Shown here: positions 1 through 64,000 of the stretch, piece after piece | Position numbering within the stretch: the stretch's first letter is position 1 | How the letters are laid out: each line of letters begins with the position of its first letter | IMG/VR virus record: IMGVR_UViG_3300037069_001724 | Span: 1 to 64,000 of that record | Source of the DNA: a virus | Direction: 5' to 3' (one strand) | DNA length: 64,000 nucleotides | Made by a program: the position numbers and the translations under genes | The notes under the pieces: model-generated | The model's database searches: none | Told to the model about the DNA's origin: nothing | What the model saw: the letters and a program-made list of their open reading frames with translations, nothing else

Positions 1-23
1 AAGAGAGGATTATATCGCGTTCG

Positions 24-410
24 CTACTCGAACACGCCGTAGGTCTTCAGCGCTCCCGTCCACTTCTTGCATCCCCGCGATTTGTTGTCATCGATGTCCG
101 ACATGGTCTCCGCCATTGCACTGATCACAACGCGGGTGATCTCCGGCACGAGGTCGTCGCGCTCGTACGGCAGTCCGGCATTGGCCTGTATCGCCGCTCG
201 CACCGCCGCGAACTTGGTGTCGCTAACCCCGATCTTGTCGGCCAAGGTGCGAACGCCGTCCTGTACTGGCTTGATGTCGCAGGTGAACATCACGGCCATG
301 CTGACAGCGGCCACCGTGGCGAACACCTTGTCGACCTTGCTGAGGTCGTCTGCTCTCGCGACCACGGTGCTCAGCACCATCGCCGCCATCATCACTGTTA
401 CTCTACGCAT
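24..410 (-). CDS. Putative secreted phage protein
   Basis: A 128-residue protein with a clear N-terminal signal peptide (two Arg, then a hydrophobic stretch ending ARA-DD near residue 21). The predicted mature part is about 107 residues, mixed helical and charged, with two cysteines (near residues 44 and 114) that could form a disulphide in the periplasm. I recognise no family. It is the most downstream gene seen in this leftward cluster. An ATG start with GAGAGG just upstream supports the start. Function unknown; an envelope-directed role is inference from the signal only. Confidence 0.6.
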   Translation of the reverse strand: MRRVTVMMAAMVLSTVVARADDLSKVDKVFATVAAVSMAVMFTCDIKPVQDGVRTLADKIGVSDTKFAAVRAAIQANAGLPYERDDLVPEITRVVISAMAETMSDIDDNKSRGCKKWTGALKTYGVFE

Positions 411-460
411 CGTAGTCTCTCCTCTCTAAGCCGCGTTCCGCGCGGCGCGGTCGTGTCGGT

Positions 461-769
461 TCAGCGCAGCTTTATCTCGAGGCCGCCGCCGTGCTTGGCC
501 GTCAGCTCCTCCTGCATGCGGGCGACCTCCTCGTTGACGCCGAGGCGCATGTACTCGAGATACTCCCTCTCGTCGATCAGGCCCTTGTCGATCAGCAGCG
601 ACACTAGCGCCCCGTGTTCGGCAGCTCTCGCGTCCAGTCCGACGCGCAGATGCTTCGGGCTGGCGCCGTCCCACGCGTCGTCCAGCTTGTAGGCGATGCC
701 GCTCTGAACGCCGTGCAATGCGCTGTGATAGTCCAGTCCCAGGTCGCGGTACATGTCCTTGCGTTTCAC
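461..769 (-). CDS. Hypothetical protein, 102 aa
   Basis: A soluble 102-residue protein with charged helices. The GTG start overlaps the stop of the upstream gene by 3 nt (GTGA), so translation is probably coupled. Residues 60-95 are acidic and helical and may form a short coiled coil. No motif recognised. Confidence 0.6.
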   Translation of the reverse strand: MKRKDMYRDLGLDYHSALHGVQSGIAYKLDDAWDGASPKHLRVGLDARAAEHGALVSLLIDKGLIDEREYLEYMRLGVNEEVARMQEELTAKHGGGLEIKLR

Positions 770-1413
770 TTCTTGTTCTCCTTATTTAGTTTAACGTCAG
801 CGAACGCTGGCACTACCGTACCCTCACCGAGAGTAAAGGCGCGAAGACCGAACGCCCGACGAAGTCCCATTCTAGGCGGCATCTTACCACCGAGCTTGAC
901 TGGTCTCACGTCGTAGTCACCATTCGGTTTCAGCAGTAGTTTTGAACCCTTCTTGGGCACATGTCTGGACCTCACATGCTTGTGAGATTTCAATGGTTCA
1001 GTTCCCTCATTACGAGAGAACCGTGTTCCTCGCATATGTGCAATCTGCGCGTGGCGAATGTTAAAGCTGAAGGCCGCCGGCCTTAAGCCCTGATCCCAGT
1101 TTATCAGGGCGCACTGCGCACTCCTGGGTGTCAACGCCATGTAGCGCAGGCGCCTCACGGGGTCGCTCCATCTGATGGTCTGTAGATCCACTGTCACTCG
1201 ACTTGCCCCCGGTATCGAGTCCTCGACGGCATTCCCGATGGCGCAGTGACCAGAGTTATTCCTGATTGCGTCCTCGAAATGCTGGTCAGTGACCTTGACA
1301 CGACGACCAAGGTTTCTAGTGATAGTTCTCGTACCGTTGAAACCATAACTCTTGGTCTGGTTCCCGACTGGCGGTGCCTTGGTCTTGGTCTTGGAAGTTT
1401 TGATCTTAGTCAT
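766..1413 (-). CDS. Conserved-looking hypothetical protein, 215 aa
   Basis: A basic protein with a Lys/Thr-rich N-terminus (residues 1-15) and a compact central segment holding HCAIGNAV near residue 56. A second Cys lies near residue 110, and the His/Arg/Lys-rich C-terminal third could bind nucleic acid. The segment around HCAIGNA looks like a conserved phage family, but I cannot name it. ATG start with GAGAGGAT upstream. Confidence 0.6.
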   Translation of the reverse strand: MTKIKTSKTKTKAPPVGNQTKSYGFNGTRTITRNLGRRVKVTDQHFEDAIRNNSGHCAIGNAVEDSIPGASRVTVDLQTIRWSDPVRRLRYMALTPRSAQCALINWDQGLRPAAFSFNIRHAQIAHMRGTRFSRNEGTEPLKSHKHVRSRHVPKKGSKLLLKPNGDYDVRPVKLGGKMPPRMGLRRAFGLRAFTLGEGTVVPAFADVKLNKENKK

Positions 1414-1461
1414 TTATCCTCTCCTTCTCTCGATGCGGGCCACGATCCAGCCCTAGGTGAT

Positions 1462-1974
1462 TTAGTCTGGATTGAATCTTAGCGTCTCTTTATTCCACGA
1501 CGGTGGATTACCGAATCGCCGTACCTCGAAGATTGATCTGTTGGTCAGGCGACTCAGTTCCCTCGCGTCCACTGTTGCCAGCGCCTTGGTCTTGTATCTT
1601 CTCCACCTGTGTCGGTCGTCACTCTCTGGGAGCCATCGGCCGGTTTTCAACTTTTGCTCCCATATTCCCCACATTATCTCATTGGTGTCTGGGTCACGTA
1701 TCTCCTTTCTGCGGTCGTCCATCAGATTTTCGTTGTGCCACTGATGGTCATCGATCAGCCACGACTTGAACACCTCGGCCTTGACCATCGCGAGTTTCGC
1801 CGCCTGTCCTACGGTGAGCTTGCCTTGTCTATAGAAGTCTAGCACCAGCTCCCTTGACCAAGCCACGCTCGGCTCGTACTTTTCCTTCCTGTTGCTCGGT
1901 CTGGGAGCGCCGTTTTGTCTAGCAATCAGGATATCGAGTGCCTCGTCCAGTGTCTCGGCGCGCGTCCTTATCAA
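1462..1974 (-). CDS. Hypothetical protein with HTH-like segment
   Basis: About 170 residues. The frame is open far upstream through the methyltransferase gene, but the sequence becomes protein-like only from the TTG at 1974, preceded by AAGG, which I chose as start. The segment LTVGQAAKLAMVKAEVFKSWL (about residues 49-69) has the spacing of a helix-turn-helix, as in small regulators. The C-terminal part is Trp- and Arg-rich. No family assigned. The start is uncertain because no ATG or GTG is available downstream of the neighbouring stop at 2019. Confidence 0.5.
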   Translation of the reverse strand: MIRTRAETLDEALDILIARQNGAPRPSNRKEKYEPSVAWSRELVLDFYRQGKLTVGQAAKLAMVKAEVFKSWLIDDHQWHNENLMDDRRKEIRDPDTNEIMWGIWEQKLKTGRWLPESDDRHRWRRYKTKALATVDARELSRLTNRSIFEVRRFGNPPSWNKETLRFNPD

Positions 1975-2018
1975 GTGCCTTGGCGAACCACCGACGACTC
2001 CACCCTTACCCCTATATC

Positions 2019-2630
2019 TCACTTCTTGTCCCTCTCGATGCGGGCCACGATCCAGCCCTCGTTGAATATGCCCACGGTGTCGATCACGCTGAAGCCCAGC
2101 CGGTTGACCAGAGCCCAGAATTTCTTGGCGTCGTGGGTCGCGGTGTTCGACTTGGCGACATACTTCTCGCCGAGCCGTATCGTGAGGATCACCGAGTGTC
2201 TGGTGACCCTGCACATCTCCTCGAGGACGCTGCGCATGGCGATGTCGTCGATCAGGTCGAGGAAGCGCACGCACACCGTAGCGTCCACCGACTTGTCGTC
2301 CAGGTCTGTGAACTCGGCGTCTCCGACCACCAGCTTCACCGGACCCTTCGGCCATCGCTTCTTCAGGTTGAAGCGCGCGAACTTGAGCATGCTCTCGCTG
2401 ACGTCGATGCCGATGACTGACTTGACGCCCAGCTTTCGATACGTCGTGATGAACCTGCCGGTCCCCATCGGGCAGTCCAGCACGACGCTCCTGGTGCTGG
2501 CCACGTCGCGAAGCAGCTTCTCGACGGCGACGTTCTCCTCGTCCCATCGCTGCTGCTTCGTGCGCACTTCCTCGTAGGTCTCGGCCTTGCGGCCGTGGTA
2601 CTTCTTTCTGGTCTGTGCGATACTAACCAC
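2019..2630 (-). CDS. Class I SAM-dependent methyltransferase
   Basis: A protein of 203 residues with a Rossmann-fold methyltransferase core. SAM-binding motif I is VVLDCPMGTGRF (residues 49-60), and GIDVSESML (74-82) carries the acidic residue (Asp76) that would contact the ribose. This matches the Methyltransf_11/25 type. The substrate cannot be told; no DNA-methylase catalytic motif (NPPY or PC) is visible, so a small molecule, protein or RNA target is as likely as DNA. I chose the GTG at 2630 because GGAGAG precedes it. It overlaps the upstream zinc-ribbon gene by 8 nt. Confidence 0.75.
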   Translation of the reverse strand: MVSIAQTRKKYHGRKAETYEEVRTKQQRWDEENVAVEKLLRDVASTRSVVLDCPMGTGRFITTYRKLGVKSVIGIDVSESMLKFARFNLKKRWPKGPVKLVVGDAEFTDLDDKSVDATVCVRFLDLIDDIAMRSVLEEMCRVTRHSVILTIRLGEKYVAKSNTATHDAKKFWALVNRLGFSVIDTVGIFNEGWIVARIERDKK

Positions 2631-2817
2631 GGCGCTCTCCCTGATACGGCCCGTCGACCACGACGTTGCATACCGTGCACACCTTGCCGGCCCATCGCTC
2701 GATGGACTGAATGACGGTGTTCTTGTGGCCGCAGTTCCGGTGCTGATACATGTACGGCGTCTTCCCGTGTCGCTTGTACGGCGACATTCGCTGCTCGCTT
2801 CGCTTGCGCTTGGACAT
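2623..2817 (-). CDS. Small basic zinc-ribbon-like protein, 64 aa
   Basis: A short basic protein beginning MSKRKRSEQR, with NCGHKN (about residues 28-33) and later VCTVCN (about 46-51). The CxH plus CxxC pairing is typical of a small zinc ribbon. A strong Shine-Dalgarno sequence (GAGGAGAAG) sits 4 nt before the ATG. It may bind nucleic acid or act as an adaptor; function unknown. Confidence 0.6.
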   Translation of the reverse strand: MSKRKRSEQRMSPYKRHGKTPYMYQHRNCGHKNTVIQSIERWAGKVCTVCNVVVDGPYQGERRG

Positions 2818-2879
2818 GATGCTTCTCCTCTTGCAGTGCATCCTTGGACGGTGCGCGCGGCACCGTCCCGTGGATACAC

Positions 2880-3308
2880 TCAGCGGTTCGCTCCGTACTT
2901 CCTCACGCCCTCGGCCACGTGTATCGGCCTCGGTCTGCGCAGATGGTTCGGTCTCGGCTTGCGCGCCCCCCGCTTCTCGGGCTTGCGGCGCAGACGCAGC
3001 TTGGAGTCGCCTGTCGGTGGGATGAGGCGGTGCTTTCCCGGATAGAACTTGGCGCCGCGATCGAAGGACACGATCTCGGTTCGGAGCGACTGGCTGGTCA
3101 GGTAGCGTATCCAGCACTCGTCCTTCTCTATGTAGACGCGGCCTACGTGTATTCGCGCGTGAATGCAGTTGGGCACCTCGCGCACGGCGGCGCGGGCGGC
3201 GGCGCACGCTCCTGGATCCTTGGTCTGGCCGCGCCGACAGTCCATCGGGCTGATGGTGATCCAGATGGACTTGGTCGCGTCGATGACTTGCTTGCCGTTG
3301 ATCTTCAC
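2880..3308 (-). CDS. Hypothetical basic protein, 142 aa
   Basis: GTG-started protein with four Cys in its first 80 residues (DCRRGQ near 24; further Cys near 35, 48 and 65) and a strongly basic C-terminal tail (residues 98-142, rich in Arg, Lys and Pro). The tail suggests nucleic-acid contact. No family recognised. Confidence 0.55.
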   Translation of the reverse strand: MKINGKQVIDATKSIWITISPMDCRRGQTKDPGACAAARAAVREVPNCIHARIHVGRVYIEKDECWIRYLTSQSLRTEIVSFDRGAKFYPGKHRLIPPTGDSKLRLRRKPEKRGARKPRPNHLRRPRPIHVAEGVRKYGANR

Positions 3309-3345
3309 TGTTACTCTCCTGTTGTTGTTACTATCCTGTTACTCT

Positions 3346-3453
3346 CTAGTGACCGTGCAGGATCTGCACGTATCCGTGAACCACGGCGTAGAAGATGATG
3401 GTGAAGGCCGCCGCCGTGGCCACGGCGACCAGTGCTGTCCCCACGTGACGCAT
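3346..3453 (-). CDS. Single-pass membrane microprotein, 35 aa
   Basis: ATG at 3453, stop TAG at 3346-3348. Residues 5-25 are uninterrupted hydrophobic (Ala/Val/Ile/Phe), flanked by RH at the N-terminus and His-rich residues at the C-terminus, which predicts one transmembrane helix. A weak ribosome site (GGACAAG) precedes the ATG. Size and position among other small genes fit a phage membrane microprotein. Function unknown. Confidence 0.5.
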   Translation of the reverse strand: MRHVGTALVAVATAAAFTIIFYAVVHGYVQILHGH

Positions 3454-3492
3454 GTTACTTGTCCACGTGGTCTTGGTGACTTCGTTCGCAGA

Positions 3493-3657
3493 TCATCTGG
3501 TCATTACCTCCACTGCTCTCTCTAGATAGTGCTCCCAGTGATCCTCCGGTATCTGGAGCACGATGACCCGGAGCCAAGTCCAGTGCAGCATGTCGACGGG
3601 GTCGACCAGCTTGTTCTTGTGCGCGTCGATGAATTTCAGGGCGTCGGATTTTCTCAC
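3493..3657 (-). CDS. Hypothetical protein, 54 aa
   Basis: GTG at 3657 with GAGGAGAGG about 5 nt upstream, overlapping the previous stop by 4 nt. The product is short, soluble and helical, with Trp-rich HWTWLRVIV near residues 25-33. Further upstream the same frame is only a shadow of the neighbouring gene. No family recognised. Confidence 0.55.
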   Translation of the reverse strand: MRKSDALKFIDAHKNKLVDPVDMLHWTWLRVIVLQIPEDHWEHYLERAVEVMTR

Positions 3658-4025
3658 TTGGCCTCTCCTCCGTGGTTCTTTACGAAGTTGTCCCTGTCCC
3701 TCTCGGTCAGGAAGCCCCACATGCGAAATCCGGTGCGAAGGTTCACGAACACGTGATCCACGCCATCGTTCAGCGGCGCCCGGACCCGCATCGGCGCCTC
3801 GGCGTGATAGCGGTACTTCTCGCTGATCCTGTCCCAGTATCGCTGTCGCTCGTACATCTGCTTGTCGAGAGGGGACATCGCTATCACGTACTGCTGTTTC
3901 TCGAGGATCACGACGCACGGTGATCCAGGGTTGGCGGTCGCGAAGCGAATGGCCGCAGCCTCCGCCTCGCACTCGAGATCCCAGCCCTCGCGGCTCGCCA
4001 CGCGGTTTGCCATTATTCTGTACAT
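3654..4025 (-). CDS. Hypothetical protein, 123 aa
   Basis: Starts MYRIMANRV at the ATG at 4025, whose A is shared with the upstream stop (TGATG), with GGAGGGAAG before it. A mixed alpha/beta sequence without Cys clusters; the C-terminal half FVNLRTGFRMWGFLTERDRD looks like a small folded domain. No assignment. Confidence 0.6.
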   Translation of the reverse strand: MYRIMANRVASREGWDLECEAEAAAIRFATANPGSPCVVILEKQQYVIAMSPLDKQMYERQRYWDRISEKYRYHAEAPMRVRAPLNDGVDHVFVNLRTGFRMWGFLTERDRDNFVKNHGGEAK

Positions 4026-4168
4026 CACTTCCCTCCCTGTGCCTTGATCTTGACGACTGGCGAGCATTTCTCACACCAAGTAAACAGACGGCCGAACCCC
4101 TCGATGCCGCGAACTTCTCCGCCGCACTCGCACTTGCAGATGCGACGACCCTCCTTTCTCTTTGCCAT
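4025..4168 (-). CDS. Small zinc-ribbon protein, 47 aa
   Basis: A protein of 47 residues with ICKCECGG (residues 9-16) and WCEKC (about 34-38), giving a CxC/CxxC-type treble clef or zinc ribbon. A basic N-terminus (MAKRKEGRR) fits nucleic-acid or protein binding. Translation is coupled to both neighbours by TGATG junctions. Confidence 0.6.
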   Translation of the reverse strand: MAKRKEGRRICKCECGGEVRGIEGFGRLFTWCEKCSPVVKIKAQGGK

Positions 4169-4908
4169 CACTTCTCCTCCTGTGCCCTGACGTAACCCTT
4201 GGCGATGGCGTTGCGCAGTGTCTCGCCGTTGCCGCCCGCCGCCTCGAACGCCGCGACAGTCTTGCCCTCGGCGCACGCCGCGAACAGCGTCTCCCAACGC
4301 TTGTGGGCCGCGCTGCCCGGCGTCTTGGGATTGTCGTCCCGCAGGCGTACCAGTTTGGCATCGGCCATGGTCACCTGCAAGTCCGCCCGCTTGGGCTTCG
4401 CGGCCACGTCCCTGCCACGGCGCACGGCGGCCTCTGTGGCCAGCTCCGCTCGCAGGCGTGCCGTACCGGGGTCCTCAGCCTCCCCCGCCCTGCGGGGTCG
4501 CTCAAGGGCAGCGCGCACCTTGCTGGGAGCGGGGGCCGCCCATGGGTACGTGACCCGGATGGCGGTGCGCTCCTCCTGGGTCAGGCTCAGGTACGGCAGT
4601 ATGTCGAGCGGGTTCTTGTCGACGTACTCCTTGATGCGCTTGACGCTGGCGTCGCGGTCCGTGTTCTTCTCACCCTTCTCGACCACGCGCTTGGCCGCGT
4701 CGAGGCTCTCGGCGAGATCGAGGTATTTGCCGTTTCGGTAGCAGAAGTAGATCTCAACGCCATCGGCGTTTCGGCTGCTGCTGCGCACGCGCGGCGGGCA
4801 GATGTCGCCCTCCGGCTTGACGGCGAGCCACTCCTGCCCGCGAACGCGCTCGTGCCAGTCGAACACTGGCGCGTTGTCAGCTTTCCTTGGTGCTGGTTTC
4901 TTTGCCAT
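4168..4908 (-). CDS. Hypothetical protein with C-terminal NPxxxG-KRWE module
   Basis: A protein of 246 residues. Residues 15-125 are a soluble alpha/beta region; 128-190 are Arg/Ala-rich and probably flexible. Residues 191-241 (DDNPKTPGS..HKRWE..TVAA..AGG..TLRNAI) form a small helical module that recurs in the 77-residue protein at 8547-8780. This module resembles a repeat seen in many phage proteins that carry NPKRPGS-type sequences, whose function I do not know; a helix-turn-helix is plausible. ATG start. Confidence 0.6.
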   Translation of the reverse strand: MAKKPAPRKADNAPVFDWHERVRGQEWLAVKPEGDICPPRVRSSSRNADGVEIYFCYRNGKYLDLAESLDAAKRVVEKGEKNTDRDASVKRIKEYVDKNPLDILPYLSLTQEERTAIRVTYPWAAPAPSKVRAALERPRRAGEAEDPGTARLRAELATEAAVRRGRDVAAKPKRADLQVTMADAKLVRLRDDNPKTPGSAAHKRWETLFAACAEGKTVAAFEAAGGNGETLRNAIAKGYVRAQEEK

Positions 4909-5107
4909 TGAGATTGATCCTCCGGTTCAGTATGGATTTTCGGGAGCGCTCCAGGCATCGTCGCCTGAAGACTGGATACAGATTGTATCTCATCTTGTGC
5001 AGCATGTTGCGACAGATGCGACACGCCTTACCCTTCGGTCCCTGCACGGTCGTCTCCGGCGTGTAGGGGTGTCCGCGCTTGCAGACGACGGCTCGCGGGC
5101 GGCCCAT
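4877..5107 (-). CDS. Small CxxGH / CRxC zinc-finger protein (HNH-like fragment)
   Basis: A protein of 76 residues. Residues 9-34 (CKRGHPYTPE ... CRICRN) match the zinc-binding N-terminal finger often found at the start of phage HNH endonucleases. The HNH catalytic part is missing, so this is either a stand-alone finger or the remnant of a homing-type nuclease. The basic C-terminal half may bind DNA. It overlaps the next gene by 32 nt. Confidence 0.5.
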   Translation of the reverse strand: MGRPRAVVCKRGHPYTPETTVQGPKGKACRICRNMLHKMRYNLYPVFRRRCLERSRKSILNRRINLNGKETSTKES

Positions 5108-5108
5108 G

Positions 5109-5180
5109 TTATATGAGAGCCGCCACGAGGAACGCGCCGATGAGCGCCACGCAGCAGGCGATGTAGAAGTCCTGTGTCAT
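5109..5180 (-). CDS. Membrane microprotein, 23 aa
   Basis: ATG at 5180 with GGAG seven nucleotides upstream; stop TAA at 5109-5111, immediately before the next ATG. MTQDFY is followed by a hydrophobic run of about 17 residues (Ile/Ala/Val/Leu, two Cys) to the end, so a single membrane helix. Very short; kept because start, ribosome site and spacing all fit the operon. Confidence 0.4.
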   Translation of the reverse strand: MTQDFYIACCVALIGAFLVAALI

Positions 5181-5314
5181 GGGAACTCCATTCGCATTGC
5201 GACCGCCACGCGGCACCATTGGTCCCGTGCCGGCGTGCCCCGCTCGATTTCATAGCGCAGCTCATGCAGTAGCTTCTCAATTCGCTCTTTACGGAAGCCG
5301 GTCGTATCAGCCAT
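5177..5314 (-). CDS. Hypothetical protein, 45 aa
   Basis: Starts MADTTGFRKE at 5314 behind GGAGGACGG. A short amphipathic helical protein rich in Glu/Arg/Leu. Overlaps neighbours on both sides by 4-8 nt. No known family. Confidence 0.5.
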   Translation of the reverse strand: MADTTGFRKERIEKLLHELRYEIERGTPARDQWCRVAVAMRMEFP

Positions 5315-5525
5315 CTTGCCGTCCTCCCACATCTTCGGTTGGGTTGGCTGGAGAGAATGCGAGTAGGGCGTCAAACCATCTGGCTAGCGCATATACGCCG
5401 CCATCATGAACTTCGCCTGCCATATCGTCGGTTGCTTCGTTGGCGAGCGATCGCGCTAGTTCTGAAACGTATCTCGGCAAACATTCTCGCACCGTATCGA
5501 CCGTGAGAGTCTGGACAATTTTCAT
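5307..5525 (-). CDS. Hypothetical protein, 72 aa
   Basis: A small acidic helical protein (residues 1-55 mostly helix; Gly-rich C-terminal tail). ATG start overlapping the upstream stop (ATGA) shows translational coupling. No motif recognised. Confidence 0.55.
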   Translation of the reverse strand: MKIVQTLTVDTVRECLPRYVSELARSLANEATDDMAGEVHDGGVYALARWFDALLAFSPANPTEDVGGRQDG

Positions 5526-5812
5526 ATTCCAAATTCCTCCTGTTTGAGGGGCTTTGGGGAATCGATAAACATATCAGGCTGTTTCAAGGCATCGGAAATG
5601 CGCTTAACCGCGATCTCCTTGTCGGTACGACTCGGATCCTGCTCCAGCTCGTCCAGAGCTAGGTCGACGGTATCCGCTTCGCTGTCGCTCATGTACTCGA
5701 TGGCCAACTCGCCGATGATGCGAGCTCTGGCGTGCTTCAGGTTGGTCTCGCGCAGTCGGTCGAGAACGCGGTTCTGGTAGTATCGGTTGGGAAACTTCTC
5801 GCCGCCACTCAT
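5522..5812 (-). CDS. Hypothetical protein, 96 aa
   Basis: Starts MSGGEKFPNR at 5812 with GGAGGT upstream. An acidic helical protein with alternating charges (residues 25-75), soluble. The sequence upstream in this frame is shadow of the next gene. No family recognised. Confidence 0.55.
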   Translation of the reverse strand: MSGGEKFPNRYYQNRVLDRLRETNLKHARARIIGELAIEYMSDSEADTVDLALDELEQDPSRTDKEIAVKRISDALKQPDMFIDSPKPLKQEEFGI

Positions 5813-6090
5813 GACCTCACCTCCACTGGTAGTGCCGACTTCATAGCCTCGATCCAGGTCCGGAGATCCTCGCGAGCGCGGTCGATCTCCGTTCGCTTGT
5901 ACTTCTGGCCGGTGTACTCGTGGCACATGGCCAGCGCCTTGGTGATGGTGAGGCCGCGACGCGGCGATATGCCCACCTTGAGAAGCCCGAGAGCGCTGCT
6001 CAGGACCGCAGCCCTGAACAGGTTGACCGCGTCGGTGCCGTGAAACACGGTGCCGCCGCTCGATACCGTGATGCCGTCATGACCTTGCAT
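5809..6090 (-). CDS. Hypothetical protein, 93 aa
   Basis: Starts MQGHDGITVS at 6090. An alpha/beta protein with a moderately hydrophobic stretch near residues 23-45 (not long or pure enough for a confident membrane helix) and a charged helical C-terminus. Overlaps both neighbours. No assignment. Confidence 0.55.
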   Translation of the reverse strand: MQGHDGITVSSGGTVFHGTDAVNLFRAAVLSSALGLLKVGISPRRGLTITKALAMCHEYTGQKYKRTEIDRAREDLRTWIEAMKSALPVEVRS

Positions 6091-6298
6091 CTTCGTTCTC
6101 CAATCTCTTGAGCTCAAGAAACGCCAGACAGATCGCGACGTGAACATTGGTCTCGTCCAACGCTGTGAGCCGCTTCGGCTTGTCCATCTCCTGAACAACC
6201 CGCTCGATTACGATCTGTAGTTTTGTAACTTCCTCGTGGCTCATGCCAAGGATGAGCGCATCGACGCGCGTGCTGAAAGAACTGGAGCATCGTCTCAT
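6077..6298 (-). CDS. Hypothetical protein, 73 aa
   Basis: ATG at 6298 overlapping the upstream stop (ATGA). Mostly helical, with MSHEEVTKLQIVIERVV (about 19-35) as a likely amphipathic helix. No motif recognised. Confidence 0.5.
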   Translation of the reverse strand: MRRCSSSFSTRVDALILGMSHEEVTKLQIVIERVVQEMDKPKRLTALDETNVHVAICLAFLELKRLENEDARS

Positions 6299-6507
6299 GA
6301 CACTTTCTCCCCTACCGGACTGTTGGGAATTCGCGTGACGTCCCACGTCGGGTTGTCGCATAACTCAGTAACCTCTCTCACTGTCATCTCCTGTCCCGGG
6401 TTGAACTCCGTGGAGTTCTTCACCGAGATGACGACGTGCACGCGGCGCTGAACCTTGCCGAGCGAGTACTCCTCGAAGTAGGCCAGCTTGATTGCTTTGA
6501 TCTTCAT
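6295..6507 (-). CDS. Hypothetical protein, 70 aa
   Basis: A small, probably beta-rich protein (alternating hydrophobic residues in 20-33). Begins 3 nt after the stop of the VWA-like gene, with GGAGGACTG upstream. No family recognised. Confidence 0.55.
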   Translation of the reverse strand: MKIKAIKLAYFEEYSLGKVQRRVHVVISVKNSTEFNPGQEMTVREVTELCDNPTWDVTRIPNSPVGEKVS

Positions 6508-6510
6508 GAC

Positions 6511-7335
6511 TCAGTCCTCCTGCTTGACGTATTGTTGCATTGTGCGCTTCAGCCAACCGATCGGGTCCCGCGTCATGGGGTCCGTCAGGTAGATGCCGGG
6601 GATGTAGAGCAGATCCCCGCCGTGGTCCATTATTCTGCGCAGACGCTCCTCGGCGGTGCGAACGTGCAGATCGTAGTTGTTGAACGGCCACGCGCCGCCC
6701 GTCCTGTTCAGGGACTGGTTCAGCTTGTAGCCGAACAGCCGCGACATGGCCGTTGCCCCGATGTGATATGCGGCACGCGCCAAGTCCAGCGGCGTGGTGT
6801 CGATGCGCCACGCCACGGTGCCACTGCCGCCGCGAGACCAACCGCCGAGGCTGGCGCCAACCCACAGCTCCACCGCGCGATGCTCCACCAGCATGCGGCA
6901 CAGTGCCAGCAGAACCACGCCGCGACGCGCCACGTCGCTGGCGTCGATGCCGCCGCTGCTGGTCAGGTCCATGTATATGGCCAGCGGGGCATTGTCGCGG
7001 GCCGCACGCTCGCGGCGCCGCATGCACTGCGGGTGTCCGGCGAGGAAGGCCGGCACGTTGGGCACCGCGCCGACCACGTCGTCCACGTTGCGCCAGCCGC
7101 GCGACATCGGCACCTGATCCTCGATCTCGGCGAGGAACCGCTCCGACTCCTCGACCAGCGAGTTGTCGCCGACAGCGGCCTTGCTCCGAAACGACGAGAC
7201 AGTGTCGCCCTCCCAGTCGCCGCCGTGACCCCTGAACGCGCCGACGTTGGCGTCGATGACGTCCGGTATCTCGCCGGCGTCCATGAAAATGTACTTGTCG
7301 AGGCCGTGATTAGTCGCCTGCTCTACCTGTCTCAT
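6511..7335 (-). CDS. VWA-like protein, partner of the adjacent AAA+ ATPase
   Basis: A protein of 274 residues. The segment PLAIYMDLTSSGGID (about 111-125) has the D-x-S/T-x-S pattern of a von Willebrand A metal site after a hydrophobic strand. It is followed by a helix and a second strand (VELWVGAS), as in CobT- or CoxE-like proteins. Its ATG overlaps the stop of the AAA+ gene, so the two are co-translated. MoxR/CbbQ-type AAA+ proteins commonly pair with VWA proteins to remodel a target complex. The specific target here is unknown, and I infer the fold only from this motif and the pairing. Confidence 0.5.
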   Translation of the reverse strand: MRQVEQATNHGLDKYIFMDAGEIPDVIDANVGAFRGHGGDWEGDTVSSFRSKAAVGDNSLVEESERFLAEIEDQVPMSRGWRNVDDVVGAVPNVPAFLAGHPQCMRRRERAARDNAPLAIYMDLTSSGGIDASDVARRGVVLLALCRMLVEHRAVELWVGASLGGWSRGGSGTVAWRIDTTPLDLARAAYHIGATAMSRLFGYKLNQSLNRTGGAWPFNNYDLHVRTAEERLRRIMDHGGDLLYIPGIYLTDPMTRDPIGWLKRTMQQYVKQED

Positions 7336-8447
7336 GACAGTTGCCTCTTCTGCTCTGGTTTCAGGTTGGCCATGTAGGTCATGTTCGCCGCCTGCTCGTG
7401 GCTGTAGCCAGCCGCGATGAGGCACGCGCCGGCCTGCGCCGCTCGCGTGTCGATCAGTACCTTGAGGCCCACGGCGCGGGCCTTCGCTCTCGCGACGCGC
7501 ACCGCGTTCAGCCACTCGGCGTTGTCCACGATATTCGCCTCGAGAACCGGGTCGATGTCCCAGTTGATGCGGATCGGGAACCTGGACAGGAACGCCGCGT
7601 CCAGCTTGGTGGCGCCGCTGTAGTTCGCGTCGGCGCCGAGACCCCAAGTGTTAGCGGTGCACACGATGATACAGTCCTTGTGCCGCTTGATCTGCTTGTC
7701 CGGGAACGTCGCGATCCCGTTGGCCAGATGCGGGTTGACTGCGAGCAGCGCCACCGGGTCCGATCGATCAACCTCGTCGAACGTGTAGACGCCCCCGTTC
7801 TCGTACGCCTCGCGGAACGGCGTGCGGTGATACTTGCCGGCGCCGTCGATGAAGCCGAGCATCTCGTGCGGGAACGAGATGGCTCCGTTGAAGTGCCACT
7901 TGAGACCGAGCGTCTCCGCCAGCATGCGGGCGCCGGTGGTCTTGCCGCTGGAGGCCTCGCCCTGCAGGAATATGCCGGGGGTGTAGCCGTTCGGCAGCTT
8001 GACGCTGGCGGCGCGCATGAGATGCTCGAACTGCGAGTGCGCGTGCCCCTTGATCTTGACGACCTTGCCGTCGGAGTTCTTGACGGTCAGCTCGACCTTG
8101 CGCGGCACGCGAGTCTCGAGCGCCTTCAGCACGACGTTCGCCACGGCCTCGATGTCCACGGCCTTGTTCCCGATCTTCTCGAGAACCTGCTCAGTCACCT
8201 TGTCCACGTCCACGCTCTGGATCACGTTGGTCGTGAGTGCGACGCCGCCGGCCTTGTTGTGCCTGCGATTGGCGCGCAGGATCAGGCGTCCAGCGAATAG
8301 CTCCTGCTTCTCAGTCCAGATGCGACCGTTGTCGACCCAGCGAAGGAGGTCCTTCGCCTTCTCGTAGCTCGGCAGGATCAGGCCCTGCGTCTCCTTCTCC
8401 TTCAGTACGGGGAGAAGCTTGCGTAGTTCTTCGACATTGTTTGCCAT
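7332..8447 (-). CDS. AAA+ ATPase, MoxR/CbbQ-like
   Basis: A protein of 371 residues. Residues 1-155 are a helical N-terminal region. Walker A is GEASSGKTT (163-171), Walker B is YTFDEVD (221-227; Asp224, Glu225), and sensor 1 is in VCTANTWG. The FLSRFPIRINWD segment supplies the likely arginine finger. AAA_5-type phage ATPases of this layout act with a neighbouring VWA-like protein, present directly downstream. CAGGAG precedes the ATG at 8447; sequence further upstream in this frame is not protein-like. Confidence 0.8.
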   Translation of the reverse strand: MANNVEELRKLLPVLKEKETQGLILPSYEKAKDLLRWVDNGRIWTEKQELFAGRLILRANRRHNKAGGVALTTNVIQSVDVDKVTEQVLEKIGNKAVDIEAVANVVLKALETRVPRKVELTVKNSDGKVVKIKGHAHSQFEHLMRAASVKLPNGYTPGIFLQGEASSGKTTGARMLAETLGLKWHFNGAISFPHEMLGFIDGAGKYHRTPFREAYENGGVYTFDEVDRSDPVALLAVNPHLANGIATFPDKQIKRHKDCIIVCTANTWGLGADANYSGATKLDAAFLSRFPIRINWDIDPVLEANIVDNAEWLNAVRVARAKARAVGLKVLIDTRAAQAGACLIAAGYSHEQAANMTYMANLKPEQKRQLS

Positions 8448-8476
8448 TGTACGGCTCCTGTCATGTGAAAACGAAC

Positions 8477-8500
8477 TGCTGCGGCGCGCACGCCGCAGCA
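8477..8500 (-). terminator. Hairpin, possible terminator or attenuator
   Basis: A perfect 10-bp stem TGCTGCGGCG/CGCCGCAGCA around a 4-nt loop. On the minus strand it is followed within a few bases by GTTCGTTTTC. It lies between the gene at 8547-8780 and the AAA+ gene, so it may end the upstream transcript or limit read-through into the AAA+/VWA pair. Confidence 0.5.
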
Positions 8501-8546
8501 TCACCGTTGATTTCATGATGTTGCCCTTACCTTAGTGTGACGCCCC

Positions 8547-8780
8547 TTACGACGCAGTGGCGCGAACTGGCAACACCTTGATGATCTTCTCGTTCAGCGC
8601 GTACCGCACGGTGGACTTGCGGGCGCCCGCCTTCAGCGCCGCTGCGACGGTGCGCTTCTGGTTAGCGGTGCGCATCACCGCTTCCCAACGCTTCGCGACC
8701 TCGGTGCCTGCTCGGAAGGGATTCTCGATCTTCTTCACGAGCACGATCTTCGCGTTGTCCTGAATGAGCTTGACAGCCAT
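8547..8780 (-). CDS. 77-aa protein made of the NPxxxG-KRWE module
   Basis: Residues 18-68 (IENPFRAGT..AKRWE..TVAA..AG..TVRYAL) repeat the C-terminal module of the 246-residue protein at 4168-4908, with the same NP, KRWE, TVAA and AG positions. Here the module stands almost alone with a basic N-terminus, suggesting a small DNA-binding or adaptor protein. ATG start with GGAGAG upstream; flanked on both sides by hairpins. Confidence 0.6.
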   Translation of the reverse strand: MAVKLIQDNAKIVLVKKIENPFRAGTEVAKRWEAVMRTANQKRTVAAALKAGARKSTVRYALNEKIIKVLPVRATAS

Positions 8781-8815
8781 GATACTCTCCTACTGATGAA
8801 CCGGCTTCTCGCCGG

Positions 8816-8872
8816 GAAGTGCGGATGCACTTCGCTGTGGAGCGACCGGAGCGGCTCCACGCCGAAGGGCGT
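8816..8872 (-). other. Cluster of three hairpins between genes
   Basis: Three successive inverted repeats: GAAGTGC/GCACTTC (8816-8833), GTGGAGC/GCTCCAC (8837-8860) and ACGCC/GGCGT (8859-8872). They fill the gap after the stop of the gene at 8872-9117. No clear U-tract follows, so RNA processing or stability structure is as likely as termination. Confidence 0.4.
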
Positions 8873-9117
8873 CAGTACTTTCTTCCCATGTCGTGCAGCG
8901 TGTCGCGCTGCCCCTGCTCATACATGTCGTGGCGGCGCCCCGGAGGGTACGGGTTTGTCTGCCAGTGTTTCGGCACGAACGAGGCGACGGACGCTGAGCC
9001 CATGCTCCACGCCTCCTCCACTCTCGAGCCGGAGGTCGACATTCTGTGGAACCGCTTGAAGCGGCGCCCAGAAGTGTTGCGGTCGTACATGAGTTCGCGG
9101 TGCGTCTGCTTGGTCAT
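8872..9117 (-). CDS. Hypothetical protein, 81 aa
   Basis: A basic, Ser/Arg/His-rich protein with low complexity and a C-terminal GRRHDMYEQG region. GGGAGAGACACA precedes the ATG. No family recognised. Confidence 0.5.
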   Translation of the reverse strand: MTKQTHRELMYDRNTSGRRFKRFHRMSTSGSRVEEAWSMGSASVASFVPKHWQTNPYPPGRRHDMYEQGQRDTLHDMGRKY

Positions 9118-9129
9118 TGTGTCTCTCCC

Positions 9130-9303
9130 TTACCAGTGCGCCTTGTGCATTGCACGATCCTCAACGGCGATGAGACCGTTGGACAGTTCGCACGCCAGCT
9201 CGAACTCTTCGAGGTTGGACATGCCGAGGCGGCGAAGGCCGTCGACTAGCTTGTTGGCCAAGAGGCGGAGGTCGTTCATTTCTTCGGATGTGATCTCGAT
9301 CAT
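9130..9303 (-). CDS. Hypothetical helical protein, 57 aa
   Basis: ATG at 9303 with GGAGAG seven nucleotides upstream, stop TAA at 9130-9132. The product is acidic and predicted almost entirely helical (MIEITSEEMNDLRLL...). It is the first gene after a 390-nt gene-free stretch. No family recognised. Confidence 0.55.
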   Translation of the reverse strand: MIEITSEEMNDLRLLANKLVDGLRRLGMSNLEEFELACELSNGLIAVEDRAMHKAHW

Positions 9304-9326
9304 TGTATCTCTCCATTGTTCGGATT

Positions 9327-9346
9327 TCGGTTAGTCGGCTAACCGA
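9327..9346. other. Hairpin with 8-bp stem
   Basis: TCGGTTAG-TCGG-CTAACCGA, a perfect 8-bp stem with a tetraloop, just upstream of the ribosome site of the gene at 9130-9303. No U-tract on either strand, so an operator or leader structure is more likely than a terminator. Confidence 0.45.
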
Positions 9347-9348
9347 CA

Positions 9349-9379
9349 ATGCGGCGGCACCGCATGGGCGCCGCCGCAT
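9349..9379 (-). terminator. GC-rich hairpin, possible terminator
   Basis: ATGCGGCGGC/GCCGCCGCAT, a 10-bp stem with an 11-nt loop. It lacks a following U-run on the minus strand, so termination is only a possibility. Confidence 0.35.
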
Positions 9380-9633
9380 AAACTGTTAGCTGCAATTGTG
9401 TTGGGACTCTTACCTCCCGCCGCTGAAACCACCCAATTACTCTGCCTGAGCCCTCGCCCCCGTTTCTCGCCCTTCTCGTTTCGCTGAGGGCGCGGCGGAC
9501 TGGCGGGCGGGCTTGCTGCGGGGCGCCTACTGCGGGCACGGTGGCCATTGGGCGCTGCTGCGAAGCCGGTGCTGGTAAAAGGTACTAGCCGGTTAGTAGC
9601 GGGCGGGGCCGGGTGTAACCTGCACTTGCGACC

Positions 9634-9647
9634 TGCTACTGGTAGCA
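9634..9647. repeat. Palindrome TGCTACTGGTAGCA
   Basis: A 6-bp perfect inverted repeat with a 2-nt centre. A close copy (GCTAC-GG-GTAGC) is at 9714-9725, 80 bp away, and a looser relative is at 9583-9598. Size and spacing are those of binding sites for a dimeric regulator; the protein is unknown. Confidence 0.4.
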
Positions 9648-9695
9648 ATATAGCCTCAAATCACCTGACCTGACAATAGCGAAATCCCCGTCGTT

Positions 9696-11852
9696 TTATC
9701 GCTTTTTGGACCCGCTACGGGTAGCCGGGGCCGGTTTACCCTTTATATGGGCCGGCGCCGGGCGGCCAGATTGCTTTAGGGTTAAAGCGATATTTGGCGC
9801 CGCCAGCGCCGCCGCCTCGGCGTGGGAGTGCTTCGCGTTTCCCCAATTCGTGCCCCACTCTGCGTCGACGAGAAACGGAACGCCGCACTGATAGACCGTT
9901 CGCATGATCTCGACGACGCGCGCTCCCTTATCGGGGTCCGTCATCGAGAACGAGAGCTCGTCGTGCATCTGGAGCATGGGAACGAGTCCCTCCTCCCAGC
10001 ACTGCGCCATGGCCATCTTCATCTGCCGCGCGGCGCTGCCCTGGATCCTGCGGTTCATGGCCTTGTGCGTGTGACTGCGCTTGATGCGCTTGTTGAACCA
10101 CGGATGGTTCTCATCCGCCGCCCGCGCCTCCGCGTCAGCACGATGCGTCGGACCCATGGGCCGATGCTCGGACATACCGCGCTGCCACTCGCCCTTGTCC
10201 AGCCACGCCGCCTCCCACATGTCGAAGTGTGCGCGGGCACCGTCGATCATGCGAATGTAGCCTCGCTCCTGCGCCGCCTTCTCGCAGCGCTGACCGAACT
10301 CCCGCACGAACGGCAGCTTGGTGTCGTACTGCTTCATGATGGACTCTGCCTCCTCGAACTCCGCGCCTATCATGGTGGCGAACTTGCGCACGCCGGCCCC
10401 GAACGCCTTGGCGAAGTTGCAGTCCTTGGCCCTTCGACGTGTCAGCCCGGTCATCTGGACCACGAGGTTGTGAAAGTCGGTCTTAGGGTCGTTGCGATAC
10501 ATGTCCGCTGCCTCGACGGCGCGGGCGCATCCCGCCTCCTCGGCGTCGTTCACTATGTGTCGATACTCCTGCTGCGAGTAGTCCGGGCTGAACCAGAGCG
10601 TTCCCTCCTCCGGCTCGAACATGCTGCGGTACGCGGTCGCGATCTCACCTGTCAGTTTCCAGCTCTCGATGGGATCCGGCCGACTCGGGGCCTGCTGAAG
10701 CGGCGGATCGGCGTACGACAGGCGCTGACTTCGCGTGCCACCCTCCTCCGTGCGAAACTGGTTGATGGACGCGTGCACTCTGCCGCGATGCGTGAAATCC
10801 ATGATGTACGCCTTCACGAACTTCTCGGCCGCCTCGTGACACTGCTTCGCCTCCGCTATCATCAGCGGGAGCCAGTGCTCGGCCGCGCGCATCCAGTCCG
10901 CCTCGAAGCTGGCCTTGGCGCTGCCCTCCTCGCCCTTCATGTTGTACGGCACCTTCTCAATGTCGAACACACTGATCAGCCACCGGCTCGACCGTATCTC
11001 TTCCATTCCGACAGGCATCTTGAGGCGGCTGGTGAGCTCGGCCAGCGCCGCGTCCCTGCGCGCGTGCAGCCACTTTCGCAGCTTCGCGGCCTGATCCACG
11101 TTGACCCTGATGCCGGTGCGCCGCATCTGGTGGATCAGCGGAACCAGACGCATCTCGGTTCGGTACGCCTCCGTCAGCCTCTGCTCCTCCATCTCCGGGC
11201 GCAGACTGTCCATCAGCAGCAGCGTGCTGACAGGGTCCTGCTGACCGTAGATGCCGGCGTACCGCGCCGGTAGTCGCGCGATGTTGGCCACCGCGTCGTT
11301 CGCCGAGAAGCCGTAGACATTCGCCGCCTCGATCAGTGCAGCCTTGTCCTTCCCCTCCACCCCCCGCCATCGGCACGTCGCGTCGAGGCTGTTGTCCAGC
11401 CGGTTCTCGTCCACCATGAACGCGGCGCACGACGCGTCGTCGATCTTGGGCGGGGGGAGGACACCGAGGTCGGTCTGGAGCCAGCCGATGTCGTAGCCGG
11501 CGTTGAAGAACACGACGCTGCACGTCGCGAACAGATCGCGGAGCCACTCGGCCACGCGATCCTTGTCGAAGTTCTCCGTCTCGGGATGCCTGATCGGCAC
11601 GTACATGCGCCCGATGTCCGCGCCCTGACGCCACGCCACGCCGACGCCGGCCACGTAGCCGGAGCCGAAGGCCCATCCGGGGCCGACACCCCTCAGCAGA
11701 CCGAGGTCCCTAGTCTCCGTGTCCACCGCTATCTCGCCCGCGCGCCGCAGATCCGGCAGCTCGGTCGGCGGCGTCCAGTCGCTGTCCGGTGTTATCAGCG
11801 GGATCTGATCCGGGTTCAGCCTCGTGGCGCGCGGGCGGATTATCCTTGGCAT
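9696..11852 (-). CDS. Family A DNA polymerase with 3'-5' exonuclease domain
   Basis: A replicative polymerase of 718 residues. Exonuclease motifs: VDTET (Asp44, Glu46), NAGYD (Asp121) and YGQQD (Tyr202, Asp206), so proofreading should be intact. Polymerase motif A is DYSQQEYR (Asp424), motif B RRRAKDCNFAKAFG (Arg472, Lys476, Phe480), motif C MHDE (630-632 for HDE). Phe480 takes the position that makes family A enzymes discriminate against ddNTPs. There is no 5'-3' exonuclease domain, as usual in phages. The last 40 residues are a Lys/Pro/Ala tail. It is the last gene of the modification/replication operon; its ATG directly follows the upstream stop. Confidence 0.95.
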   Translation of the reverse strand: MPRIIRPRATRLNPDQIPLITPDSDWTPPTELPDLRRAGEIAVDTETRDLGLLRGVGPGWAFGSGYVAGVGVAWRQGADIGRMYVPIRHPETENFDKDRVAEWLRDLFATCSVVFFNAGYDIGWLQTDLGVLPPPKIDDASCAAFMVDENRLDNSLDATCRWRGVEGKDKAALIEAANVYGFSANDAVANIARLPARYAGIYGQQDPVSTLLLMDSLRPEMEEQRLTEAYRTEMRLVPLIHQMRRTGIRVNVDQAAKLRKWLHARRDAALAELTSRLKMPVGMEEIRSSRWLISVFDIEKVPYNMKGEEGSAKASFEADWMRAAEHWLPLMIAEAKQCHEAAEKFVKAYIMDFTHRGRVHASINQFRTEEGGTRSQRLSYADPPLQQAPSRPDPIESWKLTGEIATAYRSMFEPEEGTLWFSPDYSQQEYRHIVNDAEEAGCARAVEAADMYRNDPKTDFHNLVVQMTGLTRRRAKDCNFAKAFGAGVRKFATMIGAEFEEAESIMKQYDTKLPFVREFGQRCEKAAQERGYIRMIDGARAHFDMWEAAWLDKGEWQRGMSEHRPMGPTHRADAEARAADENHPWFNKRIKRSHTHKAMNRRIQGSAARQMKMAMAQCWEEGLVPMLQMHDELSFSMTDPDKGARVVEIMRTVYQCGVPFLVDAEWGTNWGNAKHSHAEAAALAAPNIALTLKQSGRPAPAHIKGKPAPATRSGSKKR

Positions 11853-12650
11853 CTACTCCATCCCCGTCCACGCGACGAAGTCGTCTCCTATGACATACTT
11901 GCCGCTGCTCTCGATCCAGCGATACATCTCGCGTGCCCACGGCGGCTGCTCGTCGTGCTCCTTGGCGTTCATCTCGCGCTTGAGGCAGACGTAGTTCTCG
12001 CGTAGCTCGCTCGGCACCGCGCCCATCTTGATGACATAGAATGCGCCGCTCTCGCGATACTTGCCGACGAGACATCGGGGTATCTCCACGGTCTTAGGAA
12101 CAACGGTGTCCAGCACGAACGTGTTGGACTGTCCCAGGCGATGCCAGTACATGTTCCACTGCTCCACGGTCACGTTGCCCGCCAGCCACTCGCGGTCGGC
12201 GAGATACGGGTGATGACTCTCGTGGTGTCCACCGTCCTCCGGCGTGCCGGGTCGGTAGTCGTGCACCTTACCGTCGATCCTCACGTGATCGAAGTGCGGC
12301 CCTATGGTCCTGACGCCGTCGGCCTTCTGTCGGGCTACTCTCTCGACAATCTCCTGCGACATCATCTCGGCCTCGACCAGCAGCAGATACCGACGAAGAT
12401 CCCTGACCTCCGCCAGCATGGTTCCGTCGGCACCGTCAGGGGCCGCCGCTATGTGCGCGAAGATGTCGTACTGCGCACTGCCGCCGGCGATCATGCTCTC
12501 CATGCGGTCCCACTTGCGCGCCAGCATCATGAAGGCACCGACACCGCCGCGCTTCTTCCAGCTACCCTGATACGTTTTCTCTCTCATCTCGACGAACGCT
12601 ATGTCCTCCTCGCTCACTATCCCGAGATATTTCATGTGGTCCATGTTCAT
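11853..12650 (-). CDS. Phage protein with Nmad/DUF1599-like N-terminal segment
   Basis: A protein of 265 residues. The segment around residues 24-55 (TYQGSWKKRGGVGAF..LARKWDRMES) resembles the GDSWKK-F-G..RLSDKxxR pattern of nucleotide-modification-associated and DUF1599-type domains, helical domains found beside base-modifying enzymes. The middle holds a His-rich segment (GHHESHHPY, about 141-149). The assignment rests on a short match and on context, since it lies between the HD hydrolase and the polymerase. The start at 12650 has a full AGGAGGG site, although it overlaps the HD gene by 89 nt. Confidence 0.5.
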   Translation of the reverse strand: MNMDHMKYLGIVSEEDIAFVEMREKTYQGSWKKRGGVGAFMMLARKWDRMESMIAGGSAQYDIFAHIAAAPDGADGTMLAEVRDLRRYLLLVEAEMMSQEIVERVARQKADGVRTIGPHFDHVRIDGKVHDYRPGTPEDGGHHESHHPYLADREWLAGNVTVEQWNMYWHRLGQSNTFVLDTVVPKTVEIPRCLVGKYRESGAFYVIKMGAVPSELRENYVCLKREMNAKEHDEQPPWAREMYRWIESSGKYVIGDDFVAWTGME

Positions 12651-13173
12651 CGTAACCCTCCTGTTGCTGTCGCCTGTCGCAGTACCGCTTGACAGCGGCC
12701 TGAGTGGTGTCGTCCATGGTGTCGCAGATGGCGCCCGCCGCCTGTATCATGCGCAGCGCAACGAGCTGACCGTACTTGTTGCCTAGCGCGAGCTCGTGAA
12801 GTCCCCACTCCCACATCTCGATGTACTCGCACATCTTGAAGAAGCGGTGGTCGGCATAGTCGAGCGTGATGCGCCGAGGAACGCCCCACTGTTCGGTCAT
12901 CTTGGCGTGTATCTGGCTCTCGAGGATCTCCATCCGGTCCTTGAGCACCTGATCGTTCTTCTTGCCGGGATACGGGATGTCGCCACCCATCTCGCCGACG
13001 TCGTGCGTCACGGCGTGCACCAGCAGCCGACGGCTCACGTCCGGCCGCACCGCGAGCATGATGCGCATGATTTGAGCCGAATGTTCACCGACTGATTGAT
13101 CTCGAGTGCGAGGCCAAGTATGAAACCTAGTTATTTGCAGGGCAACTCGAGGATCATGTGTAGGATCTATCAC
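12562..13173 (-). CDS. HD-domain phosphohydrolase (YfbR-like)
   Basis: A protein of 203 residues with HD-domain ligands: a His in SVGEHSAQI (about 33-41), HD in AVTHDVGEMGG (about 60-70) and a later conserved Asp/His in LDYADHRFF. The layout resembles YfbR-type deoxynucleoside 5'-monophosphatases, so hydrolysis of a dNMP or modified nucleotide is likely. Next to a ThyA-like enzyme, it could remove dTMP or recycle analogues; that is inference. The GTG start overlaps the ThyA-like stop. The last 30 residues are unlike the domain and overlap the next gene. Confidence 0.7.
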   Translation of the reverse strand: MIDPTHDPRVALQITRFHTWPRTRDQSVGEHSAQIMRIMLAVRPDVSRRLLVHAVTHDVGEMGGDIPYPGKKNDQVLKDRMEILESQIHAKMTEQWGVPRRITLDYADHRFFKMCEYIEMWEWGLHELALGNKYGQLVALRMIQAAGAICDTMDDTTQAAVKRYCDRRQQQEGYDEHGPHEISRDSERGGHSVRRDERENVSG

Positions 13174-14231
13174 CTGCGATGCCTCCCTATCCAGCCCATT
13201 GCCGCGCGGCGCCAGTCGTCGGCCTCGACCTGCCGCACGCGGGTCACGGCCATGTCCCACCAACCCGCGCGCCGCGCCTTGTTGGCCATGCACATGGGCG
13301 CCGCCACGCGGTCGAACCATCTGTTGTTATACGTCGGCGTGGTCATGTCACTAAGTCCAGCGGCGTGCCACCGCATGAAGTTCGACAGGTCCTCGTCCCA
13401 GTGATAGAAGCTGTCTCCGATCGGCAGCGGAACTACGAGCTCGTCGCGATACGGGTCATCCATCATTGGAGGGATCTCATCGACCAGTGGCAGAAACACG
13501 TCGTCGTAGGCGTGATAGTTGTTCGAGAGCTGGTACATCTTGCCCACGCCGACCCCGATGCGACCGGCGAGATACTCCTGTAGAAAGCTGAAGTGCACGG
13601 CGTTGGCGCCGTAGGCTCCCCACACGATGTCGTTGCTGCGACACATGACCGTCAGGTCCAGGACGTACTTGCGCGTTGGATGCTCGGAGTCCACGTGACC
13701 GATGTCGCGGTCGTAGTCCTCGCGAACGCGCAGATAGACGTGCGTGTTGCAGGGGCGATCCCTCCAGTCGCCGGTGAGATCTTGCTCTCCAACTCTGCCA
13801 GACAACTGATGCCGCGCGTCCCACATTTGGATCACTGCTTGTCTATCGTCGCGATTACTGCGCAGCCTCGTCACGACCTCGTCCAGTTGATCAATGCCGA
13901 GGGCGCTGCGCCAGCGGTGCCCGTAGGCACCGTGGATCACGCCGTCGTCGGCGTATCGCTTGCTGAACGTGGCCACGTAGGCGTCCAGCATCTTGGCGTC
14001 GTTCTGCCCGCTCAGCATCCAGAGACACTCGAACAGGTGAAAGAACGGATTGGCATCACGCGCTGGATCGAACAGAACACGCTGCGTTGAACTGTCGTAG
14101 ATCGACATGACAGGGCAGTCCATCACGGTCACTGGTCCGTTGCGGCTGTCGCTCTTGCGCCCGTACTTCCTGAGCATCAGCATGCCGTTATGATACAGAT
14201 CGTTGACGTTGGTTCCCAGTAGTGTGATCAA
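13170..14231 (-). CDS. Thymidylate synthase-like enzyme (ThyA or dUMP hydroxymethylase)
   Basis: A protein of 353 residues of the ThyA/dNMP hydroxymethylase superfamily. The catalytic Cys is in RPCNTHVY (Cys161); the usual following His is Asn162. Phosphate and pyrimidine residues appear as CRSND (Arg198-Asp201), YGAN (Asn210) and HAY (His240, Tyr242). Asn210 matches the residue that selects uracil over cytosine, arguing for dUMP as substrate. ThyA makes dTMP; phage relatives make 5-hydroxymethyl-dUMP, the first step toward hypermodified thymines. Which of the two cannot be settled by eye. I chose the TTG at 14231, which overlaps the upstream TGA and follows GAGGAAG. Confidence 0.8.
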   Translation of the reverse strand: MITLLGTNVNDLYHNGMLMLRKYGRKSDSRNGPVTVMDCPVMSIYDSSTQRVLFDPARDANPFFHLFECLWMLSGQNDAKMLDAYVATFSKRYADDGVIHGAYGHRWRSALGIDQLDEVVTRLRSNRDDRQAVIQMWDARHQLSGRVGEQDLTGDWRDRPCNTHVYLRVREDYDRDIGHVDSEHPTRKYVLDLTVMCRSNDIVWGAYGANAVHFSFLQEYLAGRIGVGVGKMYQLSNNYHAYDDVFLPLVDEIPPMMDDPYRDELVVPLPIGDSFYHWDEDLSNFMRWHAAGLSDMTTPTYNNRWFDRVAAPMCMANKARRAGWWDMAVTRVRQVEADDWRRAAMGWIGRHRR

Positions 14232-14656
14232 TGCTTCCTCCTGCGCAGTAAGTCGTTGACTCCCTCGGCCATCCGACCAAAGAACTCCCTCGAGTCCTTC
14301 TGTTTCTCCGGCGTCAGGTCGTTGTACATCTGATACTTGACGCGAAGACCGTCGAGTAGTCTCTTCTCGATGCCGGCGATGTGACGCTCCGACTCCCAGA
14401 GCGCCTCCTGGCTGCCTAGCTCGATGGCCGGCGCCTCCTCGCTCATGAAGATTGTCATGCACGACAGGATCAGTTCGTGCATCACCAGCTTCGACGCGCT
14501 CAGGCACAGCGACTGCTCCATGCACAGTTTGAACATGATGTTCGATGTGGTGGCAGCCACGCCTATGACACGCGACAGCGCGTGGTTTCTCGTGTTCTCG
14601 TCCTCGAAGCATCCGCATCCTGGCTCCGGGATCACGTCGATATCAAACTTTGTCAT
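14228..14656 (-). CDS. Hypothetical protein in modification operon, 142 aa
   Basis: N-terminal CGCFEDE (about 14-20), then a helical, moderately hydrophobic middle (residues 30-70, with three Cys) and a charged helical C-terminus. No motif recognised. It overlaps both neighbours by a few bases, so it belongs to the operon of the UDG-like and ThyA-like enzymes. Confidence 0.55.
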   Translation of the reverse strand: MTKFDIDVIPEPGCGCFEDENTRNHALSRVIGVAATTSNIMFKLCMEQSLCLSASKLVMHELILSCMTIFMSEEAPAIELGSQEALWESERHIAGIEKRLLDGLRVKYQMYNDLTPEKQKDSREFFGRMAEGVNDLLRRRKH

Positions 14657-15114
14657 CAGCCAACCTCCTCCTTGTGATAAGCCGCGTAGAGCTCCTCGAG
14701 AAGCAGGCCCACGGCCTTCCTGTTCTCAGAACCATTATACCATCTATTGCGGCCACTCGGATGAGGTACTTGTCGCCACGTACTCCCACCGATGTCCTGC
14801 GGATGGAGCAGCAGCGGGGGGTGGCAGAAGGCGCGGCGCACCTCCTCGCCGAGCAGAACTATTGTGCGGCGCGATCCCCAGAACTCTGCGTAGAACAGGT
14901 CGGCGGACTTGCGCGCCGTGTCCCGGTCCCAGTCCCCTACGACGAGGTTGCGTCGCTCGAACGTATCGAGGTAGTTCTGTCGTCGCAGGTCCGGGCGCCG
15001 CTCGCGCAGCATCTCGAAGATGCGGTGCCCGGTGCAGCCCGGCGGATACGGGAACAGCGCGTGCTCCGGTCGAACCGACAGAGGGTTCTGCATTCCGATG
15101 AGAACTGGTTTCAT
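14656..15114 (-). CDS. Uracil-DNA-glycosylase-fold protein
   Basis: A small protein (152 residues) with UDG-superfamily features. Residues 4-12 (VLIGMQNPL) are the first strand and loop, IVLLGEEV (85-92) a later strand, and VPHPSGRNRWYN (116-127) the HPSG..N loop that closes on the base. The usual GQDPYH-type catalytic Asp is not obvious, so it may bind or process a modified base rather than excise uracil. Phages with altered thymine often carry UDG relatives. ATG at 15114 overlaps the kinase stop. Confidence 0.65.
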   Translation of the reverse strand: MKPVLIGMQNPLSVRPEHALFPYPPGCTGHRIFEMLRERRPDLRRQNYLDTFERRNLVVGDWDRDTARKSADLFYAEFWGSRRTIVLLGEEVRRAFCHPPLLLHPQDIGGSTWRQVPHPSGRNRWYNGSENRKAVGLLLEELYAAYHKEEVG

Positions 15115-15671
15115 AGCTTCAGCCACCACTTGATCGCGTTGAAGCACGCCTCGCGGTCGCCCGCGAACACGTTCGGCACTCGCAGCGCGCGGAACGTCTT
15201 CACGTTGCTGTCCACCTTCCGCATCGTCTTCTCGATGCTGGCGGCGGCTATCTTGTGGCCGCGCGCCCGCACGCCCTCGACGCACTGCTCCAGCGGCGTG
15301 GTAAGGTGCACGATGCGCGCGTCGTGACCCTCCCGCACGAGCTGCATGAAGTTTGTGGTGCCGTCGCCCATGTTCATCCCCTCGTACAGCACGTCCATGG
15401 CGCCGGTGGTGATGGACGTGGACGCCACCGTGCGAATGGTGTTGTAGACGTCGTTCAGGTCGCCGATGGTGTCGATGCCGCCGTTCGCAATCTGGTAGTG
15501 ACCGAGAACCACCAGAATGGCGCCCGTCGGCGGGTCCCGCGTGAACACGCTCATGATGGGCTTCTTGCGCTTCGGCGCCATCACGTCCTGCTGACCGGGA
15601 TACATGGCCATGATGCGCCGGGCGAGATGCGACTTACCGCTGCCGCTAGTCCCTCGGATGCTGATGATCAT
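15111..15671 (-). CDS. P-loop kinase, candidate 5-hydroxymethyl-dU DNA kinase
   Basis: A protein of 186 residues. Walker A is GTSGSGKS (7-14) directly after the first strand (MIISIR), and the rest has the size of a nucleoside/nucleotide kinase core. The organisation resembles 5-hmdU DNA kinases of phages with hypermodified thymine, which phosphorylate hydroxymethyluracil already in DNA. Adenylate- or polynucleotide-type kinase is the alternative. Context (ThyA-like, radical SAM, HMUDK-helical-like gene) favours the DNA kinase. The ATG at 15671 shares its A with the radical-SAM stop. Confidence 0.6.
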   Translation of the reverse strand: MIISIRGTSGSGKSHLARRIMAMYPGQQDVMAPKRKKPIMSVFTRDPPTGAILVVLGHYQIANGGIDTIGDLNDVYNTIRTVASTSITTGAMDVLYEGMNMGDGTTNFMQLVREGHDARIVHLTTPLEQCVEGVRARGHKIAAASIEKTMRKVDSNVKTFRALRVPNVFAGDREACFNAIKWWLKL

Positions 15672-16702
15672 CACCGCTCCTCCCACGGTCTGAGAACCGG
15701 CTTCGTCTGCGGCGACAGCGCGTTGACGCGCGCGATCTCCTCGCGTGTCTGCGCGTCCGGCCTGCGCAGCGTTCCGCTACCGTCGTAGTTCGGCAGAATG
15801 CCGACCCTGAAGCTACGATGATCGCAGCCCTTGCACGGCCTGAGCATGTCGCGTCGACCGGCATACAGTGCCTCGCGCGCCGCCCCGAACGCCGGACCAT
15901 TCCAGATGGCCTCGATGCCGTCGGTCAGTATGTTGCCGCAGTGATACTCACCTCGCCAGTCGTTGCAGCACACGGCCACCGATCCGTCCCAGTGAATGGC
16001 GAGCTGACGGAACGGAAGTGCACAACGCTTGCCCTGCATCCTGTCGTTCGGGGGCGCCCCCGCTCCGGCGTGGTTCGACAGTCGATTGTGATTGCCCTTC
16101 TTGTCAGTCTTCTCGGTCCACGCTATGTCCTTGATGCGAACGAGCATTCTGGTCCCCGGCTTGTATCGAGCGTGTGGATTGCCGCGCGAGTCGTACGGAT
16201 ACTCGTAGAAGTTGAACTGCTGACCACCGTGTGCGCTGTACTTCTCGCCAGAAACGAATTGAAGATTACCCTGCATCGCGGTCAGAACCTTCGGAACATA
16301 CTCGATGTTCTGGTAGTGATCGAGGCCGAGGATCGTCAGCCCGGCGTCGAACAGCGCGTTGACATTGGCCACCGCACCCGGCTTTCGCAGCAGTCCACCG
16401 GCGTTCGTCAGCATCAGCTTGGTCGAGCGCGGTCTGTGCTCGTGCGTGATCGCCACCATGCCGGCGTAGTTCGGATGCTGCGTCGGGTCGCCGCGCATGG
16501 CGAAGCCGATGCGCGAGTTCCAGCCCAGCTCGGCCACCTGCTCCATCGCGCTGCGCATCGTGGCCTCGGCCATGAACTTGTAGCCGTGGCCCTGCTTCTC
16601 CTGAATGCCAGCGATCCCGCAGAACGAGCATCGGAGATTACATCCCATGCTCAGCTCGAACGAGAGACTGTTCGGCGGCTCCTGCCTTCTGTACTTTCGC
16701 AT
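15671..16702 (-). CDS. Radical SAM enzyme with SPASM/twitch-like C-terminus
   Basis: A protein of 343 residues. The [4Fe-4S] motif is CNLRCSFC (Cys21, 25, 28). A C-terminal Cys set (Cys227, 245, 246, 255, 290, 293; in CALPF, VCCND, HCGN and CKGC) fits an auxiliary cluster of SPASM or twitch type. Such enzymes perform radical chemistry on peptides, sugars or nucleotides. In some hypermodified-thymine phages a radical SAM enzyme rearranges an amino-acid-modified base. Here it sits between kinase and glycosyltransferase-like genes with 1-3 nt overlaps, so a role in base modification is the best inference; substrate unknown. Confidence 0.8.
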   Translation of the reverse strand: MRKYRRQEPPNSLSFELSMGCNLRCSFCGIAGIQEKQGHGYKFMAEATMRSAMEQVAELGWNSRIGFAMRGDPTQHPNYAGMVAITHEHRPRSTKLMLTNAGGLLRKPGAVANVNALFDAGLTILGLDHYQNIEYVPKVLTAMQGNLQFVSGEKYSAHGGQQFNFYEYPYDSRGNPHARYKPGTRMLVRIKDIAWTEKTDKKGNHNRLSNHAGAGAPPNDRMQGKRCALPFRQLAIHWDGSVAVCCNDWRGEYHCGNILTDGIEAIWNGPAFGAAREALYAGRRDMLRPCKGCDHRSFRVGILPNYDGSGTLRRPDAQTREEIARVNALSPQTKPVLRPWEER

Positions 16703-17691
16703 CACGCCATCTCCCTCTCCAGCTTGACCTGCGCCGACTTCATCTGCTCCAGCAGCAGCCCGTGATAATTGCCGCGTATCCACTGCCTGCGCTGCTCCAG
16801 GCCGTGCTTGTCCCTGTCCACCATGAACTTGGCCACGTCGCGGGCCTTCTCCACGACCCACGGCGCGGGATCGTAGCCCGCCTTGCGCAGCATGGGACCG
16901 CACTCCTGCTGAAACACCATGGGCAGGCCGGCGCTCAGCATCTCGTAGAACCGATTGGCCGGGCTGTGAAAGTTCTCGCTGGATTTGCGGTCCTCGATGT
17001 AGAGGCCGAGACCGTTGGTGCCCAGCACGTTGTAGAAGTTGTCCAGTATCGGTCCGACGTGCGTGCACTTGGGATATCGCTCGGCGAACTGCTTCGCCGG
17101 GCTGCTGATGGTGGTCGCCACCGTCGGCTCCGCGAAGTAGCGGTCGAACAGCGGCACGCGACTGGACTTGCCGGAGCCGTCGCGATACGACCCGTAGTAC
17201 AGCAGCGTCTTGCTCGCGCTGCTGCCGCGCCGCTGCGTGATCCTCTTCTCGCTGAAGTCCTTGTCGAAGGTCAGCATGTTCCAGTTCACGTACGAGCTGC
17301 CCTTTCGCTGAGACCACTCCTCGCACGTCGACCAGAAGTCCATGTGCGGCTTGCCGGCCTCGTGCCTCTCGCGGAACGCCGCGCGGAACGGACTGATGCC
17401 CTCGCTCTCGATCTTCGGCGGAATGATGCTGTAGTCGTTCTGTATCCAGACGATGCGACGCGCGGTCTTCACCAGCGCCGCGAGTTCCGGCAGACACTTG
17501 CAGAAGCCATACGCCCCGTTGACGATGTAGAGAACGTCCAGCTCGGCACCGTCGTACTGTCGAATATTCTGGTAGTCGACCTCCGGCAGCTTGAGATGCG
17601 CCGCCACGTACTTGAGAATGCGAATACTCGCGACCATGCTGTTGTCGCTGATCCGCACGAACGAGAACACGATGCTATTGGCTCTTGGCAT
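16702..17691 (-). CDS. Glycosyltransferase-like protein (GT-B type)
   Basis: A protein of 329 residues. The C-terminal segment NFHSPANRFYEMLSAGLPM (about 240-258), followed by Gly-Pro-rich GPMLRKAG, matches the donor-binding helix region of GT-B glycosyltransferases (N-R-F-E-x-x-x-x-G-x-P). The N-terminal half has strand/turn patterns such as RIVWIQNDY that fit a Rossmann domain. In this operon a modified base in DNA is a plausible acceptor, but virion or cell-surface glycosylation cannot be excluded. ATG at 17691 is preferred over the upstream TTG because GGGAG lies at normal spacing. Confidence 0.6.
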   Translation of the reverse strand: MPRANSIVFSFVRISDNSMVASIRILKYVAAHLKLPEVDYQNIRQYDGAELDVLYIVNGAYGFCKCLPELAALVKTARRIVWIQNDYSIIPPKIESEGISPFRAAFRERHEAGKPHMDFWSTCEEWSQRKGSSYVNWNMLTFDKDFSEKRITQRRGSSASKTLLYYGSYRDGSGKSSRVPLFDRYFAEPTVATTISSPAKQFAERYPKCTHVGPILDNFYNVLGTNGLGLYIEDRKSSENFHSPANRFYEMLSAGLPMVFQQECGPMLRKAGYDPAPWVVEKARDVAKFMVDRDKHGLEQRRQWIRGNYHGLLLEQMKSAQVKLEREMA

Positions 17692-17911
17692 TTTCAATCT
17701 CCCTCAGGCGTGTCAGAACGCCGCGTTTCCTGTCTAGCTCGCCTCTGACGAACTCGCGTATCTTGGCTAGGCGATTGTAGCGCTCCTCCGCCTCGACCAT
17801 CGTCTCGCGCGCTCTCTGCTCCTCTCTCATCACGGCGCTGGCCAAGCCGTTCAGGCCGTCGATCTCCTCCACGATAGCCCTGATCGGGTTGAATGGTGTC
17901 GGCTCTGTCAT
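17675..17911 (-). CDS. Small coiled-coil protein, 78 aa
   Basis: Starts MTEPTPFNP at 17911 and is almost entirely charged helix from residue 25 on (EEQRARETM.., LDRKRGVLTRL..), a probable coiled coil. It overlaps the glycosyltransferase gene by 17 nt. No family recognised; possible subunit or scaffold for neighbours. Confidence 0.55.
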   Translation of the reverse strand: MTEPTPFNPIRAIVEEIDGLNGLASAVMREEQRARETMVEAEERYNRLAKIREFVRGELDRKRGVLTRLREIENAKSQ

Positions 17912-18864
17912 CGGTAGACCCCTCTCGGCTTGCCCTCGCCAAGCCTGACGCGCTCGTACTTGTCGAACTCGCAGAGCGTATGCTCCACCTCGCGCATTTC
18001 CCACGCCGGCCATTTATTCTCAATTTCCCTGCGATGTCTCTCGTCAAACGAACCATCGCCGCACGAGGCCGTATCTGCATGTGGCCACATTCTAGCATCC
18101 CTCGAGATCTCTAGCAACGCGCGCATCTCTTCTATGAGACCATCCCTGCCGACAGTGTGATCCTTCACCTTGCGCTCGTGCACGCGGTTCAACCCACGCC
18201 GCGCCCCCGGTCCCGGGTTCGCCCAAGTCAATATATCGGGGGCGCCTCCGAGAAGCGTGGTGTGACGCAGGTCGGTCACGATCTCGTACGAGTGGAACGG
18301 CCCGAAGTAGTCGTTACGCTTGAACCAGTCCCAGGCAATCTCCAGTGAGGAGTGTCCGTCCATCTTACTCATGTAGTTTGCCTCGACCTGCCAGCCAGAC
18401 TTCTTATTGAACGTGTCGATGATCTTGAGCATCCCGTCCAGCTTGTTCATTCCCGGCGGACTGCTGATGATGTAGGCCCCGGTGACGTATGGTCCGTTCC
18501 CGCAGTTCGCCAGTATCGCACGCTTGAGAACAGCCACCTTGCCCGTCTCCATGTACTGAGCCCACGCGCTCTCGTACTCGATGTCGGCTTGGTTCCAGAT
18601 GGCCTCGCCCACCGATATGCGGTTCAGCAGCCGAAAGACCACGGTCGCCAGCATCACCTCGTCGGTGTTACGCATCGGATCGCGGACGTTCTTCCTGAAC
18701 CAGACGGTTGTCTTGTCTAATTCTCTATAGATATTTGTAAAGCGATATTGGTTGAGAATTGGATCTTTAGACCATGGTCTTGGTTTCCCCGCTGTTCTAT
18801 CAAGATATATTTGATGACGCGCCCGCGCGTACCGGAAGAAAGCATTGGTGCCACGACTGGTCAT
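17908..18864 (-). CDS. 5-hmdU DNA kinase helical-domain / aGPT-PPlase-like protein
   Basis: A protein of 318 residues. The N-terminal block RARHQIYLDRTAG (14-26), PWSKDPIL (30-37) and RFTNIYRELD (41-50) is the pattern I know from the helical domain linked to 5-hydroxymethyluracil DNA kinases and alpha-glutamyl/putrescinyl-thymine enzymes of hypermodified-DNA phages. The rest is helical, with ALLEISRDARMWPH near 250-263. It may recognise the modified base or DNA for the separate kinase at 15111-15671, or be a transferase. The family match is by eye, but the context is strongly supportive. The ATG at 18864 follows GGAGATTGAA. Confidence 0.65.
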   Translation of the reverse strand: MTSRGTNAFFRYARARHQIYLDRTAGKPRPWSKDPILNQYRFTNIYRELDKTTVWFRKNVRDPMRNTDEVMLATVVFRLLNRISVGEAIWNQADIEYESAWAQYMETGKVAVLKRAILANCGNGPYVTGAYIISSPPGMNKLDGMLKIIDTFNKKSGWQVEANYMSKMDGHSSLEIAWDWFKRNDYFGPFHSYEIVTDLRHTTLLGGAPDILTWANPGPGARRGLNRVHERKVKDHTVGRDGLIEEMRALLEISRDARMWPHADTASCGDGSFDERHRREIENKWPAWEMREVEHTLCEFDKYERVRLGEGKPRGVYR

Positions 18865-19139
18865 TTCAATCTCCACACGCCGGGCACCACCAAGCGAAAC
18901 AGATCTTCTTGTCCGGTGTACCACTCCTGCTCACGGCTGTGACGCTGCAACGTGCATCGAACGGTGCTGGTCGCTGTCTTCGGCCAACTGCGACCCTTCG
19001 ACTTGCGAAGCTTCTCCATCTTATCGTATATAGATGGAAGGCTAATCTCCTTGCCAGTCTTGAGAACAGTGACCAAGTCAGCAGTCCAGTCGCCACTAAC
19101 AGTGTCGACCGTTTCTTCACCAGTGAACATGTCTCTCAT
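18861..19139 (-). CDS. Winged-helix-like DNA-binding protein, 92 aa
   Basis: Residues 35-92 (IYDKMEKLR..TVRCTLQRHSREQEWYTGQEDLF..GVWRL) match the small winged-helix domain found at the ends of restriction enzymes and related phage proteins (pattern VRxxLQxHSxxSxxYxGxxDLFxxxxxGxWxL). It probably binds DNA, perhaps sensing base modification. ATG at 19139 overlaps the exonuclease stop (ATGA). Confidence 0.55.
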   Translation of the reverse strand: MRDMFTGEETVDTVSGDWTADLVTVLKTGKEISLPSIYDKMEKLRKSKGRSWPKTATSTVRCTLQRHSREQEWYTGQEDLFRLVVPGVWRLK

Positions 19140-19681
19140 TTTCCCCTCCTCAGTCTCTTGTGTGCCATCTGGACGCACTTCGCCTGATGCTCCGCGTCGT
19201 CCAGGGCGTTGTGGTAGGTTCCTATTCTCTTGATCGCGTTGTAGTTCAGTCCCGCCATGGCGTACGCGGTGCGAGTGTCCCGCGCATTGTAGAACTTCCA
19301 CGGCGGCGACCTGCCCACGGCCCGACAGGCCGCGTCCCACAGAACGCCGTCGAAGTTGCTGCCCTGCGACCACACGAAGAAGCCGGCATTCTTGTTGAAC
19401 CAGCGCTCGAAGTCCCGAACCGCCGTGTCGAGGCTGACGGGCTTCAGTAGCAACGACTCCTGCGCCGCTGGTGACTGCTTCGCCCACCAGTCCAGCGTAC
19501 CAAGATCCATCGACAGGCCGGCCTCCGCGCTCGAGACGTGCGTGATGTTTCGGTAGAACTTCGACCCCACCGCGTCGGAGTCGGCGTCGAACATGACGGC
19601 CCCGACGCTGCGGACGATGGAGCCGACCGACGTTCCGAACGTCTCGAGATCTATCATGCAGTCGTTGCAGTCTACAACCAT
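19136..19681 (-). CDS. DnaQ-like 3'-5' exonuclease (Rv2179c-like)
   Basis: A DEDD-family exonuclease of 181 residues. Motif I is IDLETFGT (Asp10, Glu12), a middle Asp lies in GSNFDGVLWD, and the last motif is HNALDDAEHQ (His and Asp near 161-166). The pattern TLDWWAKQS and PWKFYNARDTRT matches the Rv2179c-like/exoribonuclease T family. It may trim RNA or DNA ends during replication or recombination. It overlaps the helicase gene by 10 nt. Confidence 0.8.
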   Translation of the reverse strand: MVVDCNDCMIDLETFGTSVGSIVRSVGAVMFDADSDAVGSKFYRNITHVSSAEAGLSMDLGTLDWWAKQSPAAQESLLLKPVSLDTAVRDFERWFNKNAGFFVWSQGSNFDGVLWDAACRAVGRSPPWKFYNARDTRTAYAMAGLNYNAIKRIGTYHNALDDAEHQAKCVQMAHKRLRRGK

Positions 19682-21201
19682 GGACAGTACCTCCCGCTTC
19701 GGTCCGGGTCCACCAGCGTCAGGCGGTCCCGCGCTCTGGTGACTCCGACGTACCAAACGCGCCGCTCGTCGTCCGGATTGCGCGCCATCTCGTCGTGAGT
19801 GCGCAGCGCCATGTCTGTCATCAGCACCACGTGATCAGCCTCGCCGCCCTTGGCGCTGTGTATGGTGGACACGCGAACGCGCGGCTTGCTGCGCAGCTTC
19901 TCGCCGTGGCGTAGCGCCGCCTGCATGTAGACTGTGTCCTCGCTAGGTATGCGGTCGAGGGCGTCGTACCACGGCTTCTCGAGGCTCGCTCGCAGACCAC
20001 CGTCCCTCACGAGCTCGGCCGCTGTCACCAGCACGTCTCCGATCTCGCCGAACGACGGTAGCTTCTTGTGTCCGTGCTTGACTCCAGTGTTCGTCGACAG
20101 GAACTGATACATCTGTCGCGCCTCGTCCAGTCGCACCGGCTTGTCGCGCGTCAGACGCGTCCACGTCTCCGCCGCTCCCAGTCCGTCAAGGTTCAGGCTC
20201 GACTTGCCGTTGCTCATCTCGTACACGACGCCGATCCTTCGCAGCACCGGCTCGATGATCTTCTGAATGTACGAGTTGTTCCTGGCCAGCACGAGCACAC
20301 TGTCTCTCGCCATGTCCGCGTCCACGAACTCATTTACGCGCCTGATGCCCCCCGCTCCACCCTCCCGCGCCCTCCACACCTTGGCGCGTCGATGCTTCAC
20401 AGGCCCAATGACCTCGTTGGACAGAAGCTGGACAGGCGGGGGGCAGCGGAAGGACTGGCCAAGTACGCGAACCTTGCCGTCCATGTCGATCATGTGTTCG
20501 ACGTCGGCGCCTGACCATCTGTATATGGCCTGATCATCGTCGCCGGCCACGCAGACGCGACGAGCCTTCTTGGCCAGCTTCTCGAATACCCGCCACTGAA
20601 GTGCGCTGAAGTCCTGCATCTCGTCGCCGATGAGAACGTCCAGGGATATGCTGGCCGTGGACTTCACGAACTCAGACAGCGTGTCCGTGAAGTCCAGCAG
20701 ACCGTTCTGCTTCTTGAAGTTGGCCAGTGCCTCGGCCACGCGCTTGACCTCCTTCCACGGCAGATTGTCGTCGAACTCGTCGAACTGACTCTTGAGCGGC
20801 ACCATGCGCACGCGCGCCATGTTCTCCATGAACAGAATACGGTCTCCGATCTCGAAGCCGCTGAGTATGCCGTCGTCCGACCATGCTCTGCCGGTGACGC
20901 GCAGACCAACGTAGTTTGCGAACTCGTTCATCTTCTCTCCGACCAGCATGTCACTGTTCCGCAGTCCCAGAACCCTGAAGCACATGCTGTGAAGCGTGCG
21001 AAACCACGGCAGCTTCTCCTTGCGGTCGAACTTGAACCGCTCGGCCGCGCGCTCCGCCGCCTCGTTGGCCGCCTTGACGGTGAACGAGAAGAAGCCGATG
21101 CGCGTCGGATCCGTCTGTCTCGCCAGCTCCTCGTCCACGATGTTCAGGAGCGTGGTGGTCTTGCCGGTGCCCGGTGGTCCTAGGTAGATCTCAGGATGCA
21201 T
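19672..21201 (-). CDS. UvrD/Rep-type superfamily 1 helicase
   Basis: A protein of 509 residues. Walker A GPPGTGKT (8-15), motif II DEMQDFSALQ, motif III-like GDDDQAIYRW, motif V VSTIHSAKGGEAD, and motif VI YVGVTRARD are all present. It should unwind duplex DNA 3'-5', for replication or recombination. I start at the ATG at 21201, preceded by GGAG; two further ATGs upstream overlap the previous gene. Confidence 0.92.
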   Translation of the reverse strand: MHPEIYLGPPGTGKTTTLLNIVDEELARQTDPTRIGFFSFTVKAANEAAERAAERFKFDRKEKLPWFRTLHSMCFRVLGLRNSDMLVGEKMNEFANYVGLRVTGRAWSDDGILSGFEIGDRILFMENMARVRMVPLKSQFDEFDDNLPWKEVKRVAEALANFKKQNGLLDFTDTLSEFVKSTASISLDVLIGDEMQDFSALQWRVFEKLAKKARRVCVAGDDDQAIYRWSGADVEHMIDMDGKVRVLGQSFRCPPPVQLLSNEVIGPVKHRRAKVWRAREGGAGGIRRVNEFVDADMARDSVLVLARNNSYIQKIIEPVLRRIGVVYEMSNGKSSLNLDGLGAAETWTRLTRDKPVRLDEARQMYQFLSTNTGVKHGHKKLPSFGEIGDVLVTAAELVRDGGLRASLEKPWYDALDRIPSEDTVYMQAALRHGEKLRSKPRVRVSTIHSAKGGEADHVVLMTDMALRTHDEMARNPDDERRVWYVGVTRARDRLTLVDPDRSGRYCPWL

Positions 21202-21202
21202 G

Positions 21203-21364
21203 TCAGTCTCCATCATCCATGAGAGCGTCATCTACACCCTTTTCATGACACTCCCACATAGCTTGTTCAATATCCTTTGCCAAACTCTCTGTGGGGATAT
21301 TTTTAACGACCGAGTCCATGACACTCACAGTGTAGGTGCCGTCCATCTCTTTCCTGTAGTTCAT
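21203..21364 (-). CDS. Hypothetical acidic protein, 53 aa
   Basis: A short protein (MNYRKEMDGTYTVSVMD...) with a very acidic C-terminus, directly upstream of the helicase. A GGAGACTG site sits at its end for the next gene. No family recognised. Confidence 0.5.
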   Translation of the reverse strand: MNYRKEMDGTYTVSVMDSVVKNIPTESLAKDIEQAMWECHEKGVDDALMDDGD

Positions 21365-21365
21365 C

Positions 21366-21581
21366 TCAGTCTCCCAGCTTCTTGGCGCAGTCGGGGCAGG
21401 CGGCCATCCACTCGTTGATGCCGTTGCGATACGTCGCGTAGAACGACCATCCCATAGCCTTGGCCTCGTCGCGCGTCTCCTTGAACTTGGCGTCGCCCGC
21501 GCTGTAGTTTCTGTTGCAGTGCCGACCGCCGACACCGTCGCAGTTGAAAACCAGCTCACCGTCCAGCATCTCGTGGCTCAT
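21366..21581 (-). CDS. Small Cys-containing protein, 71 aa
   Basis: Has a Cys pair spaced as C-x7-C (about 14 and 22) and CPDC (about 62-65), which suggests one zinc site. The middle (WSFYATYRNG) looks like a beta-hairpin. ATG overlaps the primase stop. Function unknown. Confidence 0.55.
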   Translation of the reverse strand: MSHEMLDGELVFNCDGVGGRHCNRNYSAGDAKFKETRDEAKAMGWSFYATYRNGINEWMAACPDCAKKLGD

Positions 21582-23143
21582 ATCTTCGACTCCTTGATCT
21601 TAGGTGGTGGAATGTCCGGTCCCTCCTTGAACGACTTGCTCGGAACCCACCAGCAGTAGATGCACGATCCCTTGATATGCTGCTGACCTGCCTCGCCGCC
21701 CAGCCGCTTGATGCGAACCGTGATCTGGCCCTGCTTGAGGTCCTTGACGCCCTCGCGCTCCAGGAACTTCTCGAACGAGTTGAGCCTGAAGTAGTGCCGC
21801 CCCTCCTCCTCGTCCTCCCACGGCCTTCCAGAAAGCAGATCCTCGCGAGACTCGCCGCGCTGCCGATTTGTCAGATACTCGTGCAGGAGCTCCTTGAACC
21901 GCCCCCCGATCTGAATGTCCGGGGGCACCGGAATGGGCGTGCAGTTGATCAGCGCGTCGTTCAGTACAGCGAACCACTCCTTCTTCGTCAGCGGCATGAA
22001 CGACTTGTTGAGGTTCTCGATGCAGAGCCTGTGGAAGTCGTCGTAGTTGTGAAGCTGACGCGAGTCGCACTGTATGCTCTCGGTCTCGCCGTCCAGCGAC
22101 ACGAAGAATATGGCCGGCTCCGTGGCCATCTTGCTCATGGTCGTGATATGCGGATAGGTGCCAGCCGCTCCGACACCGTGCTTGCGTATGCGGCACTTCA
22201 CCGCGTCGCAGTGGCTCTCCATCGGCTGGTCCTTGCACTTGTACTGATAGTCCCTGCGGTCCAGCGACTTGATGACACCGGCCACGCCGTCCGACGGATG
22301 CGGCGGCTTGCAGTATTTCTGGTTCGCCTCCTCCAGCCTCTCCTTCCAGCTCTCTGGACTCGCCTTCTTGAAGTAGACGCCCATGTGAAACAGCGCGTTG
22401 TTCTGGCCGCCCTGAGCTATGCCCGCCGCCGCCAGATGCTCGAGACACGGTGGACCGTCCGAGAACGGAGATCGCACCTTGCTTGCCTTCTTCGCCTTGG
22501 GCGCTGTCAGCACTGCGGGGTCTATGGCCGCCTCCTCGCAGGCCGTGCAAAACTCCACGACGGTCATGTCGGCGCCGGTCCGCTTGATGCCGTGCTGCCA
22601 CTTCAGCAGGTTCTTGTACGTGTCGCCGTAGTACGGCATCACCATCCAGCTACCGCGCTCCCCTCTGGATACCATCAGCTTGGTCTGCTTCGGAAAGATC
22701 TCGGACTTGGCGAAGCCGATGCTGGCGGCCACGTCCCTTAGATATGCCTGAAGTATCGCTGCCGGAACCGGCTTCCTAAAGAATATGAACAGATGCAGGC
22801 CGCCGGACTTGCTGCGGCAGACCACGAGTGGCAGCTTGGAGTCCTCGATCCTCTTGATGATCTCGAGCGGGTCGAGGTCGCCGTCGTACTCGTCCACGTC
22901 GATGCTGCCCCACTTGCACAGTCCCTGCTCGTCGTCCTGGATCGGCGCGATGCCCAGCGGCGTCTTGCCGTCGAGATGCTTCTTCCAGAGCTCCGGGGTC
23001 GTCGGTCCCAGGACTGTCTTCGCGGTGGTCTTGATGGCGGCCTTGCCGGTGGTGTGATCATATACTGGTAGTCCGTGCGTTCCGTAGCTCGACTGGTTCC
23101 CCTCGAAGAGAGCCATGATGCGCTCGAGTGCAGTTGGTGACAT
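21578..23143 (-). CDS. Archaeo-eukaryotic-type primase (AEP/prim-pol)
   Basis: A protein of 521 residues. The catalytic acidic motif is IDVDEYDGD (Asp82, Asp84), the nucleotide-binding motif SKSGGLHLF (111-119) with His117, and EIFPKQ follows, as in TOTE-type AEP primases. A Cys-rich segment CKDQPMESHCDAVKCRIRKHG (about 295-315) resembles the Fe-S or zinc region behind many phage primase domains. The C-terminal 200 residues may contact a helicase. It would prime the family A polymerase. No DnaG-type primase or DnaB-type helicase is seen in the window. Confidence 0.8.
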   Translation of the reverse strand: MSPTALERIMALFEGNQSSYGTHGLPVYDHTTGKAAIKTTAKTVLGPTTPELWKKHLDGKTPLGIAPIQDDEQGLCKWGSIDVDEYDGDLDPLEIIKRIEDSKLPLVVCRSKSGGLHLFIFFRKPVPAAILQAYLRDVAASIGFAKSEIFPKQTKLMVSRGERGSWMVMPYYGDTYKNLLKWQHGIKRTGADMTVVEFCTACEEAAIDPAVLTAPKAKKASKVRSPFSDGPPCLEHLAAAGIAQGGQNNALFHMGVYFKKASPESWKERLEEANQKYCKPPHPSDGVAGVIKSLDRRDYQYKCKDQPMESHCDAVKCRIRKHGVGAAGTYPHITTMSKMATEPAIFFVSLDGETESIQCDSRQLHNYDDFHRLCIENLNKSFMPLTKKEWFAVLNDALINCTPIPVPPDIQIGGRFKELLHEYLTNRQRGESREDLLSGRPWEDEEEGRHYFRLNSFEKFLEREGVKDLKQGQITVRIKRLGGEAGQQHIKGSCIYCWWVPSKSFKEGPDIPPPKIKESKI

Positions 23144-23172
23144 CGTGGTCGCAGCCCCGCCGTGCAGAAGTT

Positions 23173-23200
23173 CGGGGCGCCCCGATGCTGGAGCGCCCCG
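23173..23200 (-). terminator. GC-rich hairpin between ssDNA-binding-like gene and primase
   Basis: CGGGGCGC/GCGCCCCG, an 8-bp stem with a 12-nt loop in the 63-nt gap. No U-run follows on the minus strand, so it may be an RNA stability or pausing element rather than a terminator. Confidence 0.4.
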
Positions 23201-23206
23201 CCGCGA

Positions 23207-24085
23207 CTAGATGTTGCCGTGGTCGCGCCTGCCGCCTCCGCTCGGCAGACTCTCGTCCTCCGGCTCCTCTGCTCGGATGGCGCCGCTCGAGAAGTCGCGG
23301 TTCACCTTGCGGCCCTGAGCTATGAGCTCGGAGGACGCCATCGCCGGCACACTCGCCCCGTCCTCCTCGCCAGCGTCCTCGATATTCCACATGTACCAGT
23401 CACCGTCGTCGTTACTGCGGAAGATCGTCTTGGCGCGATAGAGATAGCCGTAGCTCGGTGCCGTCTTGCCGCTGGGAAGCACCTTGCTGTTGATCAATCC
23501 CATCCAGTTCTTGCTGGCGCTGTGATTGCTGCCGGACATCGAGATAACGAAGCCGCCCTTGGACGTCATGGTCTCCTCGTCGATCAGCAGAACTACGTGC
23601 ACGCGGGACTGGTTCACGATGTTCTCGCCGAGCGCCCAGAAGCTCTTGCCCTTGGCGTCCGTCTTCTGCACTGCACCCCTCGGCGGCTCGCGACTGTCGT
23701 CCGGAGTGACGTGACGCGTCACGAAGCCGCCGCGATTGGGCTTCCACTCCACCCACTCCTTGCCGAAGTAGCACGGCAATACGAGTATGCCGGCGCCATC
23801 CTCGCCACCCTCGAACAGCGTCTTGGTGCCGCGCAGCCAGATGCTGCCGCCCTCCGCGCCCTTGATGTACTTCTCCTTGTTGCCCTTGATCGCCTGCGGG
23901 GACTGAGCCTGAAGAATGTAGATGTACGGAATGACGTTGTCTTCGGCGCGTGTCGACACGCCGGCGCCGGCGTCCTCCTCCATAAGCGCCAGCGCGTTGG
24001 CGTTGGTGTTGGCGTCCTTCATCACCTTGGCTACCGCCCTGCTCTCCGGCACCTTGGTCGTAGTCTTAGTTGCCTGCTTTGCCAC
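23207..24085 (-). CDS. ssDNA-binding-like phage replication protein
   Basis: A protein of 292 residues with a flexible Lys/Thr/Ala N-terminus, a beta-rich core (IPYIYILQAQSPQ near 52-64, VLPCYFGKEWVEW near 101-113) and an acidic Gly-rich tail (260-292). The core pattern is that of a widespread phage protein coded next to primases and treated as a single-stranded-DNA-binding protein; the acidic tail is also typical. No OB-fold can be proven by eye. GTG start at 24085 behind AAAGGAG. Confidence 0.55.
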   Translation of the reverse strand: MAKQATKTTTKVPESRAVAKVMKDANTNANALALMEEDAGAGVSTRAEDNVIPYIYILQAQSPQAIKGNKEKYIKGAEGGSIWLRGTKTLFEGGEDGAGILVLPCYFGKEWVEWKPNRGGFVTRHVTPDDSREPPRGAVQKTDAKGKSFWALGENIVNQSRVHVVLLIDEETMTSKGGFVISMSGSNHSASKNWMGLINSKVLPSGKTAPSYGYLYRAKTIFRSNDDGDWYMWNIEDAGEEDGASVPAMASSELIAQGRKVNRDFSSGAIRAEEPEDESLPSGGGRRDHGNI

Positions 24086-24698
24086 TTGTCTTCTCCTTTA
24101 TGACGATTGCGACGCGTCCGACGGTAGCTCCCAGCATCTCAAGAGGCGGCGTCTTTTTCTTCTTGATCTGCTCCTTGACGAACGCCGTCAAGGTATTCCA
24201 GGGAATTCCATACTCGCTGCTGTAGTCGATCCCAGACTTCTTCAGAAACGCCAGCAGCGCCCTCTGCGCCTTCTGCGTTCCCTTGCCCAGATGCACGGTC
24301 ACGGTGTTGCGCAGCATGTCGCCGTGTCCGTTCTTTTCGAACCACGCATACGCCCGCTCCCGGCGCTCCGGCTCCCAGTCCGCCGCGATGTTCGCGCGCA
24401 CGTATGGCTTGATCTCGATGTCGTACGGTGGCAGATTGCCGTGAGCCTCGACCCCTAGGCTGGTGATACCGGCGCCGTCGAACATGTCCACCAGTGTCTT
24501 CTCCTTGAGAAAACGCACTCGCTCCTTGGTTATCTTGAGACGCTCCTCCATCGAGGCTATCTCGAACTCCAGCGAGCGTAGCTCCTTGATCTCGTCGCGT
24601 ATCTTCTCGAGCGTTGGAGCCACTCGCTCCTGCTGCTCGGTGGCCATTGCCTCGAGCATGCTGATCGTCGCCTGTGATGTCGGCCTGGATTGTCTCAC
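24066..24698 (-). CDS. Conserved coiled-coil phage protein, 210 aa
   Basis: Residues 20-75 are a long charged coiled coil (EKIRDEIKELRSLEFEIAS and onward); a globular part follows (DMFDGAGITSLGVEA near 85-99; VTVHLGKGTQKAQRALLAFLKKSG near 143-166). The GTG at 24698 behind GGGGAGG is the best start. First gene of the leftward replication operon, so probably early. Phages often have such a protein beside their SSB; its role is not known to me. Confidence 0.55.
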   Translation of the reverse strand: MRQSRPTSQATISMLEAMATEQQERVAPTLEKIRDEIKELRSLEFEIASMEERLKITKERVRFLKEKTLVDMFDGAGITSLGVEAHGNLPPYDIEIKPYVRANIAADWEPERRERAYAWFEKNGHGDMLRNTVTVHLGKGTQKAQRALLAFLKKSGIDYSSEYGIPWNTLTAFVKEQIKKKKTPPLEMLGATVGRVAIVIKEKTSGKAGN

Positions 24699-24786
24699 GA
24701 TTGCCTCCCCGTGCGTGGGACACCAAGCATGGCTCACGTAAAAGTCAACAGCAAGTGGTTTGTGTCACTGTGCACAGCCCGCAAAA

Positions 24787-24819
24787 GGCCCCGTCGAACG
24801 CTCAGCACTCGACGGGGCC
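24787..24819 (-). terminator. Leader hairpin with U-tract (attenuator-like)
   Basis: GGCCCCGTCGA/TCGACGGGGCC, an 11-bp perfect stem with an 11-nt loop, followed on the minus strand directly by TTTTGCGGGC. It lies about 90 nt before the start of the gene at 24066-24698, so it may attenuate that operon or stop antisense transcription from the right. Confidence 0.6.
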
Positions 24820-24832
24820 AGTGGTCCATGCG

Positions 24833-24849
24833 GTGCAGCCACTCTGCAC
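24833..24849 (-). other. Small hairpin upstream of the leader terminator
   Basis: GTGCAG-CCACT-CTGCAC, a 6-bp stem. Its right arm lies within ACTCTGCACAG (24841-24851), nearly identical to ACTGTGCACAG at 24767-24777, suggesting a repeated operator or an alternative RNA fold. Confidence 0.35.
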
Positions 24850-25010
24850 AGGGAGGTCGCACCGCGTCTCGGCTGGAGCCAACCACGGAAACCAGCCGCA
24901 AGTATTCTGCATCAGGGCGGGGGCGATGGCAAGGTGACAATCAGCGATATAATAATTTTGCTAATACGCGCGCACGCCTTGAGCGTGGCTGCACGAGCGC
25001 GCGTGAGGGG

Positions 25011-25026
25011 TTATAATCTTATAATC
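25011..25026. repeat. Tandem TTATAATC repeats
   Basis: Two perfect 8-nt copies followed by a partial third (TTATATG). Each contains TATAAT. They could be overlapping -10 elements for the helicase gene about 200 nt to the right. Confidence 0.4.
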
Positions 25027-25049
25027 TTATATGTGTGCGCGCATGTAGC

Positions 25050-25067
25050 TGAAAACATTGGGCTTTC
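25050..25067 (+). repeat. 18-bp direct repeat, copy 1
   Basis: TGAAAACATTGGGCTTTC; an identical copy is at 25117-25134, 67 bp away. Two perfect copies of a non-coding 18-mer upstream of a gene suggest a phage-specific promoter or activator site. Confidence 0.6.
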
Positions 25068-25071
25068 ACCC

Positions 25072-25097
25072 ATAGGATTTTTCAGGTGTGATCCTAT
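25072..25097 (+). other. Inverted repeat between the direct repeats
   Basis: ATAGGAT/ATCCTAT, a 7-bp stem with a 12-nt loop starting with a T-run. May be an operator or a weak structure in the helicase leader RNA. Confidence 0.35.
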
Positions 25098-25116
25098 ACC
25101 GCTAGTGGGAATTTGT

Positions 25117-25134
25117 TGAAAACATTGGGCTTTC
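25117..25134 (+). repeat. 18-bp direct repeat, copy 2
   Basis: Identical to the copy at 25050-25067, preceded by TTG so that it reads TTGAAAACATTGGG. About 100 nt upstream of the helicase ATG. Confidence 0.6.
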
Positions 25135-25231
25135 TTGCCTGCCTAATTCCAGACACAAACGCAAAACGCGACACTTGCCAGTGCCCCCGGTCACCCGCAC
25201 AATTGGTCTAACCAGCAGCGCGGGAACAGTC

Positions 25232-26773
25232 ATGAAGTACACTCCGAGAACGAAGCCAATGAGGCATCAGGTGGACGCCATACGCGCCGCCGAGAAGTCT
25301 CCACCGATGGAGGACAACGTGTTTGCCTTCCTGATGGAGATGGGCACCGGCAAGTCCAAGGTAGTGCTGGACGAGTGGGGTCAGATGACTGTGAGCGGGG
25401 GGCCGCGGACGCTCGTGGTGATCGGCCCCAAGGGATCGTACAGGAACTGGTATCAGGACAAGGGGGATGCTCAGCTCAGCGAGATGAGGACGCACCTGGA
25501 CCCGGACCTGCTGGACAGGACGGCGGTGCTGGGCTGGCGGAGCGGTGGCGGCAAGGAGTACCGCGAGGAGGTGAGGCGCTGGCTGGGTCACAGGGACGAG
25601 CGAATGCGGCGGGCACTCTTCGTGAACGTGGAGGCCCTGAGCACCGACACCGGCGCCGCCGAGTTGATGCGACAGGCCATGGAGCAGGACTTCTGCTACG
25701 TGGCCGTCGACGAGAGCACCAAGATAAAGGGCGACAGCCGGCGCACCAACCGGATCATAGAGCTGACGCGCGAGTCGAGCCACCGCAGGATCCTGACCGG
25801 GCTGGTGGCCCCGAGGTCACCACTGGATCTGTACTACCAGTTCAGTTTCCTGGATCCGAAGATACTGAAGTACTCGTCGTTCTATCCATTTCAGTATCGC
25901 TACGCCATAACTCGGCGACAGCAGTTCAAGGGCAATAGCCGCAAGACCATCATGGTGCTCGGCTATCAGAACGAGGAGGAGCTGGCCGAGAAGATAGCGC
26001 CGTTCAGCTTTCGGGCGCTGAAGAAGGACTGCCTGGATCTCGCCCCCAAGACGTTCACGTCGCGGTCGGTGGAGCACACGCCGGAGCAGGCGCGAATGTA
26101 CATCGAGCTGAAGAAATACGCCTCGACGAAGATCAGTGGTGACAAGCACATGACGGCGCTGCACAAGATGACGATGATGATGCGGCTGCATCAGATCAAT
26201 CTCGGGCACGTCACCGACGACGAGGACAGGGTCGTACACGACATTCCGAGTAATCGCATAGACGCGCTGCTGGATCTGCTGGAGGAGCACGAGGGCACGC
26301 GCGGCAACAAGGGCGAGGAGGACTTCGAGCGGCAGACCGTGGCCGGCAAGACCATCATCTGGTGTCCGTACCGGCGCCCGCTCGAGAAGATCGTGCAGAC
26401 GCTGACGCGGGAGTATGGTCCCAGGTCGGTGGCGCAGTTTCACGGCGGCAACGCCGGCACGCGCGACGCGGAGGAGCAGCGGTTCAAGAACGACCCGGCC
26501 TGCCGCTTCATCGCGGCGACGCAGGGCGCCGGCATGATGGGGAACAACTGGATCGAGGCGGATCTCGTGGTCTACTTCGCCAACGACCACGACCTGGAGC
26601 ATCGCGAGCAGAGCGAGGACCGGGCGCACCGCAAGGGCCAGACGCGGCGCGTGACCTACGTGGACCTGATAACCGAGGGAACCGTGGACGTCAAGATCGT
26701 GAAGTGTCTGCGAGCCAAGATCAACATGGCGACCACGCTGATGGGCGACGGATACAAGGACTGGCTGATCTAG
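25232..26773 (+). CDS. SNF2/superfamily 2 DNA helicase-translocase
   Basis: A protein of 513 residues, the only plus-strand gene. Motif I is MEMGTGKS (35-42), motif II VAVDEST (157-163), the Gly-rich motif III-like segment is RRILTGLV, and the C-terminal motif VI is SEDRAHRKGQTRRV, as in SNF2-type ATPases. It lacks the large insertions of eukaryotic SNF2 proteins. It may act as origin or fork-remodelling helicase. I start at the ATG at 25232; upstream in-frame TTG and GTG codons lack ribosome sites. Its isolation on the other strand beside a repeat-rich region suggests separate control. Confidence 0.85.
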   Translation: MKYTPRTKPMRHQVDAIRAAEKSPPMEDNVFAFLMEMGTGKSKVVLDEWGQMTVSGGPRTLVVIGPKGSYRNWYQDKGDAQLSEMRTHLDPDLLDRTAVLGWRSGGGKEYREEVRRWLGHRDERMRRALFVNVEALSTDTGAAELMRQAMEQDFCYVAVDESTKIKGDSRRTNRIIELTRESSHRRILTGLVAPRSPLDLYYQFSFLDPKILKYSSFYPFQYRYAITRRQQFKGNSRKTIMVLGYQNEEELAEKIAPFSFRALKKDCLDLAPKTFTSRSVEHTPEQARMYIELKKYASTKISGDKHMTALHKMTMMMRLHQINLGHVTDDEDRVVHDIPSNRIDALLDLLEEHEGTRGNKGEEDFERQTVAGKTIIWCPYRRPLEKIVQTLTREYGPRSVAQFHGGNAGTRDAEEQRFKNDPACRFIAATQGAGMMGNNWIEADLVVYFANDHDLEHREQSEDRAHRKGQTRRVTYVDLITEGTVDVKIVKCLRAKINMATTLMGDGYKDWLI

Positions 26774-26785
26774 GTCACAAAAATA

Positions 26786-26813
26786 GCCCGCCGAAGCGCG
26801 ACTTCCGGCGGGC
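26786..26813. terminator. Bidirectional terminator between convergent genes
   Basis: GCCCGCCG(AAG)/(CTTC)CGGCGGGC with one bulged base. On the minus strand it is followed by TATTTTTGTG, a good U-tract; on the plus strand T-rich TTTCTTGTTTT lies 18 nt on. It separates the rightward helicase from the leftward ParA gene. Confidence 0.75.
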
Positions 26814-26842
26814 CTAGATGGTCCAGGTAGTTTCTTGTTTTA

Positions 26843-27511
26843 TCAGGTGGCGCTGAGCTGCACACTGTCGAAGGACAGGTAGCACCTGTCCCGCCACGTG
26901 CGAACGTAGCCTCGCAGCGTCTCGCTGCACGCCGGGTTGTCCACGAAGGCGGTGAAGCCGACCCCCTCCCTGTCCACGTACTCGGCGGCCCGTTCGTCCA
27001 GCTTGCCGATGGTGATGGCGCCGCTGCCGAGTGCTCGCATCTCGTGCGAGAGACCGAGGAACGACGACTTGTTGATGTAGTTCGTCACCAGAATATGCTT
27101 CGCGCCAAGCATCAGCTCCGAGGCGGTCTTGATCTCGTCGAAGCTGGCCTTGGTGCTGCCAAGAATGTGCAGCACGGTGATGCGAAGCTGGTTCTGTCGC
27201 ATGCGCTCGAGAAAGCCGGTCTCCGCCAGCGTCTCGAGCATGGGCGACAGCAGACTGGCGCGAATGTCGATGAGCGTGACGGCGTGCTTGCCGAGATTGT
27301 CGAGAACGAGCATCTGCCCGTCGCTGTCGGCCAAGTCAACGACCGCGGTGACGTCCGGGTAGAAGCGGCGTAGAACTCCCTCCGGGGTCTGCGTGTCCCA
27401 CGCGGCGTGATCGACTGACTTATTCTTGAGGTAGTCCAGTAGAATGCGGCTGACCGTGGTCTTGCCGACGCCGCCCTTGTCGGCACCGACGATTATCAGA
27501 TGGGGTATCAT
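26843..27511 (-). CDS. ParA/MinD-type ATPase
   Basis: A protein of 222 residues with the deviant Walker A KGGVGKTT (12-19) near the N-terminus and VVDLADSDGQ and LIDIRASL as later strands. ParA proteins segregate plasmids or position complexes on DNA or membranes. No ParB-like gene or centromere repeat is seen nearby, so plasmid partition is unproven; a lytic-phage role in positioning is equally possible. GGAGAGACAGT precedes the ATG at 27511. Confidence 0.8.
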   Translation of the reverse strand: MIPHLIIVGADKGGVGKTTVSRILLDYLKNKSVDHAAWDTQTPEGVLRRFYPDVTAVVDLADSDGQMLVLDNLGKHAVTLIDIRASLLSPMLETLAETGFLERMRQNQLRITVLHILGSTKASFDEIKTASELMLGAKHILVTNYINKSSFLGLSHEMRALGSGAITIGKLDERAAEYVDREGVGFTAFVDNPACSETLRGYVRTWRDRCYLSFDSVQLSAT

Positions 27512-27539
27512 ACTGTCTCTCCTACAGACCACCACGCTT

Positions 27540-28373
27540 TCAAAGAGCGCCAGCGACCTGATTGTTGATAGTGGACTGGACCCAATTCTTGCACGCCGTT
27601 GGTCCATTGGCCAGCGTGAACTCGCGGTACTTCTGGAACAGAGTGATCACGCCGGCAAACTTGGCGGGCACCCCCGCCACCGCAGCAACGGCAGGAGTCG
27701 TGCCGCTGGCGGGCACCGCAGCCACGGGATCCACAGCCGGCGTCCCCACCGCCGCCTTCACGATGGCGAGAACGGGGGTGAGGCAGTCGATGCCGGGCTT
27801 GTCCTGGGCTGCGGTGGCGCTGTCGAGTGCTCCCTGGATGTCAGGAAGGAACTGCATGTTGACGTTGGACACGCAAGCCTGGATCTGCGGCACGAAGGTC
27901 TTGGGGCTCATGGCGGTGAACAGGTTGAAGTCGCAGATGTCCGAGACCGGCTTGCCAGTGACGGGGTCGATGGTCGGCTTGATGCCGAGGTCGGTCTTGA
28001 TGTCCTGCACCGGGTCACCAGTGAGGGCGAGCGGAGGCGCCTGGATCCGGCGACCCTGAGCGTGCGCACTCTGGAACAGCAGCGGCAGAAGCAGGAACAC
28101 TGCGATTATGCAGCCTGCCACCTTGGCGACCTGAGCAACGGACGGCCCCAGCCAGAACTTCTGTGGACTGTTGGGATTGTTCTGCGAGGGGATCATGTGC
28201 AGCACGCCGTTTGCGCCGTTGACAATGGCGTTGAAGATGCCGAGCGCGGCCAGGATCTTGGTGGTGGTGATGCCGCCGAACAGGGTCGTGAATTCCGCGC
28301 CGCAGAGCAGCAGAACACTGATGATGGCGGCGAGTACGCTGATTATCGCGCCAATGCGCGGGTCGATTGTCAT
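27540..28373 (-). CDS. Multi-pass membrane protein, possible holin
   Basis: A protein of 277 residues. Hydrophobic segments at about 8-27, 38-55 and 82-100 predict three membrane helices (the middle one weaker), and the segment ends SAHAQ like a signal-peptidase site. The remaining 170 residues would be outside the membrane, with Ala/Val/Pro-rich repeats (TPAVDPVAAVPASG near 214-227) and five Cys. Its position next to lipase and endolysin suggests holin or other lysis function; its length exceeds typical holins, so this stays tentative. Confidence 0.45.
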   Translation of the reverse strand: MTIDPRIGAIISVLAAIISVLLLCGAEFTTLFGGITTTKILAALGIFNAIVNGANGVLHMIPSQNNPNSPQKFWLGPSVAQVAKVAGCIIAVFLLLPLLFQSAHAQGRRIQAPPLALTGDPVQDIKTDLGIKPTIDPVTGKPVSDICDFNLFTAMSPKTFVPQIQACVSNVNMQFLPDIQGALDSATAAQDKPGIDCLTPVLAIVKAAVGTPAVDPVAAVPASGTTPAVAAVAGVPAKFAGVITLFQKYREFTLANGPTACKNWVQSTINNQVAGAL

Positions 28374-29044
28374 TGGTGACTCTCCTGAGATTTGACGTAG
28401 TCGGTTACTGCGGCCACGTACAGTTCGATGTGATGGAACGCGAACACGGATAGATCGTCGAGTGTATTGGGCATCGGCTCCGCGTCCACGTCCACGAGTT
28501 TCTTGCGGTGCACGAAGGCGTCGAAGGGCCGCAGCGTTATCGGGACCTCAGTGACAATGTCCTTGAACGTGGCGTTGCCGTTGCGGTAACTCGTGCCCGG
28601 TATGCTGTTGATCAGCTTCCCGAAGTCCTCGAAGCCGGGCTTCGGCTCTCCGAACACGCTGAGCTTCACGGGCGGCATGCCGTCCACGGTCATGAGACCG
28701 GCTAGAATATCCGCCCGCGCCGCACCGAGGGAGTGACCGGTGACGCAGGCGGGCTGCGTGATGCTCTTCTTGACGTCGTTCCACATGTGCTCCATGCCGT
28801 CGTAGAAACCCTTGTGCACGGTGCCGATGCGCGTGACATACGGTATGGCGCGAATGTCATCCAACCAATCGTGCGCTGTGATGGAGCCACGGAACGTGAT
28901 GATATCGAAGCCCGCCGTCTTCTTCAGCGACCAGTAGATGTTGTCGTCCGGGCCGGGGTCCAGTACGTCCCAGTAGCCGTTGGGTTGCGGATTATAGACG
29001 GCGCTCGAGAAATTGACTAGATCGATGTCACTCGGGAGCAGCAT
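28370..29044 (-). CDS. Class 3 lipase / alpha-beta hydrolase
   Basis: A protein of 224 residues. FRGS (51-54) forms the oxyanion strand seen as FRGT in class 3 lipases; GHSLG (103-107) holds the nucleophile Ser105; FHHIELY near the C-terminus supplies the His. Such enzymes cleave lipids; in a phage lysis cluster it could attack outer-membrane lipids or lipid-linked envelope parts. There is no signal peptide, so it needs the holin or acts after lysis begins. GGAG precedes the ATG. Confidence 0.8.
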   Translation of the reverse strand: MLLPSDIDLVNFSSAVYNPQPNGYWDVLDPGPDDNIYWSLKKTAGFDIITFRGSITAHDWLDDIRAIPYVTRIGTVHKGFYDGMEHMWNDVKKSITQPACVTGHSLGAARADILAGLMTVDGMPPVKLSVFGEPKPGFEDFGKLINSIPGTSYRNGNATFKDIVTEVPITLRPFDAFVHRKKLVDVDAEPMPNTLDDLSVFAFHHIELYVAAVTDYVKSQESHQ

Positions 29045-29222
29045 GTGCGATCTCCAGCTTGGCGATGCGAACCGCGTGGTCGGCGGCCTCGGTCTCGAGG
29101 GCCTCGATGCGGTTCTTGGCGTCGGCCAGTCCCGCCTTCAGCACCGGAAGATCGAGGCCGAACGGCGAACTAGTCGCCTCCAGGCTTTCTATCGCTATCT
29201 CGAACGGTTTCTTTATCGACAT
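29028..29222 (-). CDS. Small coiled-coil protein, 64 aa
   Basis: Charged heptad-like helix in residues 27-60 (LKAGLADAKNRIEALETEAADHAVRIAKLEI). Sits within the lysis cluster, overlapping genes on both sides. May be a spanin- or fibre-related helper; no membrane segment is seen. Confidence 0.5.
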   Translation of the reverse strand: MSIKKPFEIAIESLEATSSPFGLDLPVLKAGLADAKNRIEALETEAADHAVRIAKLEIAHAAPE

Positions 29223-29412
29223 GTTCGATCTCCGTGACGAGGGCTTGCATGATGGAGCGCGCGAGATAGGCGTCCTCGATACCCTTTCGCGTGCGCGTCT
29301 TGGCGGTGTTCTTGGTCTCCGGGTCTATGATGAGACCCATCAGCCTGCCGAACAACAGGCCGAGTTCCTTGCAGAACGCCTCGTCTATTGCCTTGTCGCT
29401 AAGTGCTGACAT
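29170..29412 (-). CDS. Hypothetical protein, 80 aa
   Basis: Mostly helical, with a hydrophobic patch near 17-28 that is too short for a membrane helix. Overlaps the endolysin by 14 nt and the coiled-coil gene by 53 nt. No family recognised. Confidence 0.5.
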   Translation of the reverse strand: MSALSDKAIDEAFCKELGLLFGRLMGLIIDPETKNTAKTRTRKGIEDAYLARSIMQALVTEIEHVDKETVRDSDRKPGGD

Positions 29413-30037
29413 TCAGTGCTCTCTTCCAGAGTCGTATCGACGCCTGACGCTGCGCCAGTCCGATGAGGCCGCCGTTCAGGTGACGCGTCTCGTTGACCTC
29501 GTCGTCGCGCTGCGCCCACGGCAGGCATCCGCAGATCCGCACGAAATCTGCGAACGCGCACTCGAACGTCCAGCGCACGTCGTTGATCTGATCCGGGTTG
29601 CTCACGAGATCAACGCCGATGATCTTCCCGAGGGCGACATAGCCGTCCCGGCCGGTAGTCTGGCAGAAACCGCGTCCCCTGAAGTTAAAGCCGTCGTTGG
29701 TTCCTGGACGATTTCCCATCCTGCCGTTGTACGCCTGATTGGCGATCAACTGCGGGTTGTGCTGCATGGCCACGGCCTGCGTCTGCGTGAAGTGACTCGG
29801 CCACTGCGACACCAGCACCGACGCGCGATAGTTCAGGTTCTCAACCAACTCCGTACCCCCTGCGCACTCCTCCGTGAACTCGCCCATCATGTTGGCCAGC
29901 ACGAGTGCGTCGTCGATGCCGTACTTCTTCGCGAGGGCGGGGGCCTGCGCGACCATGGCGGAGCGGAGACCAGGAATGACAGAGTCTCCGCGCGGCCACA
30001 GTGTCATCAGAGCGTTGGAAAAAACCGTTACGTCCAT
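29399..30037 (-). CDS. Endolysin, glycoside hydrolase family 19-like
   Basis: A protein of 212 residues. ANMMGEFTEE (48-57; Glu53 as likely acid) and the ENLNY segment (66-70), then AYNGRMGN and GFNFRGRGFCQTTGRDGY near 100-130 are the signature of GH19 chitinase-like endolysins, which cut the glycan strand of peptidoglycan. No signal peptide or wall-binding domain. Expected to need holin-mediated access. Confidence 0.85.
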   Translation of the reverse strand: MDVTVFSNALMTLWPRGDSVIPGLRSAMVAQAPALAKKYGIDDALVLANMMGEFTEECAGGTELVENLNYRASVLVSQWPSHFTQTQAVAMQHNPQLIANQAYNGRMGNRPGTNDGFNFRGRGFCQTTGRDGYVALGKIIGVDLVSNPDQINDVRWTFECAFADFVRICGCLPWAQRDDEVNETRHLNGGLIGLAQRQASIRLWKRALNVST

Positions 30038-30609
30038 CGGATCGCCTCGGCAACCTTGTTCGCGTCCGGTTCCGAGGTCGCGGCCATCACGGCTTTCTTT
30101 CCGTTGAGACGTTTGGCCTCGATGTCGGCGGCTCTTTTTCGCAACTCGATATCCTCGGCGCAGATCGTCTCGGAGACTGCGCGATTATCGTTTCCCTTGT
30201 GACCGATTAACGCGGACAACAGTGGATAGCTGTTGGCGTCGGCCATTGGATCGTTGATGGCTTCTCTCGCCTCGGATAGCGTATGCAGATACATTGGATT
30301 TGACATCGCGGCAGTGTCCTTGGCATGGGCCTTGATCGCGCTCATGTCAATTTGTTTGCAAAGGGCCGCTTTACGAGTAATGAGCATTTGGTCGGCTGTG
30401 ATCGAACACGGAGTTATCGGTCCAAAGTCGCCGCGAATGGCGCGCTCGAACAATTCAATCCCATGCCCGTGAACGTCATTCATTGCGGCGGCAAATGGAA
30501 TGGCGCCGAGATGTTTCAATTCCTCGAACACCACACTCAAGTAAATAATGTTGTTGTCCGGGGTGGCGTATTGTGGATCGCTCGCCGATACGATGGTTCG
30601 GGTTGTCAT
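30028..30609 (-). CDS. Hypothetical protein downstream of tail fibre, 193 aa
   Basis: A soluble alpha-helical protein with VFEELKHLGAIPF near 27-39 and a charged C-terminal helix (EDIELRKRAADIEAKRL near 152-168). The position directly after the fibre gene is that of a fibre-assembly chaperone, but the sequence does not show it. Base composition is lower in GC than in the flanking regions. Confidence 0.5.
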   Translation of the reverse strand: MTTRTIVSASDPQYATPDNNIIYLSVVFEELKHLGAIPFAAAMNDVHGHGIELFERAIRGDFGPITPCSITADQMLITRKAALCKQIDMSAIKAHAKDTAAMSNPMYLHTLSEAREAINDPMADANSYPLLSALIGHKGNDNRAVSETICAEDIELRKRAADIEAKRLNGKKAVMAATSEPDANKVAEAIRWT

Positions 30610-30632
30610 GGTAAAATTATCCTCTTGTTATG

Positions 30633-32249
30633 TTACGCAATCCGCTGCACGAGCTGGATCGGGAAGTTGTCGCCGACAAAGGCCGGCTGTGACGGATCGA
30701 GGTAAAATTGTGATACGATCTGCCACGTTCCCGGCCAGTTGCCGGGGCCGCCATTGCCTTGACTGTTGTTGTAGTTGAACACGATCTGCTGCCCGCCAGA
30801 TGCGAACGCCGGTGCCGACGTGTAAGTACTGGCGAGAAAACTGTTAACCGAGGAAGTGGCATATGTACCGATGGCGCCGGGCGTCAGCGGGAACGTGCCG
30901 GCAGGACCTTGAGGACCAGCGGGACCGGCCGCTCCGGCTGCGCCTTGAGGACCAGTTGCGCCGGGCGATCCTCCGCCAGTCGATAGCGAGGCAATGACCT
31001 GATACTCGGTGCCGTCGTAGGCCAGCAACAGCAATTCGCCGGCCGTAAAATTGCTTGCGGTCAGTGCCGAGAGGTTGCCGTAGGTGACGTTCTTGTTGCC
31101 GAGACTCGAGACGTTGATGGTGGTGGCCGCCGTGATGTTGTTGGCGAGCTTGACCATGATGAGCAGGCCGGCGATCTGCTGGCCGCTGGTGATCGACGGC
31201 GAGAAGTTCGCAGTGATCGCGTTCGCGACACCGGAACTATCCGCGATGTACGGGATATTAATCGAGTTGAAGTTGTTGGTGATCGCGCCGGTCGACTGCC
31301 CGGGATAATTCGCAATCTGGAAGTTGGCGCCGTCATAAGTCAGTTCCAGAACCATGCCGGCGAGAATGTCGCCGGTGATTACGGCGGCGCCTCCCGCGCG
31401 CTGGATCGCGACCGTGCCGAAGCCGTTGACGTTGATGGTGCTGGCGCCGCTGTTGGCGTGTATGAACTTGGCGCGGAACGTAAAGCCTGCGACATAAGCA
31501 GTAACGGGCAATGCCGCCTGCGGTATCGTAATAATGTAGGCGTTCGCAGCGCCCGTGTCGGTGCCCCACACCCAGTCGCCCTTCAGCGTGTGACCCTGCA
31601 CCGATGGCAGCGTCGGGAAGAATGGTGCGGTTGATAGTAGCGCGATGCTGGTGGACGTGATCTGTGTCTGACCGTTCGCGACCGTGATGGCGTACAGCGC
31701 GGTAAAACCCGCATCCGGCGACGGCGTGGTCTGCGAGCCGGTGGCGGCGGCGACGCCGGCCTTCAATCCGATCGTGCAGACACACTGACGCACGGTGAAG
31801 TTTGATCCGCCTGAATTTGCTGGTCCAGAGAACGGCGCTGCGGGATTGGCCGAGTTGAAATAACTCAATACCGACGACCCAGCATCGACATCACTTAGTT
31901 CTACCTGGATCAGATAGACTTGCGAGAAGCCAGAAGTCGACGGCGGCGTGATCGTCAACGGCGTACTGATCTGCACGATACCTTGCTTCACGACGATGTT
32001 TGAATTGATACCGAGGTCGCCGTAAGCGATGGCATCGATTGCATCCAGCGAGTAGATTGATCCTGGCGCCACGTTGACGATCAGGTTCGCAGTGGGGGTG
32101 GTCGGCGTACACGCAAGACCTGCAACAACTGTGCTCGTACCTAGCACTCCAGCGTTCTGATACGCTTGCGCGATCATTCCGAAAAGATTGGTATTTAGAA
32201 TATCGATGGTTTGCGGCAGTGCGCCGTCATAAACGAATGGGCGATCCAT
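30633..32249 (-). CDS. Tail fibre with collagen-like segment
   Basis: A protein of 538 residues. The N-terminal domain is beta-rich and baseplate-binding in style (MDRPFVYDGALPQTIDILNTN). There are Thr/Ile/Gly-rich repeats in the middle. A G-x-y segment at about 433-459 (GSPGATGPQGAAG and onward) would form a collagen-like triple helix before a C-terminal head. This is the usual plan of trimeric phage fibres; the host receptor is unknown. Confidence 0.75.
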   Translation of the reverse strand: MDRPFVYDGALPQTIDILNTNLFGMIAQAYQNAGVLGTSTVVAGLACTPTTPTANLIVNVAPGSIYSLDAIDAIAYGDLGINSNIVVKQGIVQISTPLTITPPSTSGFSQVYLIQVELSDVDAGSSVLSYFNSANPAAPFSGPANSGGSNFTVRQCVCTIGLKAGVAAATGSQTTPSPDAGFTALYAITVANGQTQITSTSIALLSTAPFFPTLPSVQGHTLKGDWVWGTDTGAANAYIITIPQAALPVTAYVAGFTFRAKFIHANSGASTINVNGFGTVAIQRAGGAAVITGDILAGMVLELTYDGANFQIANYPGQSTGAITNNFNSINIPYIADSSGVANAITANFSPSITSGQQIAGLLIMVKLANNITAATTINVSSLGNKNVTYGNLSALTASNFTAGELLLLAYDGTEYQVIASLSTGGGSPGATGPQGAAGAAGPAGPQGPAGTFPLTPGAIGTYATSSVNSFLASTYTSAPAFASGGQQIVFNYNNSQGNGGPGNWPGTWQIVSQFYLDPSQPAFVGDNFPIQLVQRIA

Positions 32250-32270
32250 TTTACATTTCCTCTTCTCGGA

Positions 32271-33332
32271 TTAGTCGATTGCGGCCCAGCAGGTCATGCC
32301 GGTCGGTTTTGTGCGATTGATCATGTTGAGAATATCTTGATTGGTGACACCTATCAGAGCGGTGTAAGTTCCAACATATTCGATGGACCCGACGCCGTAT
32401 CCGGCAACGTTGCCTCCATAACCACCAACAAGTGGAACACCAGAATTGGTGGTGCGAGTTACTTTCACAAACGCTTGACAGGGCAACTGCATGCTGCCCC
32501 ACCCGCCCTTTCCGGCACCATAGCCAAACGATCCATATTTCTGGCTTCCGGCGATCAACGATGATCCGCTGTATGCTCCAGTGTCAAATGTGTTCCAAGG
32601 TTCGAATATCGTAGCGGCGCTGGTCACACCATTTATCAGGGACAAGGAGGACAGCGTTATCACACTAGATGCTTGCGACCATGTCAGAAAATTATTAGCG
32701 AGCGAGCCCGCCAAGACATTGACATTTGCCGAACCTGTGACCACGCTTCCGTTCACAGTCAGGGTCCACTTGTAAAGATTGGTGTCAGCAGAATTATTCA
32801 CTAGTGTTGCGAGACTGGCTAAAGTTACGGCCAACGTGCCGCCGATGTTCACTTGATTTCCAGTTGCACCACTGGTTTTGAACGTGACGGTAGTGGTATT
32901 TCCGGTCGCATCGCCAAATGAAATTGAGTCATTGTTTGCAGGCTGGCCCGAGAACGTAGCAGTTGCACTGGCTTGTACGTTGCCCGGCTGCACGCCGCAA
33001 AGGTTCGTGATGGCTGCGATCATGCCAGCGCGCGTTACACGCTCCTGCAAGATGGTCGCCTTGATCAAGGCACGATAGGTCGGGTCCTGTATCTTACCTC
33101 GTAATAGGGTGCGACCCAAGAAATCCAGAGAGATGATATCCAACCAAATCCCGTACGCGGTGCCGATGCGCGTTTGTGCTCTCGCATACCCGATCAACCC
33201 GTAGGACCACGATGCGAGGTCGGCAATGCCTCCGAGGATCGCGTCACGGTATGGCGCAGTCCACTTAAACCACTTGTTTGGAATTAGACCTTTGACGCGA
33301 CTTACAATGTCGCTTGAGCTTCCAGTTGTCAT
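32271..33332 (-). CDS. Baseplate protein (gpI/gp48-like) with inserted beta-domain
   Basis: A protein of 353 residues. Residues 20-115 (FKWTAPYRDAILGGIADL, GTAYGIWLDIISLDFLGR) resemble the P2 gpI/Mu gp48-type tail protein that follows gpJ and anchors fibres. Residues 121-237 are an added beta-domain (ATFSGQPANND, SGATGNQVNIGG) also found twice in the tail sheath. Gly-rich C-terminal part. It overlaps the gpJ gene by 4 nt. Confidence 0.7.
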   Translation of the reverse strand: MTTGSSSDIVSRVKGLIPNKWFKWTAPYRDAILGGIADLASWSYGLIGYARAQTRIGTAYGIWLDIISLDFLGRTLLRGKIQDPTYRALIKATILQERVTRAGMIAAITNLCGVQPGNVQASATATFSGQPANNDSISFGDATGNTTTVTFKTSGATGNQVNIGGTLAVTLASLATLVNNSADTNLYKWTLTVNGSVVTGSANVNVLAGSLANNFLTWSQASSVITLSSLSLINGVTSAATIFEPWNTFDTGAYSGSSLIAGSQKYGSFGYGAGKGGWGSMQLPCQAFVKVTRTTNSGVPLVGGYGGNVAGYGVGSIEYVGTYTALIGVTNQDILNMINRTKPTGMTCWAAID

Positions 33333-34543
33333 GATATGCTCATCGTCCTTGCCTTGATCGTTGCGTAATTGATCGTAGAGTGCTGATCCTGCGTTAGAAA
33401 AGTTGTGGACAATGATGCCGCATCACCAGTTGCTTGATTTAGAAACACAGCATCTACCGCAATAACTCCGGGGATCGCATACGGCCACGACGAAACCAAT
33501 GTCCAAGGAAGGCCGACCCCGAGACCCAATGAGTTGATATTGGTTGCGACTAATGCCTTGACCTGAGCGACGACCGTGTTATGATCGAACAATGGGGAGG
33601 TCTTTAGTTGCATCGAGACATCGGCTGTGATGATCACAGGTGGGAACACCTGACATTGCACTCCCAGCGGGCGAACGGCGATCGCGGCATTCAGTGCCGC
33701 TGTCAGAAACGCCGGTGACGGACTGCCAGAGCCATCATCGGCCACGACAAAGAAATATCCCGGCCGATAGCTGCCATCATAATTATATCCCTCAGTCAAG
33801 GTCCATTGAATTGTGATATCGACACCTTCAATGGAAGATGTCAGACCGTAAAGATCGCCGCGAGACAGTCCGAGAATGTATGCCGCGAACCTAGCTTTAA
33901 GCGCACTGTCGCTCTCGAAGTTTGCGCCATTTAGAAAGGCCGCCGGGTTCTGCACCATGTCCACACCAGTGATCGGTGATGTCATCACACTGATCGACGT
34001 GGCCACCACGTTCCCCCCCACTCCCGGCGTGGTGCACTGAACCGGGACTACGACTGAGCCAACGCTGGAGGGCATGATATAACCTCCGGGCGCTGGAGTA
34101 GCAGAGTATGAGCCATTGGTCGGGTCCGCTGTGACGGCGAATGTCACCGATCCGTCGTTGGTCTGAACCGAGGTGCCAACCGGGACGAAGACAGAGCTGG
34201 GTCCGGCGGTGAAGCGAGAGAATATGACCTGTCCGGAAGACGCCTGAGCTCCTAGGCGGGGGGATCCGCCGGGGAGTGCTGTGGTCTGGCTTCCTGGAAT
34301 GATTGGCATGAAGTCGGCGGTGAACGTGTCAACATCGTTACCCTTCGAAGTTGAGAGGCGCGTTGCGGTGAGTACCTGAAGGATCAGGGCCTGAAACCAC
34401 AGGAAGACGCCGGCGAACCCCTCCACGATAGCCCGCACGGAGGAACCCTGCGAGAAGTTTACGATCTTGATCGCGCGTCCCTGGATGCCGGCAGTGATGT
34501 TGCTGACGATCGTGGCGAACGATTGGGTCGGAAGCGTTGCCAT
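33329..34543 (-). CDS. Baseplate J-like wedge protein
   Basis: A protein of 404 residues. The sequence FVPVGTSVQTNDGSVTFAV (about 118-136), followed later by GVGGNVVATSI, FESDSALKARFAAYI and PGYFFVVADDG, is the classic gpJ/Mu gp47 pattern. It forms the baseplate wedge with the gp25-like and gpI-like proteins encoded on either side. Confidence 0.9.
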   Translation of the reverse strand: MATLPTQSFATIVSNITAGIQGRAIKIVNFSQGSSVRAIVEGFAGVFLWFQALILQVLTATRLSTSKGNDVDTFTADFMPIIPGSQTTALPGGSPRLGAQASSGQVIFSRFTAGPSSVFVPVGTSVQTNDGSVTFAVTADPTNGSYSATPAPGGYIMPSSVGSVVVPVQCTTPGVGGNVVATSISVMTSPITGVDMVQNPAAFLNGANFESDSALKARFAAYILGLSRGDLYGLTSSIEGVDITIQWTLTEGYNYDGSYRPGYFFVVADDGSGSPSPAFLTAALNAAIAVRPLGVQCQVFPPVIITADVSMQLKTSPLFDHNTVVAQVKALVATNINSLGLGVGLPWTLVSSWPYAIPGVIAVDAVFLNQATGDAASLSTTFLTQDQHSTINYATIKARTMSIS

Positions 34544-34550
34544 TTGGCCC

Positions 34551-34919
34551 TCAGTTGGTAATCGTGAAGGATACCGACACGCCAGTCAGGGCGTCCCAGT
34601 ACTGAATTCCTATGGAGATGTTATCCGTGGTGTTCGACACCTTGGTCACCGTGATAATAGCCGGTGGACTCGGCGCCACAGATTGTTCAAGACCGAGCTG
34701 CTGCGAGACAATCGATTGTATGTCAGTGACAGACAGTAAGCTGCCAATCTTTTGAGGAAGACCGGCGCCGTACTGCGGATGCCACACATAGCCGTTGACC
34801 GCGGTGAAGAGACGTCGCTCGATGCGCTGCCTGACCTCATCGTCACCATCAATGACAAGCAAATCACCAGTAGCATCAAGCACAAAGTCACCGTCCCATT
34901 CAAGATAGAAATCAGCCAT
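34551..34919 (-). CDS. Baseplate gp25-like (gpW/XkdS-type) protein
   Basis: A protein of 122 residues. DFVLDATGDLLVIDGDDEVRQRI and YGAGLPQKIGSLL are diagnostic of the small wedge protein that initiates sheath assembly (T4 gp25, P2 gpW relatives). Placed directly upstream of gpJ, as usual. Confidence 0.88.
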   Translation of the reverse strand: MADFYLEWDGDFVLDATGDLLVIDGDDEVRQRIERRLFTAVNGYVWHPQYGAGLPQKIGSLLSVTDIQSIVSQQLGLEQSVAPSPPAIITVTKVSNTTDNISIGIQYWDALTGVSVSFTITN

Positions 34920-34922
34920 GGT

Positions 34923-35897
34923 CTACCATCCTGTCGTCGTGTCATAGGCTATGACCGCCGCAATGGTTGCCAACGCCGCCAGTGCGGCTTGCTTCTGATA
35001 GCGCACCAGTTGCTTATTGTTGCGCTGGGTCATCGCAGCCGAGACGATCGCGATTTGGTCGGCGGTCGTGAACGCCGGATACGATGTGCCACCGATCGGG
35101 ATGAAGTTGGCTGAGCCGGACAAGCCACCGGAGAGCGTGGCCGGTGGCGTCGGGCCGGAGTAGGACACCGAGATGGTCGGCGCGGTCGGGTTGACAGTGG
35201 ACAGCCCCGTGAACGCCATGTTACTGAAATTCGAAACGCTGATACCTTGAGTGCTTAACTGAATAATAAGCGTGCCAGTACCGCCGCCCCAACCGTTGAG
35301 GGTGCTCTCGATGTTCCCGGTGATCGAGTTGCCGGTCGTCACGATGTCGCCGAGACTAGTGATTACGGAGCTGTTGTGGGACGAAAAGGCGCCGTTCACC
35401 GCTGAGTTGAGTGCGGCGACAAGCGTGCCGATATCGGTGTTGATCGCCGTGATGTCGGAGATCAGCGAGTTGATCGTCGGCACGATGCTGTTGGCGACCA
35501 GCGCGCCTTGCGCCTGCACGCCGGTAAGGTCGGTGGCATCGAATGAAAACGTGCCGAGCGAGGTGATGACCGAGACCGGCGCCTGTCGTTTGACCGCCCA
35601 TATCGCATCGATCAACGCTGCCTTGACGGCGATGGCCTGCGCCAATGACAGTGGTGCCGTAGCCCGCAACGAGACCGACTGCATCCACTCTTCAATATAG
35701 CCTTGATAGGGCGACGGGTCGGTAAAGGTCTCGGGAACTGGTGGCCGGTCGTTAAAGATAGTCCAGCCGCCGCCGTTCTGATAGAACACGGTGTTGATGT
35801 TGGAAGCGAGTGCGCCAGTGATCGGGGCCGCCACCACGCCGATGAACATTTTCATATTCATCGCGTCGAGTTCGAACTGAAGATTTGTGCTCGTCAT
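34923..35897 (-). CDS. Putative baseplate/tail structural protein, 324 aa
   Basis: N-terminal hydrophobic patch (FIGVVAAPITGALA near 18-31), Ser/Thr/Asn/Ile-rich middle with helical repeats (SLISDITAINTDIGTL near 143-158), and a basic helical C-terminus. Located between spike and wedge genes. I do not recognise its family. Confidence 0.6.
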   Translation of the reverse strand: MTSTNLQFELDAMNMKMFIGVVAAPITGALASNINTVFYQNGGGWTIFNDRPPVPETFTDPSPYQGYIEEWMQSVSLRATAPLSLAQAIAVKAALIDAIWAVKRQAPVSVITSLGTFSFDATDLTGVQAQGALVANSIVPTINSLISDITAINTDIGTLVAALNSAVNGAFSSHNSSVITSLGDIVTTGNSITGNIESTLNGWGGGTGTLIIQLSTQGISVSNFSNMAFTGLSTVNPTAPTISVSYSGPTPPATLSGGLSGSANFIPIGGTSYPAFTTADQIAIVSAAMTQRNNKQLVRYQKQAALAALATIAAVIAYDTTTGW

Positions 35898-36625
35898 GCC
35901 GGTGGCACCGTGTACGGTGGAATGGCCGCCTGCGGCTGCGGCGGTGTGACTGAACCGTCGGAGACCGAGCCACCGCCTTGCGCGGTGACGCCGACGGTGG
36001 CGTCGAAGCCGACTTGATTGGTGGCCTGCAATTCGATGTTCGTTCCCTTGAGGCCGATGTTGGCGCCGGCGATAGCGGTGATCGTGCCGGACGCGTCGAT
36101 CTGCAAGTTCTTGCAGGTAATCTTGACGTTACCGTTGCCATCGCAAACGATGGTGGCGCCGTTGCCGTCGGTCAGTGTCAGCGAGCCGTCGTTCTTGAAG
36201 TAGATCTGCTGTCCAGTACCGCCCTGCGCTCCCTGCGCCGAGTTGGAACCACCGTCGGACTTCTGAAACCGCGTGTAGATCATAGACTCGCCGGACTGCA
36301 CCTCCGGCGGCTTGTCGTTGTCAGAGTGAACTCGCTGCACGATCTTGCCGGCCTCGACGTCACCCTCCTGGAACCGCACGACGACCTGATCACCTGTAGA
36401 CTTTCCGTCGCCGGGTTGTAGTCCAGTGGCTATGCCGTAGCCCGCGCCTATGTGTCCGGTCTCGATTGGGATCCAGCCGCTCTCCTGACCCTGCGGCTGA
36501 AACATCACCTTGGCGAGATGCAGTTTTGGATCGTAGCTGGTAACGAGACCATGCTTCTCGCTGTATCTACCGGCCCACCATCTCTCGATGATGTTCAGGA
36601 CCATGTTCTCGATGCTGCCGCTCAT
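35894..36625 (-). CDS. Baseplate spike protein gpV-like
   Basis: A protein of 243 residues. An N-terminal OB-like domain (VTSYDPKLHLAKVMFQPQGQESGWIPI near 28-54, GDQVVVRFQEGDVEAG near 78-93) is followed by beta-helix-style repeats (GSLTLTDGNGATIVCDGNGNVKI, GANIGLKGTNIELQATNQVGF). A Pro-rich C-terminus (PPQPQAAIPPYTVPPA) may hold a tip protein. This is the gpV/gp45 membrane-piercing spike. Confidence 0.85.
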   Translation of the reverse strand: MSGSIENMVLNIIERWWAGRYSEKHGLVTSYDPKLHLAKVMFQPQGQESGWIPIETGHIGAGYGIATGLQPGDGKSTGDQVVVRFQEGDVEAGKIVQRVHSDNDKPPEVQSGESMIYTRFQKSDGGSNSAQGAQGGTGQQIYFKNDGSLTLTDGNGATIVCDGNGNVKITCKNLQIDASGTITAIAGANIGLKGTNIELQATNQVGFDATVGVTAQGGGSVSDGSVTPPQPQAAIPPYTVPPA

Positions 36626-37716
36626 AGTGCTGGTGCCGTTCCATTCGCAACTGCTAGGGCCTCTGTCGAGGACGCCCCGGTGCTCGTGGTGGCGGAGCGC
36701 CCGTTGACAGTTGCCAGCGCCGTGATGTGAGTGCGGTGCCCCGTCATCCCGATCTCATGTTCCACCGTGTCGATGTCGTACGTCTGATCCCAGTAGTTCG
36801 TACCGTTGAGCTGGAGGCCCATGCCAGCGTATACCGTTGGATCACCCACCACGCTCGCCGTGACCTTGATCTCGTGCCTCGCGCGCTCGTTGGCCATGGC
36901 AAGTGAGTGCTGGTTCACGTGATCTTGCAGAAGTCCAGGCAGATCATAGTTGTACTGAAGCGGCCCCCCGCGCCCTGGAATATTCGTGTATCCCTGGAAC
37001 ATCTGTTTCTTCTTGGGATGCCACGACTTGACCTGCACGTTGACCGACTTGCCGGCCTGAACGTTCCTGGCGATCCTGAGCTCCATGGCGTCCGACGTTA
37101 TGTAGCCGGGACCGGGGGGCTGATAATTGATGGTGTATGTACCGGCGGAGTTGGATCCTACGATGTAGTGAAACGTGCCGCTACCGTCCACGTACCAGCG
37201 CGCACCGTCGAACTCGGCTAACTTGTGTATGACATATGCGAATGACACGTTGTCCGACAGACGAACATAGTCCTGCTGAAGCTTAAGACCAGCCAGCAGC
37301 GTGCCACCTTCCTGAATGCTGCACGGCATGCCGACACGACCAGTCAGATCTTGTACGATCGACGAGGGGGTTTTGTTCAGAAACTTCTCGGCGGTCTTGT
37401 TCTGATGCAGCTTGGCGGACTTGTCCCGTCCGGTGAAGTGGATCTCTCGCTTGATGTAGTCGAAGTTGACGAGATCGACCTCGCCGGTGACGAGCGGCGC
37501 GGACGTGCCGCGCGTGATCACGGTGATGACCGCGATGTTGTCGCCGAGACCAGCAAACGCAGACTCCGCTCCAGGATAGCTGAGCGGCAGGGCACCACTG
37601 AACGACGATGAGCGACGAGTCGCATTCTGTGAGACGCGGCCACGCTCCAGCGGGAACTGCTGGCCATCGACCGATATGAAGGCGAAGTGTGATCCGACAC
37701 CAGAGTTGACCGCCAT
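36622..37716 (-). CDS. Baseplate hub protein (gpD/gp44-like)
   Basis: A protein of 364 residues from MAVNSGVG at 37716. The segment VDLVNFDYIKREIHFTGRDKSAKL near 82-105, with NKTPSSIVQDLTGRVGM following, is typical of the late-control gpD/Mu gp44 hub family. That family threads the tail tube onto the spike. A C-terminal Thr/Ser/Ala tail. Order spike-hub-LysM-like matches Mu and P2-like phages. Confidence 0.8.
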   Translation of the reverse strand: MAVNSGVGSHFAFISVDGQQFPLERGRVSQNATRRSSSFSGALPLSYPGAESAFAGLGDNIAVITVITRGTSAPLVTGEVDLVNFDYIKREIHFTGRDKSAKLHQNKTAEKFLNKTPSSIVQDLTGRVGMPCSIQEGGTLLAGLKLQQDYVRLSDNVSFAYVIHKLAEFDGARWYVDGSGTFHYIVGSNSAGTYTINYQPPGPGYITSDAMELRIARNVQAGKSVNVQVKSWHPKKKQMFQGYTNIPGRGGPLQYNYDLPGLLQDHVNQHSLAMANERARHEIKVTASVVGDPTVYAGMGLQLNGTNYWDQTYDIDTVEHEIGMTGHRTHITALATVNGRSATTSTGASSTEALAVANGTAPAL

Positions 37717-37717
37717 C

Positions 37718-37936
37718 TCACAGTCCCAATATTCCTGTCTGAGTTCCGGTCGGAAACACTGGAGGAATGAGAACTTCCTGGTTTCCAAAGATCCACGGGT
37801 CCGTCAGATTGTTCAATTCAGCAATGGCGACCCACTGCAACGGATCACCGTTGTTAAGCATCGCCACGTGGAACAACGTAGTGTTTGATACGCGATCGAT
37901 GGCCGCTGGCACCGTGGCTGCGATATACTCGGTCAT
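37718..37936 (-). CDS. Small tail protein gpX/LysM-like
   Basis: A protein of 72 residues. The layout (TLFHVAMLNNGDPLQWVAIAELNNL..FGNQEVLIPP) matches LysM-type tail proteins that sit between tube and hub. Adjacent to the hub gene, as in P2 and XkdP-type clusters. Confidence 0.7.
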   Translation of the reverse strand: MTEYIAATVPAAIDRVSNTTLFHVAMLNNGDPLQWVAIAELNNLTDPWIFGNQEVLIPPVFPTGTQTGILGL

Positions 37937-38241
37937 AGTTGATCCAGGTTGATGGAGACGCGTCCCACCTTGTAGTTTATGACGTTGATATTGTTCATGT
38001 CGAGAGATGTCTGATAGATCTGCAACACCTCTGGTATCATGGCTGCTGGATCAGGACTGACAACATAGTTGTCGAGTATCGACGGTGCTAGAAGTGCGGC
38101 GCTGGAGTCGTTTACTAGCTGCTCGGCGTTGAGCTGCAACGCCGTGATCGTGGCGTAGGACGCGTTGGTCAGCGGCGCCGCAGCCGCGATCTGAGATCGT
38201 AGCGCGGTGACCTCCGATGAGATATTTGCTGGCACGGTCAT
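37933..38241 (-). CDS. Tail cluster hypothetical protein, 102 aa
   Basis: A helical protein rich in Ala/Asn/Ile; SILDNYVVSPDPAAMIPEVLQIYQTS near 54-79 looks like a conserved core. It overlaps both neighbours by 4 nt. Tail structural role from position only. Confidence 0.55.
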   Translation of the reverse strand: MTVPANISSEVTALRSQIAAAAPLTNASYATITALQLNAEQLVNDSSAALLAPSILDNYVVSPDPAAMIPEVLQIYQTSLDMNNINVINYKVGRVSINLDQL

Positions 38242-38723
38242 ACTGGTGCTGTCCCACTCGCTAGAGCGATGGCCTCAGGTGACGCCGCTGCGCTCGCAGC
38301 GTCTGACATGTCACCACTGACCAGTGTGTCCATGCTGCTGGTGACGCCGGTGGTGGCACCGTTGGACGGGTTCTGATAGACAGCGCAGGAGATGGTGTAT
38401 GCGACCCACACCGGATATCGTCGTATTTCGAACGTGAATGTTTCTATCACGACGCTGCGAAACTGTCCAGCGAACGTGAGTGGAAGTACCTGCCCGCTGG
38501 CGCGCATGCCATCGAGCAGTAGGGCATTCGTCAGAGAGGAGTTCCCAAAGAACTCACCGCTCCAGCTTATGTTGTCCTCGTCCGGCCCGAGAGTGTCGAT
38601 GGTGCGGGCGCCGCCCGGCAGCTTGTGAATTACCATCTGCTGCTTTCCACCTGCCCTCATTCGGTCGGGGGTGGAGTAGCCGTCGAATTGGAAACCTGCG
38701 AGAGTGAGAATGTCGCTGGGCAT
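38238..38723 (-). CDS. Tail/baseplate protein, 161 aa
   Basis: FDGYSTPDRMRAGGKQQMVIHKLPGG (about 13-38) and WSGEFFG (54-60) form a beta-rich pattern present in many myophage tail clusters next to the tape measure. The C-terminus is a Ser/Ala tail. Likely a tail-tip or baseplate component; exact role unknown to me. Confidence 0.65.
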   Translation of the reverse strand: MPSDILTLAGFQFDGYSTPDRMRAGGKQQMVIHKLPGGARTIDTLGPDEDNISWSGEFFGNSSLTNALLLDGMRASGQVLPLTFAGQFRSVVIETFTFEIRRYPVWVAYTISCAVYQNPSNGATTGVTSSMDTLVSGDMSDAASAAASPEAIALASGTAPV

Positions 38724-40486
38724 CAGGTCCTCACTCGATTATCGTGCGGCTCTACGTACATCTGGGACGCGTCGCCGGCTGGTGCGCCGTTGGCGAACGT
38801 GTACATGTCCTGGAGCAGAGTGCTCATGGTCTGCGCCAGCGTCTGGCCGTCCACGTTGAGCGACAGTGATATGGGCGTGGGCTTGATCACCTTCTCGGGA
38901 CCGGACAGGAAGCTCTGGTTCTGCAGTTTTGGAAGAGCAGACGCACCGCTCCACGGCATCCAATCGTGAAGATGTTCCATCCAGTTCGGCTTGAATGTCT
39001 TGTCTTCCTGAGTGCGATGCTTTCCTTCAAACCAGCCCAGCGCCGCAGAGAGAGCCTTGACGCCCGCAATAGCGGGAGGCAGTATTCTGCCGCCCAACTC
39101 TATCAGTGCGACATTGAATTCTTGCATAGTGGTGCGCGCCACCATCTTGGAGGTACCCATCGTGTCATCCAAGATGGTGTTGTATCGGTTTATATTTCCT
39201 GGATCGTTCATACCAGTGCGCAGTTGATGGTATCGCTCGATAGCCATTGGACTACCCAGCACCGCGAATGCTCCACCGCCGCGCTCTCCGAACAAATCTT
39301 TTTCATAGGACAGCCGCCGTTCTGGGGGCAGCGCCGCCGCTATCGGTCCAGCTATCTCCAGCGCCTTCGCCATGTCTGGCTTGCCATCAGTAAACCAAGT
39401 CGGCTTGCCGTTTTCATCCAGCAAGCCAAGCCCCGTGAGCATCGCATTGTGCGCTTTGTTGCCCTTCATTAACCGCTCACCCAAGCTGCGCGTCCAGGTG
39501 CCGGCCTTGCTTTGAGTGACGCCAGAAGTTGACAGCACGGTGCTGAGAAGCATTATGTCTTGGGGACTAAAGCCGCCAGCCTTCAGCATCGGAATGGCGT
39601 AACTGTAGGTCTTCTCCATAGAGCCCAGCGTTGCCGGGTTGGCGGTGGAGAGATAGGCAAACACTCGATACAGCTTCTCCATCTCAGCGGGATCGTAGGT
39701 CTGCAGCATGTGTGTCATGCCGAGAATAGATTTTACCGACTCGTCCAGCGTAGTGCCCTTCGACAGCGACTCGGTTAGGGCCGCTCGCAGCAGTCTCGGC
39801 GCCTCCTTGACGACATCAAAGTTGGGGGTGTCCCTCATGATCCGCGCAATGTCCGTGACTGCCTTGCCAACTTCAGGCAGTCCCAGACCAGTGCTCTTCA
39901 TCGTATCTTCGATGAGTTTCTGAGATTGATTGTTGTTCGACGTGTTGTCTGCTCGTCCGAGATGATAGTTCAACCAATGTACGTCGGTCTCCATGTTGGC
40001 GGCTTCAAAGAGACTAAGTCCGGCCAGAGCGGCAATCCCCAGTGTCGTGTTGCTTCCGTGTAGATGAGCGCCGCCGCCAAGTGGCACAGGAGACAGATTG
40101 ACTCCGGTCGAACGCCGACCCGGCCAGTGTCCGGCAGCGCCGCCGCCTGCTGCCGCTGCAACGCCGGACGTTGCTGCGGTCGCCGCGCCGGACGCTGCTG
40201 CGGCAGTGCGCGCGGCAGCAGCCGCTGAGGCCGCCGACTCGTTCATCACGCGAGCTGCTGCCACGCTGCTCTCGGCCGCTCTGGTCCAAGCGCCAGCCAG
40301 ACCACTAGTCTCGGTGATGGCTGCGCTTATGCCTGGAGCGACTGCGGCACCGAACCCAGCCATCTCATCGCGAGCGACCTTGACCGCATCGGTCACTTCG
40401 CGAATGGTTGCCAGAATTTTCCGAAGCGGAGCTGTCGCCTCATCGACGATACGAAAGACCGCGCCGACCTCGAAACCTGCGATCAC
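38723..40486 (-). CDS. Tape measure protein
   Basis: A protein of 587 residues, GTG start overlapping the upstream stop. Ala-rich low-complexity helices (70-120), a Gly/Ala segment, then the core STGLGLPEVGKAVTDIARIM and phage tape-measure features (GGFSPQDIMLLSTVLSTSGVTQSKAGTW). It sets tail length and may enter the host. At about 590 residues it would predict a short tail (roughly 90 nm at 1.5 angstrom per residue), if helical along its whole length. Confidence 0.85.
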   Translation of the reverse strand: MIAGFEVGAVFRIVDEATAPLRKILATIREVTDAVKVARDEMAGFGAAVAPGISAAITETSGLAGAWTRAAESSVAAARVMNESAASAAAAARTAAAASGAATAATSGVAAAAGGGAAGHWPGRRSTGVNLSPVPLGGGAHLHGSNTTLGIAALAGLSLFEAANMETDVHWLNYHLGRADNTSNNNQSQKLIEDTMKSTGLGLPEVGKAVTDIARIMRDTPNFDVVKEAPRLLRAALTESLSKGTTLDESVKSILGMTHMLQTYDPAEMEKLYRVFAYLSTANPATLGSMEKTYSYAIPMLKAGGFSPQDIMLLSTVLSTSGVTQSKAGTWTRSLGERLMKGNKAHNAMLTGLGLLDENGKPTWFTDGKPDMAKALEIAGPIAAALPPERRLSYEKDLFGERGGGAFAVLGSPMAIERYHQLRTGMNDPGNINRYNTILDDTMGTSKMVARTTMQEFNVALIELGGRILPPAIAGVKALSAALGWFEGKHRTQEDKTFKPNWMEHLHDWMPWSGASALPKLQNQSFLSGPEKVIKPTPISLSLNVDGQTLAQTMSTLLQDMYTFANGAPAGDASQMYVEPHDNRVRT

Positions 40487-40914
40487 AACTTACCTCCCAG
40501 CAGTGAGACTGCTATCTCGCCGAGAACGTCGGCGGCGTAGGGCAGCGAGTTTTTAAGGGCCGGCTCGCACACCGGCCGAGGCGGAATGCGCGAGGTACCT
40601 ATCTCCTGATAGAGCGCGATCTTGCTTGGCGAGCCGACGGTGACGGCCAACTCCGCCGGCTCGAGCTCGTGGCGGTAGCTCCCGGCCATCTCGCCGGTCC
40701 GCAGCAGCGGCGACGGCACCGGCCAACCATCGCGCTCCTTGCCTAGGATCGTGGACTCGGCGAGCGGCGCCCAGCCGGGCTGATAGGTGCCGGGATACGA
40801 GGCCGCCAGCGTCGCCGCCAGCGTGCCGATCTTGTCGAGCCCGACTTCCAGCCGGGGGCGAACCATGTCCAGAGAGGCGGTGAGCACTCGCTCGAACTCC
40901 TGAAGTGTCATCAT
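40483..40914 (-). CDS. HK97 gp10-like minor tail protein
   Basis: A protein of 143 residues. LLRTGEMAGSYRHEL..VGSPSKIALYQEIGT..IPPRPVCEPAL is the known pattern of HK97 gp10/virion-morphogenesis proteins, which take part in joining tail to head or tail completion. Its place between chaperone and tape measure is a little unusual. Confidence 0.75.
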   Translation of the reverse strand: MMTLQEFERVLTASLDMVRPRLEVGLDKIGTLAATLAASYPGTYQPGWAPLAESTILGKERDGWPVPSPLLRTGEMAGSYRHELEPAELAVTVGSPSKIALYQEIGTSRIPPRPVCEPALKNSLPYAADVLGEIAVSLLGGKL

Positions 40915-41431
40915 CGACGTTCAATCCACTTCATCGTTTTCCAGTCGAACTCGCCGCCCTCGTTCTCACCACGCGCTATGAACCACGCAAGAACAAAGTC
41001 GTCGTCCGCGTCGAAGGCCACGTCGAAGGGTAGCGATCCACCGCATGCTGCGACCCGAATTTTGAAATCGGGCCGCTGACTTAGTTTTTTGCGATGTCGG
41101 TCCCACCATCAGCCGCCTTCACGTGCAGTTGTCTCAAACCTTCGCCCGCCGCCCTGATGCCCTCGAAATCCAATAATTGCATGGCAAACTCGACATCACG
41201 CTCGCTGCTCGGCATCGCAAGATCAGTCGTGTCGATCCTGCGAACGGAGGCAGCAGTGACTGCAAGATCCATCAGTGTCTGGTTACTGGCAGACTCTCCC
41301 ATCGCTCGTGTGAGTTGGTAGTAATTGAGGGCGGTGAGTTTTTGCACCTTGATGACCCGGCCGCGCGCGTCCGTGATCAGTACGGTGGTCAGAGCGGCGG
41401 TGACGGTGGCGGCAACTGTGGTATCAGTCAT
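40911..41431 (-). CDS. Tail assembly chaperone, minus-1 frameshift fusion (gpGT-like)
   Basis: Predicted 173-residue product: 115 residues of the short chaperone, a minus-1 slip on A-AAA-AAC (41084-41090), then 58 residues in the minus-1 frame ending at the TGA at 40911-40913. The extension continues KLSQRPDFKIRVAACGG and has Trp/Phe/Asp-rich FDADDDFVLAWFIARG, a style common to gpT-like extensions. The frame is open right through the stop of the short form. It lies just before the tape measure, as in lambda and P2-type frameshifted chaperones. The extension has no credible start codon of its own. Confidence 0.8.
41054..41072 (-). other. Hairpin behind the slippery site
   Basis: CCCGA/TCGGG with a 9-nt loop (an additional G-U pair possible), 11 nt after the slippery heptamer on the minus strand. 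Right position for a stimulator of frameshifting, though the stem is short. Confidence 0.4.
41081..41431 (-). CDS. Tail assembly chaperone, short form (gpG-like)
   Basis: A protein of 116 residues, ATG at 41431 with AGGACA upstream. A helical protein with ARGRVIKVQKLTALNYYQLTRAM near 22-44 and DFEGIRAAGEGLRQL near 88-102, similar in style to myophage and Mu-like tail chaperones. It stops at TAA right after the slippery sequence GCA-AAA-AAC, and most ribosomes would end here. Confidence 0.75.
   Translation of the reverse strand: MTDTTVAATVTAALTTVLITDARGRVIKVQKLTALNYYQLTRAMGESASNQTLMDLAVTAASVRRIDTTDLAMPSSERDVEFAMQLLDFEGIRAAGEGLRQLHVKAADGGTDIAKN
41084..41090 (-). promoter_or_regulatory. Programmed minus-1 frameshift slippery site
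   Basis: AAAAAAC read as A-AAA-AAC relative to the zero frame (GCA AAA AAC TAA). This fits X-XXY-YYZ exactly and is among the most efficient heptamers in bacteria. The minus-1 frame is open for 58 codons after it. Confidence 0.85.
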
Positions 41432-41465
41432 GTGTCTTGTCCTACTGTTGATGGCGCGCGGAAGT

Positions 41466-42290
41466 TCATACTCCCGGCTCTTCTTCGGTCTTGGTGGCCT
41501 CCGGCTGCGGAGTCGGTGTGGCGGCCTTCTGCTGCGACTCGAAGGTCTGCGCTCTGTTGTAGAGCTGCTGCCAGTGTTGCTCCTGCGCCGGCTCGGCGCT
41601 GCCCGGCGAGAAGAACGACTCTCCGTTGATCTTGGCGTGTCGATGAAATCGTCCGCTGGAGGCCTCCCCCTCCGCCATGCCACCGGACGAGTTGTCCGTG
41701 GCATAGTTGGAGATGTTCGACTGCCCCTTGCCGCCGGTGCCGAGTGCGGAGCCGAGGTTCTGCTCGAACATGTGACGCTTGCTGTCCGGGAAGCTGCTCG
41801 CCCAGCCGGCATAGTAGCCTCCCTCGTCCACGCCGGAGCTGCGGTGGCGTCGCACCTGCGCCTCCAGCGTCGTGCCGCGCACCGTGGCGCGGTTCATCAT
41901 GGTCTCGATGACTGCCAGATTGGCGCGCGGATCCTGGTTCTCTCCGAGCGAGATGTGAGCCATCTTCTCCTTGAGCCAAGGTTTCTGCGCCAGCTCGCTG
42001 CGGAACCGCTCGCGATCGAACGGATTGCCCTTGGAGCTGGTCGGAATGTCGCCGGTGATGTGATCCGACGTGTAGCGGTCGCCGCCGTGGTCGTCGTGAC
42101 TGTGATGCGAGTGACTGTGAGGTCCCTCGCCGTGTCCGCCGCGACCCATCTCGGAATAATTTTCGCGGTCGTTGGCCATAGCGTAGATATTGGCGTACAG
42201 GTCGGGCGAAAACTTGTCTGGCTGAGTCCCCTCCGCGAAGGTTACAACACCAACTTGTCTTCCATCAATCGTTACGACCCCGACCTGCAC
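41466..42290 (-). CDS. Virion-cluster protein, possible wall-degrading enzyme
   Basis: A protein of 274 residues with GTG start. A His/Asp/Gly-rich linker (GGHGEGPHSHSHHSHDDHGG near 51-70) separates an N-terminal segment from LKEKMAHISLGENQDPRANLAVIETMMNRATVRGTTLE (about 105-142). The latter resembles the start of small lysozyme/SleB-like hydrolase domains (GE..N..A..E..MNRA). Acidic Pro/Thr tail. It sits between tail tube and chaperone. Enzyme assignment is weak. Confidence 0.5.
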   Translation of the reverse strand: MQVGVVTIDGRQVGVVTFAEGTQPDKFSPDLYANIYAMANDRENYSEMGRGGHGEGPHSHSHHSHDDHGGDRYTSDHITGDIPTSSKGNPFDRERFRSELAQKPWLKEKMAHISLGENQDPRANLAVIETMMNRATVRGTTLEAQVRRHRSSGVDEGGYYAGWASSFPDSKRHMFEQNLGSALGTGGKGQSNISNYATDNSSGGMAEGEASSGRFHRHAKINGESFFSPGSAEPAQEQHWQQLYNRAQTFESQQKAATPTPQPEATKTEEEPGV

Positions 42291-42317
42291 GCTATCCTCT
42301 CTATGTCTTCCAACTGT

Positions 42318-42755
42318 TTAGGAGATCTGCACCTTGTCCGAGGCCATTCCATCGAGTTTCAGGGTCACCACTTTCTCGCGACTGATGTCGCCGTGGTCTG
42401 TCAGAAAGACCACGAAGTTGGTGTACTGATACCGACGGACACTGCCGTCCGGGTTGATGATGGACTCGTTCAGGAAGCCTGGCGATAGCACGTTGCCCGC
42501 GTTGAACTGCTGACTGAGTGTCACCATGAGGTCCTCCAGCGTCGACCCGATGCGAGTGACGGTGAAGTCGATCTTGAAGCCGTCCGGCACGTAGCCGAAG
42601 CGAGGCACCTGATTGTACGGCCTAGAGGAAATGTCGTGTTTCTGGGCCGTGATGCGAACATTCTGAACGTCGCCGATGTTGATCAGCTGCCCCGAGGAAC
42701 CCTCGAAGTAGCTGATCGAATAATCGACACCGACGTTCATACCATTGATGGGCAT
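42318..42755 (-). CDS. Tail tube protein
   Basis: A beta-rich protein of 145 residues, directly downstream of the sheath gene, where contractile-tail phages encode the tube. DFTVTRIGSTLEDLM and VVFLTDHGDISREKVVTLKLDGMA resemble tube proteins that stack as hexameric rings. ATG with AAGGAGAT upstream. Confidence 0.75.
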   Translation of the reverse strand: MPINGMNVGVDYSISYFEGSSGQLINIGDVQNVRITAQKHDISSRPYNQVPRFGYVPDGFKIDFTVTRIGSTLEDLMVTLSQQFNAGNVLSPGFLNESIINPDGSVRRYQYTNFVVFLTDHGDISREKVVTLKLDGMASDKVQIS

Positions 42756-42784
42756 TTCTGTATCTCCTTATGAGTCGATGCGAA

Positions 42785-45073
42785 CTAGATGACCGAGGTG
42801 TTCGCCAAACCGGCGAACTGCGTCGGGCTGGGCGGCGTGTTCTGCACGCTGACTGTCACGTTGCCTCCGCCCTGGAACTTGATCACGAAGTAGCGGATCA
42901 CGTTCAGGTAGCGAACCTGCCAATACAGGAACAGATAACCGCGAGCCTGCAAGTCTGACGGATTGTTGGTGAGGTCACAGACCACCGACCAAGGCTTGTC
43001 GATCATGCCCTGTCCGTTGATACCGAGACCGACCTGCGGCGACGCGAGCTGACCCGATAAACCGTCGAACAGGGACTTCGCATTGGCGCGAGTCTGGTCG
43101 TTCGGCTGGATCGACTGAAGCTGACCGATAAAGCTTCCCGCCGCCTTGCTCTGCGCAGCGCGGATGAGGAAGTTGGTCAAGCGCGTGTACTCGAGCCCCT
43201 GCGCCGCCGTGTTGCTGGACGCGTTGCGACCAGTGGCGAAGCTGAAGTAGTATCCCCCCGGCGAGCTCGGGGGTGACAGGATGGTGTCGATGCCGCCCGT
43301 GTTGATGAGCGATAGCTCCGTGTCCGAGTAGGTCTGGCCCTGCTGCGATCGCTGCGTGGCCGACACACCCTGAAGCGGCTTGTTCAGCGGAGACTGCTGC
43401 GGCGAGAGGTTGCCGCAGATGCCGATGCCGAACGCCGACGGGTTGATCAGGCGCGACACTCCGTTGAAGGAGTCGTAGAACGTCGGCCAGTCGCCGAGGA
43501 TGAACCAGAACCAAGGCGTGTCGATGCCCGCATTGATGCGGGTCTGGAGCGCGTTGGCGATAGTGTCGCCGGACGGCGACGCGAACACTGGCGTCATGTT
43601 CTCGCCGATGGCGAACGAGGAGATAGCGGCGTAGTCCGCGATGGTGGAGAGGTCGCAGAGGGTGAAGCAGTCCACGTTGCTGTTGCGCAGTGCGTACATG
43701 CCCTTGCGCGGCACGACGTCCTGGCCCATCAGCACCGCGTCGGTCACGCCGCTGGCGCCGTCCGTGCCACCCGACAGAGTGACTGGAGTGGACAGCAGCG
43801 GAATGGCGACACCGGCGCCCGCCGTGGCGATGACGACCTGCGAGGGACCACGCGATTGGTTGCCGGCGTTGATAACGGTGGCGAGATTGACCCAGAACGT
43901 GTTTCCGGTGCCGACACCTCCGGTGAAAGTGCCGCCGGAGATGGCGATGACAGTGGACGACTTGGCCAGAGTGAGCGCGTTGCCAGCAGCGCCGACAACC
44001 TGATTGAAGTTGGCGGTGAGCGTGACCACCTGACCGGACACCGACTGATTGACCTTGATCAGGTTGGGGTCGGTGGAGTTGGTCAGCAACGTGATCAGAT
44101 TGGCCAACGTCGCGGCCAGCGAACCACCGATATTGACTTGGTTGCCAGTGGCGCCGCTCGTGACGAACGTGATGGCAGTGCCAGCGATAGTTAGCGTATC
44201 GCTGTTGGCCGGGTTGGCCGAGAACGTGGCGGTGGCAGTCGCGGGAGTGGCCGCCGGAACGTTGTTGTACTGCTCTGGCGTCAGTCCAGGGAACGCCACG
44301 ACCGCCATGTAGGAATTCGCGGCGGTGCCGTTCTGAATGCTGAACGTGATCTTGTTGCCCAGAACGCCGGAGTACTTGCCAGTGATCTGTACGCCGAAGG
44401 CCCCTGACGCGGCGCCGCCAGTCAGAGTCGCACCGGACAGAGTGATAGCGGTGGAGGTCTTCGCGATGGTCAGCGAGTTGCCGCCGACGCCGGGCGTGAC
44501 AGCGGTGAGGTTCAGGACGAACCCGACCAGACTATACGCGAACTTGACGAGCTGTGTATCGGCACTGTTCTGCAACATGTTGATCAAGTTGACCAGCGTT
44601 GCCGGCAGATTGTTGCCGATATTGACCTGCGTGCCGGTGGCGCCGCTGGCCACGAAGCTGACTACGGTGCCGTTCAGCGTCAGGGAGTCGGCCACCGCCG
44701 GATTGGCCGAGAACGTGGCCGTGCCTGTCGCGCTCGCCGCGCCGCCCTGGATCTGGGCGGAGGCAGCGGTGTCGGTGCCGTCCGAGACGCGAACGCACAG
44801 AAACCCGATGCTGCCACCGACCTGCGTGGCCGCCGCGACATACGATGCGATGTCACCGGATCGGATCTGCGGCGTGCCGATGGAGATGGCGCAGTCGGAT
44901 GACTTACTAACCGGGATCAGGGCGTTCAGCGGACCCCACGACCCGACGCCGACGAGTCCCTCGATATTGGTGGGAGTGCCAGCGAGAAAAGGAGTGGGGA
45001 GAATGATGTCGCCGTAGACTCCCGGAACTGTCAGTGACGCCAGATTTTGCTGGCCGTCGAGGAAAGTTGGCAT
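42785..45073 (-). CDS. Tail sheath protein with two inserted beta-domains
   Basis: A protein of 762 residues, longer than typical sheaths (about 400-500). The N-terminal core is typical (VPGVYGDIILPTPFLAGTPTNIEGLVGVGSWGP). Residues 117-222 and 280-388 are two copies of a beta-domain (ATFSANPA..D, SGATG.QVNIG, TL.NLI..L.NS.D). The C-terminal sheath domain (FYDSFNGVSRLINPSAFGIGI, SPPGGYYFSFATGRNASSN, tail VSVQNTPPSPTQFA) follows. The extra length equals the inserts. The sheath contracts to drive the tube. Confidence 0.85.
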   Translation of the reverse strand: MPTFLDGQQNLASLTVPGVYGDIILPTPFLAGTPTNIEGLVGVGSWGPLNALIPVSKSSDCAISIGTPQIRSGDIASYVAAATQVGGSIGFLCVRVSDGTDTAASAQIQGGAASATGTATFSANPAVADSLTLNGTVVSFVASGATGTQVNIGNNLPATLVNLINMLQNSADTQLVKFAYSLVGFVLNLTAVTPGVGGNSLTIAKTSTAITLSGATLTGGAASGAFGVQITGKYSGVLGNKITFSIQNGTAANSYMAVVAFPGLTPEQYNNVPAATPATATATFSANPANSDTLTIAGTAITFVTSGATGNQVNIGGSLAATLANLITLLTNSTDPNLIKVNQSVSGQVVTLTANFNQVVGAAGNALTLAKSSTVIAISGGTFTGGVGTGNTFWVNLATVINAGNQSRGPSQVVIATAGAGVAIPLLSTPVTLSGGTDGASGVTDAVLMGQDVVPRKGMYALRNSNVDCFTLCDLSTIADYAAISSFAIGENMTPVFASPSGDTIANALQTRINAGIDTPWFWFILGDWPTFYDSFNGVSRLINPSAFGIGICGNLSPQQSPLNKPLQGVSATQRSQQGQTYSDTELSLINTGGIDTILSPPSSPGGYYFSFATGRNASSNTAAQGLEYTRLTNFLIRAAQSKAAGSFIGQLQSIQPNDQTRANAKSLFDGLSGQLASPQVGLGINGQGMIDKPWSVVCDLTNNPSDLQARGYLFLYWQVRYLNVIRYFVIKFQGGGNVTVSVQNTPPSPTQFAGLANTSVI

Positions 45074-45101
45074 TGTTCAGGTTCCTTGTGTAAGTGGAGA
45101 C

Positions 45102-45248
45102 TTACTGCGGAGCGGCGACACGAACGAAGTGATGGTCGCGATCCTTGGTCAGCGCGTCGACCTGATCCTTATCAGTGACGAGCTGCCCCTTGGTGAAGTC
45201 ACCGAGGGTCGGATGGGTGAAAGGATGGACACAGACTAGGTGAAACAT
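45102..45248 (-). CDS. Hypothetical protein, 48 aa
   Basis: Starts MFHLVCVHPF at 45248 with GAGGAGACC ahead. A small, possibly beta-rich protein with FGDFTKG-style turn (LGDFTKGQLV near 15-24), as in FluMu-type small phage proteins. Lies in the gap between neck gene and sheath gene. Confidence 0.55.
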   Translation of the reverse strand: MFHLVCVHPFTHPTLGDFTKGQLVTDKDQVDALTKDRDHHFVRVAAPQ

Positions 45249-45259
45249 GGCGGTCTCCT

Positions 45260-46138
45260 CTAAGTTATTGCTGGAACTGTGTTGCTGTTGATGAAATTCG
45301 CGATCGAGACGTTGGCCGAGGTGATCACGTAGCCCGGGAACTCCCAGACGGTGGCGTACTCCACGTCGTATATCAGGTCGCGTCGGTATATGGTGGCGAC
45401 CTGCTTCTCGTCCGACACGTTCGTTCGGTTGTAGCACACGATGGCCTGACTGGTGTCCGGCATCGAGACGCGGATCTGCTGCTTCAGCACGTTGTCGATG
45501 GTCTTGGCGACCAGCGTCCGCAGCGCCTGCGTCGGCGCCCAGACCGAGATCATGATGGACTGCTTCTCGCGATGCGTGACCTTGCCCAGAGTACCGACTG
45601 CGCCCTGCCGCACTGTCAGCGCGAACCCGAACGGTATCGTCAGCGTCGTGGCGGTGCTGCTCGCGCCGGGATACTGAGCCTGAGCATCTGTCGCGAGCGC
45701 CGCTAGAATGGCGGCGGTGTTGGCGCCGCTGCGCGAGTACACGTTCTCGCGGTCGGCGATGATAGTTAGGTACTCCCCAGATGTCGGCTGTCCGGTCACC
45801 GTGATCACGTCGCCGGCTATCGCGAATGCCATGCCGTAGGACGGAGGCACGATGACGAACGTGTCGTCCTGTATCTGGTGCTGACTCGGCGTGGACCCGA
45901 GCATCGGGAATATCGAGACGTTCACGACCGAGCCGCCGGGACGCGTGACTGGCACCGACGGCACTGTGGCGGACATCATCTGCCCCGCCATGTCGAGGTC
46001 TAGCTCGGCCGCGACCGGCCATCCCTCGTACAGTCGAATGTCGCACGCTGCGATGGACGGCTGCGACGTGCCGCTGGGATAGACGGCGCTGGTGGCGGAC
46101 GCCAGCAGAAACGCCGTGACGTCACTGATGTCAGCCAC
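45260..46138 (-). CDS. Putative neck/tail-completion protein, 292 aa
   Basis: Helical start (ISDVTAFLLASATSAVYP), then beta-rich middle. Located between the structural cluster of the neck/fibre and the sheath, as for tail-completion or terminator proteins. I know this arrangement but cannot assign the family by sequence. Confidence 0.55.
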   Translation of the reverse strand: MADISDVTAFLLASATSAVYPSGTSQPSIAACDIRLYEGWPVAAELDLDMAGQMMSATVPSVPVTRPGGSVVNVSIFPMLGSTPSQHQIQDDTFVIVPPSYGMAFAIAGDVITVTGQPTSGEYLTIIADRENVYSRSGANTAAILAALATDAQAQYPGASSTATTLTIPFGFALTVRQGAVGTLGKVTHREKQSIMISVWAPTQALRTLVAKTIDNVLKQQIRVSMPDTSQAIVCYNRTNVSDEKQVATIYRRDLIYDVEYATVWEFPGYVITSANVSIANFINSNTVPAIT

Positions 46139-46411
46139 CTAGATCACCGCGCAGGTCAGCGTTACGGTCTCGACCAGAATGTCTCCTGCGGCGGTCATCA
46201 CTGTGTTGGTGAGAACGTATATATTGTTCGGTGTTCCGGTGGAAAGCCACACCTCCGTCATGTTTGTCGTGTGTCCGGTGTTCGACATGGTGAGGGATGG
46301 ATCAGAGCTGGACCACGTGGACGACACAATCGTGTCGCTGCCGAGCCTGGGACCCCAGAGTATCTGGTAGTTCTTCAGCTCGGTGGGTCCAAGTGGAGGC
46401 CATGTCAGCAT
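46139..46411 (-). CDS. Small structural protein, Ig-like beta pattern, 90 aa
   Basis: A Ser/Thr-rich protein with alternating strands (TEVWLSTGTPNNIYVLTNTVMTAAG near 51-75). Begins MLTWPPLGPTE, the same style as phage domains placed at fibre ends. Probable virion accessory protein. Confidence 0.5.
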   Translation of the reverse strand: MLTWPPLGPTELKNYQILWGPRLGSDTIVSSTWSSSDPSLTMSNTGHTTNMTEVWLSTGTPNNIYVLTNTVMTAAGDILVETVTLTCAVI

Positions 46412-46418
46412 CTCGTCC

Positions 46419-48581
46419 TCACGTGTCTGGGTTCGCGTCGGCGGTCAGTGGCACAATCGTGTCTGCAGCTCTCTCCTCAGCAAGTGTCTGCGTCAGGGTG
46501 AGAACCTGTTTCGTGGATACTGAGTTTGGAGGCACAGAGGCGACTACACTCCTGTTGAAGAACTTTGTCATCGCGAAGCGTGGACTCGCCTGATAGATGC
46601 GTGTCGACGCGCGCGCGGACACTTTCGCGATTGCACTGCCCGCCACCGACAAAAACGGCAGCACCGCCACGATGCTGGCGCCGGCCTGCCCCGCCGCTCT
46701 CGAGGCCGCCGCAAGCCGCACCACCAAGGCGCCAAATGACGCCCTGGAGGTCGCAGCGGCCCTTGAAGCACCACTTAAGACCGCTTTTGCCAGCAGCCCG
46801 GCCTTCCCCCGTCCGCCAGCGCGTCCGCTGGAGGCCAAGGCCGCAAACCACCCCCCGCCCGCCCGGCTCACCACGGAGGCCCTGGAGGCCGCCAGCAGTG
46901 CCATCACAGCCACTAGCCGGGGGGCCGCCCTGAGCGATGCAGCAGCGCGTCCCGCGAGTGGGGTCGTGCCGGCCACGCCGCCGCGCAGAAAGATGCGCAC
47001 GGCGCCCGCCGCGAGCAGTGCGACAGCGCCGGGCTGAACCATCTTGGCGAACACCGCCGCGCGGGACGCGCCGGAGAGAGAAGCGCGACCCGCAGCGACA
47101 GCGCCCGCCCGCGCCGCCGCGAGCGAGCTCGAGAGCAGGCGAACCGACAAAAGGGCCGAGGAGACGCGTCCCGTCGCCGTCGCGACCGACTGCGTTTGCA
47201 TCACAGCCCTGAACACGCCTCCGGCCGCTGCTCTGCTCGTAGCCAGAGCGCGACCAAATAGAAACACCGACGGCAGCACGGCGCCGCGAGCGAACGTTTT
47301 GACGAAGCCAGACGCGCCGGTGAGCGCGAGCGCGCCGGTTATCGTGTCCTTGCCGAATGTCGCGGCGCGCGACACTGCCGCCAGCGCCACTCGCCCCGAC
47401 TCTGTCGCGCGTCCGTACGCCTGACCTATGGTGCGCGCGGCGAGATTGCCAGTCCACGTGCCACCAGCGCGCGACGCGGAGGTCGACTCGGCGGAGCTGC
47501 TCAGCGGTGCCCTGCCGGAGAAGCCGCTCCTGGCGAGCGTCGCGCCGAGAGCACTGGCCAGAAGTGCGATCGTCGACGGCGCTGCGATGCTCGCCGGTGG
47601 CAGCATCGGTCGAAAGGTCGGTCCGGTGCGACGCGCACGCGCGAACAGGAGTGTCGCGATCAGGGACACGCCCGGCGTATAAGAAATGCGAATGATGCCC
47701 GCGCCGCCTGCGGCGAACTGCGTGTCGGCAAAACCGGCCGAACCAGCGCCGCCGCCGCCGTACAGACCACCGGCGCCGGGAACGCCTCCGGTTCCCGAGC
47801 CGCCAGCGGCACCGGGTCCGGCGCCGCCGCCGCCCGCTCCGTGCGAGAGGTCCCAATCGGTGCCGGGACCACCGGCGCCACCGGCAAACGAACTTCCGGT
47901 CGAGGAAAAAGCGCCGCCACCACCGCCACCGCCGACCGTGCCGACTGATCCATTGGCCGCCGTGCCGCCAGCGCCGCCGCCGGAACCGGCCGCGTTGTTA
48001 CCGCCAGCGCCGCCGATCGTTGCAGAATTGCTGCCCGCCGCTCCGATCGTCCCGCTGCCGCCGCCACCAGCACCGCCGCCGCCGCCGCCACCACCGGCCG
48101 CGCTATTGGCGCCCGCGCCGCCGTTGCCCTGCGGCCCCGCCGCGCCGCCGCCGCTGTTGCCGCCCGACTGCTGATTGGACCAAGTCGCCGCAGCGCCGCC
48201 AGTGTGCAGCGTCGAGCCGTTGACGCCCGCGCCGCCCGCGCCGCCCGAACCACCGGATGCAGGGCCAGCGCCACCTGTCGCGCTGACCGACGAGTTGCCG
48301 AGCGTGACGGCGGTGCCGTTGAACCACGTCGCGCCGCCCGCGCTCGCTGTGGCCGTCGCGCCGGCGCCGACCGCGTAGGCGACCGGAAACGTGACTGTGA
48401 GCGCCGTTGTCTTCGCGTAGCCGCCGCCAGAACCGCCGCCGCCCTGCGCTTGCGGGTTGGCATTCGACTCCTGACCAGAGCCGCCGCCGCCGATGACCTC
48501 GACCGTGTCGAGCAGACCGCCGTTAGTGTCGCCGGGATTAGCCCAAGACGTTCCGGATAGTAGATAGACGATCGTTGACAT
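46419..48581 (-). CDS. Glycine-rich fibre/adhesin with Ala/Arg-rich C-terminus
   Basis: A protein of 720 residues. Residues 30-305 are up to 50% glycine in many blocks (GGGGSGGG, GGAGGPG), like the polyglycine sandwich of phage adhesins such as S16 gp38. Residues 320-690 switch to Ala/Arg/Ser-rich quasi-repeats (SGASRAA, RAxxxG, LLAA). The composition is very unusual and strongly basic. The gene ends with a normal-looking tail (TLAEERAADTIVPLT). Probably receptor-binding or virion-associated; the second half has no parallel I know. Confidence 0.6.
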   Translation of the reverse strand: MSTIVYLLSGTSWANPGDTNGGLLDTVEVIGGGGSGQESNANPQAQGGGGSGGGYAKTTALTVTFPVAYAVGAGATATASAGGATWFNGTAVTLGNSSVSATGGAGPASGGSGGAGGAGVNGSTLHTGGAAATWSNQQSGGNSGGGAAGPQGNGGAGANSAAGGGGGGGGAGGGGSGTIGAAGSNSATIGGAGGNNAAGSGGGAGGTAANGSVGTVGGGGGGGAFSSTGSSFAGGAGGPGTDWDLSHGAGGGGAGPGAAGGSGTGGVPGAGGLYGGGGAGSAGFADTQFAAGGAGIIRISYTPGVSLIATLLFARARRTGPTFRPMLPPASIAAPSTIALLASALGATLARSGFSGRAPLSSSAESTSASRAGGTWTGNLAARTIGQAYGRATESGRVALAAVSRAATFGKDTITGALALTGASGFVKTFARGAVLPSVFLFGRALATSRAAAGGVFRAVMQTQSVATATGRVSSALLSVRLLSSSLAAARAGAVAAGRASLSGASRAAVFAKMVQPGAVALLAAGAVRIFLRGGVAGTTPLAGRAAASLRAAPRLVAVMALLAASRASVVSRAGGGWFAALASSGRAGGRGKAGLLAKAVLSGASRAAATSRASFGALVVRLAAASRAAGQAGASIVAVLPFLSVAGSAIAKVSARASTRIYQASPRFAMTKFFNRSVVASVPPNSVSTKQVLTLTQTLAEERAADTIVPLTADANPDT

Positions 48582-49015
48582 CAGGCGACCGACGGACGAG
48601 TAAACCCGCCGTTCGCGTAGACATCGCCGACCACGGCGTCGGCATTATTGACGAGCAGTTTGCCCGGCAGACTATCGATGCTGTCGTCGGCGCGAATGAC
48701 ATTCTCGACCACGCCGGTCGCGAGATCGATCACGGCGCAGTGCGCGCTGGGATCGTCGTGTTGGACCGCATTGACACCGTGCAGGGCCACGATGGCTGCG
48801 TTGATCGCTCCGTGAAAGCGATCGTGGCCGGCGTGGTGATGTTCGAGGTCGATCATGACCATGCCCTCGCCCGGAAGCAGCCATCCCGGATGGTTCAGCT
48901 CTGCATCGTCGCGAAGCGCGTGACCAGCCGCGTCACTCGGATCAACCAAATAGATGTGACGACGGATATGCTTCTTGCCTAGTGAGTAGACGACTCCCAT
49001 CTTGGTGACCGGCAT
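48581..49015 (-). CDS. Hypothetical protein, 144 aa, fibre cluster
   Basis: Starts MPVTKMGVVYSLG at 49015. His-rich middle (IDLEHHHAGHDRFHGA near 55-70), and an alpha/beta pattern. Its stop overlaps the fibre start. Function unknown; the frame further upstream is shadow. Confidence 0.5.
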   Translation of the reverse strand: MPVTKMGVVYSLGKKHIRRHIYLVDPSDAAGHALRDDAELNHPGWLLPGEGMVMIDLEHHHAGHDRFHGAINAAIVALHGVNAVQHDDPSAHCAVIDLATGVVENVIRADDSIDSLPGKLLVNNADAVVGDVYANGGFTRPSVA

Positions 49016-49026
49016 GATATTCCACC

Positions 49027-49581
49027 TTAGTTCATCGCCTCGAACATGTACTCGTGAACCTGCATGGTCTCGGCAGTCGAACCCGATCGCTTGTACTGCA
49101 CGCTGATGACGTTCGCCACCGTGAGATCGACGGTAACAGCGGCGGGAGCCGAGGCCGGAACCATGACTGGTTGCAACGTGGACGCGATGACACCGACGTT
49201 GGCGTTCAGCATTCCGGTGCAGAACAGACTGCCGGACGAGCCCATCGCGCGACAGCGAATGAACAGGTCGAGCTCCCAAGACAAGCTGGTCTGACTCGCC
49301 GTCAACGCCACCGCCGCCGACGAGGCGATGATGGTGCCATTCGCGTCGGCGCCACTGCCCCAATAGACATCCAGCGTGCCGTTTCCGGGTGTCGCGCCAG
49401 TCGTGATGCGCCCGAATACGCGAATTCGAACGTTCTTGCCGACCCATCCGAAGTAGTTCGATCCCAGGATGGGCAGGTTCGCGATCGGCAGCAGTGCCTT
49501 GTCGGTGGTCGACAGGGTGACCGCGGCCACGTCCGCCGCGAGAAACGGCGCGCGGCTGTCTACGTAGAATTGACCGTCCAT
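49027..49581 (-). CDS. Beta-rich virion protein, 184 aa
   Basis: Long Ser/Thr/Ala-rich beta sequences, with FGWVGKNVRIRVFGRITTGATPGNGTLDVYWG near 44-75, of the jelly-roll style used in fibre or decoration proteins. No family assigned. Confidence 0.55.
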   Translation of the reverse strand: MDGQFYVDSRAPFLAADVAAVTLSTTDKALLPIANLPILGSNYFGWVGKNVRIRVFGRITTGATPGNGTLDVYWGSGADANGTIIASSAAVALTASQTSLSWELDLFIRCRAMGSSGSLFCTGMLNANVGVIASTLQPVMVPASAPAAVTVDLTVANVISVQYKRSGSTAETMQVHEYMFEAMN

Positions 49582-49591
49582 GGAGTGCTCC

Positions 49592-50449
49592 TCACGCCGC
49601 CGTCAGGGTGATTGTGTTTGCCGCGAACGAGGCGGTGACACCGGATGGAATGGACTGCTCGGTCACCTGACGGATCATGCCGTTGCCGGTGGCCGACGTG
49701 TTGACTCCGGTGACGTCAAGTGTGTCGGTAGCAACACCGGCCGCCGTGAGAATGCCGGTGAAGTTGCCAGCCGAGAACGTCGGAGCGGTGCCGCCGAACT
49801 CCGTCGAGAACACGAAGAAGCCGCCGTTCGCGATGCCGTGCGCGTGCGCCGTGATGACGCCGGGCGAGGCAGAGGAGACCGTGGCCGGCATCCACTGGAA
49901 GGCGCCCATGTAGTCCCACATGAGGAGATTGCCGGCGGTGACCGCGTCGTACAGACCGAACGCGACCACGGTTCCCCACGACGCGGTGGCGGCCGGAAAC
50001 GTGATAGCGGCGGCGTTGAGCGTACTCGCGGGTCCGGTGCCGCTGGCCTGCGGCCACGCGCTGAACGTCAGGTTGTCCGTTCCGCCGCTGTTCGCGTGCG
50101 CGGCGTTCGCGTTCAGCACGAGCGCGGTGCCGGAGTAGCTCAGCACCGTGCCGAGGAAGAAACCGACGGTGGTGTCGAACACCGACATGCCGGGCTGGAC
50201 CCATCCCGGATTGCTGACACCCATCGTGATGTTCGGTGTCGCCGTGGTCCAGGTGCCTCCGGCCGCGAGGTTGCCGGCCACCTGAACGCGAGCGTACGAT
50301 CCGCCGCTGACCTCGGTGAAGCCGGTGCCGGCGTCGGTACCGACCGCAGTGAACAGCGCGAGCCAGACCGACGGCAGAGCCGGCTCCGGGTCCTGTCCGG
50401 TCAGCCAGTCGAGTAAATTGAAAGCAGAGTAGTTGGTGAGACCGGTCAT
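49592..50449 (-). CDS. Fibre-like/tail structural protein, 285 aa
   Basis: LPSVWLALFTAVGTDAGTGFTEVSGGSYARVQV (about 25-57) is a known start of many phage fibre-type proteins. The rest is Gly/Thr/Ala-rich beta. A homotrimeric or head-surface fibre is likely; the exact location is unknown. Confidence 0.65.
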   Translation of the reverse strand: MTGLTNYSAFNLLDWLTGQDPEPALPSVWLALFTAVGTDAGTGFTEVSGGSYARVQVAGNLAAGGTWTTATPNITMGVSNPGWVQPGMSVFDTTVGFFLGTVLSYSGTALVLNANAAHANSGGTDNLTFSAWPQASGTGPASTLNAAAITFPAATASWGTVVAFGLYDAVTAGNLLMWDYMGAFQWMPATVSSASPGVITAHAHGIANGGFFVFSTEFGGTAPTFSAGNFTGILTAAGVATDTLDVTGVNTSATGNGMIRQVTEQSIPSGVTASFAANTITLTAA

Positions 50450-50471
50450 TCCCTATCTCCTGGAGTGTGGT

Positions 50472-50891
50472 TCACGCCTCTAGGCGCACTGAGTAGAGCT
50501 GATATCCAAAGGTCGTCCAGAACGCGGCGCCGACCTGATAGCGATAGTTCTCGTCGTCCGTGATGACGTCCCTGTCGCGTATGCCGTACTGCGGGACTGC
50601 CGAGCCAGGAATGAATATCTGCCAGATCGGCTTGTCGATGATGTCTGCCGGCAGGTTCGTGTTCTTGGTGCGCCCGGCGGACTTGCTCTGAATGTCGGCC
50701 GGAATTCCCGAGTATAGTGTCGCATAACCATTACTCGACGAGTCGAGTTGAGCACCGGAGTACCCGACATTCCCGATCTGATCATCGGCGGCGCCGGCCA
50801 CCGTGTTGAGACGAGTGATCGTGACGACGCGTTGATATGTTTCAGTGATCCACGGCGCTTGGTTCGCTGTGATCTCCCACGGTGCAGTCAT
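50472..50891 (-). CDS. Neck/head-completion protein, 139 aa
   Basis: A beta-rich 139-residue protein following the head-tail connector gene, with ITRDDENYRY-like DVITDDENYRYQV near 108-120. Position and size suit a stopper or head-completion protein. Confidence 0.6.
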   Translation of the reverse strand: MTAPWEITANQAPWITETYQRVVTITRLNTVAGAADDQIGNVGYSGAQLDSSSNGYATLYSGIPADIQSKSAGRTKNTNLPADIIDKPIWQIFIPGSAVPQYGIRDRDVITDDENYRYQVGAAFWTTFGYQLYSVRLEA

Positions 50892-51358
50892 GGATTTGGA
50901 GTTCCGTTTCCTGCGAAAGTCTCGAGCGTTTCGTTGGCGCCGGCAGGCTCAGGCAGATAGTTGTCGTCCATACCGACGGTGAACTGCGGCTGCATTCGAT
51001 CGGAGTTGACCTCCTGGAGCAGAACGTCGCTGGCGCTGATGCCCCCTGCGTAGACCACCGCAGTTAGAATGCCGGCCTTCTCCTCGAACTGAGCAGCCTT
51101 GGTGTTGTACGCCTTGGCCATCTGCGAGAACGAGAACTTGGACTGACCGGACTGCTGATCCACCGAGCGAGAGAACTTGGACGCCATCGCGCGACATGCG
51201 TCGGCGGCGGCACCGTACAGTGTTCCGCGGTTCGTGACGAAGTAGTTGATCTCCTCGTCCTGTAGCTGCGGATCAGACGACAGCACGTCCCCGATGAGGA
51301 GACGCACCGTGTCCTTTGCCTGCTTGCCCAGAAGATTTGGAAAGTATGACCACGTCAT
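50888..51358 (-). CDS. Head-tail connector (adaptor) protein
   Basis: A protein of 156 residues. DTVRLLIGDVLSSDPQLQDEEINYFV near 16-41 is the characteristic helix pair of gp6/gp15-type connectors that bind below the portal. A helical body follows (SFSQMAKAYNTKAAQFEEKAG). ATG overlaps the previous gene. Confidence 0.8.
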   Translation of the reverse strand: MTWSYFPNLLGKQAKDTVRLLIGDVLSSDPQLQDEEINYFVTNRGTLYGAAADACRAMASKFSRSVDQQSGQSKFSFSQMAKAYNTKAAQFEEKAGILTAVVYAGGISASDVLLQEVNSDRMQPQFTVGMDDNYLPEPAGANETLETFAGNGTPNP

Positions 51359-51837
51359 TGCAGTGTGATCCCAGTTCCAATTGCGTCAACGCGAAGCACG
51401 GTTCCGCCGGCGTAGGTTCCGACGGTGACCCACTTGACGCGCAGCAGATTACCGATGACTCCGTCCTTCGCGGTGTTGGCCGCTATGGAGCCGTCCGTCG
51501 GCGTGTACTCGGTGGTGACAGGGGTCAGCGACGACAGATTGTACGTGAACCGAGCCGACGCCAGCAGGAAGTGGAAGTTGGCGACGTCGATCCAGGTAGT
51601 TCCGCCGTCCAGGGATGTCTGCACGTAGGCATCGGCACTCGTGCCTCCGCTGCCGTAGGTGAAAGTTCCCTGGAGCTGAATATTCAGTCCGGCCACCCCC
51701 GGCCCGCTCCTGAGCTGGAACACCTGAGCGGGGGTGAGCGCGACTGCGTTGGTGACAGTGACGTTGAGTAGCGCCGCCGCGTCCGCCGGGACGCACAGTC
51801 CCAGCGTTAGCATGAGCGCGATTAGAAGCTGGCGCAT
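51355..51837 (-). CDS. Putative secreted/virion protein with signal peptide, 160 aa
   Basis: The N-terminal MRQLLIALMLTLGLCVPADAA is a clear signal peptide (cleavage after ADA near 20). The mature part is a beta-rich domain with DAYVQTSLDGGTTW near 88-101, like carbohydrate-binding or fibre-type folds. An exported protein inside a head-neck cluster is odd. Its stop is near the connector start (4-nt overlap). Confidence 0.6.
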   Translation of the reverse strand: MRQLLIALMLTLGLCVPADAAALLNVTVTNAVALTPAQVFQLRSGPGVAGLNIQLQGTFTYGSGGTSADAYVQTSLDGGTTWIDVANFHFLLASARFTYNLSSLTPVTTEYTPTDGSIAANTAKDGVIGNLLRVKWVTVGTYAGGTVLRVDAIGTGITLQ

Positions 51838-51864
51838 GGCTGATGTTCCTCTCGTTGCTAGATA

Positions 51865-52257
51865 CTACGCGCTCAGCAGCATGTGCCACGCGCCGACGAG
51901 CGTGGTGTAGAAGGTCGCGGTCTTGCCGGCCGGCACCGCGACAGCGGCATTCGCGCCACCGCCGTTGATGGTTGAGCCGGAGTCCGGGAACACGTTCATG
52001 CTGGCGGCGCCGGCGTTGATGACCGTGATCTCCGCGCCCGCGATGGCGAGCTTCGGCAGAATGCTGCTGTCCGCGATGGTGGCGACGGTGGTGAACCGAT
52101 TGACCATGGCGGTGATGGGAGTGGCCGAGCCCTGCCCGCCGCCCGCGTGCGCGGTGAGTCCCTCCGACACCGAGCCGAAGAACTGCCCGCCGACGGACAT
52201 CTGGATGATGGCGGCGCTGATCTTGCCCTTGAAACGCTGCATGAAGCCTGTAGCCAT
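51865..52257 (-). CDS. Beta-rich structural protein, 130 aa
   Basis: Gly/Ala/Thr-rich, with NVFPDSGSTINGGGANAAVAVPAGKTATFY near 88-117, a pattern repeated in phage decoration or head-fibre proteins. Possible capsid decoration. Confidence 0.55.
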   Translation of the reverse strand: MATGFMQRFKGKISAAIIQMSVGGQFFGSVSEGLTAHAGGGQGSATPITAMVNRFTTVATIADSSILPKLAIAGAEITVINAGAASMNVFPDSGSTINGGGANAAVAVPAGKTATFYTTLVGAWHMLLSA

Positions 52258-52311
52258 GACGTATGCTCCTTATCCGTTTGTGATTGGTTTTAATTCTGTG
52301 GACTTGGACTT

Positions 52312-52623
52312 CTACTGTTCGCCTCGCACCAGCTTGGTGGCCTCCTCCCGCGACAGGGGCTCGGTGTTCAGCATTCGGCCCTCGATCACGTTGTACTTGT
52401 TCTTCTCGGTGCTCATCAGGAACCGCTCCACCGGCCCTGCCGGCGCCGCCTTCGGGATGATCTCGAGCTGGTGATTGTCCACCAGCGCGCGGCGGTTCAC
52501 CAGATTGATCTTCCGAACCTCCTCCGGGGACAGGATCTCGCCGCTCAGGACTCGGCGGTCGCCGATCGTGAAGGTTCGCAGAACTCTGGCACCACCGCCG
52601 AGCAAATCCGCAGTCTGTAGCAT
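52312..52623 (-). CDS. Hypothetical protein, 103 aa, capsid cluster
   Basis: SPEEVRKINLVNRRALVDNHQLEIIP near 32-57 and SREEATKLVRG at the end. Compact alpha/beta, no Cys. CAGGAG precedes the ATG. Head cluster membership from position only. Confidence 0.55.
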   Translation of the reverse strand: MLQTADLLGGGARVLRTFTIGDRRVLSGEILSPEEVRKINLVNRRALVDNHQLEIIPKAAPAGPVERFLMSTEKNKYNVIEGRMLNTEPLSREEATKLVRGEQ

Positions 52624-52703
52624 TGTCTTTCTCCTGTGAGAGTATGAGGAGCAGGACGCTGAGGCACGCCACGACGACGAGCGCCGCGATGCCGGACGTC
52701 AGC

Positions 52704-52967
52704 TCAAGGTTGTTCAGCAACGCCTGTCGAAGGCTCCGTCGCCGCCTCACGGTCGTACTCCCCGCACCAGCCGCTCGACTGAGTTCCGGGGAAGGTGGCC
52801 GTGAACACCGGCCGAGGCTGTCCCGGATTTAGAACGGGACCGTTGTCGCCAAAGCCGAGCATGATCGGTGTTGGTGGATATCTTCGACATGCGTTCGTTC
52901 CGTGCATGTGAAAGCGGCACGAGCCGCAGGACTCTTGGTTTCCTAACAAGTTTCCCAGATCGAACAT
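52704..52967 (-). CDS. Small Cys-rich phage protein, 87 aa
   Basis: Starts MFDLGNLLG at 52967. ESCGSCRFHM near 12-21, ACRRYPP near 26-32 and GWCGEY near 67-72 together give four conserved-type Cys that probably bind zinc or an Fe-S cluster. Similar small proteins with CRxYPP and WCGE are frequent in phage head clusters. Function unknown. Confidence 0.6.
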   Translation of the reverse strand: MFDLGNLLGNQESCGSCRFHMHGTNACRRYPPTPIMLGFGDNGPVLNPGQPRPVFTATFPGTQSSGWCGEYDREAATEPSTGVAEQP

Positions 52968-52999
52968 CGGATGTATCCTACTGCACTGCGGAAAGGGAC

Positions 53000-53034
53000 G
53001 AGGGCGCCGCACCGGGGGTCTGAGCGGCGCCCTC
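53000..53034 (-). terminator. Hairpin after major capsid gene
   Basis: GAGGGCGCCGC/GCGGCGCCCTC, 11-bp stem (12 with the next pair), 15 nt after the capsid stop. Followed on the minus strand by TCCCTTTCC only, so a weak U-tract. Probable transcription attenuator that keeps the capsid transcript high. Confidence 0.55.
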
Positions 53035-53049
53035 GCTTGTCTAGTCGAC

Positions 53050-54063
53050 TTACTGAACGATGCCGCTCCAGTGAACGGCGAGGTCAGAGCCAACGACCTG
53101 CATGTCGAACGCCATCTCGGCCTCCGTGCGCACGGTCTCGAGGCCGAGCCACGGCATCGGGATCTGAGCGACGCGAACGCCCATGGTGTTGATGCCCGTG
53201 AGGCCGGCCCACGCGAACGTATAGCCTGCGGTCGGGATCATCAGACCAGGAGCGGGCGCCGCGTGGCAGAGGATAGCGTCCTTGCTCGCAACGAACGAGT
53301 AGGTGCCGGCGTTGCCGGTGACGTTGGTGGACTCGGCAGCGGAGTTGTAGACCGCCTTGGACACGATGACGCGCTCGACGTCGAACGCCGCCGCCAGAAG
53401 CTCCGGCGTGATCTTCGACGCGTCCGCGCGCGTGGTGTACTTGATGCGGTCGATCACCAGCGGATGCTTGCGCAGCGCCTGATACACCGGGAACGCGATC
53501 AACAGGGTGTTGGCCTCGTAGCCGGTGTTCTGGAGAATGAACGTCTGCGCGTTGGCGATGTCCGTGAAGGGATCGCCGTTCGCGTCGTCGTTCCAGAATG
53601 ACGGAGTGGTGCCGCCCGGAGCGCCATTCGCGGTGCCCGTGCAGTCCTCGGACCACACGCCGTTCACCATGAACTTCTGCATGAAGAACCGATCCCTGCG
53701 GATCAGCATCTTCTGCATGACGTACTTGGTGGTGGCGACGTCCATGTTGACCGCCGGATCGGCGTTGCGCCGGGTCTGGCCGCCGAGGTCCTTGTGATAG
53801 GCCCAGACGTCGGCGGAGTACGAACCGTTGGAGTTCAGCTCGAACCCGCCGCCTGCGGACTCGACGCCGTCAGCACGGCGAGTTGCCTCGTCGCGCAGAA
53901 AGTCGTCCTTCGAGAACTGGAAGAACTTGTCGGCCTGGAACTCGACGGGGACACAGGGAAACACCTGCTCCGCGACGTAGTTACGCTGGTCCTGGAGGTA
54001 CGCGGTGGCGATCTGAGTGAGCGCCGCCTGTACGTGGACCTGCATGAGTGTCGGCTGTGGCAT
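53050..54063 (-). CDS. Major capsid protein
   Basis: A protein of 337 residues with HK97-fold features of the lambda gpE type: N-terminal helix (TQIATAYLQDQRNYVAEQVFPCVPV), ending ...DLAVHWSGIVQ. The gene has the strongest ribosome site (AAAGGAGATAAAT), a hairpin after it, and decoration plus scaffold genes upstream. Expected as hundreds of copies per head. Confidence 0.88.
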   Translation of the reverse strand: MPQPTLMQVHVQAALTQIATAYLQDQRNYVAEQVFPCVPVEFQADKFFQFSKDDFLRDEATRRADGVESAGGGFELNSNGSYSADVWAYHKDLGGQTRRNADPAVNMDVATTKYVMQKMLIRRDRFFMQKFMVNGVWSEDCTGTANGAPGGTTPSFWNDDANGDPFTDIANAQTFILQNTGYEANTLLIAFPVYQALRKHPLVIDRIKYTTRADASKITPELLAAAFDVERVIVSKAVYNSAAESTNVTGNAGTYSFVASKDAILCHAAPAPGLMIPTAGYTFAWAGLTGINTMGVRVAQIPMPWLGLETVRTEAEMAFDMQVVGSDLAVHWSGIVQ

Positions 54064-54121
54064 TGGATTTATCTCCTTTCAATGCCGGGTTTGAAATCAA
54101 CAGCAGGAACGAACGGCGCTG

Positions 54122-54547
54122 TTACGTCACGACCTTGTAGTTCGGATTGTAGATGTTGCCACTGAAGACTTGGTTCGCAGCGGCGACGGTCTCGAGTGCC
54201 TGACCGACCTTGAAGTTGCCGGATCCGGCGGCCCACGTGACGAACCGACCGGAGGCGTCGATCATGAGCTCGGCGCCAGCGGCGATGGCGGCACCGGCCA
54301 CCATCTTGCTGACTCCGTTCAGGCCGACGTCGGCCGCCTCGTTGAGCGCGGCGGGCTGGTTCTGCAGTACGCCGTACATCTGGCCACCGGCAGAGGTCTG
54401 CACGCCGATCTGGCGCGAGGCGGTGATCACCACCGCGAGGAACTGGCCGGACCCGCCGACGCCCGCGAGGGCGCTTCCCGGGTTGTAGAGGTTCGCGTTG
54501 GCGACCATCTGGCCGCCGTCGCGCTGGAGTGGAGAGTCGAGTGCCAT
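54122..54547 (-). CDS. Capsid decoration-like protein (DUF2190 type)
   Basis: A small beta-rich Gly/Ala protein of 141 residues. The pattern RQIGVQTSAGGQMYGVLQNQPA..AADVGLNGVSKMVAGAAIAAGA matches DUF2190-like capsid decoration proteins, whose gene usually precedes the major capsid gene as here. Confidence 0.75.
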   Translation of the reverse strand: MALDSPLQRDGGQMVANANLYNPGSALAGVGGSGQFLAVVITASRQIGVQTSAGGQMYGVLQNQPAALNEAADVGLNGVSKMVAGAAIAAGAELMIDASGRFVTWAAGSGNFKVGQALETVAAANQVFSGNIYNPNYKVVT

Positions 54548-54592
54548 GTGAATGGCTCCTTGTGTCTAGGGGTTTCGTGGACTGGAGGAGGC

Positions 54593-55630
54593 TCAGGCCG
54601 CCTGCGGGCGGTTCTTGAGACGCTCCTTCTTGACGAGCTCGGCGTTGGCCGGGTCCGCGTAGATCTTCTCGAACGCCTGCGCCTCGGTCAGGTCCGGCTT
54701 CACCTTGCGGAGCTCGGCGGCCTTCGCCATGAGAGCGGCGTAGGCGTCGTCGGGCTGATTGCCGCCCAGCGTGGTTCCGAGCTCGGTGAACACGCCGCCC
54801 TTCTTCAGAGCGATGCGGTCCGCCTTGATTATGCCGAGCAGCTTGTCCACGGAGGCACTGTCCCCCCGATAAGCCTTCTGGATCACCTCGGCGTCGGCCT
54901 CGACCAGCCCGTGGTCCACGGCCTTCTTCTGAAGAGTGACCAGCTCCTGCGAGCCGTTCAGCACGTCGAGCTGCTTCTTCATGTCGGCGTTGGCGGCCAA
55001 GATTGCCTGCACGTACTCGGGGACCGGGGGTGCGGCCTTCTCGATGGCGATCTTGCGATCTGCCTTCGACAGAGCGCGGAACACCTTCTTGGCCTCCTCG
55101 GTGGGCAGCGCGTCGTGGTGCGTCTTCTCCGTGGGGTCCATGCCGGCGTTCGCGATCTCCAGATCGTGCTGGATCTTCGCCACCGCCTTGGTGGCCGCCT
55201 CGGTTTCGGTCCGCTGCTTCGCGATCGCTGCGGTTACGTCGGCCTCGGTCGCCGTGTCAGCGAGGCCGAGCGCCTTCTTAAGGACGTTGATGTCCATATC
55301 GTGCGTTCCTTCTTCGATAACTGCTGGCCCCGCAGTCAGGGTTTTGGAGATGTGGTCGTCGAACTGCTCGAAGGTCTTCGCGAGCGCGGCTCCCTTGTCG
55401 GTCACCTTGTCGTCCGCGAGGATGCTGCTGACGGACTCCGCCAGCGCCCCGGTGGCCTTCGTCACGTCCGTAGTGGACGCAGCGCCGCCGCCGAAGATCT
55501 TGCTGAAAATGCTTGGCTTCTTGCTCATCGTGGTGTTCCTCTTTGTGAGCATGACTCTGACACCCTCGCCCGCGCCCCGATCAACGCTCGAGACCTCGTC
55601 GATGCGGAGGTTCGTGAGAATTCGTACCAT
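54593..55630 (-). CDS. Scaffold-like head assembly protein
   Basis: A protein of 345 residues. Begins RIDEVSSVDRGAGEGVRVMLTKR, a motif also seen in the XkdF-associated head gene of phages, followed by Lys/Glu/Ala-rich helices typical of scaffolds (QFDDHISKTLTAG, ADATEAD.., ELRKVKPDLTEAQAF). It lies between protease and decoration/capsid genes, where scaffold is expected. An alternative ATG (MSKKPSIF) with AGAGGA ahead lies 34 codons downstream. Confidence 0.65.
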   Translation of the reverse strand: MVRILTNLRIDEVSSVDRGAGEGVRVMLTKRNTTMSKKPSIFSKIFGGGAASTTDVTKATGALAESVSSILADDKVTDKGAALAKTFEQFDDHISKTLTAGPAVIEEGTHDMDINVLKKALGLADTATEADVTAAIAKQRTETEAATKAVAKIQHDLEIANAGMDPTEKTHHDALPTEEAKKVFRALSKADRKIAIEKAAPPVPEYVQAILAANADMKKQLDVLNGSQELVTLQKKAVDHGLVEADAEVIQKAYRGDSASVDKLLGIIKADRIALKKGGVFTELGTTLGGNQPDDAYAALMAKAAELRKVKPDLTEAQAFEKIYADPANAELVKKERLKNRPQAA

Positions 55631-55632
55631 GG

Positions 55633-56226
55633 CTAGTCCTCCAGAGTGGTGACACGAGAGGAGCCGCCGATGCTGAACTCAGGCTTCTCGCCGCGCTTGA
55701 CCGCAGCCCAGAGCTCGGTGTCGTCCACCTTGAAGCCGACCCACCAGCCGACCAGACCGAGGTCGATGCCGAGTGCCTTCTGCTTCTCCTTGGTGAACAC
55801 CATGCTCTCGACCATGCGACCGACGCCGACGGTGTCGTGCATGTCGCCCTGCACGCGACTCGACAGCGTGTACTCGTAAGCCGCCTTCTCGAGTTCCTCG
55901 GCAGGGATGATGTCTCCCTGCTTGTCCACGATGATGCGTCCGTCCTTCTCGACGACGCTGGCCCACCCGAACATGAGCTGCTGATCCTGGTCGAACTTCT
56001 TGATCTCGAGCGGCAGCGACCATCCCTTCGAGGCGTGCACGATATCACCGCTATCGTTCTCTTCGTCGAGACCGACATCAGGATCCTTGACGCTCTCGGC
56101 TGCGGTGGTAGCGGCCATCTCGCGTCTCGCCGCGCGCCTCTTTCGCCCCTCGTTGCCGATAGCGGTGCGCGCGTGGACGCCGTTGACACCGGCGTCCTTC
56201 CCGAAGATGTCGTCGAAGCTCTGCAT
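55633..56226 (-). CDS. XkdF-type head maturation protease
   Basis: A protein of 197 residues. QLMFGWASVVEKDGRIIVDKQGDIIPAEELEKAAYEY (about 83-119) and GDMHDTVGVGRMVESMVFTKEKQKALGIDLG, then GWWVGFKVDD, are the diagnostic sequence of the XkdF/S78_2 prohead protease. The active-site Asp/His/Ser arrangement can be seen as GDMH and a Ser in EFSIGGSS. Cleaves scaffold during head maturation. Confidence 0.88.
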   Translation of the reverse strand: MQSFDDIFGKDAGVNGVHARTAIGNEGRKRRAARREMAATTAAESVKDPDVGLDEENDSGDIVHASKGWSLPLEIKKFDQDQQLMFGWASVVEKDGRIIVDKQGDIIPAEELEKAAYEYTLSSRVQGDMHDTVGVGRMVESMVFTKEKQKALGIDLGLVGWWVGFKVDDTELWAAVKRGEKPEFSIGGSSRVTTLED

Positions 56227-56227
56227 G

Positions 56228-56371
56228 TCAGTGTCCGGTTCCGAATGGGTTGAACAGATAGACCAGAAACGCGAACAGCCCCACCACCGCCAGCGGCACG
56301 CCGACGAGTAGTGAGACGTATCCGATGGCGTACACCACGTCGTGCACCGTTATCGCGTGATCCATGTTCAT
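56228..56371 (-). CDS. Membrane microprotein, 47 aa
   Basis: ATG at 56371 overlapping the upstream TGA; stop TGA at 56228-56230. Residues 14-42 are a long hydrophobic run (YAIGYVSLLVGVPLAV and onward), so one or two membrane helices. Sits between protease and the secreted protein; function unknown. Confidence 0.5.
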   Translation of the reverse strand: MNMDHAITVHDVVYAIGYVSLLVGVPLAVVGLFAFLVYLFNPFGTGH

Positions 56372-56790
56372 GTCATCGGTCCCGGCATGAAGCACCTGAT
56401 CCATACGGGCGGATCAGCCCCAATCGTGTAGACCGGCCACACCATTGTGCGACCGAACTTGTTCGGCTCCGTGACCAGAGCCTCGTCCGGCACGTCGACC
56501 CAGATCATGTCGGTGGAGTCCGGCTCTCGCGGAATGCGCACGCGATAGTGTCCGTCGTGATTGTCCCAGTCCGCGTCCCGCATCGGGAAGCCGTCGGTCA
56601 AGGAGCAGCACAGTCCCTTGCCGGACTTGAGCTGATCGAACCACGCCTTGAGAGGAGAGTCAGCGTACTTGCCGTCCAGGTCCCGCGCCTGCACGGCGCA
56701 CGCGAACAGGCACGCGAGTGAGAGACCCACGATGCCGTAGATGAGAACGAGCTGGATGAGAAGCGCGAAGGACTTCCTTGCCCTTGACAT
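56368..56790 (-). CDS. Secreted or membrane-anchored protein, 140 aa
   Basis: N-terminal MSRARKSFALL followed by a long hydrophobic segment to CAVQA (about 5-34) that could be a signal peptide or anchor. The mature part has Cys61-Cys62 (GLCCSL), a Trp/Asp-rich centre and WIRCFMPG. A similar pattern (GLCCSLxDG..D..W) occurs in many alphaproteobacterial phage and bacterial proteins of unknown role. Confidence 0.55.
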   Translation of the reverse strand: MSRARKSFALLIQLVLIYGIVGLSLACLFACAVQARDLDGKYADSPLKAWFDQLKSGKGLCCSLTDGFPMRDADWDNHDGHYRVRIPREPDSTDMIWVDVPDEALVTEPNKFGRTMVWPVYTIGADPPVWIRCFMPGPMT

Positions 56791-57161
56791 CAGAACCTCA
56801 CGCGCTGACCGTTGATCGTGAAGCCCTCCTCGCCGTGCTGTCCGCCCATGGTGGGCAGACGCGGATCGGCCTCGCGAATGGCCGCTAGAAACTCCTTGTC
56901 GTTCGGGTCGAACGGCTTGAGCGGCGGTGCCCGAGGCGGCACGTACATGTCGATCTTGGGCGGAGGGATGGTCGGCATGCCGCGCGCCTGAAGCAGGCGA
57001 TTGTGCGCCGCGCGACGCTCCGGCGACAGCCACGGCCATCGCGCCTCCTCGTACGTCTTGCCGGTGCCCTCGTAGCTCTGCTGCTCCACCTGAACGCGCT
57101 CGACGAGAACCGGGATCTCGGTGATCTGGCGACGCTTGCGGCGATTGTGTCTACTGCTCAT
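56790..57161 (-). CDS. Hypothetical protein, 123 aa
   Basis: Basic N-terminus (SSRHNRRKRRQITEIPV), Pro-rich centre (PTIPPPKIDMYVPPRAPPLKPF near 63-84). Low-complexity and probably unstructured in part. No family. Confidence 0.5.
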   Translation of the reverse strand: MSSRHNRRKRRQITEIPVLVERVQVEQQSYEGTGKTYEEARWPWLSPERRAAHNRLLQARGMPTIPPPKIDMYVPPRAPPLKPFDPNDKEFLAAIREADPRLPTMGGQHGEEGFTINGQRVRF

Positions 57162-57517
57162 GGCTCCATCTTCCCTGTCAGTCTGTACTTGATGAATGCG
57201 AACACGATGGTGGCGAGATATCCGATAGCTGGGATCAGGAGCGCGAGACCAATCTTACCTCCCAGCTTCCAGTAGTTCTCGATCGAGGCCAGTCGTTGCT
57301 TCAGGTCGTCGTTGGTCTTCTGAAACTCCTCTGTCTTCTCCTCGAAGTCCCTCTCCTGCTCGGCGCGCTGCTGCGCCATGTTCCTCTCCATGTCGCCCAT
57401 CTCGCGCTCCATGTGATCGAGTCTCTTCTGGAGCTCCAGTACGCGAGACGCGGCCTCGCGGGCATCCAGGACGCGGAGCAGTCGACGCTCCATCTCGTCT
57501 TCGTCGATGCCAGCCAT
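57158..57517 (-). CDS. Coiled-coil protein with C-terminal membrane helix
   Basis: Starts MAGIDEDEME at 57517 (AAGGAA upstream). A long coiled coil in residues 14-78, then a hydrophobic helix (IGLALLIPAIGYLATIVFAF near 89-108) and a basic end. This resembles tail-anchored bacterial coiled-coil proteins and may be a spanin- or membrane-linked factor. It sits beside a second coiled-coil/hydrophobic protein. Confidence 0.55.
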   Translation of the reverse strand: MAGIDEDEMERRLLRVLDAREAASRVLELQKRLDHMEREMGDMERNMAQQRAEQERDFEEKTEEFQKTNDDLKQRLASIENYWKLGGKIGLALLIPAIGYLATIVFAFIKYRLTGKMEP

Positions 57518-57536
57518 GTCTATAAATTCCTTTAAT

Positions 57537-57911
57537 TTAACGACGACTGCTGCCATTGACTAGCTCCAGCTTCTCGTGCTCGAGATCACTGTTCTTTGAG
57601 ACGGTGGCGGCGATACCATCGCTCACCGCGTTGAGGCGCTCCATGTATATCGCCTTGACGCTGTCGCTCGTCTCCTGCTTGATCTGCACCTGCCGATCGA
57701 TCTGCTCCTTGCGAAGTAGGTCTAGCTGAAGCTTGTTCGTCTGTATCGAGTTGTCGATCAGGCGCTCGGTCAGCTTCTCGTTCTGCGCGATCACGTACTG
57801 TCGCGATGCCGGGATCGGACCACCGATCGTGACGTAGCCGGTGGCGCACGCCGTGATGCAGGTGGCCGCTCCTCCAGCGACCTTGAGTATCGTTCCCCAG
57901 CCCTCTAGCAT
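57537..57911 (-). CDS. Coiled-coil protein with hydrophobic N-terminus
   Basis: Starts MLEGWGTILK at 57911. A hydrophobic Ala/Cys/Thr-rich segment near 8-28 (VAGGAATCITACATGYVTI) and then a charged helix (LQLDLLRKEQIDRQVQIKQETS) to residue 110. Either a weak membrane anchor or a lipoprotein-type signal. It follows the portal gene directly. Confidence 0.5.
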   Translation of the reverse strand: MLEGWGTILKVAGGAATCITACATGYVTIGGPIPASRQYVIAQNEKLTERLIDNSIQTNKLQLDLLRKEQIDRQVQIKQETSDSVKAIYMERLNAVSDGIAATVSKNSDLEHEKLELVNGSSRR

Positions 57912-59428
57912 CACGATCCTCCGCTCTGTCTCATCTCCTTGATGCGCCGTGCCATCATGCCCTTTAGCATCTTCTTCAGGTTGTCCTTGTCCATGCCGAG
58001 CATCTGCACCGGAACGGCCTTGGTCTTTCCGTTCTCCTCCTCGTTCACCTCCGGGAAGCCCGCCGCGTCCCTGAGGAAGGACTCGAGCTCCTCGTCGGGG
58101 AACAGCGCCATCCCTGACATCGCGAGATTGTTGATGAACGCGCCGAGGCCGTCCAGGTCCATGCGCTGCGGCATGTCCGGCTGAAACTCCGGCATCAGCT
58201 TCAGGTCGAGGCCGTTCAGCTCCCAGATGCGAGGAAGCGCGTATCGGTTCAGCACCGAGGCGATGGACTGGAGCCAGCCCTCGATGGCCGCGTAGAACAT
58301 GTCGACCTTCATGGTGCCGAGGTTGTTCGTGCCTCGCACCTCGTGCCCCATCTGGATGAAGTCGCAGAGCACAGTCATGAGCATGTCGATCTTGTGACGC
58401 GTGATAGTCTTGTCGATGTCGACGCCGCCCTTGCCGCCGCCGGATCCAGGCGTCAGGAGCTGAAAGTCGTACATCTTGACGTTCGACATCGTGCCGTCGG
58501 CGTTCTGATAGGTGTTCGACGGAAGCATCGCTCCCATCTGCTCGCCGATGCGCACGTTGGTCACGAGGTTCTTGAGCGCCTGAAGCGTCATGCTGGCCTT
58601 GGCGCTGTCCGGCCCGGTGCCGGCCGCCGCGTCCATCAGGGCGTTCGGCACGGTCAGCAGCGGAAAGCCGCTGATGCGCTCGAACAGAACCGCCTCCATC
58701 TCCTCCATCCTCTTGACGAAGTAGTACGAGCGATACGCCGTGCGCAGTATGCTTCGTCCCTCCGGGTTGTTCTTGTGCGACTGCGGCCGAAACAGCAGCA
58801 TCTTCTCGATCGGTATGTCGATGAATGTACCGACCCACGGCTGCTGAGTAAGGCCGCGCACCTGTCCGTTGCCGTCGAAGAACCACTTGAGCACGGTGTC
58901 CTGTCCGCGGATGGGAAGCCGGCGCCAGCCGATGCGTCCGTCCGCGAAGTCCGACGTCGGCAGCGCCGGCGTCATGCCCCCCGCCGTGTCGTCGCTGACT
59001 TGGGGAGGGCGGGGGCCGCTGCGACGCTTGTACACGATCTCGTGAGCCGCGAAGCCGTAGCCGAGCATCGACAGCGCCTCGGTGACGAAGTCCTCCCAGG
59101 TGTGGGACATGTCCATGCGCAGACTGTCGGCGAAGTCGGCCTCCTTCTTCGCGGCGGCGTTGTCACTCGCAGGCTCGACGCGCCACTTAACCTTGCGCAT
59201 GGCCTGCTGAATGGCGAACAGCATCGAGCCGACAACCGAGGAGTTGTCGATCATCTCCCGGTAGACGGTGATGGCCTGACGACCAACTAGCTGCGGAAGA
59301 AACTCCTCTCGCACCCAGCCCGAGTATTGACGAAGACCGTAGGATCCGTAGTCCTCGAACAGCATCTGCGAGTTGAGCTGCGGAGGCAGATAGCCGCCGC
59401 TGCCGTCGGTGGTCGGGTTCTGCGCCAC
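57911..59428 (-). CDS. Portal protein
   Basis: A protein of 505 residues of the DUF935/Mu gp29 type. Typical pieces: DNSSVVGSMLFAIQQAMRKVKWRVEPA, DFVTEALSMLGYGFAAHEIVYKRR, FRPQSHKNNPEGRSILRTAYRSYYF, FIQMGHEVRGTNNLGTMKVDMF. It forms the dodecameric ring at the head vertex through which DNA passes. Located between TerL and head genes as expected. Confidence 0.9.
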   Translation of the reverse strand: MAQNPTTDGSGGYLPPQLNSQMLFEDYGSYGLRQYSGWVREEFLPQLVGRQAITVYREMIDNSSVVGSMLFAIQQAMRKVKWRVEPASDNAAAKKEADFADSLRMDMSHTWEDFVTEALSMLGYGFAAHEIVYKRRSGPRPPQVSDDTAGGMTPALPTSDFADGRIGWRRLPIRGQDTVLKWFFDGNGQVRGLTQQPWVGTFIDIPIEKMLLFRPQSHKNNPEGRSILRTAYRSYYFVKRMEEMEAVLFERISGFPLLTVPNALMDAAAGTGPDSAKASMTLQALKNLVTNVRIGEQMGAMLPSNTYQNADGTMSNVKMYDFQLLTPGSGGGKGGVDIDKTITRHKIDMLMTVLCDFIQMGHEVRGTNNLGTMKVDMFYAAIEGWLQSIASVLNRYALPRIWELNGLDLKLMPEFQPDMPQRMDLDGLGAFINNLAMSGMALFPDEELESFLRDAAGFPEVNEEENGKTKAVPVQMLGMDKDNLKKMLKGMMARRIKEMRQSGGS

Positions 59429-59431
59429 TTA

Positions 59432-60802
59432 TCAGTCTTCCCTGTTGATGGGCGTCCGCGCCTGAATGATGTCGGACACGCGCTCGATCACCTGTCTCCA
59501 GTCACCCTGCTTCTGCTGACGGACCTGCATCACGTTCGCGTACCAAGGAGACGACTGACGCGAGCCGAACCAGCGCCAGCAGTTGTCCCTCGGCGTCATG
59601 ACGATGGTGGGAACGCCGAGCGCCCCCGCGAGATGTGCGACAGCGGTGTCCACCGCCACCACCAGATCGAGACACACGATCAGGCGCGCGGTGTCGTAGA
59701 AGTCGTGTATCCCCACCTCGTGGTGCCGCATCTGGAACGGAGGTGCGCGGTACGGATACTGAAGACTGTGCCACTCCACGCCGAGCAGCGCCCCGAGCGG
59801 CGCGATCAGCGAGAGGTCCCCGATACTCTTCATGGCGGCCAACTGCGCCAGCTCCGGCTGGAGAGGCCTCTCGCCCGCGTGCCAGCAGATGCCGACGCGC
59901 GTGATACCATCGACTACTTGCGGACCGTCCTCCATCGGGCGAACGTGGACGTATGGCTGCGGCCGAATGTCGTCGATGATGCCGACGTGAGCCGCTCGCG
60001 CCGCGCTCATGATCGACATGGCGTGCGACACCTCGCGCGGTATCGAGTCTCCGTAGGCCACAACACCGTCGATGCCCTGCGTTCCGTGGATCACGAGATC
60101 CAGCAGCGGCTTCTTGGCCTCGAGCCAGATCTTCATGCGCGGATACATCGACTTGAGCGCGAAGGCGTACCGCATGAACATGATGTAGTCGCCGTGGCCC
60201 TGCTCGCCGTAGATGAGCAGACCACTCGGCAGTGCGTCCGCCATGCCGTTCCACTCCGGCACTCCGAGGTGACGCCGCGCCGCGTTCGGCATCCGGCGAC
60301 GCCACTCGAGCTCGTCCCATCCCTCGCGAAGGTGACCGGCGCGGAGCAGCGCGTTCGCGAAGCTCGTGTGCATGGTCGGCGTGTCTGGCTCCGCCTCCAC
60401 CGCGCGCCGCATCAGCGCGATGGCCTCGTCGTCGCGGTCGTCGAGTCTCGCGAGCGACGCTAGGTTGTGCAGCGCGGGAGCGTGACGCGGATCTAGCTGC
60501 GTCGCGTGCTCCCAGCATCGCTGCGACTCGTCGAACCGGCCCATCTGCATCCAGGCGACGCCCTCGTCGGCGAGCCAGTTCGCGCTCGGTCCGGCGTGGT
60601 CCATCGCGCGATCGAGACACTGCATGGACTCGAACGGCATTCCGATCTTGCCGAACAGAGCGCCGCGCGCCGCCCAAGCCTCGGAGTAGTTGGGACGCAG
60701 GATCAGTGCCTCCTGGAGCGCGACGAACGCTCCCTGCACGTTGCCGCGCGCCGCGTGGTTGCTGGCGCTCTCGAAGAACTGCTCGGCGGTGATCTCACTC
60801 AT
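59432..60802 (-). CDS. TPR-repeat glycosyltransferase (GT41/GT9-like)
   Basis: A protein of 456 residues. Residues 5-155 are four or so TPR repeats (ASNHAARGNVQGAFVALQEALILRPNY, WMQMGRFDESQRCWEHATQLDPRHAPALHNLASLA). From about 190 a GT-B domain with LIYGEQGHGDYIMFMRY, RVGICWHAG, VCLDLVVAVDTAVAHLAGALGVPTIVM and RQSSPWY. This is the bacterial TPR-heptosyl/O-GlcNAc-transferase-like fold. TPR enzymes of this kind usually glycosylate proteins. In the portal-terminase interval its target may be a virion protein. It is not a structural gene of known phage modules. Confidence 0.8.
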   Translation of the reverse strand: MSEITAEQFFESASNHAARGNVQGAFVALQEALILRPNYSEAWAARGALFGKIGMPFESMQCLDRAMDHAGPSANWLADEGVAWMQMGRFDESQRCWEHATQLDPRHAPALHNLASLARLDDRDDEAIALMRRAVEAEPDTPTMHTSFANALLRAGHLREGWDELEWRRRMPNAARRHLGVPEWNGMADALPSGLLIYGEQGHGDYIMFMRYAFALKSMYPRMKIWLEAKKPLLDLVIHGTQGIDGVVAYGDSIPREVSHAMSIMSAARAAHVGIIDDIRPQPYVHVRPMEDGPQVVDGITRVGICWHAGERPLQPELAQLAAMKSIGDLSLIAPLGALLGVEWHSLQYPYRAPPFQMRHHEVGIHDFYDTARLIVCLDLVVAVDTAVAHLAGALGVPTIVMTPRDNCWRWFGSRQSSPWYANVMQVRQQKQGDWRQVIERVSDIIQARTPINRED

Positions 60803-61040
60803 GTCCGCCTCCCTGCGCGTCGCCGACGGGGATGGTAAAATTCGTGCCGTCGTGATCGAGCGTGATGCCAGACACGATATTCAGGCCGACGAGCTTCTGC
60901 TCGTCCTTCTCGCGCGCATCCATGGCGGCGACGGTCACCATGAGCTCGGCCCGCGCCAACGCCGCCGCGTTTGTCGGCGCCTTGGTCTGACCGAGCCAGT
61001 CGATCAAGGCGATTATGTTCCTCAGGTCCTTGGACTGCAC
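60795..61040 (-). CDS. Hypothetical protein, 81 aa
   Basis: GTG start with GGAGCAG. Helical first half (LRNIIALIDWLGQTKAPTNAAALARAEL), beta second half (NIVSGITLDHDGTNFTIPV). Overlaps the glycosyltransferase by 8 nt. No family recognised. Confidence 0.5.
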   Translation of the reverse strand: MQSKDLRNIIALIDWLGQTKAPTNAAALARAELMVTVAAMDAREKDEQKLVGLNIVSGITLDHDGTNFTIPVGDAQGGGHE

Positions 61041-61070
61041 TGCACTGCTCCTTTACTGCTGATGAGTTGA

Positions 61071-61382
61071 CTAGCCGGCCTGATCGGTGCCGGGCTCCGA
61101 CGAGGTCGCGTCGCCACCCGGCTCGTCGCCGGGATACACCGCGTTCGGGTTTTTCGGCGTGTTCACGGTGTCGCTGCGTCCACTCGGATCCTGGTGAAGT
61201 CCGCGCTCGAAGGTCTCGGCCGGATGCAGCACGCCATGGATCACTTGCTCGGCCACGTCCTCGGCGGCCTTCGCGGTGTCCTTCAGAGCCTCGAGCTCCC
61301 TTCCCTTCTCCGCGTTCCGGATCGCCTCCTCGGCGTTCTGGTCGTCGGCCTTCGGCACGTTATCGTGATATGACTCTGGCAT
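61071..61382 (-). CDS. Hypothetical acidic protein, 103 aa
   Basis: A highly charged protein with a helical middle (EEAIRNAEKGRELEALKDTAKAAEDVAEQ) and a Pro/Gly/Asp-rich tail. Probably flexible; no family. Confidence 0.5.
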   Translation of the reverse strand: MPESYHDNVPKADDQNAEEAIRNAEKGRELEALKDTAKAAEDVAEQVIHGVLHPAETFERGLHQDPSGRSDTVNTPKNPNAVYPGDEPGGDATSSEPGTDQAG

Positions 61383-61391
61383 CGATCCCTC

Positions 61392-61568
61392 CTATGCGTC
61401 GAACTGGTTGACTTCCTGGAGCTCGAGACGTCCAGTCTCCGTGTCGAGCTCGTAGTTCTCTCCGTAGCGAAGTGTGCCCTGTATCAGCATCGGTCCGCTC
61501 GGCGTGGGAACAGTGAACTGCGCCTGCACGACGCGCTCGCTGCTCCCACGAATGCAGATGATGATCAC
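61392..61568 (-). CDS. Hypothetical protein, 58 aa
   Basis: GTG at 61568 overlapping the upstream TGA (GTGA). Mainly beta (VVQAQFTVPTPSGPMLIQGTLRYGENYELDTET). No family recognised. Confidence 0.5.
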   Translation of the reverse strand: MIIICIRGSSERVVQAQFTVPTPSGPMLIQGTLRYGENYELDTETGRLELQEVNQFDA

Positions 61569-61660
61569 CGAAACTGTCCCGCAGCCCAGATAATCATGAC
61601 GCAGACGCAGATCATCGCCACGCAGATGACCCAAGCCTGACCAGTGCTGATGTCCATCAT
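61565..61660 (-). CDS. Membrane microprotein, 31 aa
   Basis: ATG at 61660 overlapping the upstream stop (ATGA). Residues 10-27 are hydrophobic with two Cys (WVICVAMICVCVMIIWAAG), giving one membrane helix. Coupled to both neighbours. Confidence 0.45.
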   Translation of the reverse strand: MMDISTGQAWVICVAMICVCVMIIWAAGQFR

Positions 61661-61878
61661 ATCGCGTCCCTCGGCTGATAGTCGTACGGCGCGCATCGGT
61701 ATCCACCGACCGTCCACTGCTCGCCGCGATAGATGGACTTCTCCTTCCATCCGGCGACCTCCTGCGGCACGATCAGGCACAGCGGCGCCTCCTCGCGCGA
61801 CATGACCTCCTCGTGACAGACCGGTGTGTCCATCAGTCCGATGGAGTGACATACGAGCACGACGGTGGCGAACCTCAC
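61657..61878 (-). CDS. Hypothetical protein, 73 aa
   Basis: GTG start overlapping the stop of the 66-aa gene. Hydrophobic N-terminus (MRFATVVLVCHSIGLM) that could be an export signal or part of a fold, and four Cys. No family recognised. Confidence 0.5.
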   Translation of the reverse strand: MRFATVVLVCHSIGLMDTPVCHEEVMSREEAPLCLIVPQEVAGWKEKSIYRGEQWTVGGYRCAPYDYQPRDAI

Positions 61879-62075
61879 TTCAGCAGCACGCTGCGCACCG
61901 CGCAGTCCTTTGCCTCGAGCAGCTTGCGCAGCGCCACGGTCCGCTCGCTGTTGCGCGGCAGTGTCTCCACGATGTCGTACGCCAGCAGACAGAACGGCCG
62001 CGACACGAGACGCAGATGCTCGGGAAGGTGCGCGTACTGAAAGAACTGAAGCATCGGGTCCGGCATGTCGCTCAT
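61875..62075 (-). CDS. Small helical protein resembling Acb2/Tad1 hairpin domain
   Basis: A protein of 66 residues, the pattern LQFFQYAHLPEHLRLVSRPF (9-28) plus LAYDIVETLPRN (31-42) and RTVALRKLLEAKDCAVRS (45-62). This two-helix pattern (PEHL..VS.PF..LA..I....P.N.ER..ALRKLLEAKD.AVR) matches the widespread small proteins of the Acb2/Tad1 hairpin type, which bind signalling cyclic nucleotides of CBASS or Thoeris defence. Direct binding residues cannot be checked by eye. If correct it is an anti-defence sponge; a plain conserved protein is the alternative. Confidence 0.5.
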   Translation of the reverse strand: MSDMPDPMLQFFQYAHLPEHLRLVSRPFCLLAYDIVETLPRNSERTVALRKLLEAKDCAVRSVLLK

Positions 62076-62305
62076 GGCTTCTTGCTCCAGCTTCTGTACT
62101 TCACGATCACGTACTTCTTCAGACCGGTGATCGGCGTGCGCTGCTGCTCGATCATCGCGGCGTCGGCCAGATCCTCGAGCACGCGCGCCACGTCCGCCTG
62201 ATCACCGCTGCCGATGGCCATGCGGACCTCCGCTGGACTTCGCCACTCGGTGGTCACGTGCGCCAGCACGCGAGCGCGCGACGGCGAGTTCGGGCTATGA
62301 CTCAC
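62072..62305 (-). CDS. Winged-helix-like protein, 77 aa
   Basis: GTG at 62305 (coupled to upstream TAG). The order RARVLAHVTTEWRSPAEVRMAIG..ADVARVLEDLADAAMIEQQ..LKKYVIVKYR has helix-helix-helix-wing pattern. Probable DNA-binding protein; may assist packaging or regulation. Confidence 0.5.
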   Translation of the reverse strand: MSHSPNSPSRARVLAHVTTEWRSPAEVRMAIGSGDQADVARVLEDLADAAMIEQQRTPITGLKKYVIVKYRSWSKKP

Positions 62306-62858
62306 GGCGACGATCCAGTGCCGAGTAGCCGGGTGGTGGATCGCCCTGTATCCACGCCACGATGGGACGCGGCATGTCGCGACGTATCGCGGCGTCCATA
62401 AGCATGTCCTCGGACGGACGCGACGCACTGTACTGCACGCGATCAAGGTCCCACGACGTCGGGCCACCGCGCACCTCCGGCGCTATCTGCGACTCGCCTC
62501 TGCGAACGCGGATGCCGGCTCGGTCGCGAAGTGTCGCGCGGCGCTGCCAGATGCTGCCGACTGTGCGATGCGGAAGCTTCTCCGTGCACTCGTTGACGTT
62601 GGTGCACGTCATCGCGATCTCGTCCTCCTCTGGAGTCCAATTTCTGCGTCGCCTCTGCCCGACACTGCGGTCGTCAGTGACGCGGACCCTCAGGTGAGTG
62701 CCGCGCTGCATGATGCTGCCCTGCGAGCGACCGAGGTCGCGACTCATGTCCTGTATTGACACCGAGTTGCGCGACATCTCGCGAAGCCGATTGTCCTCGT
62801 GCTCGGTCCACGCCTTGCCGTTTCGTGGATGCGTCTCGCTCGGGTAGTGTCTTGACAT
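62295..62858 (-). CDS. Myb/SANT-like DNA-binding protein, candidate small terminase
   Basis: A protein of 187 residues with two helix-turn-helix repeats of SANT/Myb style: KAWTEHEDNRLREM..VSIQDMSRDLGRSQGSIMQR (about 15-52) and RNWTPEEDEIAMTC..PHRTVGSIWQRRATL (about 72-111). It ends just 4 nt before the large terminase stop... that is, directly downstream of TerL in the transcript. Small terminases bind DNA via HTH domains, so this is a candidate for the small subunit; a transcription regulator is the alternative. Confidence 0.5.
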   Translation of the reverse strand: MSRHYPSETHPRNGKAWTEHEDNRLREMSRNSVSIQDMSRDLGRSQGSIMQRGTHLRVRVTDDRSVGQRRRRNWTPEEDEIAMTCTNVNECTEKLPHRTVGSIWQRRATLRDRAGIRVRRGESQIAPEVRGGPTSWDLDRVQYSASRPSEDMLMDAAIRRDMPRPIVAWIQGDPPPGYSALDRRRES

Positions 62859-62862
62859 GACG

Positions 62863-64000
62863 TCACCATCCCCTGTATGGCGAACTCGGTTGCGTAGTAT
62901 GCTGTCCCGGGATGTTGCGGATGCTCCCGGTCACGAACGGAACGACGAACGGAACGTTCACCTCGGTCAGCATCAGGTTGGTGATGGCCCAGACCACCGC
63001 GTCCAGTCTGTCCGGCGATGGATCACCGCTGAGCGGCTCCCAGGTGCACATCTGGTCCTCCATCTCGGCGAACGTCTGCGTGTGCTTCACGCGTCCCTGC
63101 TCGTACAGCGCGGCCACCGGCTCTGCGCGAGCCTGCTTGGAGCGCGACGCGTGCACGATCTTGACGGGAACGTTCTCGCTGACGGTCTTGATGGTGAACA
63201 CCACCATCTCGCCGCCCTGATTTCCCTCGGCGACGATGCTGTCGGCCTTGAAGTCCTGGTACGCCTTTACTGCGACCCGACCCCACTCGTCTGGCGTGTA
63301 GCGTCCGCTGATATCAGCCAGGACATATCCAAGGCCATCTGCTCCAACTCCTGCCACGACGATGCCCGTGAGGTTGCTGGTCGCCTTGCTTGTAGTTGCC
63401 GGATCGACTGCAACCACAATGCGGCGCATGTCAGGTGGCTGCTTGTCGCGAGCATAGCACTTCTCAATCGTCGCACGGGACCAGAGCGCACCCTCCGCCT
63501 CCTCTACGATGTCGCCCATCAGCTCCTGTCGTCCGAGGCGCGTCCCCTCGTACTTGGCGATGATGGTCGTGATGAAACTGTCCGCGAGATTTGCGCGGTT
63601 GGAGTAGGTACTGGCCCGCGTCACCACGGTGAGAGGCGGATCCAGCTTCGACATTCGCATCAGCTCCCGAACAATCGGGATTGGCCGAGGCGTCGTGGAT
63701 ATCATGGCCTGCGGGTTCACGCCGAGACGCAGACCGAACATCGCCATGTCCCACGCCTCCTGCGCATACTGCCACGCCGCCAGCTCGTCGCACCAGAGTG
63801 CGTCGTGCTGCGGGCCGCGAAGTCTGTCAGGCTCCTCCGCGGAGTACAGCGAGGCGATGGCGCCGTTGGCCCACGTGACGCGGCGCTTGCTAGGCTCGTA
63901 CACGGGACGCCCCATGTGAGCTCCGGCGTTCGTCTGGTCGCCGTCCCACCCGACACTGAGCACACCGCTCCCGCCCTCGATCATGACGTCGCGCACGTCG
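62863..64000 (-). CDS. terL: Terminase large subunit (partial, start beyond window)
   Basis: About 379 residues seen; the N-terminal Walker A part lies beyond position 64000. Walker B-like HDALWCDELAAW, coupling segment ISTTPRPIPIV, nuclease residues VVAVDPATTS (first Asp), IVAEGNQGGE and the final PDRLDAVVWAI (Asp) are in the right order. The protein packages DNA with ATP energy and cuts it. The apparent start within the window (GTG at 63996) is only the window edge effect. Confidence 0.9.
   Translation of the reverse strand, partial: DVRDVMIEGGSGVLSVGWDGDQTNAGAHMGRPVYEPSKRRVTWANGAIASLYSAEEPDRLRGPQHDALWCDELAAWQYAQEAWDMAMFGLRLGVNPQAMISTTPRPIPIVRELMRMSKLDPPLTVVTRASTYSNRANLADSFITTIIAKYEGTRLGRQELMGDIVEEAEGALWSRATIEKCYARDKQPPDMRRIVVAVDPATTSKATSNLTGIVVAGVGADGLGYVLADISGRYTPDEWGRVAVKAYQDFKADSIVAEGNQGGEMVVFTIKTVSENVPVKIVHASRSKQARAEPVAALYEQGRVKHTQTFAEMEDQMCTWEPLSGDPSPDRLDAVVWAITNLMLTEVNVPFVVPFVTGSIRNIPGQHTTQPSSPYRGW

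Follow-up and report, generated by a model that had tools for sequence, protein, structure and literature searches.

The window analysed here is the whole 64,000-nucleotide stretch taken from the IMG/VR virus record IMGVR_UViG_3300037069_001724 (positions 1 to 64,000), and its minus strand carries ten ORFs at 11853-18864, each abutting or overlapping the next, followed by a DNA polymerase gene at 9696-11852. The first-pass annotation had described a leftward operon of seven successive genes with overlaps of a few bases; ORF calls bore out the operon and its minus-strand genes, and the overlaps are mostly 1-17 b, but the ORFs number ten and one overlap, between the HD gene and the ORF of a 265-aa protein, measures 89 b. 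Chance adjacency of these genes was rejected because cultured phages have a syntenic block and further instances of it occur in IMG/VR. Three of the ORFs gave no family assignment. The 78-aa protein (17675-17911, minus strand), helical by eye and co-transcribed to judge from its overlapping start and stop, reached no family above any cut-off in a Pfam search, and the 142-aa protein inside the operon (14228-14656, minus strand), whose ORF has an AGGAGG ribosome-binding site, had no match in Pfam and PHROG searches. The 265-aa protein (11853-12650, minus strand) likewise found no match in Pfam; its N-terminal half is 36% identical to an ORF at the equivalent place in locus L006, and its position between the HD and polymerase genes is conserved. 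A Pfam search at E<=1 did not return the label 'Nmad/DUF1599-like', previously attached to the gene ahead of the polymerase.

The core of the operon, i.e., the ThyA-like, HD, UDG-fold, kinase-homologue, PF18723 and PolA genes, has its orthologues, both by sequence and by gene order, in the thymine-hypermodification clusters of the Pseudomonas phages M6 and PaMx11. The ThyA-superfamily enzyme (13170-14231, minus strand) matched phrog_5131 (4e-87) and PF00303 (3.5e-17), is 38-40% identical to M6 gp58 and PaMx11 gp51, and has CMP 5-hydroxymethylase as its best PDB match. It keeps the E. coli catalytic residues Cys146, Asp169 and Asn177 and has lost Trp80. An ordinary thymidylate synthase was rejected on the loss of this Trp80, the M6-type synthase as closest family and the best solved match, and the enzyme is probably a dUMP hydroxymethylase. 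The HD phosphohydrolase (12562-13173, minus strand) matched the YfbR-like Pfam family below cut-off (3e-5) and phrog_7076, a dATP triphosphohydrolase, at 9e-7, and is 28% identical to PaMx11 gp52, in agreement with its earlier description as an HD hydrolase; it probably clears competing dNTPs or dNMPs. The UDG-superfamily-like protein (14656-15114, minus strand) gave an insignificant UDG Pfam match (0.19), but its UDG-fold assignment was upheld by phrog_12275 (1e-18) and by M6 gp48 (31% identity, 8e-12), which itself reaches PF03167 only below cut-off. The PolA-type polymerase (9696-11852, minus strand) belongs to the same syntenic block and is 28-29% identical to the M6, PaMx11 and Sonora polymerases (best 4e-83). 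The one-to-one correspondence of orthologues with M6 and PaMx11, their shared order and the ThyA residues together lend good support to the reading of the locus, as first proposed, as a thymine-hypermodification operon starting from 5-hydroxymethyl-dUMP.

The protein encoded at 17908-18864 (minus strand) is the orthologue of M6 gp55 and PaMx11 gp50, and an HMM search placed it, as had been anticipated, in PF18723 (HMUDK_hel; E 6e-44), the family for which alpha-GPT-PPlase clade 1 is the older name. It is 36-45% identical to the M6, PaMx11 and Sonora proteins, with PaMx11 (45%) among its nearest cultured relatives. No PDB sequence match was found, and a fold search with its AF2 model (pLDDT 94) returned nothing significant, the weak matches being PUGT/gp46 and AlkA/OGG. 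The helical protein is present in 28 of the 32 ThyA-bearing and in none of the 8 TET-bearing records that carry the radical SAM family described below, and in related phages it mostly occurs without any kinase. It should thus not be read as a marker of a kinase step, as the first-pass annotation had done, and '5-hmdU DNA kinase, helical domain', the name that Pfam gives to PF18723, leads annotation astray since most relatives have no kinase nearby. We infer that this protein is an hmdU-DNA recognition subunit, because it goes with the hmdU route rather than with a particular modifier.

The P-loop kinase (15111-15671, minus strand) is a homologue of 5-hmdU DNA kinases. Its match to PF18748, the 5-hmdU DNA kinase family, scored 19.1 bits where the cut-off is 27, but PaMx11 gp49, the nearest cultured relative tested, shares 34% identity with it (5e-31). 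It also matched AAA_33 (1e-8), and its Walker A motif GTSGSGKS and a conserved G-Y...GG.D.I block align with M6 gp54.

The gene at 16702-17691 (minus strand) encodes a protein, hereafter E_GT, that had no Pfam match at E<=1 and hence falls by sequence in neither the T4 AGT/BGT nor the TAGT families. Its AF2 model (pLDDT 81) bore out the earlier description as a GT-B-like transferase: Foldseek matched it to Gtf3 (3qkw, 1.6e-7) and to T4 alpha-glucosyltransferase:DNA complexes (1y8z, 1.1e-5), in which T4 AGT is bound to HMU-containing DNA, with TM-scores of only about 0.5 against known GT-B enzymes. Homologues with 63% and 40% identity occur in IMG/VR clusters. ADDT (PF18724), the amino acid:DNA transferase by which the known branch of M6 and PaMx11 is defined, is found nowhere in the 71.5-kb record of this phage, while the positive controls M6, PaMx11 and Sonora were detected, and an ADDT hidden elsewhere in the genome was rejected on this search. 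It is absent as well from 50 of the 50 radical SAM-bearing relatives searched and from four closest-clade records (9 of 9 expected positives detected). Among 81 helical-protein loci, which are related by descent so that the counts are not independent, ADDT (12 loci) and a glycosyltransferase (22 loci) never coincide (P 0.016), and a kinase is present in all 12 of the ADDT loci. The absence of ADDT, the presence of a glycosyltransferase and its fold together suggest that E_GT likely replaces the amino-acid transferase and is not an extra gene. Nor did an aminotransferase or acyltransferase known from those pathways turn up, and together with the missing ADDT this supports the early suspicion that the final base may differ.

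Between E_GT and the kinase lies a radical SAM gene (15671-16702, minus strand) with a SPASM match of 1.9e-14, which agrees with its earlier designation as a radical SAM/SPASM enzyme; NCBIfam yields generic SPASM/Twitch subfamilies only. Its C21-C25-C28 motif (CX3CX2C) and C227, C245, C246, C290 and C293 are invariant in 12 homologues. The best PDB match of its profile is BtrN (1.9e-19), 13 orders of magnitude ahead of other solved relatives. The radical SAM motif and four Twitch cysteines align with those of BtrN, and the similarity spans the core and Twitch domains but not the substrate site. In butirosin biosynthesis, BtrN converts the alcohol of an aminocyclitol into a ketone (PMC9012708). 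Relatives of BtrN include peptide modifiers and decarboxylases. The enzyme had no match to M6 gp53, and an M6-type identity, which the first-pass annotation had implied by citing the known phages, was rejected on this result. Because its relatives sit beside glycosyltransferases, a sugar-tailoring role fits it better, as a putative oxidase of the glycosylated base.

This neighbourhood was consistent across IMG/VR. A glycosyltransferase lies within 3 kb of the radical SAM gene in 39 of 42 non-redundant full-flank loci, and in no locus is it found only farther away. These partners belong to at least four families that were swapped repeatedly, with 17 changes of glycosyltransferase type on the radical SAM tree; the assignments in L056, L059, L063, L060 and L080 are weak or below cut-off. 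A TET dioxygenase without ThyA occurs in 8 radical SAM records, all of one clade, with no overlap with the 32 ThyA records, and this alternation indicates that what the loci have in common is a hydroxymethyl-pyrimidine route plus a glycosyltransferase. At L076 a UDP-sugar dehydrogenase adjoins the radical SAM gene. Most radical SAM records have no kinase anywhere, and kinase and glycosyltransferase occur together only in the GT_E clade (the window, L018, L020, L021, L087 and L089). Within the nearest clade other proteins stand in for the radical SAM enzyme, namely another radical SAM/SPASM protein in L087 and a methyltransferase in L089, with GT_E, kinase, UDG and ThyA kept in both. L087 was rejected as a member of the radical SAM family after a negative whole-record search and inspection, which placed its protein in a different radical SAM/SPASM family.

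As compared to the M6/YuA-type system, which makes 5-(2-aminoethyl)-dU (5-NedU), the ThyA-like, HD, UDG-fold, 5-hmdU kinase, PF18723 and PolA genes are homologous and similar in order, whereas M6 has ADDT (gp51), a PLP-type enzyme (gp52) and the radical SAM protein gp53 where the window has a GT-B enzyme and a BtrN-like Twitch radical SAM enzyme. PaMx11 (N-alpha-GlyT/5-NmdU, with the PUGT gp46) has ThyA, HD, PolA, kinase and helical protein in common with the window; its ADDT/PUGT, FAD enzyme and acetyltransferase were not found in the window, and no glycosyltransferase or SPASM enzyme was recognised in its cluster. The window phage, known from sequence alone, thus has the ThyA enzyme, kinase homologue and PF18723 protein of the amino-acid-type systems and lacks their ADDT. 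The TET-associated (TAGT) and T4-type DNA glycosyltransferases place a sugar onto a 5-hydroxymethylpyrimidine in phage DNA, as proposed here, and members of the radical SAM family are found alongside TET and TAGT-type genes. The window would differ from these systems in drawing hmdU from a ThyA enzyme, in its distinct GT-B family and in an added radical SAM tailoring step. The likeness to BtrN lies in the CX3CX2C motif and the four Twitch cysteine positions, and the substrate proposed for the window enzyme is DNA-linked.

Our preferred reading, to which we give a probability of about 0.62, is that the operon converts 5-hydroxymethyl-deoxyuridine in phage DNA into a glycosylated, radically tailored derivative. 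The ThyA-like enzyme would form 5-hm-dUMP and the HD enzyme would exclude competing nucleotides from the pool, as their families and orthology suggest. The phage polymerase would then incorporate hmdU for part or all of T, and the PF18723 protein would recognise hmdU in DNA and present the base to the modifying enzymes. The GT-B enzyme would put a sugar on the hydroxymethyl group, or on a phosphate added there by the kinase, and the BtrN-like enzyme may tailor the DNA-linked sugar, most simply by turning a hydroxyl into a ketone, which is the least certain step. Unusual DNA bases normally guard viral DNA against bacterial defences, and this product would protect the phage genome against nucleases. 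It counts against this reading that the kinase, kept only in the GT_E clade, would have no role if the sugar goes directly onto hmdU.

The kinase is accounted for if the sugar is added to a kinase-made phosphate on hmdU, giving a sugar-phosphodiester-methyl-dU, or if the kinase phosphorylates the added sugar, before the radical SAM enzyme oxidises it. Kinase and glycosyltransferase do stay paired in the GT_E clade, the only one in which they co-occur, when the tailoring enzyme changes. However, GT_E is also found without a kinase (L050, L070/L071) and a phosphate acceptor is unusual for a DNA glycosyltransferase, and we regard this variant as unlikely. The same kinase homologue would fit an amino-acid route with an unrecognised transferase, in which 5-phosphomethyl-dU from the kinase reaction has its phosphate exchanged for an amine by the helical protein or another ORF, the appended group is then rearranged by the radical SAM enzyme, a step like that proposed for M6 gp53, and the glycosyltransferase attaches a sugar as a side reaction. 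The best, though weak, fold match of the helical protein is indeed the glycinyltransferase PUGT/gp46, and the M6 cluster also has a radical SAM protein. But in M6 and PaMx11 an ADDT is encoded separately alongside the helical protein, the radical SAM family does not match gp53, and the radical SAM records mostly have no kinase, never an ADDT (0 of 50) and almost always an adjacent glycosyltransferase, which makes such a route improbable.

Glycan and peptide biosynthesis commonly involves glycosyltransferases and SPASM proteins, and the generic NCBIfam placement of the radical SAM enzyme would suit a pair whose target is a glycan, peptide or surface structure of phage or host and which only happens to lie beside nucleotide genes. 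The two genes, however, sit inside the hmdU block and overlap its members, the radical SAM family tracks ThyA/helical or TET genes across IMG/VR, and glycosyltransferase types alternate beside it in clusters without an M6-type ADDT; we consider a role outside DNA modification very improbable.

If the glycosylated, radically tailored hmdU is correct, thymine hypermodification, which in the surveyed literature is described for amino-acid- or amine-derived groups, would gain a branch that uses a sugar and tailors it by radical chemistry, and a family of radical SAM enzymes working on DNA-linked sugars would be defined. More tentatively, and at somewhat less than even odds, BtrN-type radical SAM enzymes may edit or oxidise sugars on 5-hydroxymethylpyrimidines in intact DNA, whether ThyA- or TET-derived, and be widespread in so far uncultured phages, where the PF18723 protein would act as a general adaptor to hmdU-DNA, serving radical enzymes as well as kinases and glycosyltransferases. 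The modular gene sets also point to enzymes that can be assayed for the production of reactive or shielded bases in DNA. A search of genome contigs gave only one convincing match to the radical SAM family, from Actinomadura, and a set of 50,697 phage records contains practically no member of it, yet the family occurs in about 60 IMG/VR phages.

The operon occupies the minus strand from 18864 to 11853 and is composed of ten ORFs, most of them with overlaps of 1-17 b, and the PolA gene at its end; the first-pass annotation had rightly seen an overlapping leftward block, but had counted only seven genes in it. The complete virus record, whose first 64,000 b form the window, is 71,520 b long and contains genes for portal, major head, tape-measure and baseplate proteins. 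The proposed families were checked by Pfam, PHROGs, NCBIfam and PDB searches, and gene content, gene order, families and the absence of an amino acid:DNA transferase (ADDT, PF18724) are established from the sequence. Upstream, an Rv2179c-like 3'-5' exonuclease domain (19136-19681, minus strand; PF16473, 2e-40) is transcribed in the same direction.

The ThyA-like protein is a member of the same synthase family as gp58 of Pseudomonas phage M6, and CMP 5-hydroxymethylase was its best solved match in the PDB search. It retains the equivalents of E. coli ThyA Cys146, Asp169 and Asn177 and lacks Trp80. In the ThyA family the retained Asn indicates uracil rather than cytosine as substrate, and the missing Trp is compatible with a hydroxymethyl rather than a methyl product, so that the earlier assignment to 5-hm-dUMP synthesis appears probable from its residues. 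The P-loop kinase previously proposed for 5-hydroxymethyl-deoxyuridine (hmdU) is indeed homologous to PaMx11 gp49 (5e-31) and alignable with M6 gp54, itself a match to the 5-hmdU DNA kinase family. The M6 and PaMx11 clusters are comparable in gene order and also contain counterparts of the HD, UDG-fold and PolA proteins. In published work 5-hmdU is the common intermediate: once incorporated, it is phosphorylated and undergoes further modification (PMC6449724); dTTPase activity occurs during PhiW-14 infection (PMC5977210), and Yuavirus relatives carry a putative deoxyuridylate hydroxymethyltransferase and 5hmdU kinase (PMC11946847).

M6 encodes an ADDT (gp51, PF18724), whereas the window phage carries a glycosyltransferase (GT, 16702-17691) and a radical SAM enzyme (15671-16702) without one. 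ADDT was not found in the whole 71,520-b record, in the four nearest-clade records L020, L021, L087 and L089, or in any of 50 records of radical SAM enzyme relatives, and it was detected in all nine control records expected to have it. The suspicion that the final base differs from those of known pathways is strengthened by this absence, with a GT in the operon instead. The GT had no Pfam match; its AlphaFold model (pLDDT 81) is a GT-B fold and matches Gtf3 (1.6e-7) and complexes of T4 alpha-glucosyltransferase with HMU-containing DNA (1.1e-5), a likeness at fold level only since TM was about 0.5.

The CX3CX2C motif and Twitch-type cysteines of the radical SAM enzyme are invariant. Among 50,697 phage records it had no match at 1e-5 and only weak ones (2e-3, 0.1) at a relaxed limit, and 69 IMG/VR loci matched, the last few remotely. 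After near-duplicate removal 54 remained, 42 of them with 3 kb on both sides. A GT from one of the four families profiled (TAGT-like GT-A, GT_E, which includes the window GT, GT_B2 and GT_B3) lay within 3 kb in 39 of the 42 and only farther away in none, with some GT calls weak, records often fragmentary and homologues not independent; sub-threshold TAGT matches adjoin the gene in two of the three exceptions. The same 42 loci held ThyA in 32, the helical protein in 31, kinase in 2 and ADDT in 0. GT type changed at least 17 times on the radical SAM tree. Eight of the 50 records, grouped on the tree, lack ThyA and encode a TET/JBP dioxygenase, and none of the 32 with ThyA encodes TET (Fisher 8e-5, relatedness ignored). 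The occurrence of the same family in ThyA and TET phages, almost always beside a GT, argues that the enzyme acts on the sugar or the glycosylated hydroxymethyl group and not on a thymine-specific feature. The only convincing bacterial-genome match, in Actinomadura rayongensis (NZ_WUTW01000008.1), is perhaps a prophage and has a GT_B3-type gene nearby.

In the pathway that we propose, hmdU would be synthesized, incorporated into phage DNA, recognized there and glycosylated, and radical tailoring would follow. BtrN was the best solved relative of the radical SAM profile (1.9e-19; runner-up 8e-6). With the help of a four-cysteine auxiliary cluster, BtrN oxidizes the alcohol group of an aminocyclitol to a ketone (PMC9012708), and ketone formation would be the simplest reading of the similarity. 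Alternatively, the enzyme could decarboxylate a sugar acid, since cytosylglucuronic acid is the substrate of another radical SAM enzyme, BlsE (PMC3715490). The kinase, which a profile search found in only 3 of the 50 records with the radical SAM enzyme, each of them from the window's clade, may phosphorylate hmdU as the GT acceptor, phosphorylate the sugar, or serve a second, parallel modification.

The separate protein (17908-18864) said to resemble the helical domain of 5-hmdU DNA kinases is PF18723 (6e-44), yet its presence alone does not indicate a kinase step. Among 81 PF18723 loci (80 plus the window), 38 had no ADDT, GT or kinase, so PF18723 is not a kinase marker; ADDT was present in 12, all with kinase, GT in 22, and both together in none (P 0.016, relatedness ignored). 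It occurred in 28 of 32 ThyA-bearing radical SAM records versus 0 of 8 TET-bearing ones, and thus tracks the hmdU route rather than the radical SAM enzyme. The best fold matches of its model (pLDDT 94) were weak, namely glycinyltransferase PUGT/gp46 and HhH DNA glycosylases, and we infer a role in recognizing hmdU-DNA. In the 38 loci, for example L104, L105 and L130, PF18723 is followed directly by ThyA and polymerase, and nearby kinase, ADDT or recognized GT was not seen; these phages may contain plain hmdU or additional kinds of modified hmdU.

The window phage and its nearest clade (L018, L020, L021, L087 and L089) have GT_E and the kinase in common. The close relative L087 carries a different radical SAM/SPASM family in the same operon slot (10292-11137, plus strand; SPASM 2e-7), and L089, which lacks the radical SAM enzyme, has a class I methyltransferase adjoining the kinase (11867-12448, plus strand; PF13649, 2e-19), for which methylation of the same base is possible. 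Among other radical SAM loci, L076 has a UDP-glucose/GDP-mannose dehydrogenase-like gene (1079-1996, plus strand; PF00984, 5e-19) flanked by a TAGT-like GT and the radical SAM gene (1888-3006), which suggests a uronic acid sugar on the DNA of that phage. ORFs adjoining the radical SAM gene in L034 (8292-8996) and L062 (6131-6922), both on the plus strand, had no convincing Pfam or NCBIfam match, and appeared sulfotransferase-like by eye from their P-loop-like N-termini. We read these arrangements as exchangeable sugar and tailoring modules around a constant hmdU core.

Follow-up and report, generated by a model that had tools for sequence, protein, structure and literature searches.

The window, that is, the 64 kb analysed here out of a 71.5-kb IMG/VR virus record, carries a glycosyltransferase (GT) gene and a radical SAM gene that follow each other on the minus strand; their layout, families, folds, residue matches and GT dependence across phages were obtained by computation. 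The preliminary description had placed the two genes side by side with an overlap of about one base, and this proved exact. The GT gene runs from an ATG at 17691 to a TGA ending at 16702 and the radical SAM gene from an ATG at 16702 to a TGA ending at 15671, with one base common to the stop of the first and the start of the second (TGATG). The radical SAM gene and the following P-loop kinase gene likewise have one base in common and, because the kinase start overlaps in the same way as the radical SAM start, we consider the three cistrons to be coupled. Overlaps of a few bases extend on both sides, joining the genes for HMUDK_hel, a 78-aa ORF, the GT, the radical SAM enzyme, the kinase, a UDG-like protein, a 142-aa protein and a thymidylate-synthase (TS) homologue into one minus-strand run (Table 1).

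Table 1. Features of the putative modification operon, with window coordinates
Feature	Position	Strand	Basis
HMUDK_hel protein (5-hmdU DNA kinase helical domain, formerly aGPT-Pplase1), 318 aa	17908..18864	-	PF18723 E=7.6e-44; phrog_2396 E=4.4e-62; 46% identity to Pseudomonas phage Ab18 ORF13
78-aa ORF that overlaps the genes on both sides	17675..17911	-	
GT-B glycosyltransferase of 329 aa resembling T4 beta-glucosyltransferase; its proposed target is hmdU (or phospho-hmdU) in phage DNA	16702..17691	-	Model, fold, aligned residues
Twitch radical SAM enzyme of the BtrN type, 343 aa; putative dehydrogenase or epimerase acting on a sugar	15671..16702	-	PF13186, PF04055, BtrN profile and structure
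P-loop nucleotide kinase-like protein (probable hmdU DNA kinase), 186 aa	15111..15671	-	AAA_33 E=1.4e-8; HMUDK_HMUD1 below cut-off; 32% identity to the Ab18 kinase adjoining its HMUDK_hel
Uracil-DNA-glycosylase-fold-like protein, 152 aa	14656..15114	-	phrog_12275; weak PF03167 in related cluster member L080 (E=0.035, below cut-off)
142-aa protein coupled to its neighbours	14228..14656	-	
Thymidylate-synthase homologue, putative dUMP hydroxymethylase; TTG start at 14231	13170..14231	-	PF00303 E=7.7e-17 and phrog_5131 E=3.8e-86, both computed on the longer ORF 13173-14618
YfbR-like HD nucleotidase (start approximate)	12562..13143	-	PF12917 E=5.7e-5, below cut-off; phrog_6047 E=8.4e-21

The presence of both a TS homologue and HMUDK_hel marks the locus as an hmdU modification cassette and, together with the P-loop kinase and the YfbR-like HD protein, bears out the earlier placement of the pair inside a modification operon. 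The M6/YuA members of the Mesyanzhinovviridae are known for hmdU-derived bases (PMC6449724, PMC11946847), and in the M6-type pathway a TS homologue makes hmdU and a kinase phosphorylates it (PMC6449724). The TS motif was dropped as a guide to dUMP versus dCMP specificity; as it is shifted by one residue relative to T4 gp42, specificity was read from overall identity, which is 41% to YuA gp17 and the Ab18 homologue and 23% to T4 dCMP hydroxymethylase. A second copy of the radical SAM gene was not found in the phage record.

The radical SAM protein matches PF13186 (E=1.9e-14) and, below the cut-off, PF04055 (E=1.5e-5). A profile of 53 of its relatives matched BtrN with E=2.2e-24, the next protein following at 4.9e-7. 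As described in PMC9012708, BtrN is a twitch radical SAM enzyme that oxidises a cyclitol alcohol via its auxiliary cluster. The structural model (pLDDT 95.3) agreed with this relationship, aligning with BtrN (4m7t) at a Z of 25.1 over 241 of the 246 BtrN residues (VIA-align), with the next entry at 15.0 and all others at or below that value. DesII is the fourth-ranked row (Z 14.8), and RiPP-type and sulfatase-maturing radical SAM enzymes score 14-15; since the RiPP enzymes equal the sugar enzymes other than BtrN, a sugar-like substrate is indicated by BtrN alone. The maturase scores could suggest that the protein is a peptide or protein maturase activating a partner enzyme; however, BtrN stands 10 Z units above the maturase-type enzymes, and the 343 aa are well covered by the radical SAM core and one twitch domain, which makes such a role very unlikely.

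The CX3CX2C motif, formed by C21, C25 and C28, is found in essentially all aligned sequences. The auxiliary-cluster cysteines follow the pattern C227-X12-G240-X4-C245 and C290-X2-C293 (one four-Cys cluster, CX9-15GX4C...CX2C), from which the C-terminal domain is predicted to be a twitch domain with one auxiliary cluster. The enzyme had previously been taken for a SPASM type, an assignment that we reject on its cysteines: the seven-Cys SPASM motif is CX9-15GX4C-gap-CX2CX5CX3C-gap-C and holds two clusters (PMC6231123), whereas only CX12GX4C and CX2C, and no CX5CX3C, were found here. An extra cysteine, C246, adjoins the ligand C245; of the 89 aligned sequences, 88 are ungapped at this site and 87 of these keep the cysteine. 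One search pattern favoured C246, which is also present, with one exception (L102), in the sequences found without the pattern. BtrN has F188 at this position, and its R152 corresponds to H211 (H in 67 of the 89 aligned sequences, R in 4), both BtrN residues presumably belonging to the substrate pocket. With R152 replaced by H211 and F188 by C246, the active site is not identical to that of BtrN, and the reaction may therefore differ. In the epimerase NeoN a cysteine (Cys249) returns the hydrogen (PMC10991966) and, given the conservation of C246, epimerisation would be as likely as oxidation.

The pair had also been described as distinct from the amino-acid pathway of other phages, and a comparison with the M6 and ViI radical SAM proteins had been proposed. 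In phages, thymine is known to be hypermodified by way of amino acids, as in M6 and ViI, of polyamines, as in phiW-14, or of glycosylation alone. Only 11 residues around CX3CX2C could be aligned with the YuA/M6 radical SAM protein, and the profile had no match in the ViI record, in a search that had no positive control; no relation to the YuA/M6 protein was detectable beyond the CX3CX2C motif. ADDT (PF18724), which serves the M6/YuA route as amino acid:DNA transferase, was found in the YuA control and was absent from the phage's own 71.5-kb record as well as from 24 other virus records (25/25). Because the YuA/M6 radical SAM protein is unrelated and its substrate supplier ADDT is missing, the amino-acid logic does not apply here, in agreement with the distinction drawn earlier.

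For the GT, searches of Pfam, PHROG and NCBIfam gave no match, and a direct search of its sequence against the PDB returned nothing up to E 1. Its AlphaFold model is confident (pLDDT 91.6, from an alignment of 20 sequences) and has the GT-B fold expected from the preliminary description. The best structural match in VIA-align was T4 beta-glucosyltransferase (1nzd; Z 21.0, 295 residues, rmsd 3.5), followed by T4 alpha-glucosyltransferase (Z 17.3) and other GT-B enzymes (at most 16.2), this ranking being a re-ranking of a Foldseek list that put Gtf3 first and T4 alpha-glucosyltransferase at 9e-6. The GT and T4 beta-glucosyltransferase have little sequence in common. In hhalign, GT residues 157-265 were in register with the T4 enzyme at E 0.0032 and a probability of just 10%, and S168, R170, R178, R247 and E250 align to T4 S189, R191, R195, R269 and E272. 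We take T4 R191, R195, R269 and E272 to be UDP-glucose residues; as to the nucleotide-sugar site that was to be looked for in a GT model, the T4 UDP-binding arginines and glutamate have aligned counterparts. D86, R170, R178, R247 and E250 are invariant across the 20 GT homologues. D86, which lies outside the hhalign segment, ends a strand (IVWIQND) matching that of the T4 catalytic base D100 (IYYLFTD). The PF09198 family HMM did not match the GT, whereas T4 beta-glucosyltransferase itself scores 9e-98, and for this reason we do not place the GT in PF09198. Judging from its model, it looks like a DNA-base glycosyltransferase. hmU can be glucosylated by T4 beta-glucosyltransferase (PMC4111573).

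Many phage GTs act on LPS, and the window GT has no family model, which could also fit an enzyme that modifies a cell-surface glycan in superinfection exclusion and has the radical SAM gene as an unrelated neighbour. However, its best structural match is a DNA glucosyltransferase, it is coupled by one base inside the operon, and most loci of its family sit with HMUDK_hel and/or a TS homologue. These include the isolated E. coli phages IME392 (annotated by Pfam) and EP_H11 (same gene layout), in which the GT homologues adjoin HMUDK_hel, a P-loop kinase, a TS homologue, YfbR and a PIG-L deacetylase, in a cassette of the same type and not in an LPS locus. On gene context and fold, we rejected an LPS glycosyltransferase, and regard a surface-glycan role as highly improbable.

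Across the compared records, which are fragments with mechanically called ORFs, a GT was present in 57 of 64 dereplicated radical SAM loci, within 50 bp in 37 of the 57. The seven loci without a GT comprise two whose contig ends just past the gene and five remote homologues. The pairing is not chance, as it recurs in other contigs (L001/L012, L013/L045, L023, L024, L083 and L094); dozens of uncultivated phages have both genes together, and no isolated phage among those searched does. Homologues in phages with normal bases had been named as a sign against a role in DNA modification, and tblastn over 50,697 phage records found the radical SAM protein in no cultured phage. BFVD held only distant matches, the top ones at 15% identity or less, and bacterial genomes yielded one locus, in Actinomadura rayongensis, where genes for ParB, TET/JBP and a GT-B enzyme are also present. 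Within radical SAM clades, the partner GT switches between the window GT family, TAGT (PF20691, GT-A) and two more putative GT-B families. In one supported clade, TET/JBP (PF12851) takes the place of the TS homologue, and HMUDK_hel is missing as well. Other cassette members are an FkbM methyltransferase, a PIG-L deacetylase and an APS kinase, enzymes typical of sugar tailoring.

The association was also seen in a blind sample of 80 HMUDK_hel loci, the best 80 of 592, chosen without regard to GT or radical SAM genes: a GT was present in 10 of 10 radical SAM loci versus 19 of the 70 others (Fisher p=1.2e-5). After dereplication, p was 1.0e-4 at 90% and 0.0035 at 70% identity; at 50% (24 loci), the direction was the same and not significant (2/2 versus 7/22, p=0.13). 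The 12 ADDT loci had neither a radical SAM gene nor a GT. Thus, the radical SAM enzyme seems to need a GT, whereas the GT does not depend on the radical SAM enzyme, as would be expected if the radical SAM substrate is made with the help of the GT.

Taken together, we interpret the pair as a sugar branch of phage thymine hypermodification, in which hmdU would be glycosylated in DNA and the radical SAM enzyme would then oxidise or epimerise the sugar, a reading to which we give a probability of about 55%. The preliminary description had left a choice between a sugar-linked and a radical-rearranged thymine. Because the closest relative is BtrN in both sequence and structure and nearly every relative lies beside a GT, these comparisons favour the sugar-linked base and make the rearranged thymine less likely. 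From the M6-type pathway, we infer that the TS homologue would make hmdUMP and the phage polymerase would incorporate it. With a nucleotide sugar as donor, the GT would place a sugar on the hydroxymethyl group of hmdU in DNA or, alternatively, on a phosphate that the coupled kinase has added to hmdU. The radical SAM enzyme would remove a hydrogen atom from a ring carbon of the attached sugar, after which either the alcohol would become a ketone via the auxiliary cluster, as in BtrN, or the centre would be inverted, with hydrogen returned from C246 as from Cys249 of NeoN. The donor sugar, the attachment atom, the order of the steps and the type of reaction are what we infer in this scheme.

The GT dependence would also be explained if the radical SAM enzyme came first, turning a free nucleotide sugar or cyclitol into an unusual donor sugar, which the GT then attached to hmdU. 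BtrN acts on a free aminocyclitol, and both it and DesII act on small molecules. However, the unrelated folds of the partner GTs (GT-A in TAGT, GT-B in the other families) would then all have to accept the changed donor, and the phage genome has no NAD-epimerase/dehydratase (PF01370); we consider this order of events rather unlikely. Another possibility is that the radical SAM enzyme remodels the 5-hydroxymethyl (or phosphomethyl) group itself, forming for instance a new C-C bond, and that the GT then decorates the product. In Bacillus phage SP-15, the dihydroxypentyl-dU of which is glucosylated, a carbon chain on U can indeed carry a sugar (PMC5977210), and the P-loop kinase coupled to the pair could supply phosphate as a leaving group. 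Against such a rebuilt base, which we regard as quite improbable, the radical SAM profile was unmatched in SP-15 as in ViI, the YuA protein shares CX3CX2C alone, the kinase is absent from most other radical SAM cassettes, and a base of the TET/JBP type serves equally well, a tolerance more in keeping with a sugar substrate than with a thymine-specific rearrangement.

The kinase is concentrated in loci of the window GT family, with a P-loop kinase in 15 of 22 such loci versus 2 of 65 where the GT is of another family (p=7e-10, kinship of loci ignored), one of these two being an APS kinase. This distribution hints that the window GT acts on or beside phospho-hmdU, a possibility that we raise only tentatively. 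An equally speculative joint reading is that the sugars are tailored when already on the DNA, so that pyrimidines with keto or epimerised sugars arise in situ in phages through one BtrN-like family combined with interchangeable GTs and base makers (TS homologue or TET/JBP), and that the coupled kinase of the window clade makes the link a sugar phosphate.

If the sugar-branch reading holds, the chemistry of DNA would come to include the remodelling of sugars, by a radical SAM enzyme that depends on a DNA glycosyltransferase, and BtrN-type reactions, so far known from antibiotic (aminoglycoside) pathways, would extend to DNA. This reading would also predict several nucleosides not yet known across dozens of uncultivated phages, and provide enzymes for making sugar-modified DNA. 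Cassettes that also encode a methyltransferase, a deacetylase or an APS kinase hint at a larger code of sugar decorations, which could block restriction or DNA-glycosylase defences.

Compared with known systems, the cassette resembles those of Mesyanzhinovviridae (Ab18, YuA and M6) in its TS homologue, HMUDK_hel, P-loop kinase, HD protein and PolA, in similar order. Unlike in M6, YuA and Ab18, no ADDT or PLP enzyme adjoins, the radical SAM protein is unrelated and a GT is present. With SP-15 it would share a sugar-decorated thymine derivative and GT genes; however, SP-15 has a ThyX-type synthase and matched neither the radical SAM profile nor the GT profile, the GT search being without positive control. 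The radical SAM enzyme is like BtrN of butirosin biosynthesis in its fold and in both cysteine motifs, and unlike it in having mostly His for R152, a conserved Cys for F188 and a C-terminal extension past the BtrN match, and in being phage-borne and linked to DNA glycosyltransferases. The GT differs from the T4 glucosyltransferases in its low identity (~12%) and lack of a PF09198 match, in a base that is probably U and not C, and in its coupling to a radical SAM gene and a kinase. It is like both T4 enzymes in the GT-B fold over nearly its full length and in a gene near a TS-family hydroxymethylase, and like the beta enzyme in the S-x-R...R and R-x-x-E nucleotide-sugar residues and perhaps in the aspartate that ends the strand matching that of D100. 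Finally, TAGT of T-even and TET phages, of which the phage record holds none, has a GT-A fold, unlike the window GT, and like the latter partners the same radical SAM family in many loci.

In the tabulated loci where a radical SAM protein of the window's family adjoins a TET/JBP gene, the thymidylate synthase (TS) homologue and HMUDK_hel, the markers of the hmdU cassette, are both missing, and GT genes are also present in most of these loci. The Actinomadura locus L175 additionally contains a ParB-like gene. More remote radical SAM homologues (22–24% identity), found in tandem at L074, L075 and L077, retain the CC motif, and no cassette genes were seen beside them.

Other neighbours hint at tailoring of a sugar. 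In the loci with an APS kinase (PF01583, E=1.6e-57), the sulfotransferase-like protein had no Pfam match, and the gene set as a whole is possibly that of a DNA-borne sugar carrying sulfate. The GT/radical SAM cassettes with an FkbM-family methyltransferase hint at sugars that are O-methylated.

Loci, gene content and positions
Locus	Gene content	Position
L050, L053, L057–L059, L066, L068, L073, L175	radical SAM adjoining TET/JBP (PF12851)	
L061–L063, L070	radical SAM, TAGT, sulfotransferase-like protein, APS kinase	about 5389–8562
L042, L049, L033, L036	GT/radical SAM cassette in which an FkbM-family methyltransferase lies between HMUDK_hel and TS	
L020 (phage IME392)	GT homologue, PIG-L deacetylase and BCCT/choline transporter gene in an hmdU-type cassette	3066–12604
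L177 (EP_H11)	as L020	
Window	P-loop kinase	15111–15671 (15111–15686 for the PHROGs label)

Among the best-scoring 80 of 592 HMUDK_hel loci there were 39 (many loci of L122–L173) where no GT, ADDT or twitch radical SAM was recognised, and in most of these the TS homologue and PolA were the sole genes seen.

The presence of the P-loop kinase co-varies with the window GT family and with ADDT, and does not follow TAGT or the remaining GT-B families. In PHROGs the family of this kinase (phrog_800) carries the label 'terminase small subunit', and the Ab18 copy is annotated likewise; the label is probably a misannotation.

Finally, IME392 and EP_H11, which carry the cassette with the GT homologue, are isolated E. 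coli phages; the literature searched gave no base chemistry for either.

Follow-up and report, generated by a model that had tools for sequence, protein, structure and literature searches.

A contractile-tailed phage with a probable programmed −1 frameshift in its tail assembly chaperone gene and a conserved RNA stem downstream of the slip site

Does a phage tail gene that ends in a short run of adenines encode one protein or two? The question is raised by a locus in the window, the 64-kb stretch of DNA analysed here, taken from a virus record of 71,520 bases (IMG/VR IMGVR_UViG_3300037069_001724). On the minus strand, a 116-codon chaperone ORF with the C-terminus ...DIAKN ends at a TAA stop (41083–41081) that immediately follows the heptamer A_AAA_AAC (Table 1). 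The −1 frame is open from stop to stop (41108–40911) and continues for 57 sense codons past the heptamer to a stop at 40913–40911, a TGA that shares bases with the next gene's ATG at 40914. The predicted fusion would be 116 + 57 = 173 residues long. The first-pass annotation had proposed a programmed −1 frameshift of the gpG/gpGT or E/E′ kind at the gene end GCA-AAA-AAC-TAA, with the −1 frame open for 58 codons to 40911, reaching the next gene start and yielding a 173-residue fusion. These readings of the DNA were borne out, the 58 codons being 57 sense codons and the stop. Its placement of the chaperone directly before the tape measure gene was incorrect: a 143-aa tail-completion-like gene intervenes, and the tape measure gene is two genes downstream.

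Table 1. Features of the chaperone locus in the window
Feature	Position	Strand	Basis
Short tail assembly chaperone, frame 0, 116 aa, G/E-like	41081..41431	-	phrog_20383 and fold
Slippery heptamer A_AAA_AAC, TAA immediately after	41084..41090	-	same codon in relatives
−1 frame extension domain, 57 codons and stop, T/E′-like	40911..41084	-	
Stimulatory hairpin (putative), 9 bp, 9-nt loop, 7 nt past heptamer	41050..41076	-	folding
Tail completion / Neck1-like protein, 143 aa	40483..40914	-	phrog_26 E 2.1e-7
Tail tape measure protein, 587 aa	38723..40486	-	phrog_28 E 9e-15; PF10145 E 5.8e-11
Conserved 145-aa protein, candidate tail tube subunit	42318..42755	-	phrog_12993 (no function listed)

Taken by itself, the pattern in the window is not beyond chance. 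AAAAAAC occurs twice against 1.50 expected, and a broader signature (an ORF of at least 90 codons with a heptamer close to its end and 57 or more open −1 codons) was found at four sites, compared with a mean of 1.2 and a maximum of 5 in 20 Markov sequences. Other window sites with this broader signature include 57965 and 5558. GGGAAAA at 19145 was considered as a second frameshift candidate; it ends a 206-codon ORF that is exonuclease-like by eye, and the −1 frame is open for 92 codons (19145–18861, minus strand). This candidate was rejected because the next ORF, which occupies the −1 frame, starts at an ATG of its own across the stop (ATGA), so that ordinary translational coupling explains the site. 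In contrast to the window alone, the comparison of the chaperone locus with its relatives is clearly beyond chance.

Relatives were recruited with three queries: the 145-aa protein encoded upstream brought in 34 viral loci and a single Bradyrhizobium lablabi prophage, the neighbouring GpU-like protein seven loci, and the extension 202 viral relatives, 80 of which were taken in, 75 of them new. The extension was present in 35 of the 43 sources from the first searches and in all 75 new loci; the other eight sources either end within 594 nt of the end of the tube gene or begin after the chaperone. The resulting set comprised 110 loci and 76 distinct 66-nt sites, and distinct sites were counted since several loci derive from a contig that was retrieved twice. 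In 109 of the 110 loci the frame-0 ORF immediately preceding the extension is a chaperone homologue, the sole exception (L053) being truncated. None of the 110 had a chaperone homologue in either of the other two frames, and none was fused in frame.

A canonical heptamer was present at the same codon in 72 of the 76 distinct sites (54 AAAAAAC, 7 AAAAAAA, 6 GGGAAAC and 5 AAAAAAG). Three of the four non-canonical sites have GGGGGAA (L096:1818, L110:2420 and L114:3024), a motif of annotated phage frameshifts in the SEA-PHAGES set according to the excerpt available of PMC10885494. The fourth, L099:489, has no recognisable heptamer at the slip codon, yet the frame break persists. Identity to the window's extension drops to about 30% among the relatives, with the heptamer kept. 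The frame-0 stop is TAA, TAG or TGA and lies 0–39 nt past the heptamer; since both its type and its distance vary and the heptamer stays in place, the slip site, not the stop, is what is conserved. The heptamer's two lysine codons, which are the first two of the extension, are AAA AAA in 22 of 22 distinct sequences; the remaining lysines of the same extensions comprise 14 AAA and 40 AAG, and those of 19 window genes 31 and 122. Among 146 sampled genomes from the genus to which the Bradyrhizobium locus belongs, five carried the extension, at six places, all six with AAAAAAC (these loci are outside the 76-site count). One genome of that genus (G084) carries two different chaperone–extension units, L123 and L125, on the same contig.

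The first-pass annotation also described a small hairpin 11 nt after the heptamer. A hairpin is indeed predicted, with the arms 41076–41068 and 41058–41050; at 9 bp and 7 nt from the heptamer, it is neither as small nor as distant as described. The 53-nt segment folds at −20.6 kcal/mol; its shuffled versions averaged −13.18 (z −2.92), and one in 200 of them folded as well. The canonical −1 PRF signal is complete in the window (heptamer, 7-nt spacer and 9-bp stem), with the canonical spacer range given as 5–9 nt in the excerpted text of PMC7618472. The hairpin was found in all six window-clade sequences, i.e. the window and its five nearest relatives (z −2.5 to −4.9 against shuffles), with the stem in a different register in L038. 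Pair statistics for these six sequences are weak, 31 of 500 shuffles reaching the paired fraction and 43 of 500 the covariation score.

The sister clade provided a larger sample, with 69 distinct sequences aligned gap-free (the six window-clade sequences and L054 (PFD filter) were omitted). In this clade an 8-bp stem pairs columns 15–22 with columns 54–61, starting 7 nt past the heptamer. Its cells were paired in 87.1% of cases compared with 78.4% when shuffled, and 0 of 500 shuffles matched either the paired fraction or the covariation score. Pairing was only 52–54% when the partner was slid by one column. Several pair types occur at the same columns: CG 33, GC 14, UA 6 and AU 1 at pair 19–57, and GC 21, GU 19, AU 16 and CG 9 at pair 16–60. 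The register was found by scanning pairing at constant i+j in the same data as the test, and the shuffles, the slid controls and thinning served as checks on this data-chosen register; after thinning to 45, 33 and 22 sequences, 0 of 5000 shuffles were as good in each case. RNAalifold did not return the stem from the 69-sequence alignment. In both clades the 5′ arm occupies the same columns, starting 7 nt past the heptamer, and its partners differ. In the window clade the partner is 9 nt away, giving a compact hairpin; in the sister clade the distance is 31 nt and there is an inner stem. On balance, we favour the view that this is an undescribed tail chaperone family in which frameshifting requires a dedicated, dual-coding RNA stimulator. 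If true, the stimulator was re-paired in evolution with its spacing and the heptamer kept, within codons that also specify the extension.

Together, the conserved frame break, heptamer and extension and the covarying stem point to a gpG/gpGT-type (P2 E/E′-type) frameshift with an RNA stimulator. From this comparison of sequences, it is highly probable that this contractile-tailed phage uses programmed −1 ribosomal frameshifting in its tail assembly chaperone gene. The original proposal of such a frameshift is supported by conservation across the 76 distinct sites, and also by the fixed spacing of the stem, the proximity of the tape measure gene and the predicted fold of the chaperone, with its modest structure matches.

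Slippage of RNA polymerase on the A run, with some mRNA encoding the fusion in frame, would be served by the six consecutive As (seven in 7 of the 76 distinct sites). Runs of about nine are usual for transcriptional slippage, which counts against it here, and the GGGAAAC (six distinct) or GGGGGAA (three distinct) found at the same codon contain no long homopolymer. The constant 7-nt spacing of the stem fits ribosomal slippage instead, and we consider polymerase slippage very unlikely. It is also highly improbable that ribosomes reinitiate after the chaperone stop and read the −1 ORF as a small gene in its own right. The reading frames do overlap closely and the downstream gene start likewise overlaps a stop, but between the stop that opens the window's −1 frame and a point 20 codons beyond the slip there is no ATG, GTG or TTG, and the extension lacks its own start codon ahead of its conserved core. 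Moreover, homology of the extension begins at the heptamer's KK codons, and reinitiation has no need for a conserved heptamer. Finally, a sequencing error or decayed gene (two ORFs that are really one frame, or a dead extension) is barely conceivable, for although homopolymer runs invite indel errors, the same break recurs in 109 of 110 loci from many assemblies with no in-frame version, and substitutions in the extension fall mostly on third codon positions of the −1 frame (13/9/27 for the window compared with L002).

In the preferred reading, programmed ribosomal frameshifting, most ribosomes would terminate at the TAA after AAC and produce the 116-aa chaperone. A minority would pause at the hairpin 7 nt downstream while Lys and Asn tRNAs occupy A_AAA_AAC, move one base backwards onto AAA_AAA, continue beyond the stop and produce the 173-aa fusion. 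By analogy with lambda gpG/gpGT, we infer that the short form may coat the tape measure protein and that the C-terminal domain of the rarer fusion may recruit tail tube subunits. The ratio of short form to fusion, which would be set by the rate of slipping, may matter for tail assembly. How phages set this chaperone ratio becomes testable by simple reporters.

The window chaperone matched phrog_20383 (E 2.8e-16), as did 21 of 22 members, and no Pfam family matched the 22 members at a meaningful E-value. As a lone query, the short chaperone had no match in IMG/VR or the phage records, and hmmsearch of PDB sequences with the chaperone profile returned two chance-level rows only. The best two VIA-align matches of the chaperone AF2 model (pLDDT 85.3) were the HK97 chaperone 2ob9 (Z 5.3) and YqbN, 3klu (Z 4.6), the latter presumably a phage-type chaperone; these matches are modest, at 4–8% identity, and a Z of less than 8 may reflect no more than a shared arrangement. 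Tail assembly chaperones recur among the matches to this model in a viral model library. We propose a tail assembly chaperone function for PHROG 20383, which is listed without one.

The extension was modelled by AF2 as a small helical domain (mean pLDDT 91.1) and had no meaningful match in the PDB (best E 2.4). No Pfam or PHROGs family was found for its 22 members beyond single chance-level rows, ten further members gave no clear Pfam or PHROGs match (one weak at 0.0087), and a search of 50,697 phage records with L066 and L032 as queries gave none. A widespread phage chaperone family would gain its missing half, a domain of 57–61 residues with no Pfam or PHROGs model.

Lambda gpG/gpGT uses a −1 frameshift at G_GGA_AAG to make a short and a rarer extended form (PMC5009743 and PMC7618472, each in excerpt). 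The window gene resembles it in having one start for a short and a −1 extended form (predicted here), a slip near the end of the first ORF and a position near the tape measure gene. It differs in its heptamer, A_AAA_AAC, in the conserved downstream stem, in having no sequence match to any Pfam family and in the extra gene before the tape measure gene in the window. The P2 pair E/E+E′ arises by −1 shifting at TTTTTTG and has products of 91 and 142 aa (PMC3091744, in excerpt), compared with 116 and a predicted 173 aa here, and in both cases contractile-tail genes lie downstream (here Baseplate_J and weakly GpU-like). Unlike in P2, a conserved stem follows the slip site, and no sequence homology was found; the window chaperone would work like E/E′ but is not filed in the P2 E/E′ sequence family (Pfam). 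The available part of PMC3091744 reports no downstream structure in P2, KS5, KS14 and KL3 and such structure only in rare cases. By comparison of relatives, the stem would prove that an RNA stimulator accompanies a frameshift site in a tail chaperone gene, a setting in which that excerpt calls structures rare.

A chaperone cluster similar to an HK97 protein showed a 6–7% shift in experiments, according to the accessible portion of PMC3711429. The combination of an A6 heptamer and a downstream stem-loop is like that of E. coli dnaX (A_AAA_AAG with a 3′ stem-loop; PMC5009743 and PMC7618472, each in excerpt), which is a different gene with a different purpose and a Lys instead of an Asn codon in the A site. 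According to PMC5009743 (in excerpt), A_AAA_AAC shifts less readily than A_AAA_AAG in E. coli, which counts against a shift here. The literature searched gave no description of this chaperone family or of Bradyrhizobium prophage chaperone frameshifts. The device is known, and the family, the extension domain and the stimulator appear undescribed within the searches made.

The gene neighbourhood is that of a tail module. In the window, the chaperone is located between the candidate tube gene and the tape measure gene, where the 145-aa protein is probably the tail tube subunit, judging by its position and conservation (73% identity in L004 and L008). A contractile tail is indicated by the Baseplate_J protein and the weakly GpU-like protein downstream. 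A tape measure match was found downstream in 7 of 10 further loci tested, with none in L055, L110 and L008. The tape measure protein had no match in the phage records, and a 388-aa protein had none in IMG/VR. Gene order is swapped between clades, with the chaperone and extension moving as a pair: they precede a tail-hydrolase-like gene in L008 (981–2647) and follow it in L004 and the window (40911–42290). The gene upstream of the chaperone in the window (41466–42290, minus strand) has only its first ~55 residues in common with L004 (38%). L004:917–1717 and L008:1580–2647 continue past these common residues, where the window version diverges; we take their continuation, by motif, to be a lytic transglycosylase (no family match). 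It looks as if the enzymatic part had been exchanged behind a common anchor.

The expectation that annotation misses the extension held in one annotated record, Aquitalea NZ_CP029540.1. In this record the chaperone is entered as a hypothetical protein that terminates at the 0-frame stop. The next gene follows right after the extension, and the gene table, known to be incomplete, has no entry for the extension itself. The same Aquitalea element (L120:4894–5712) has a BRO family gene between the post-chaperone gene and the next large gene.
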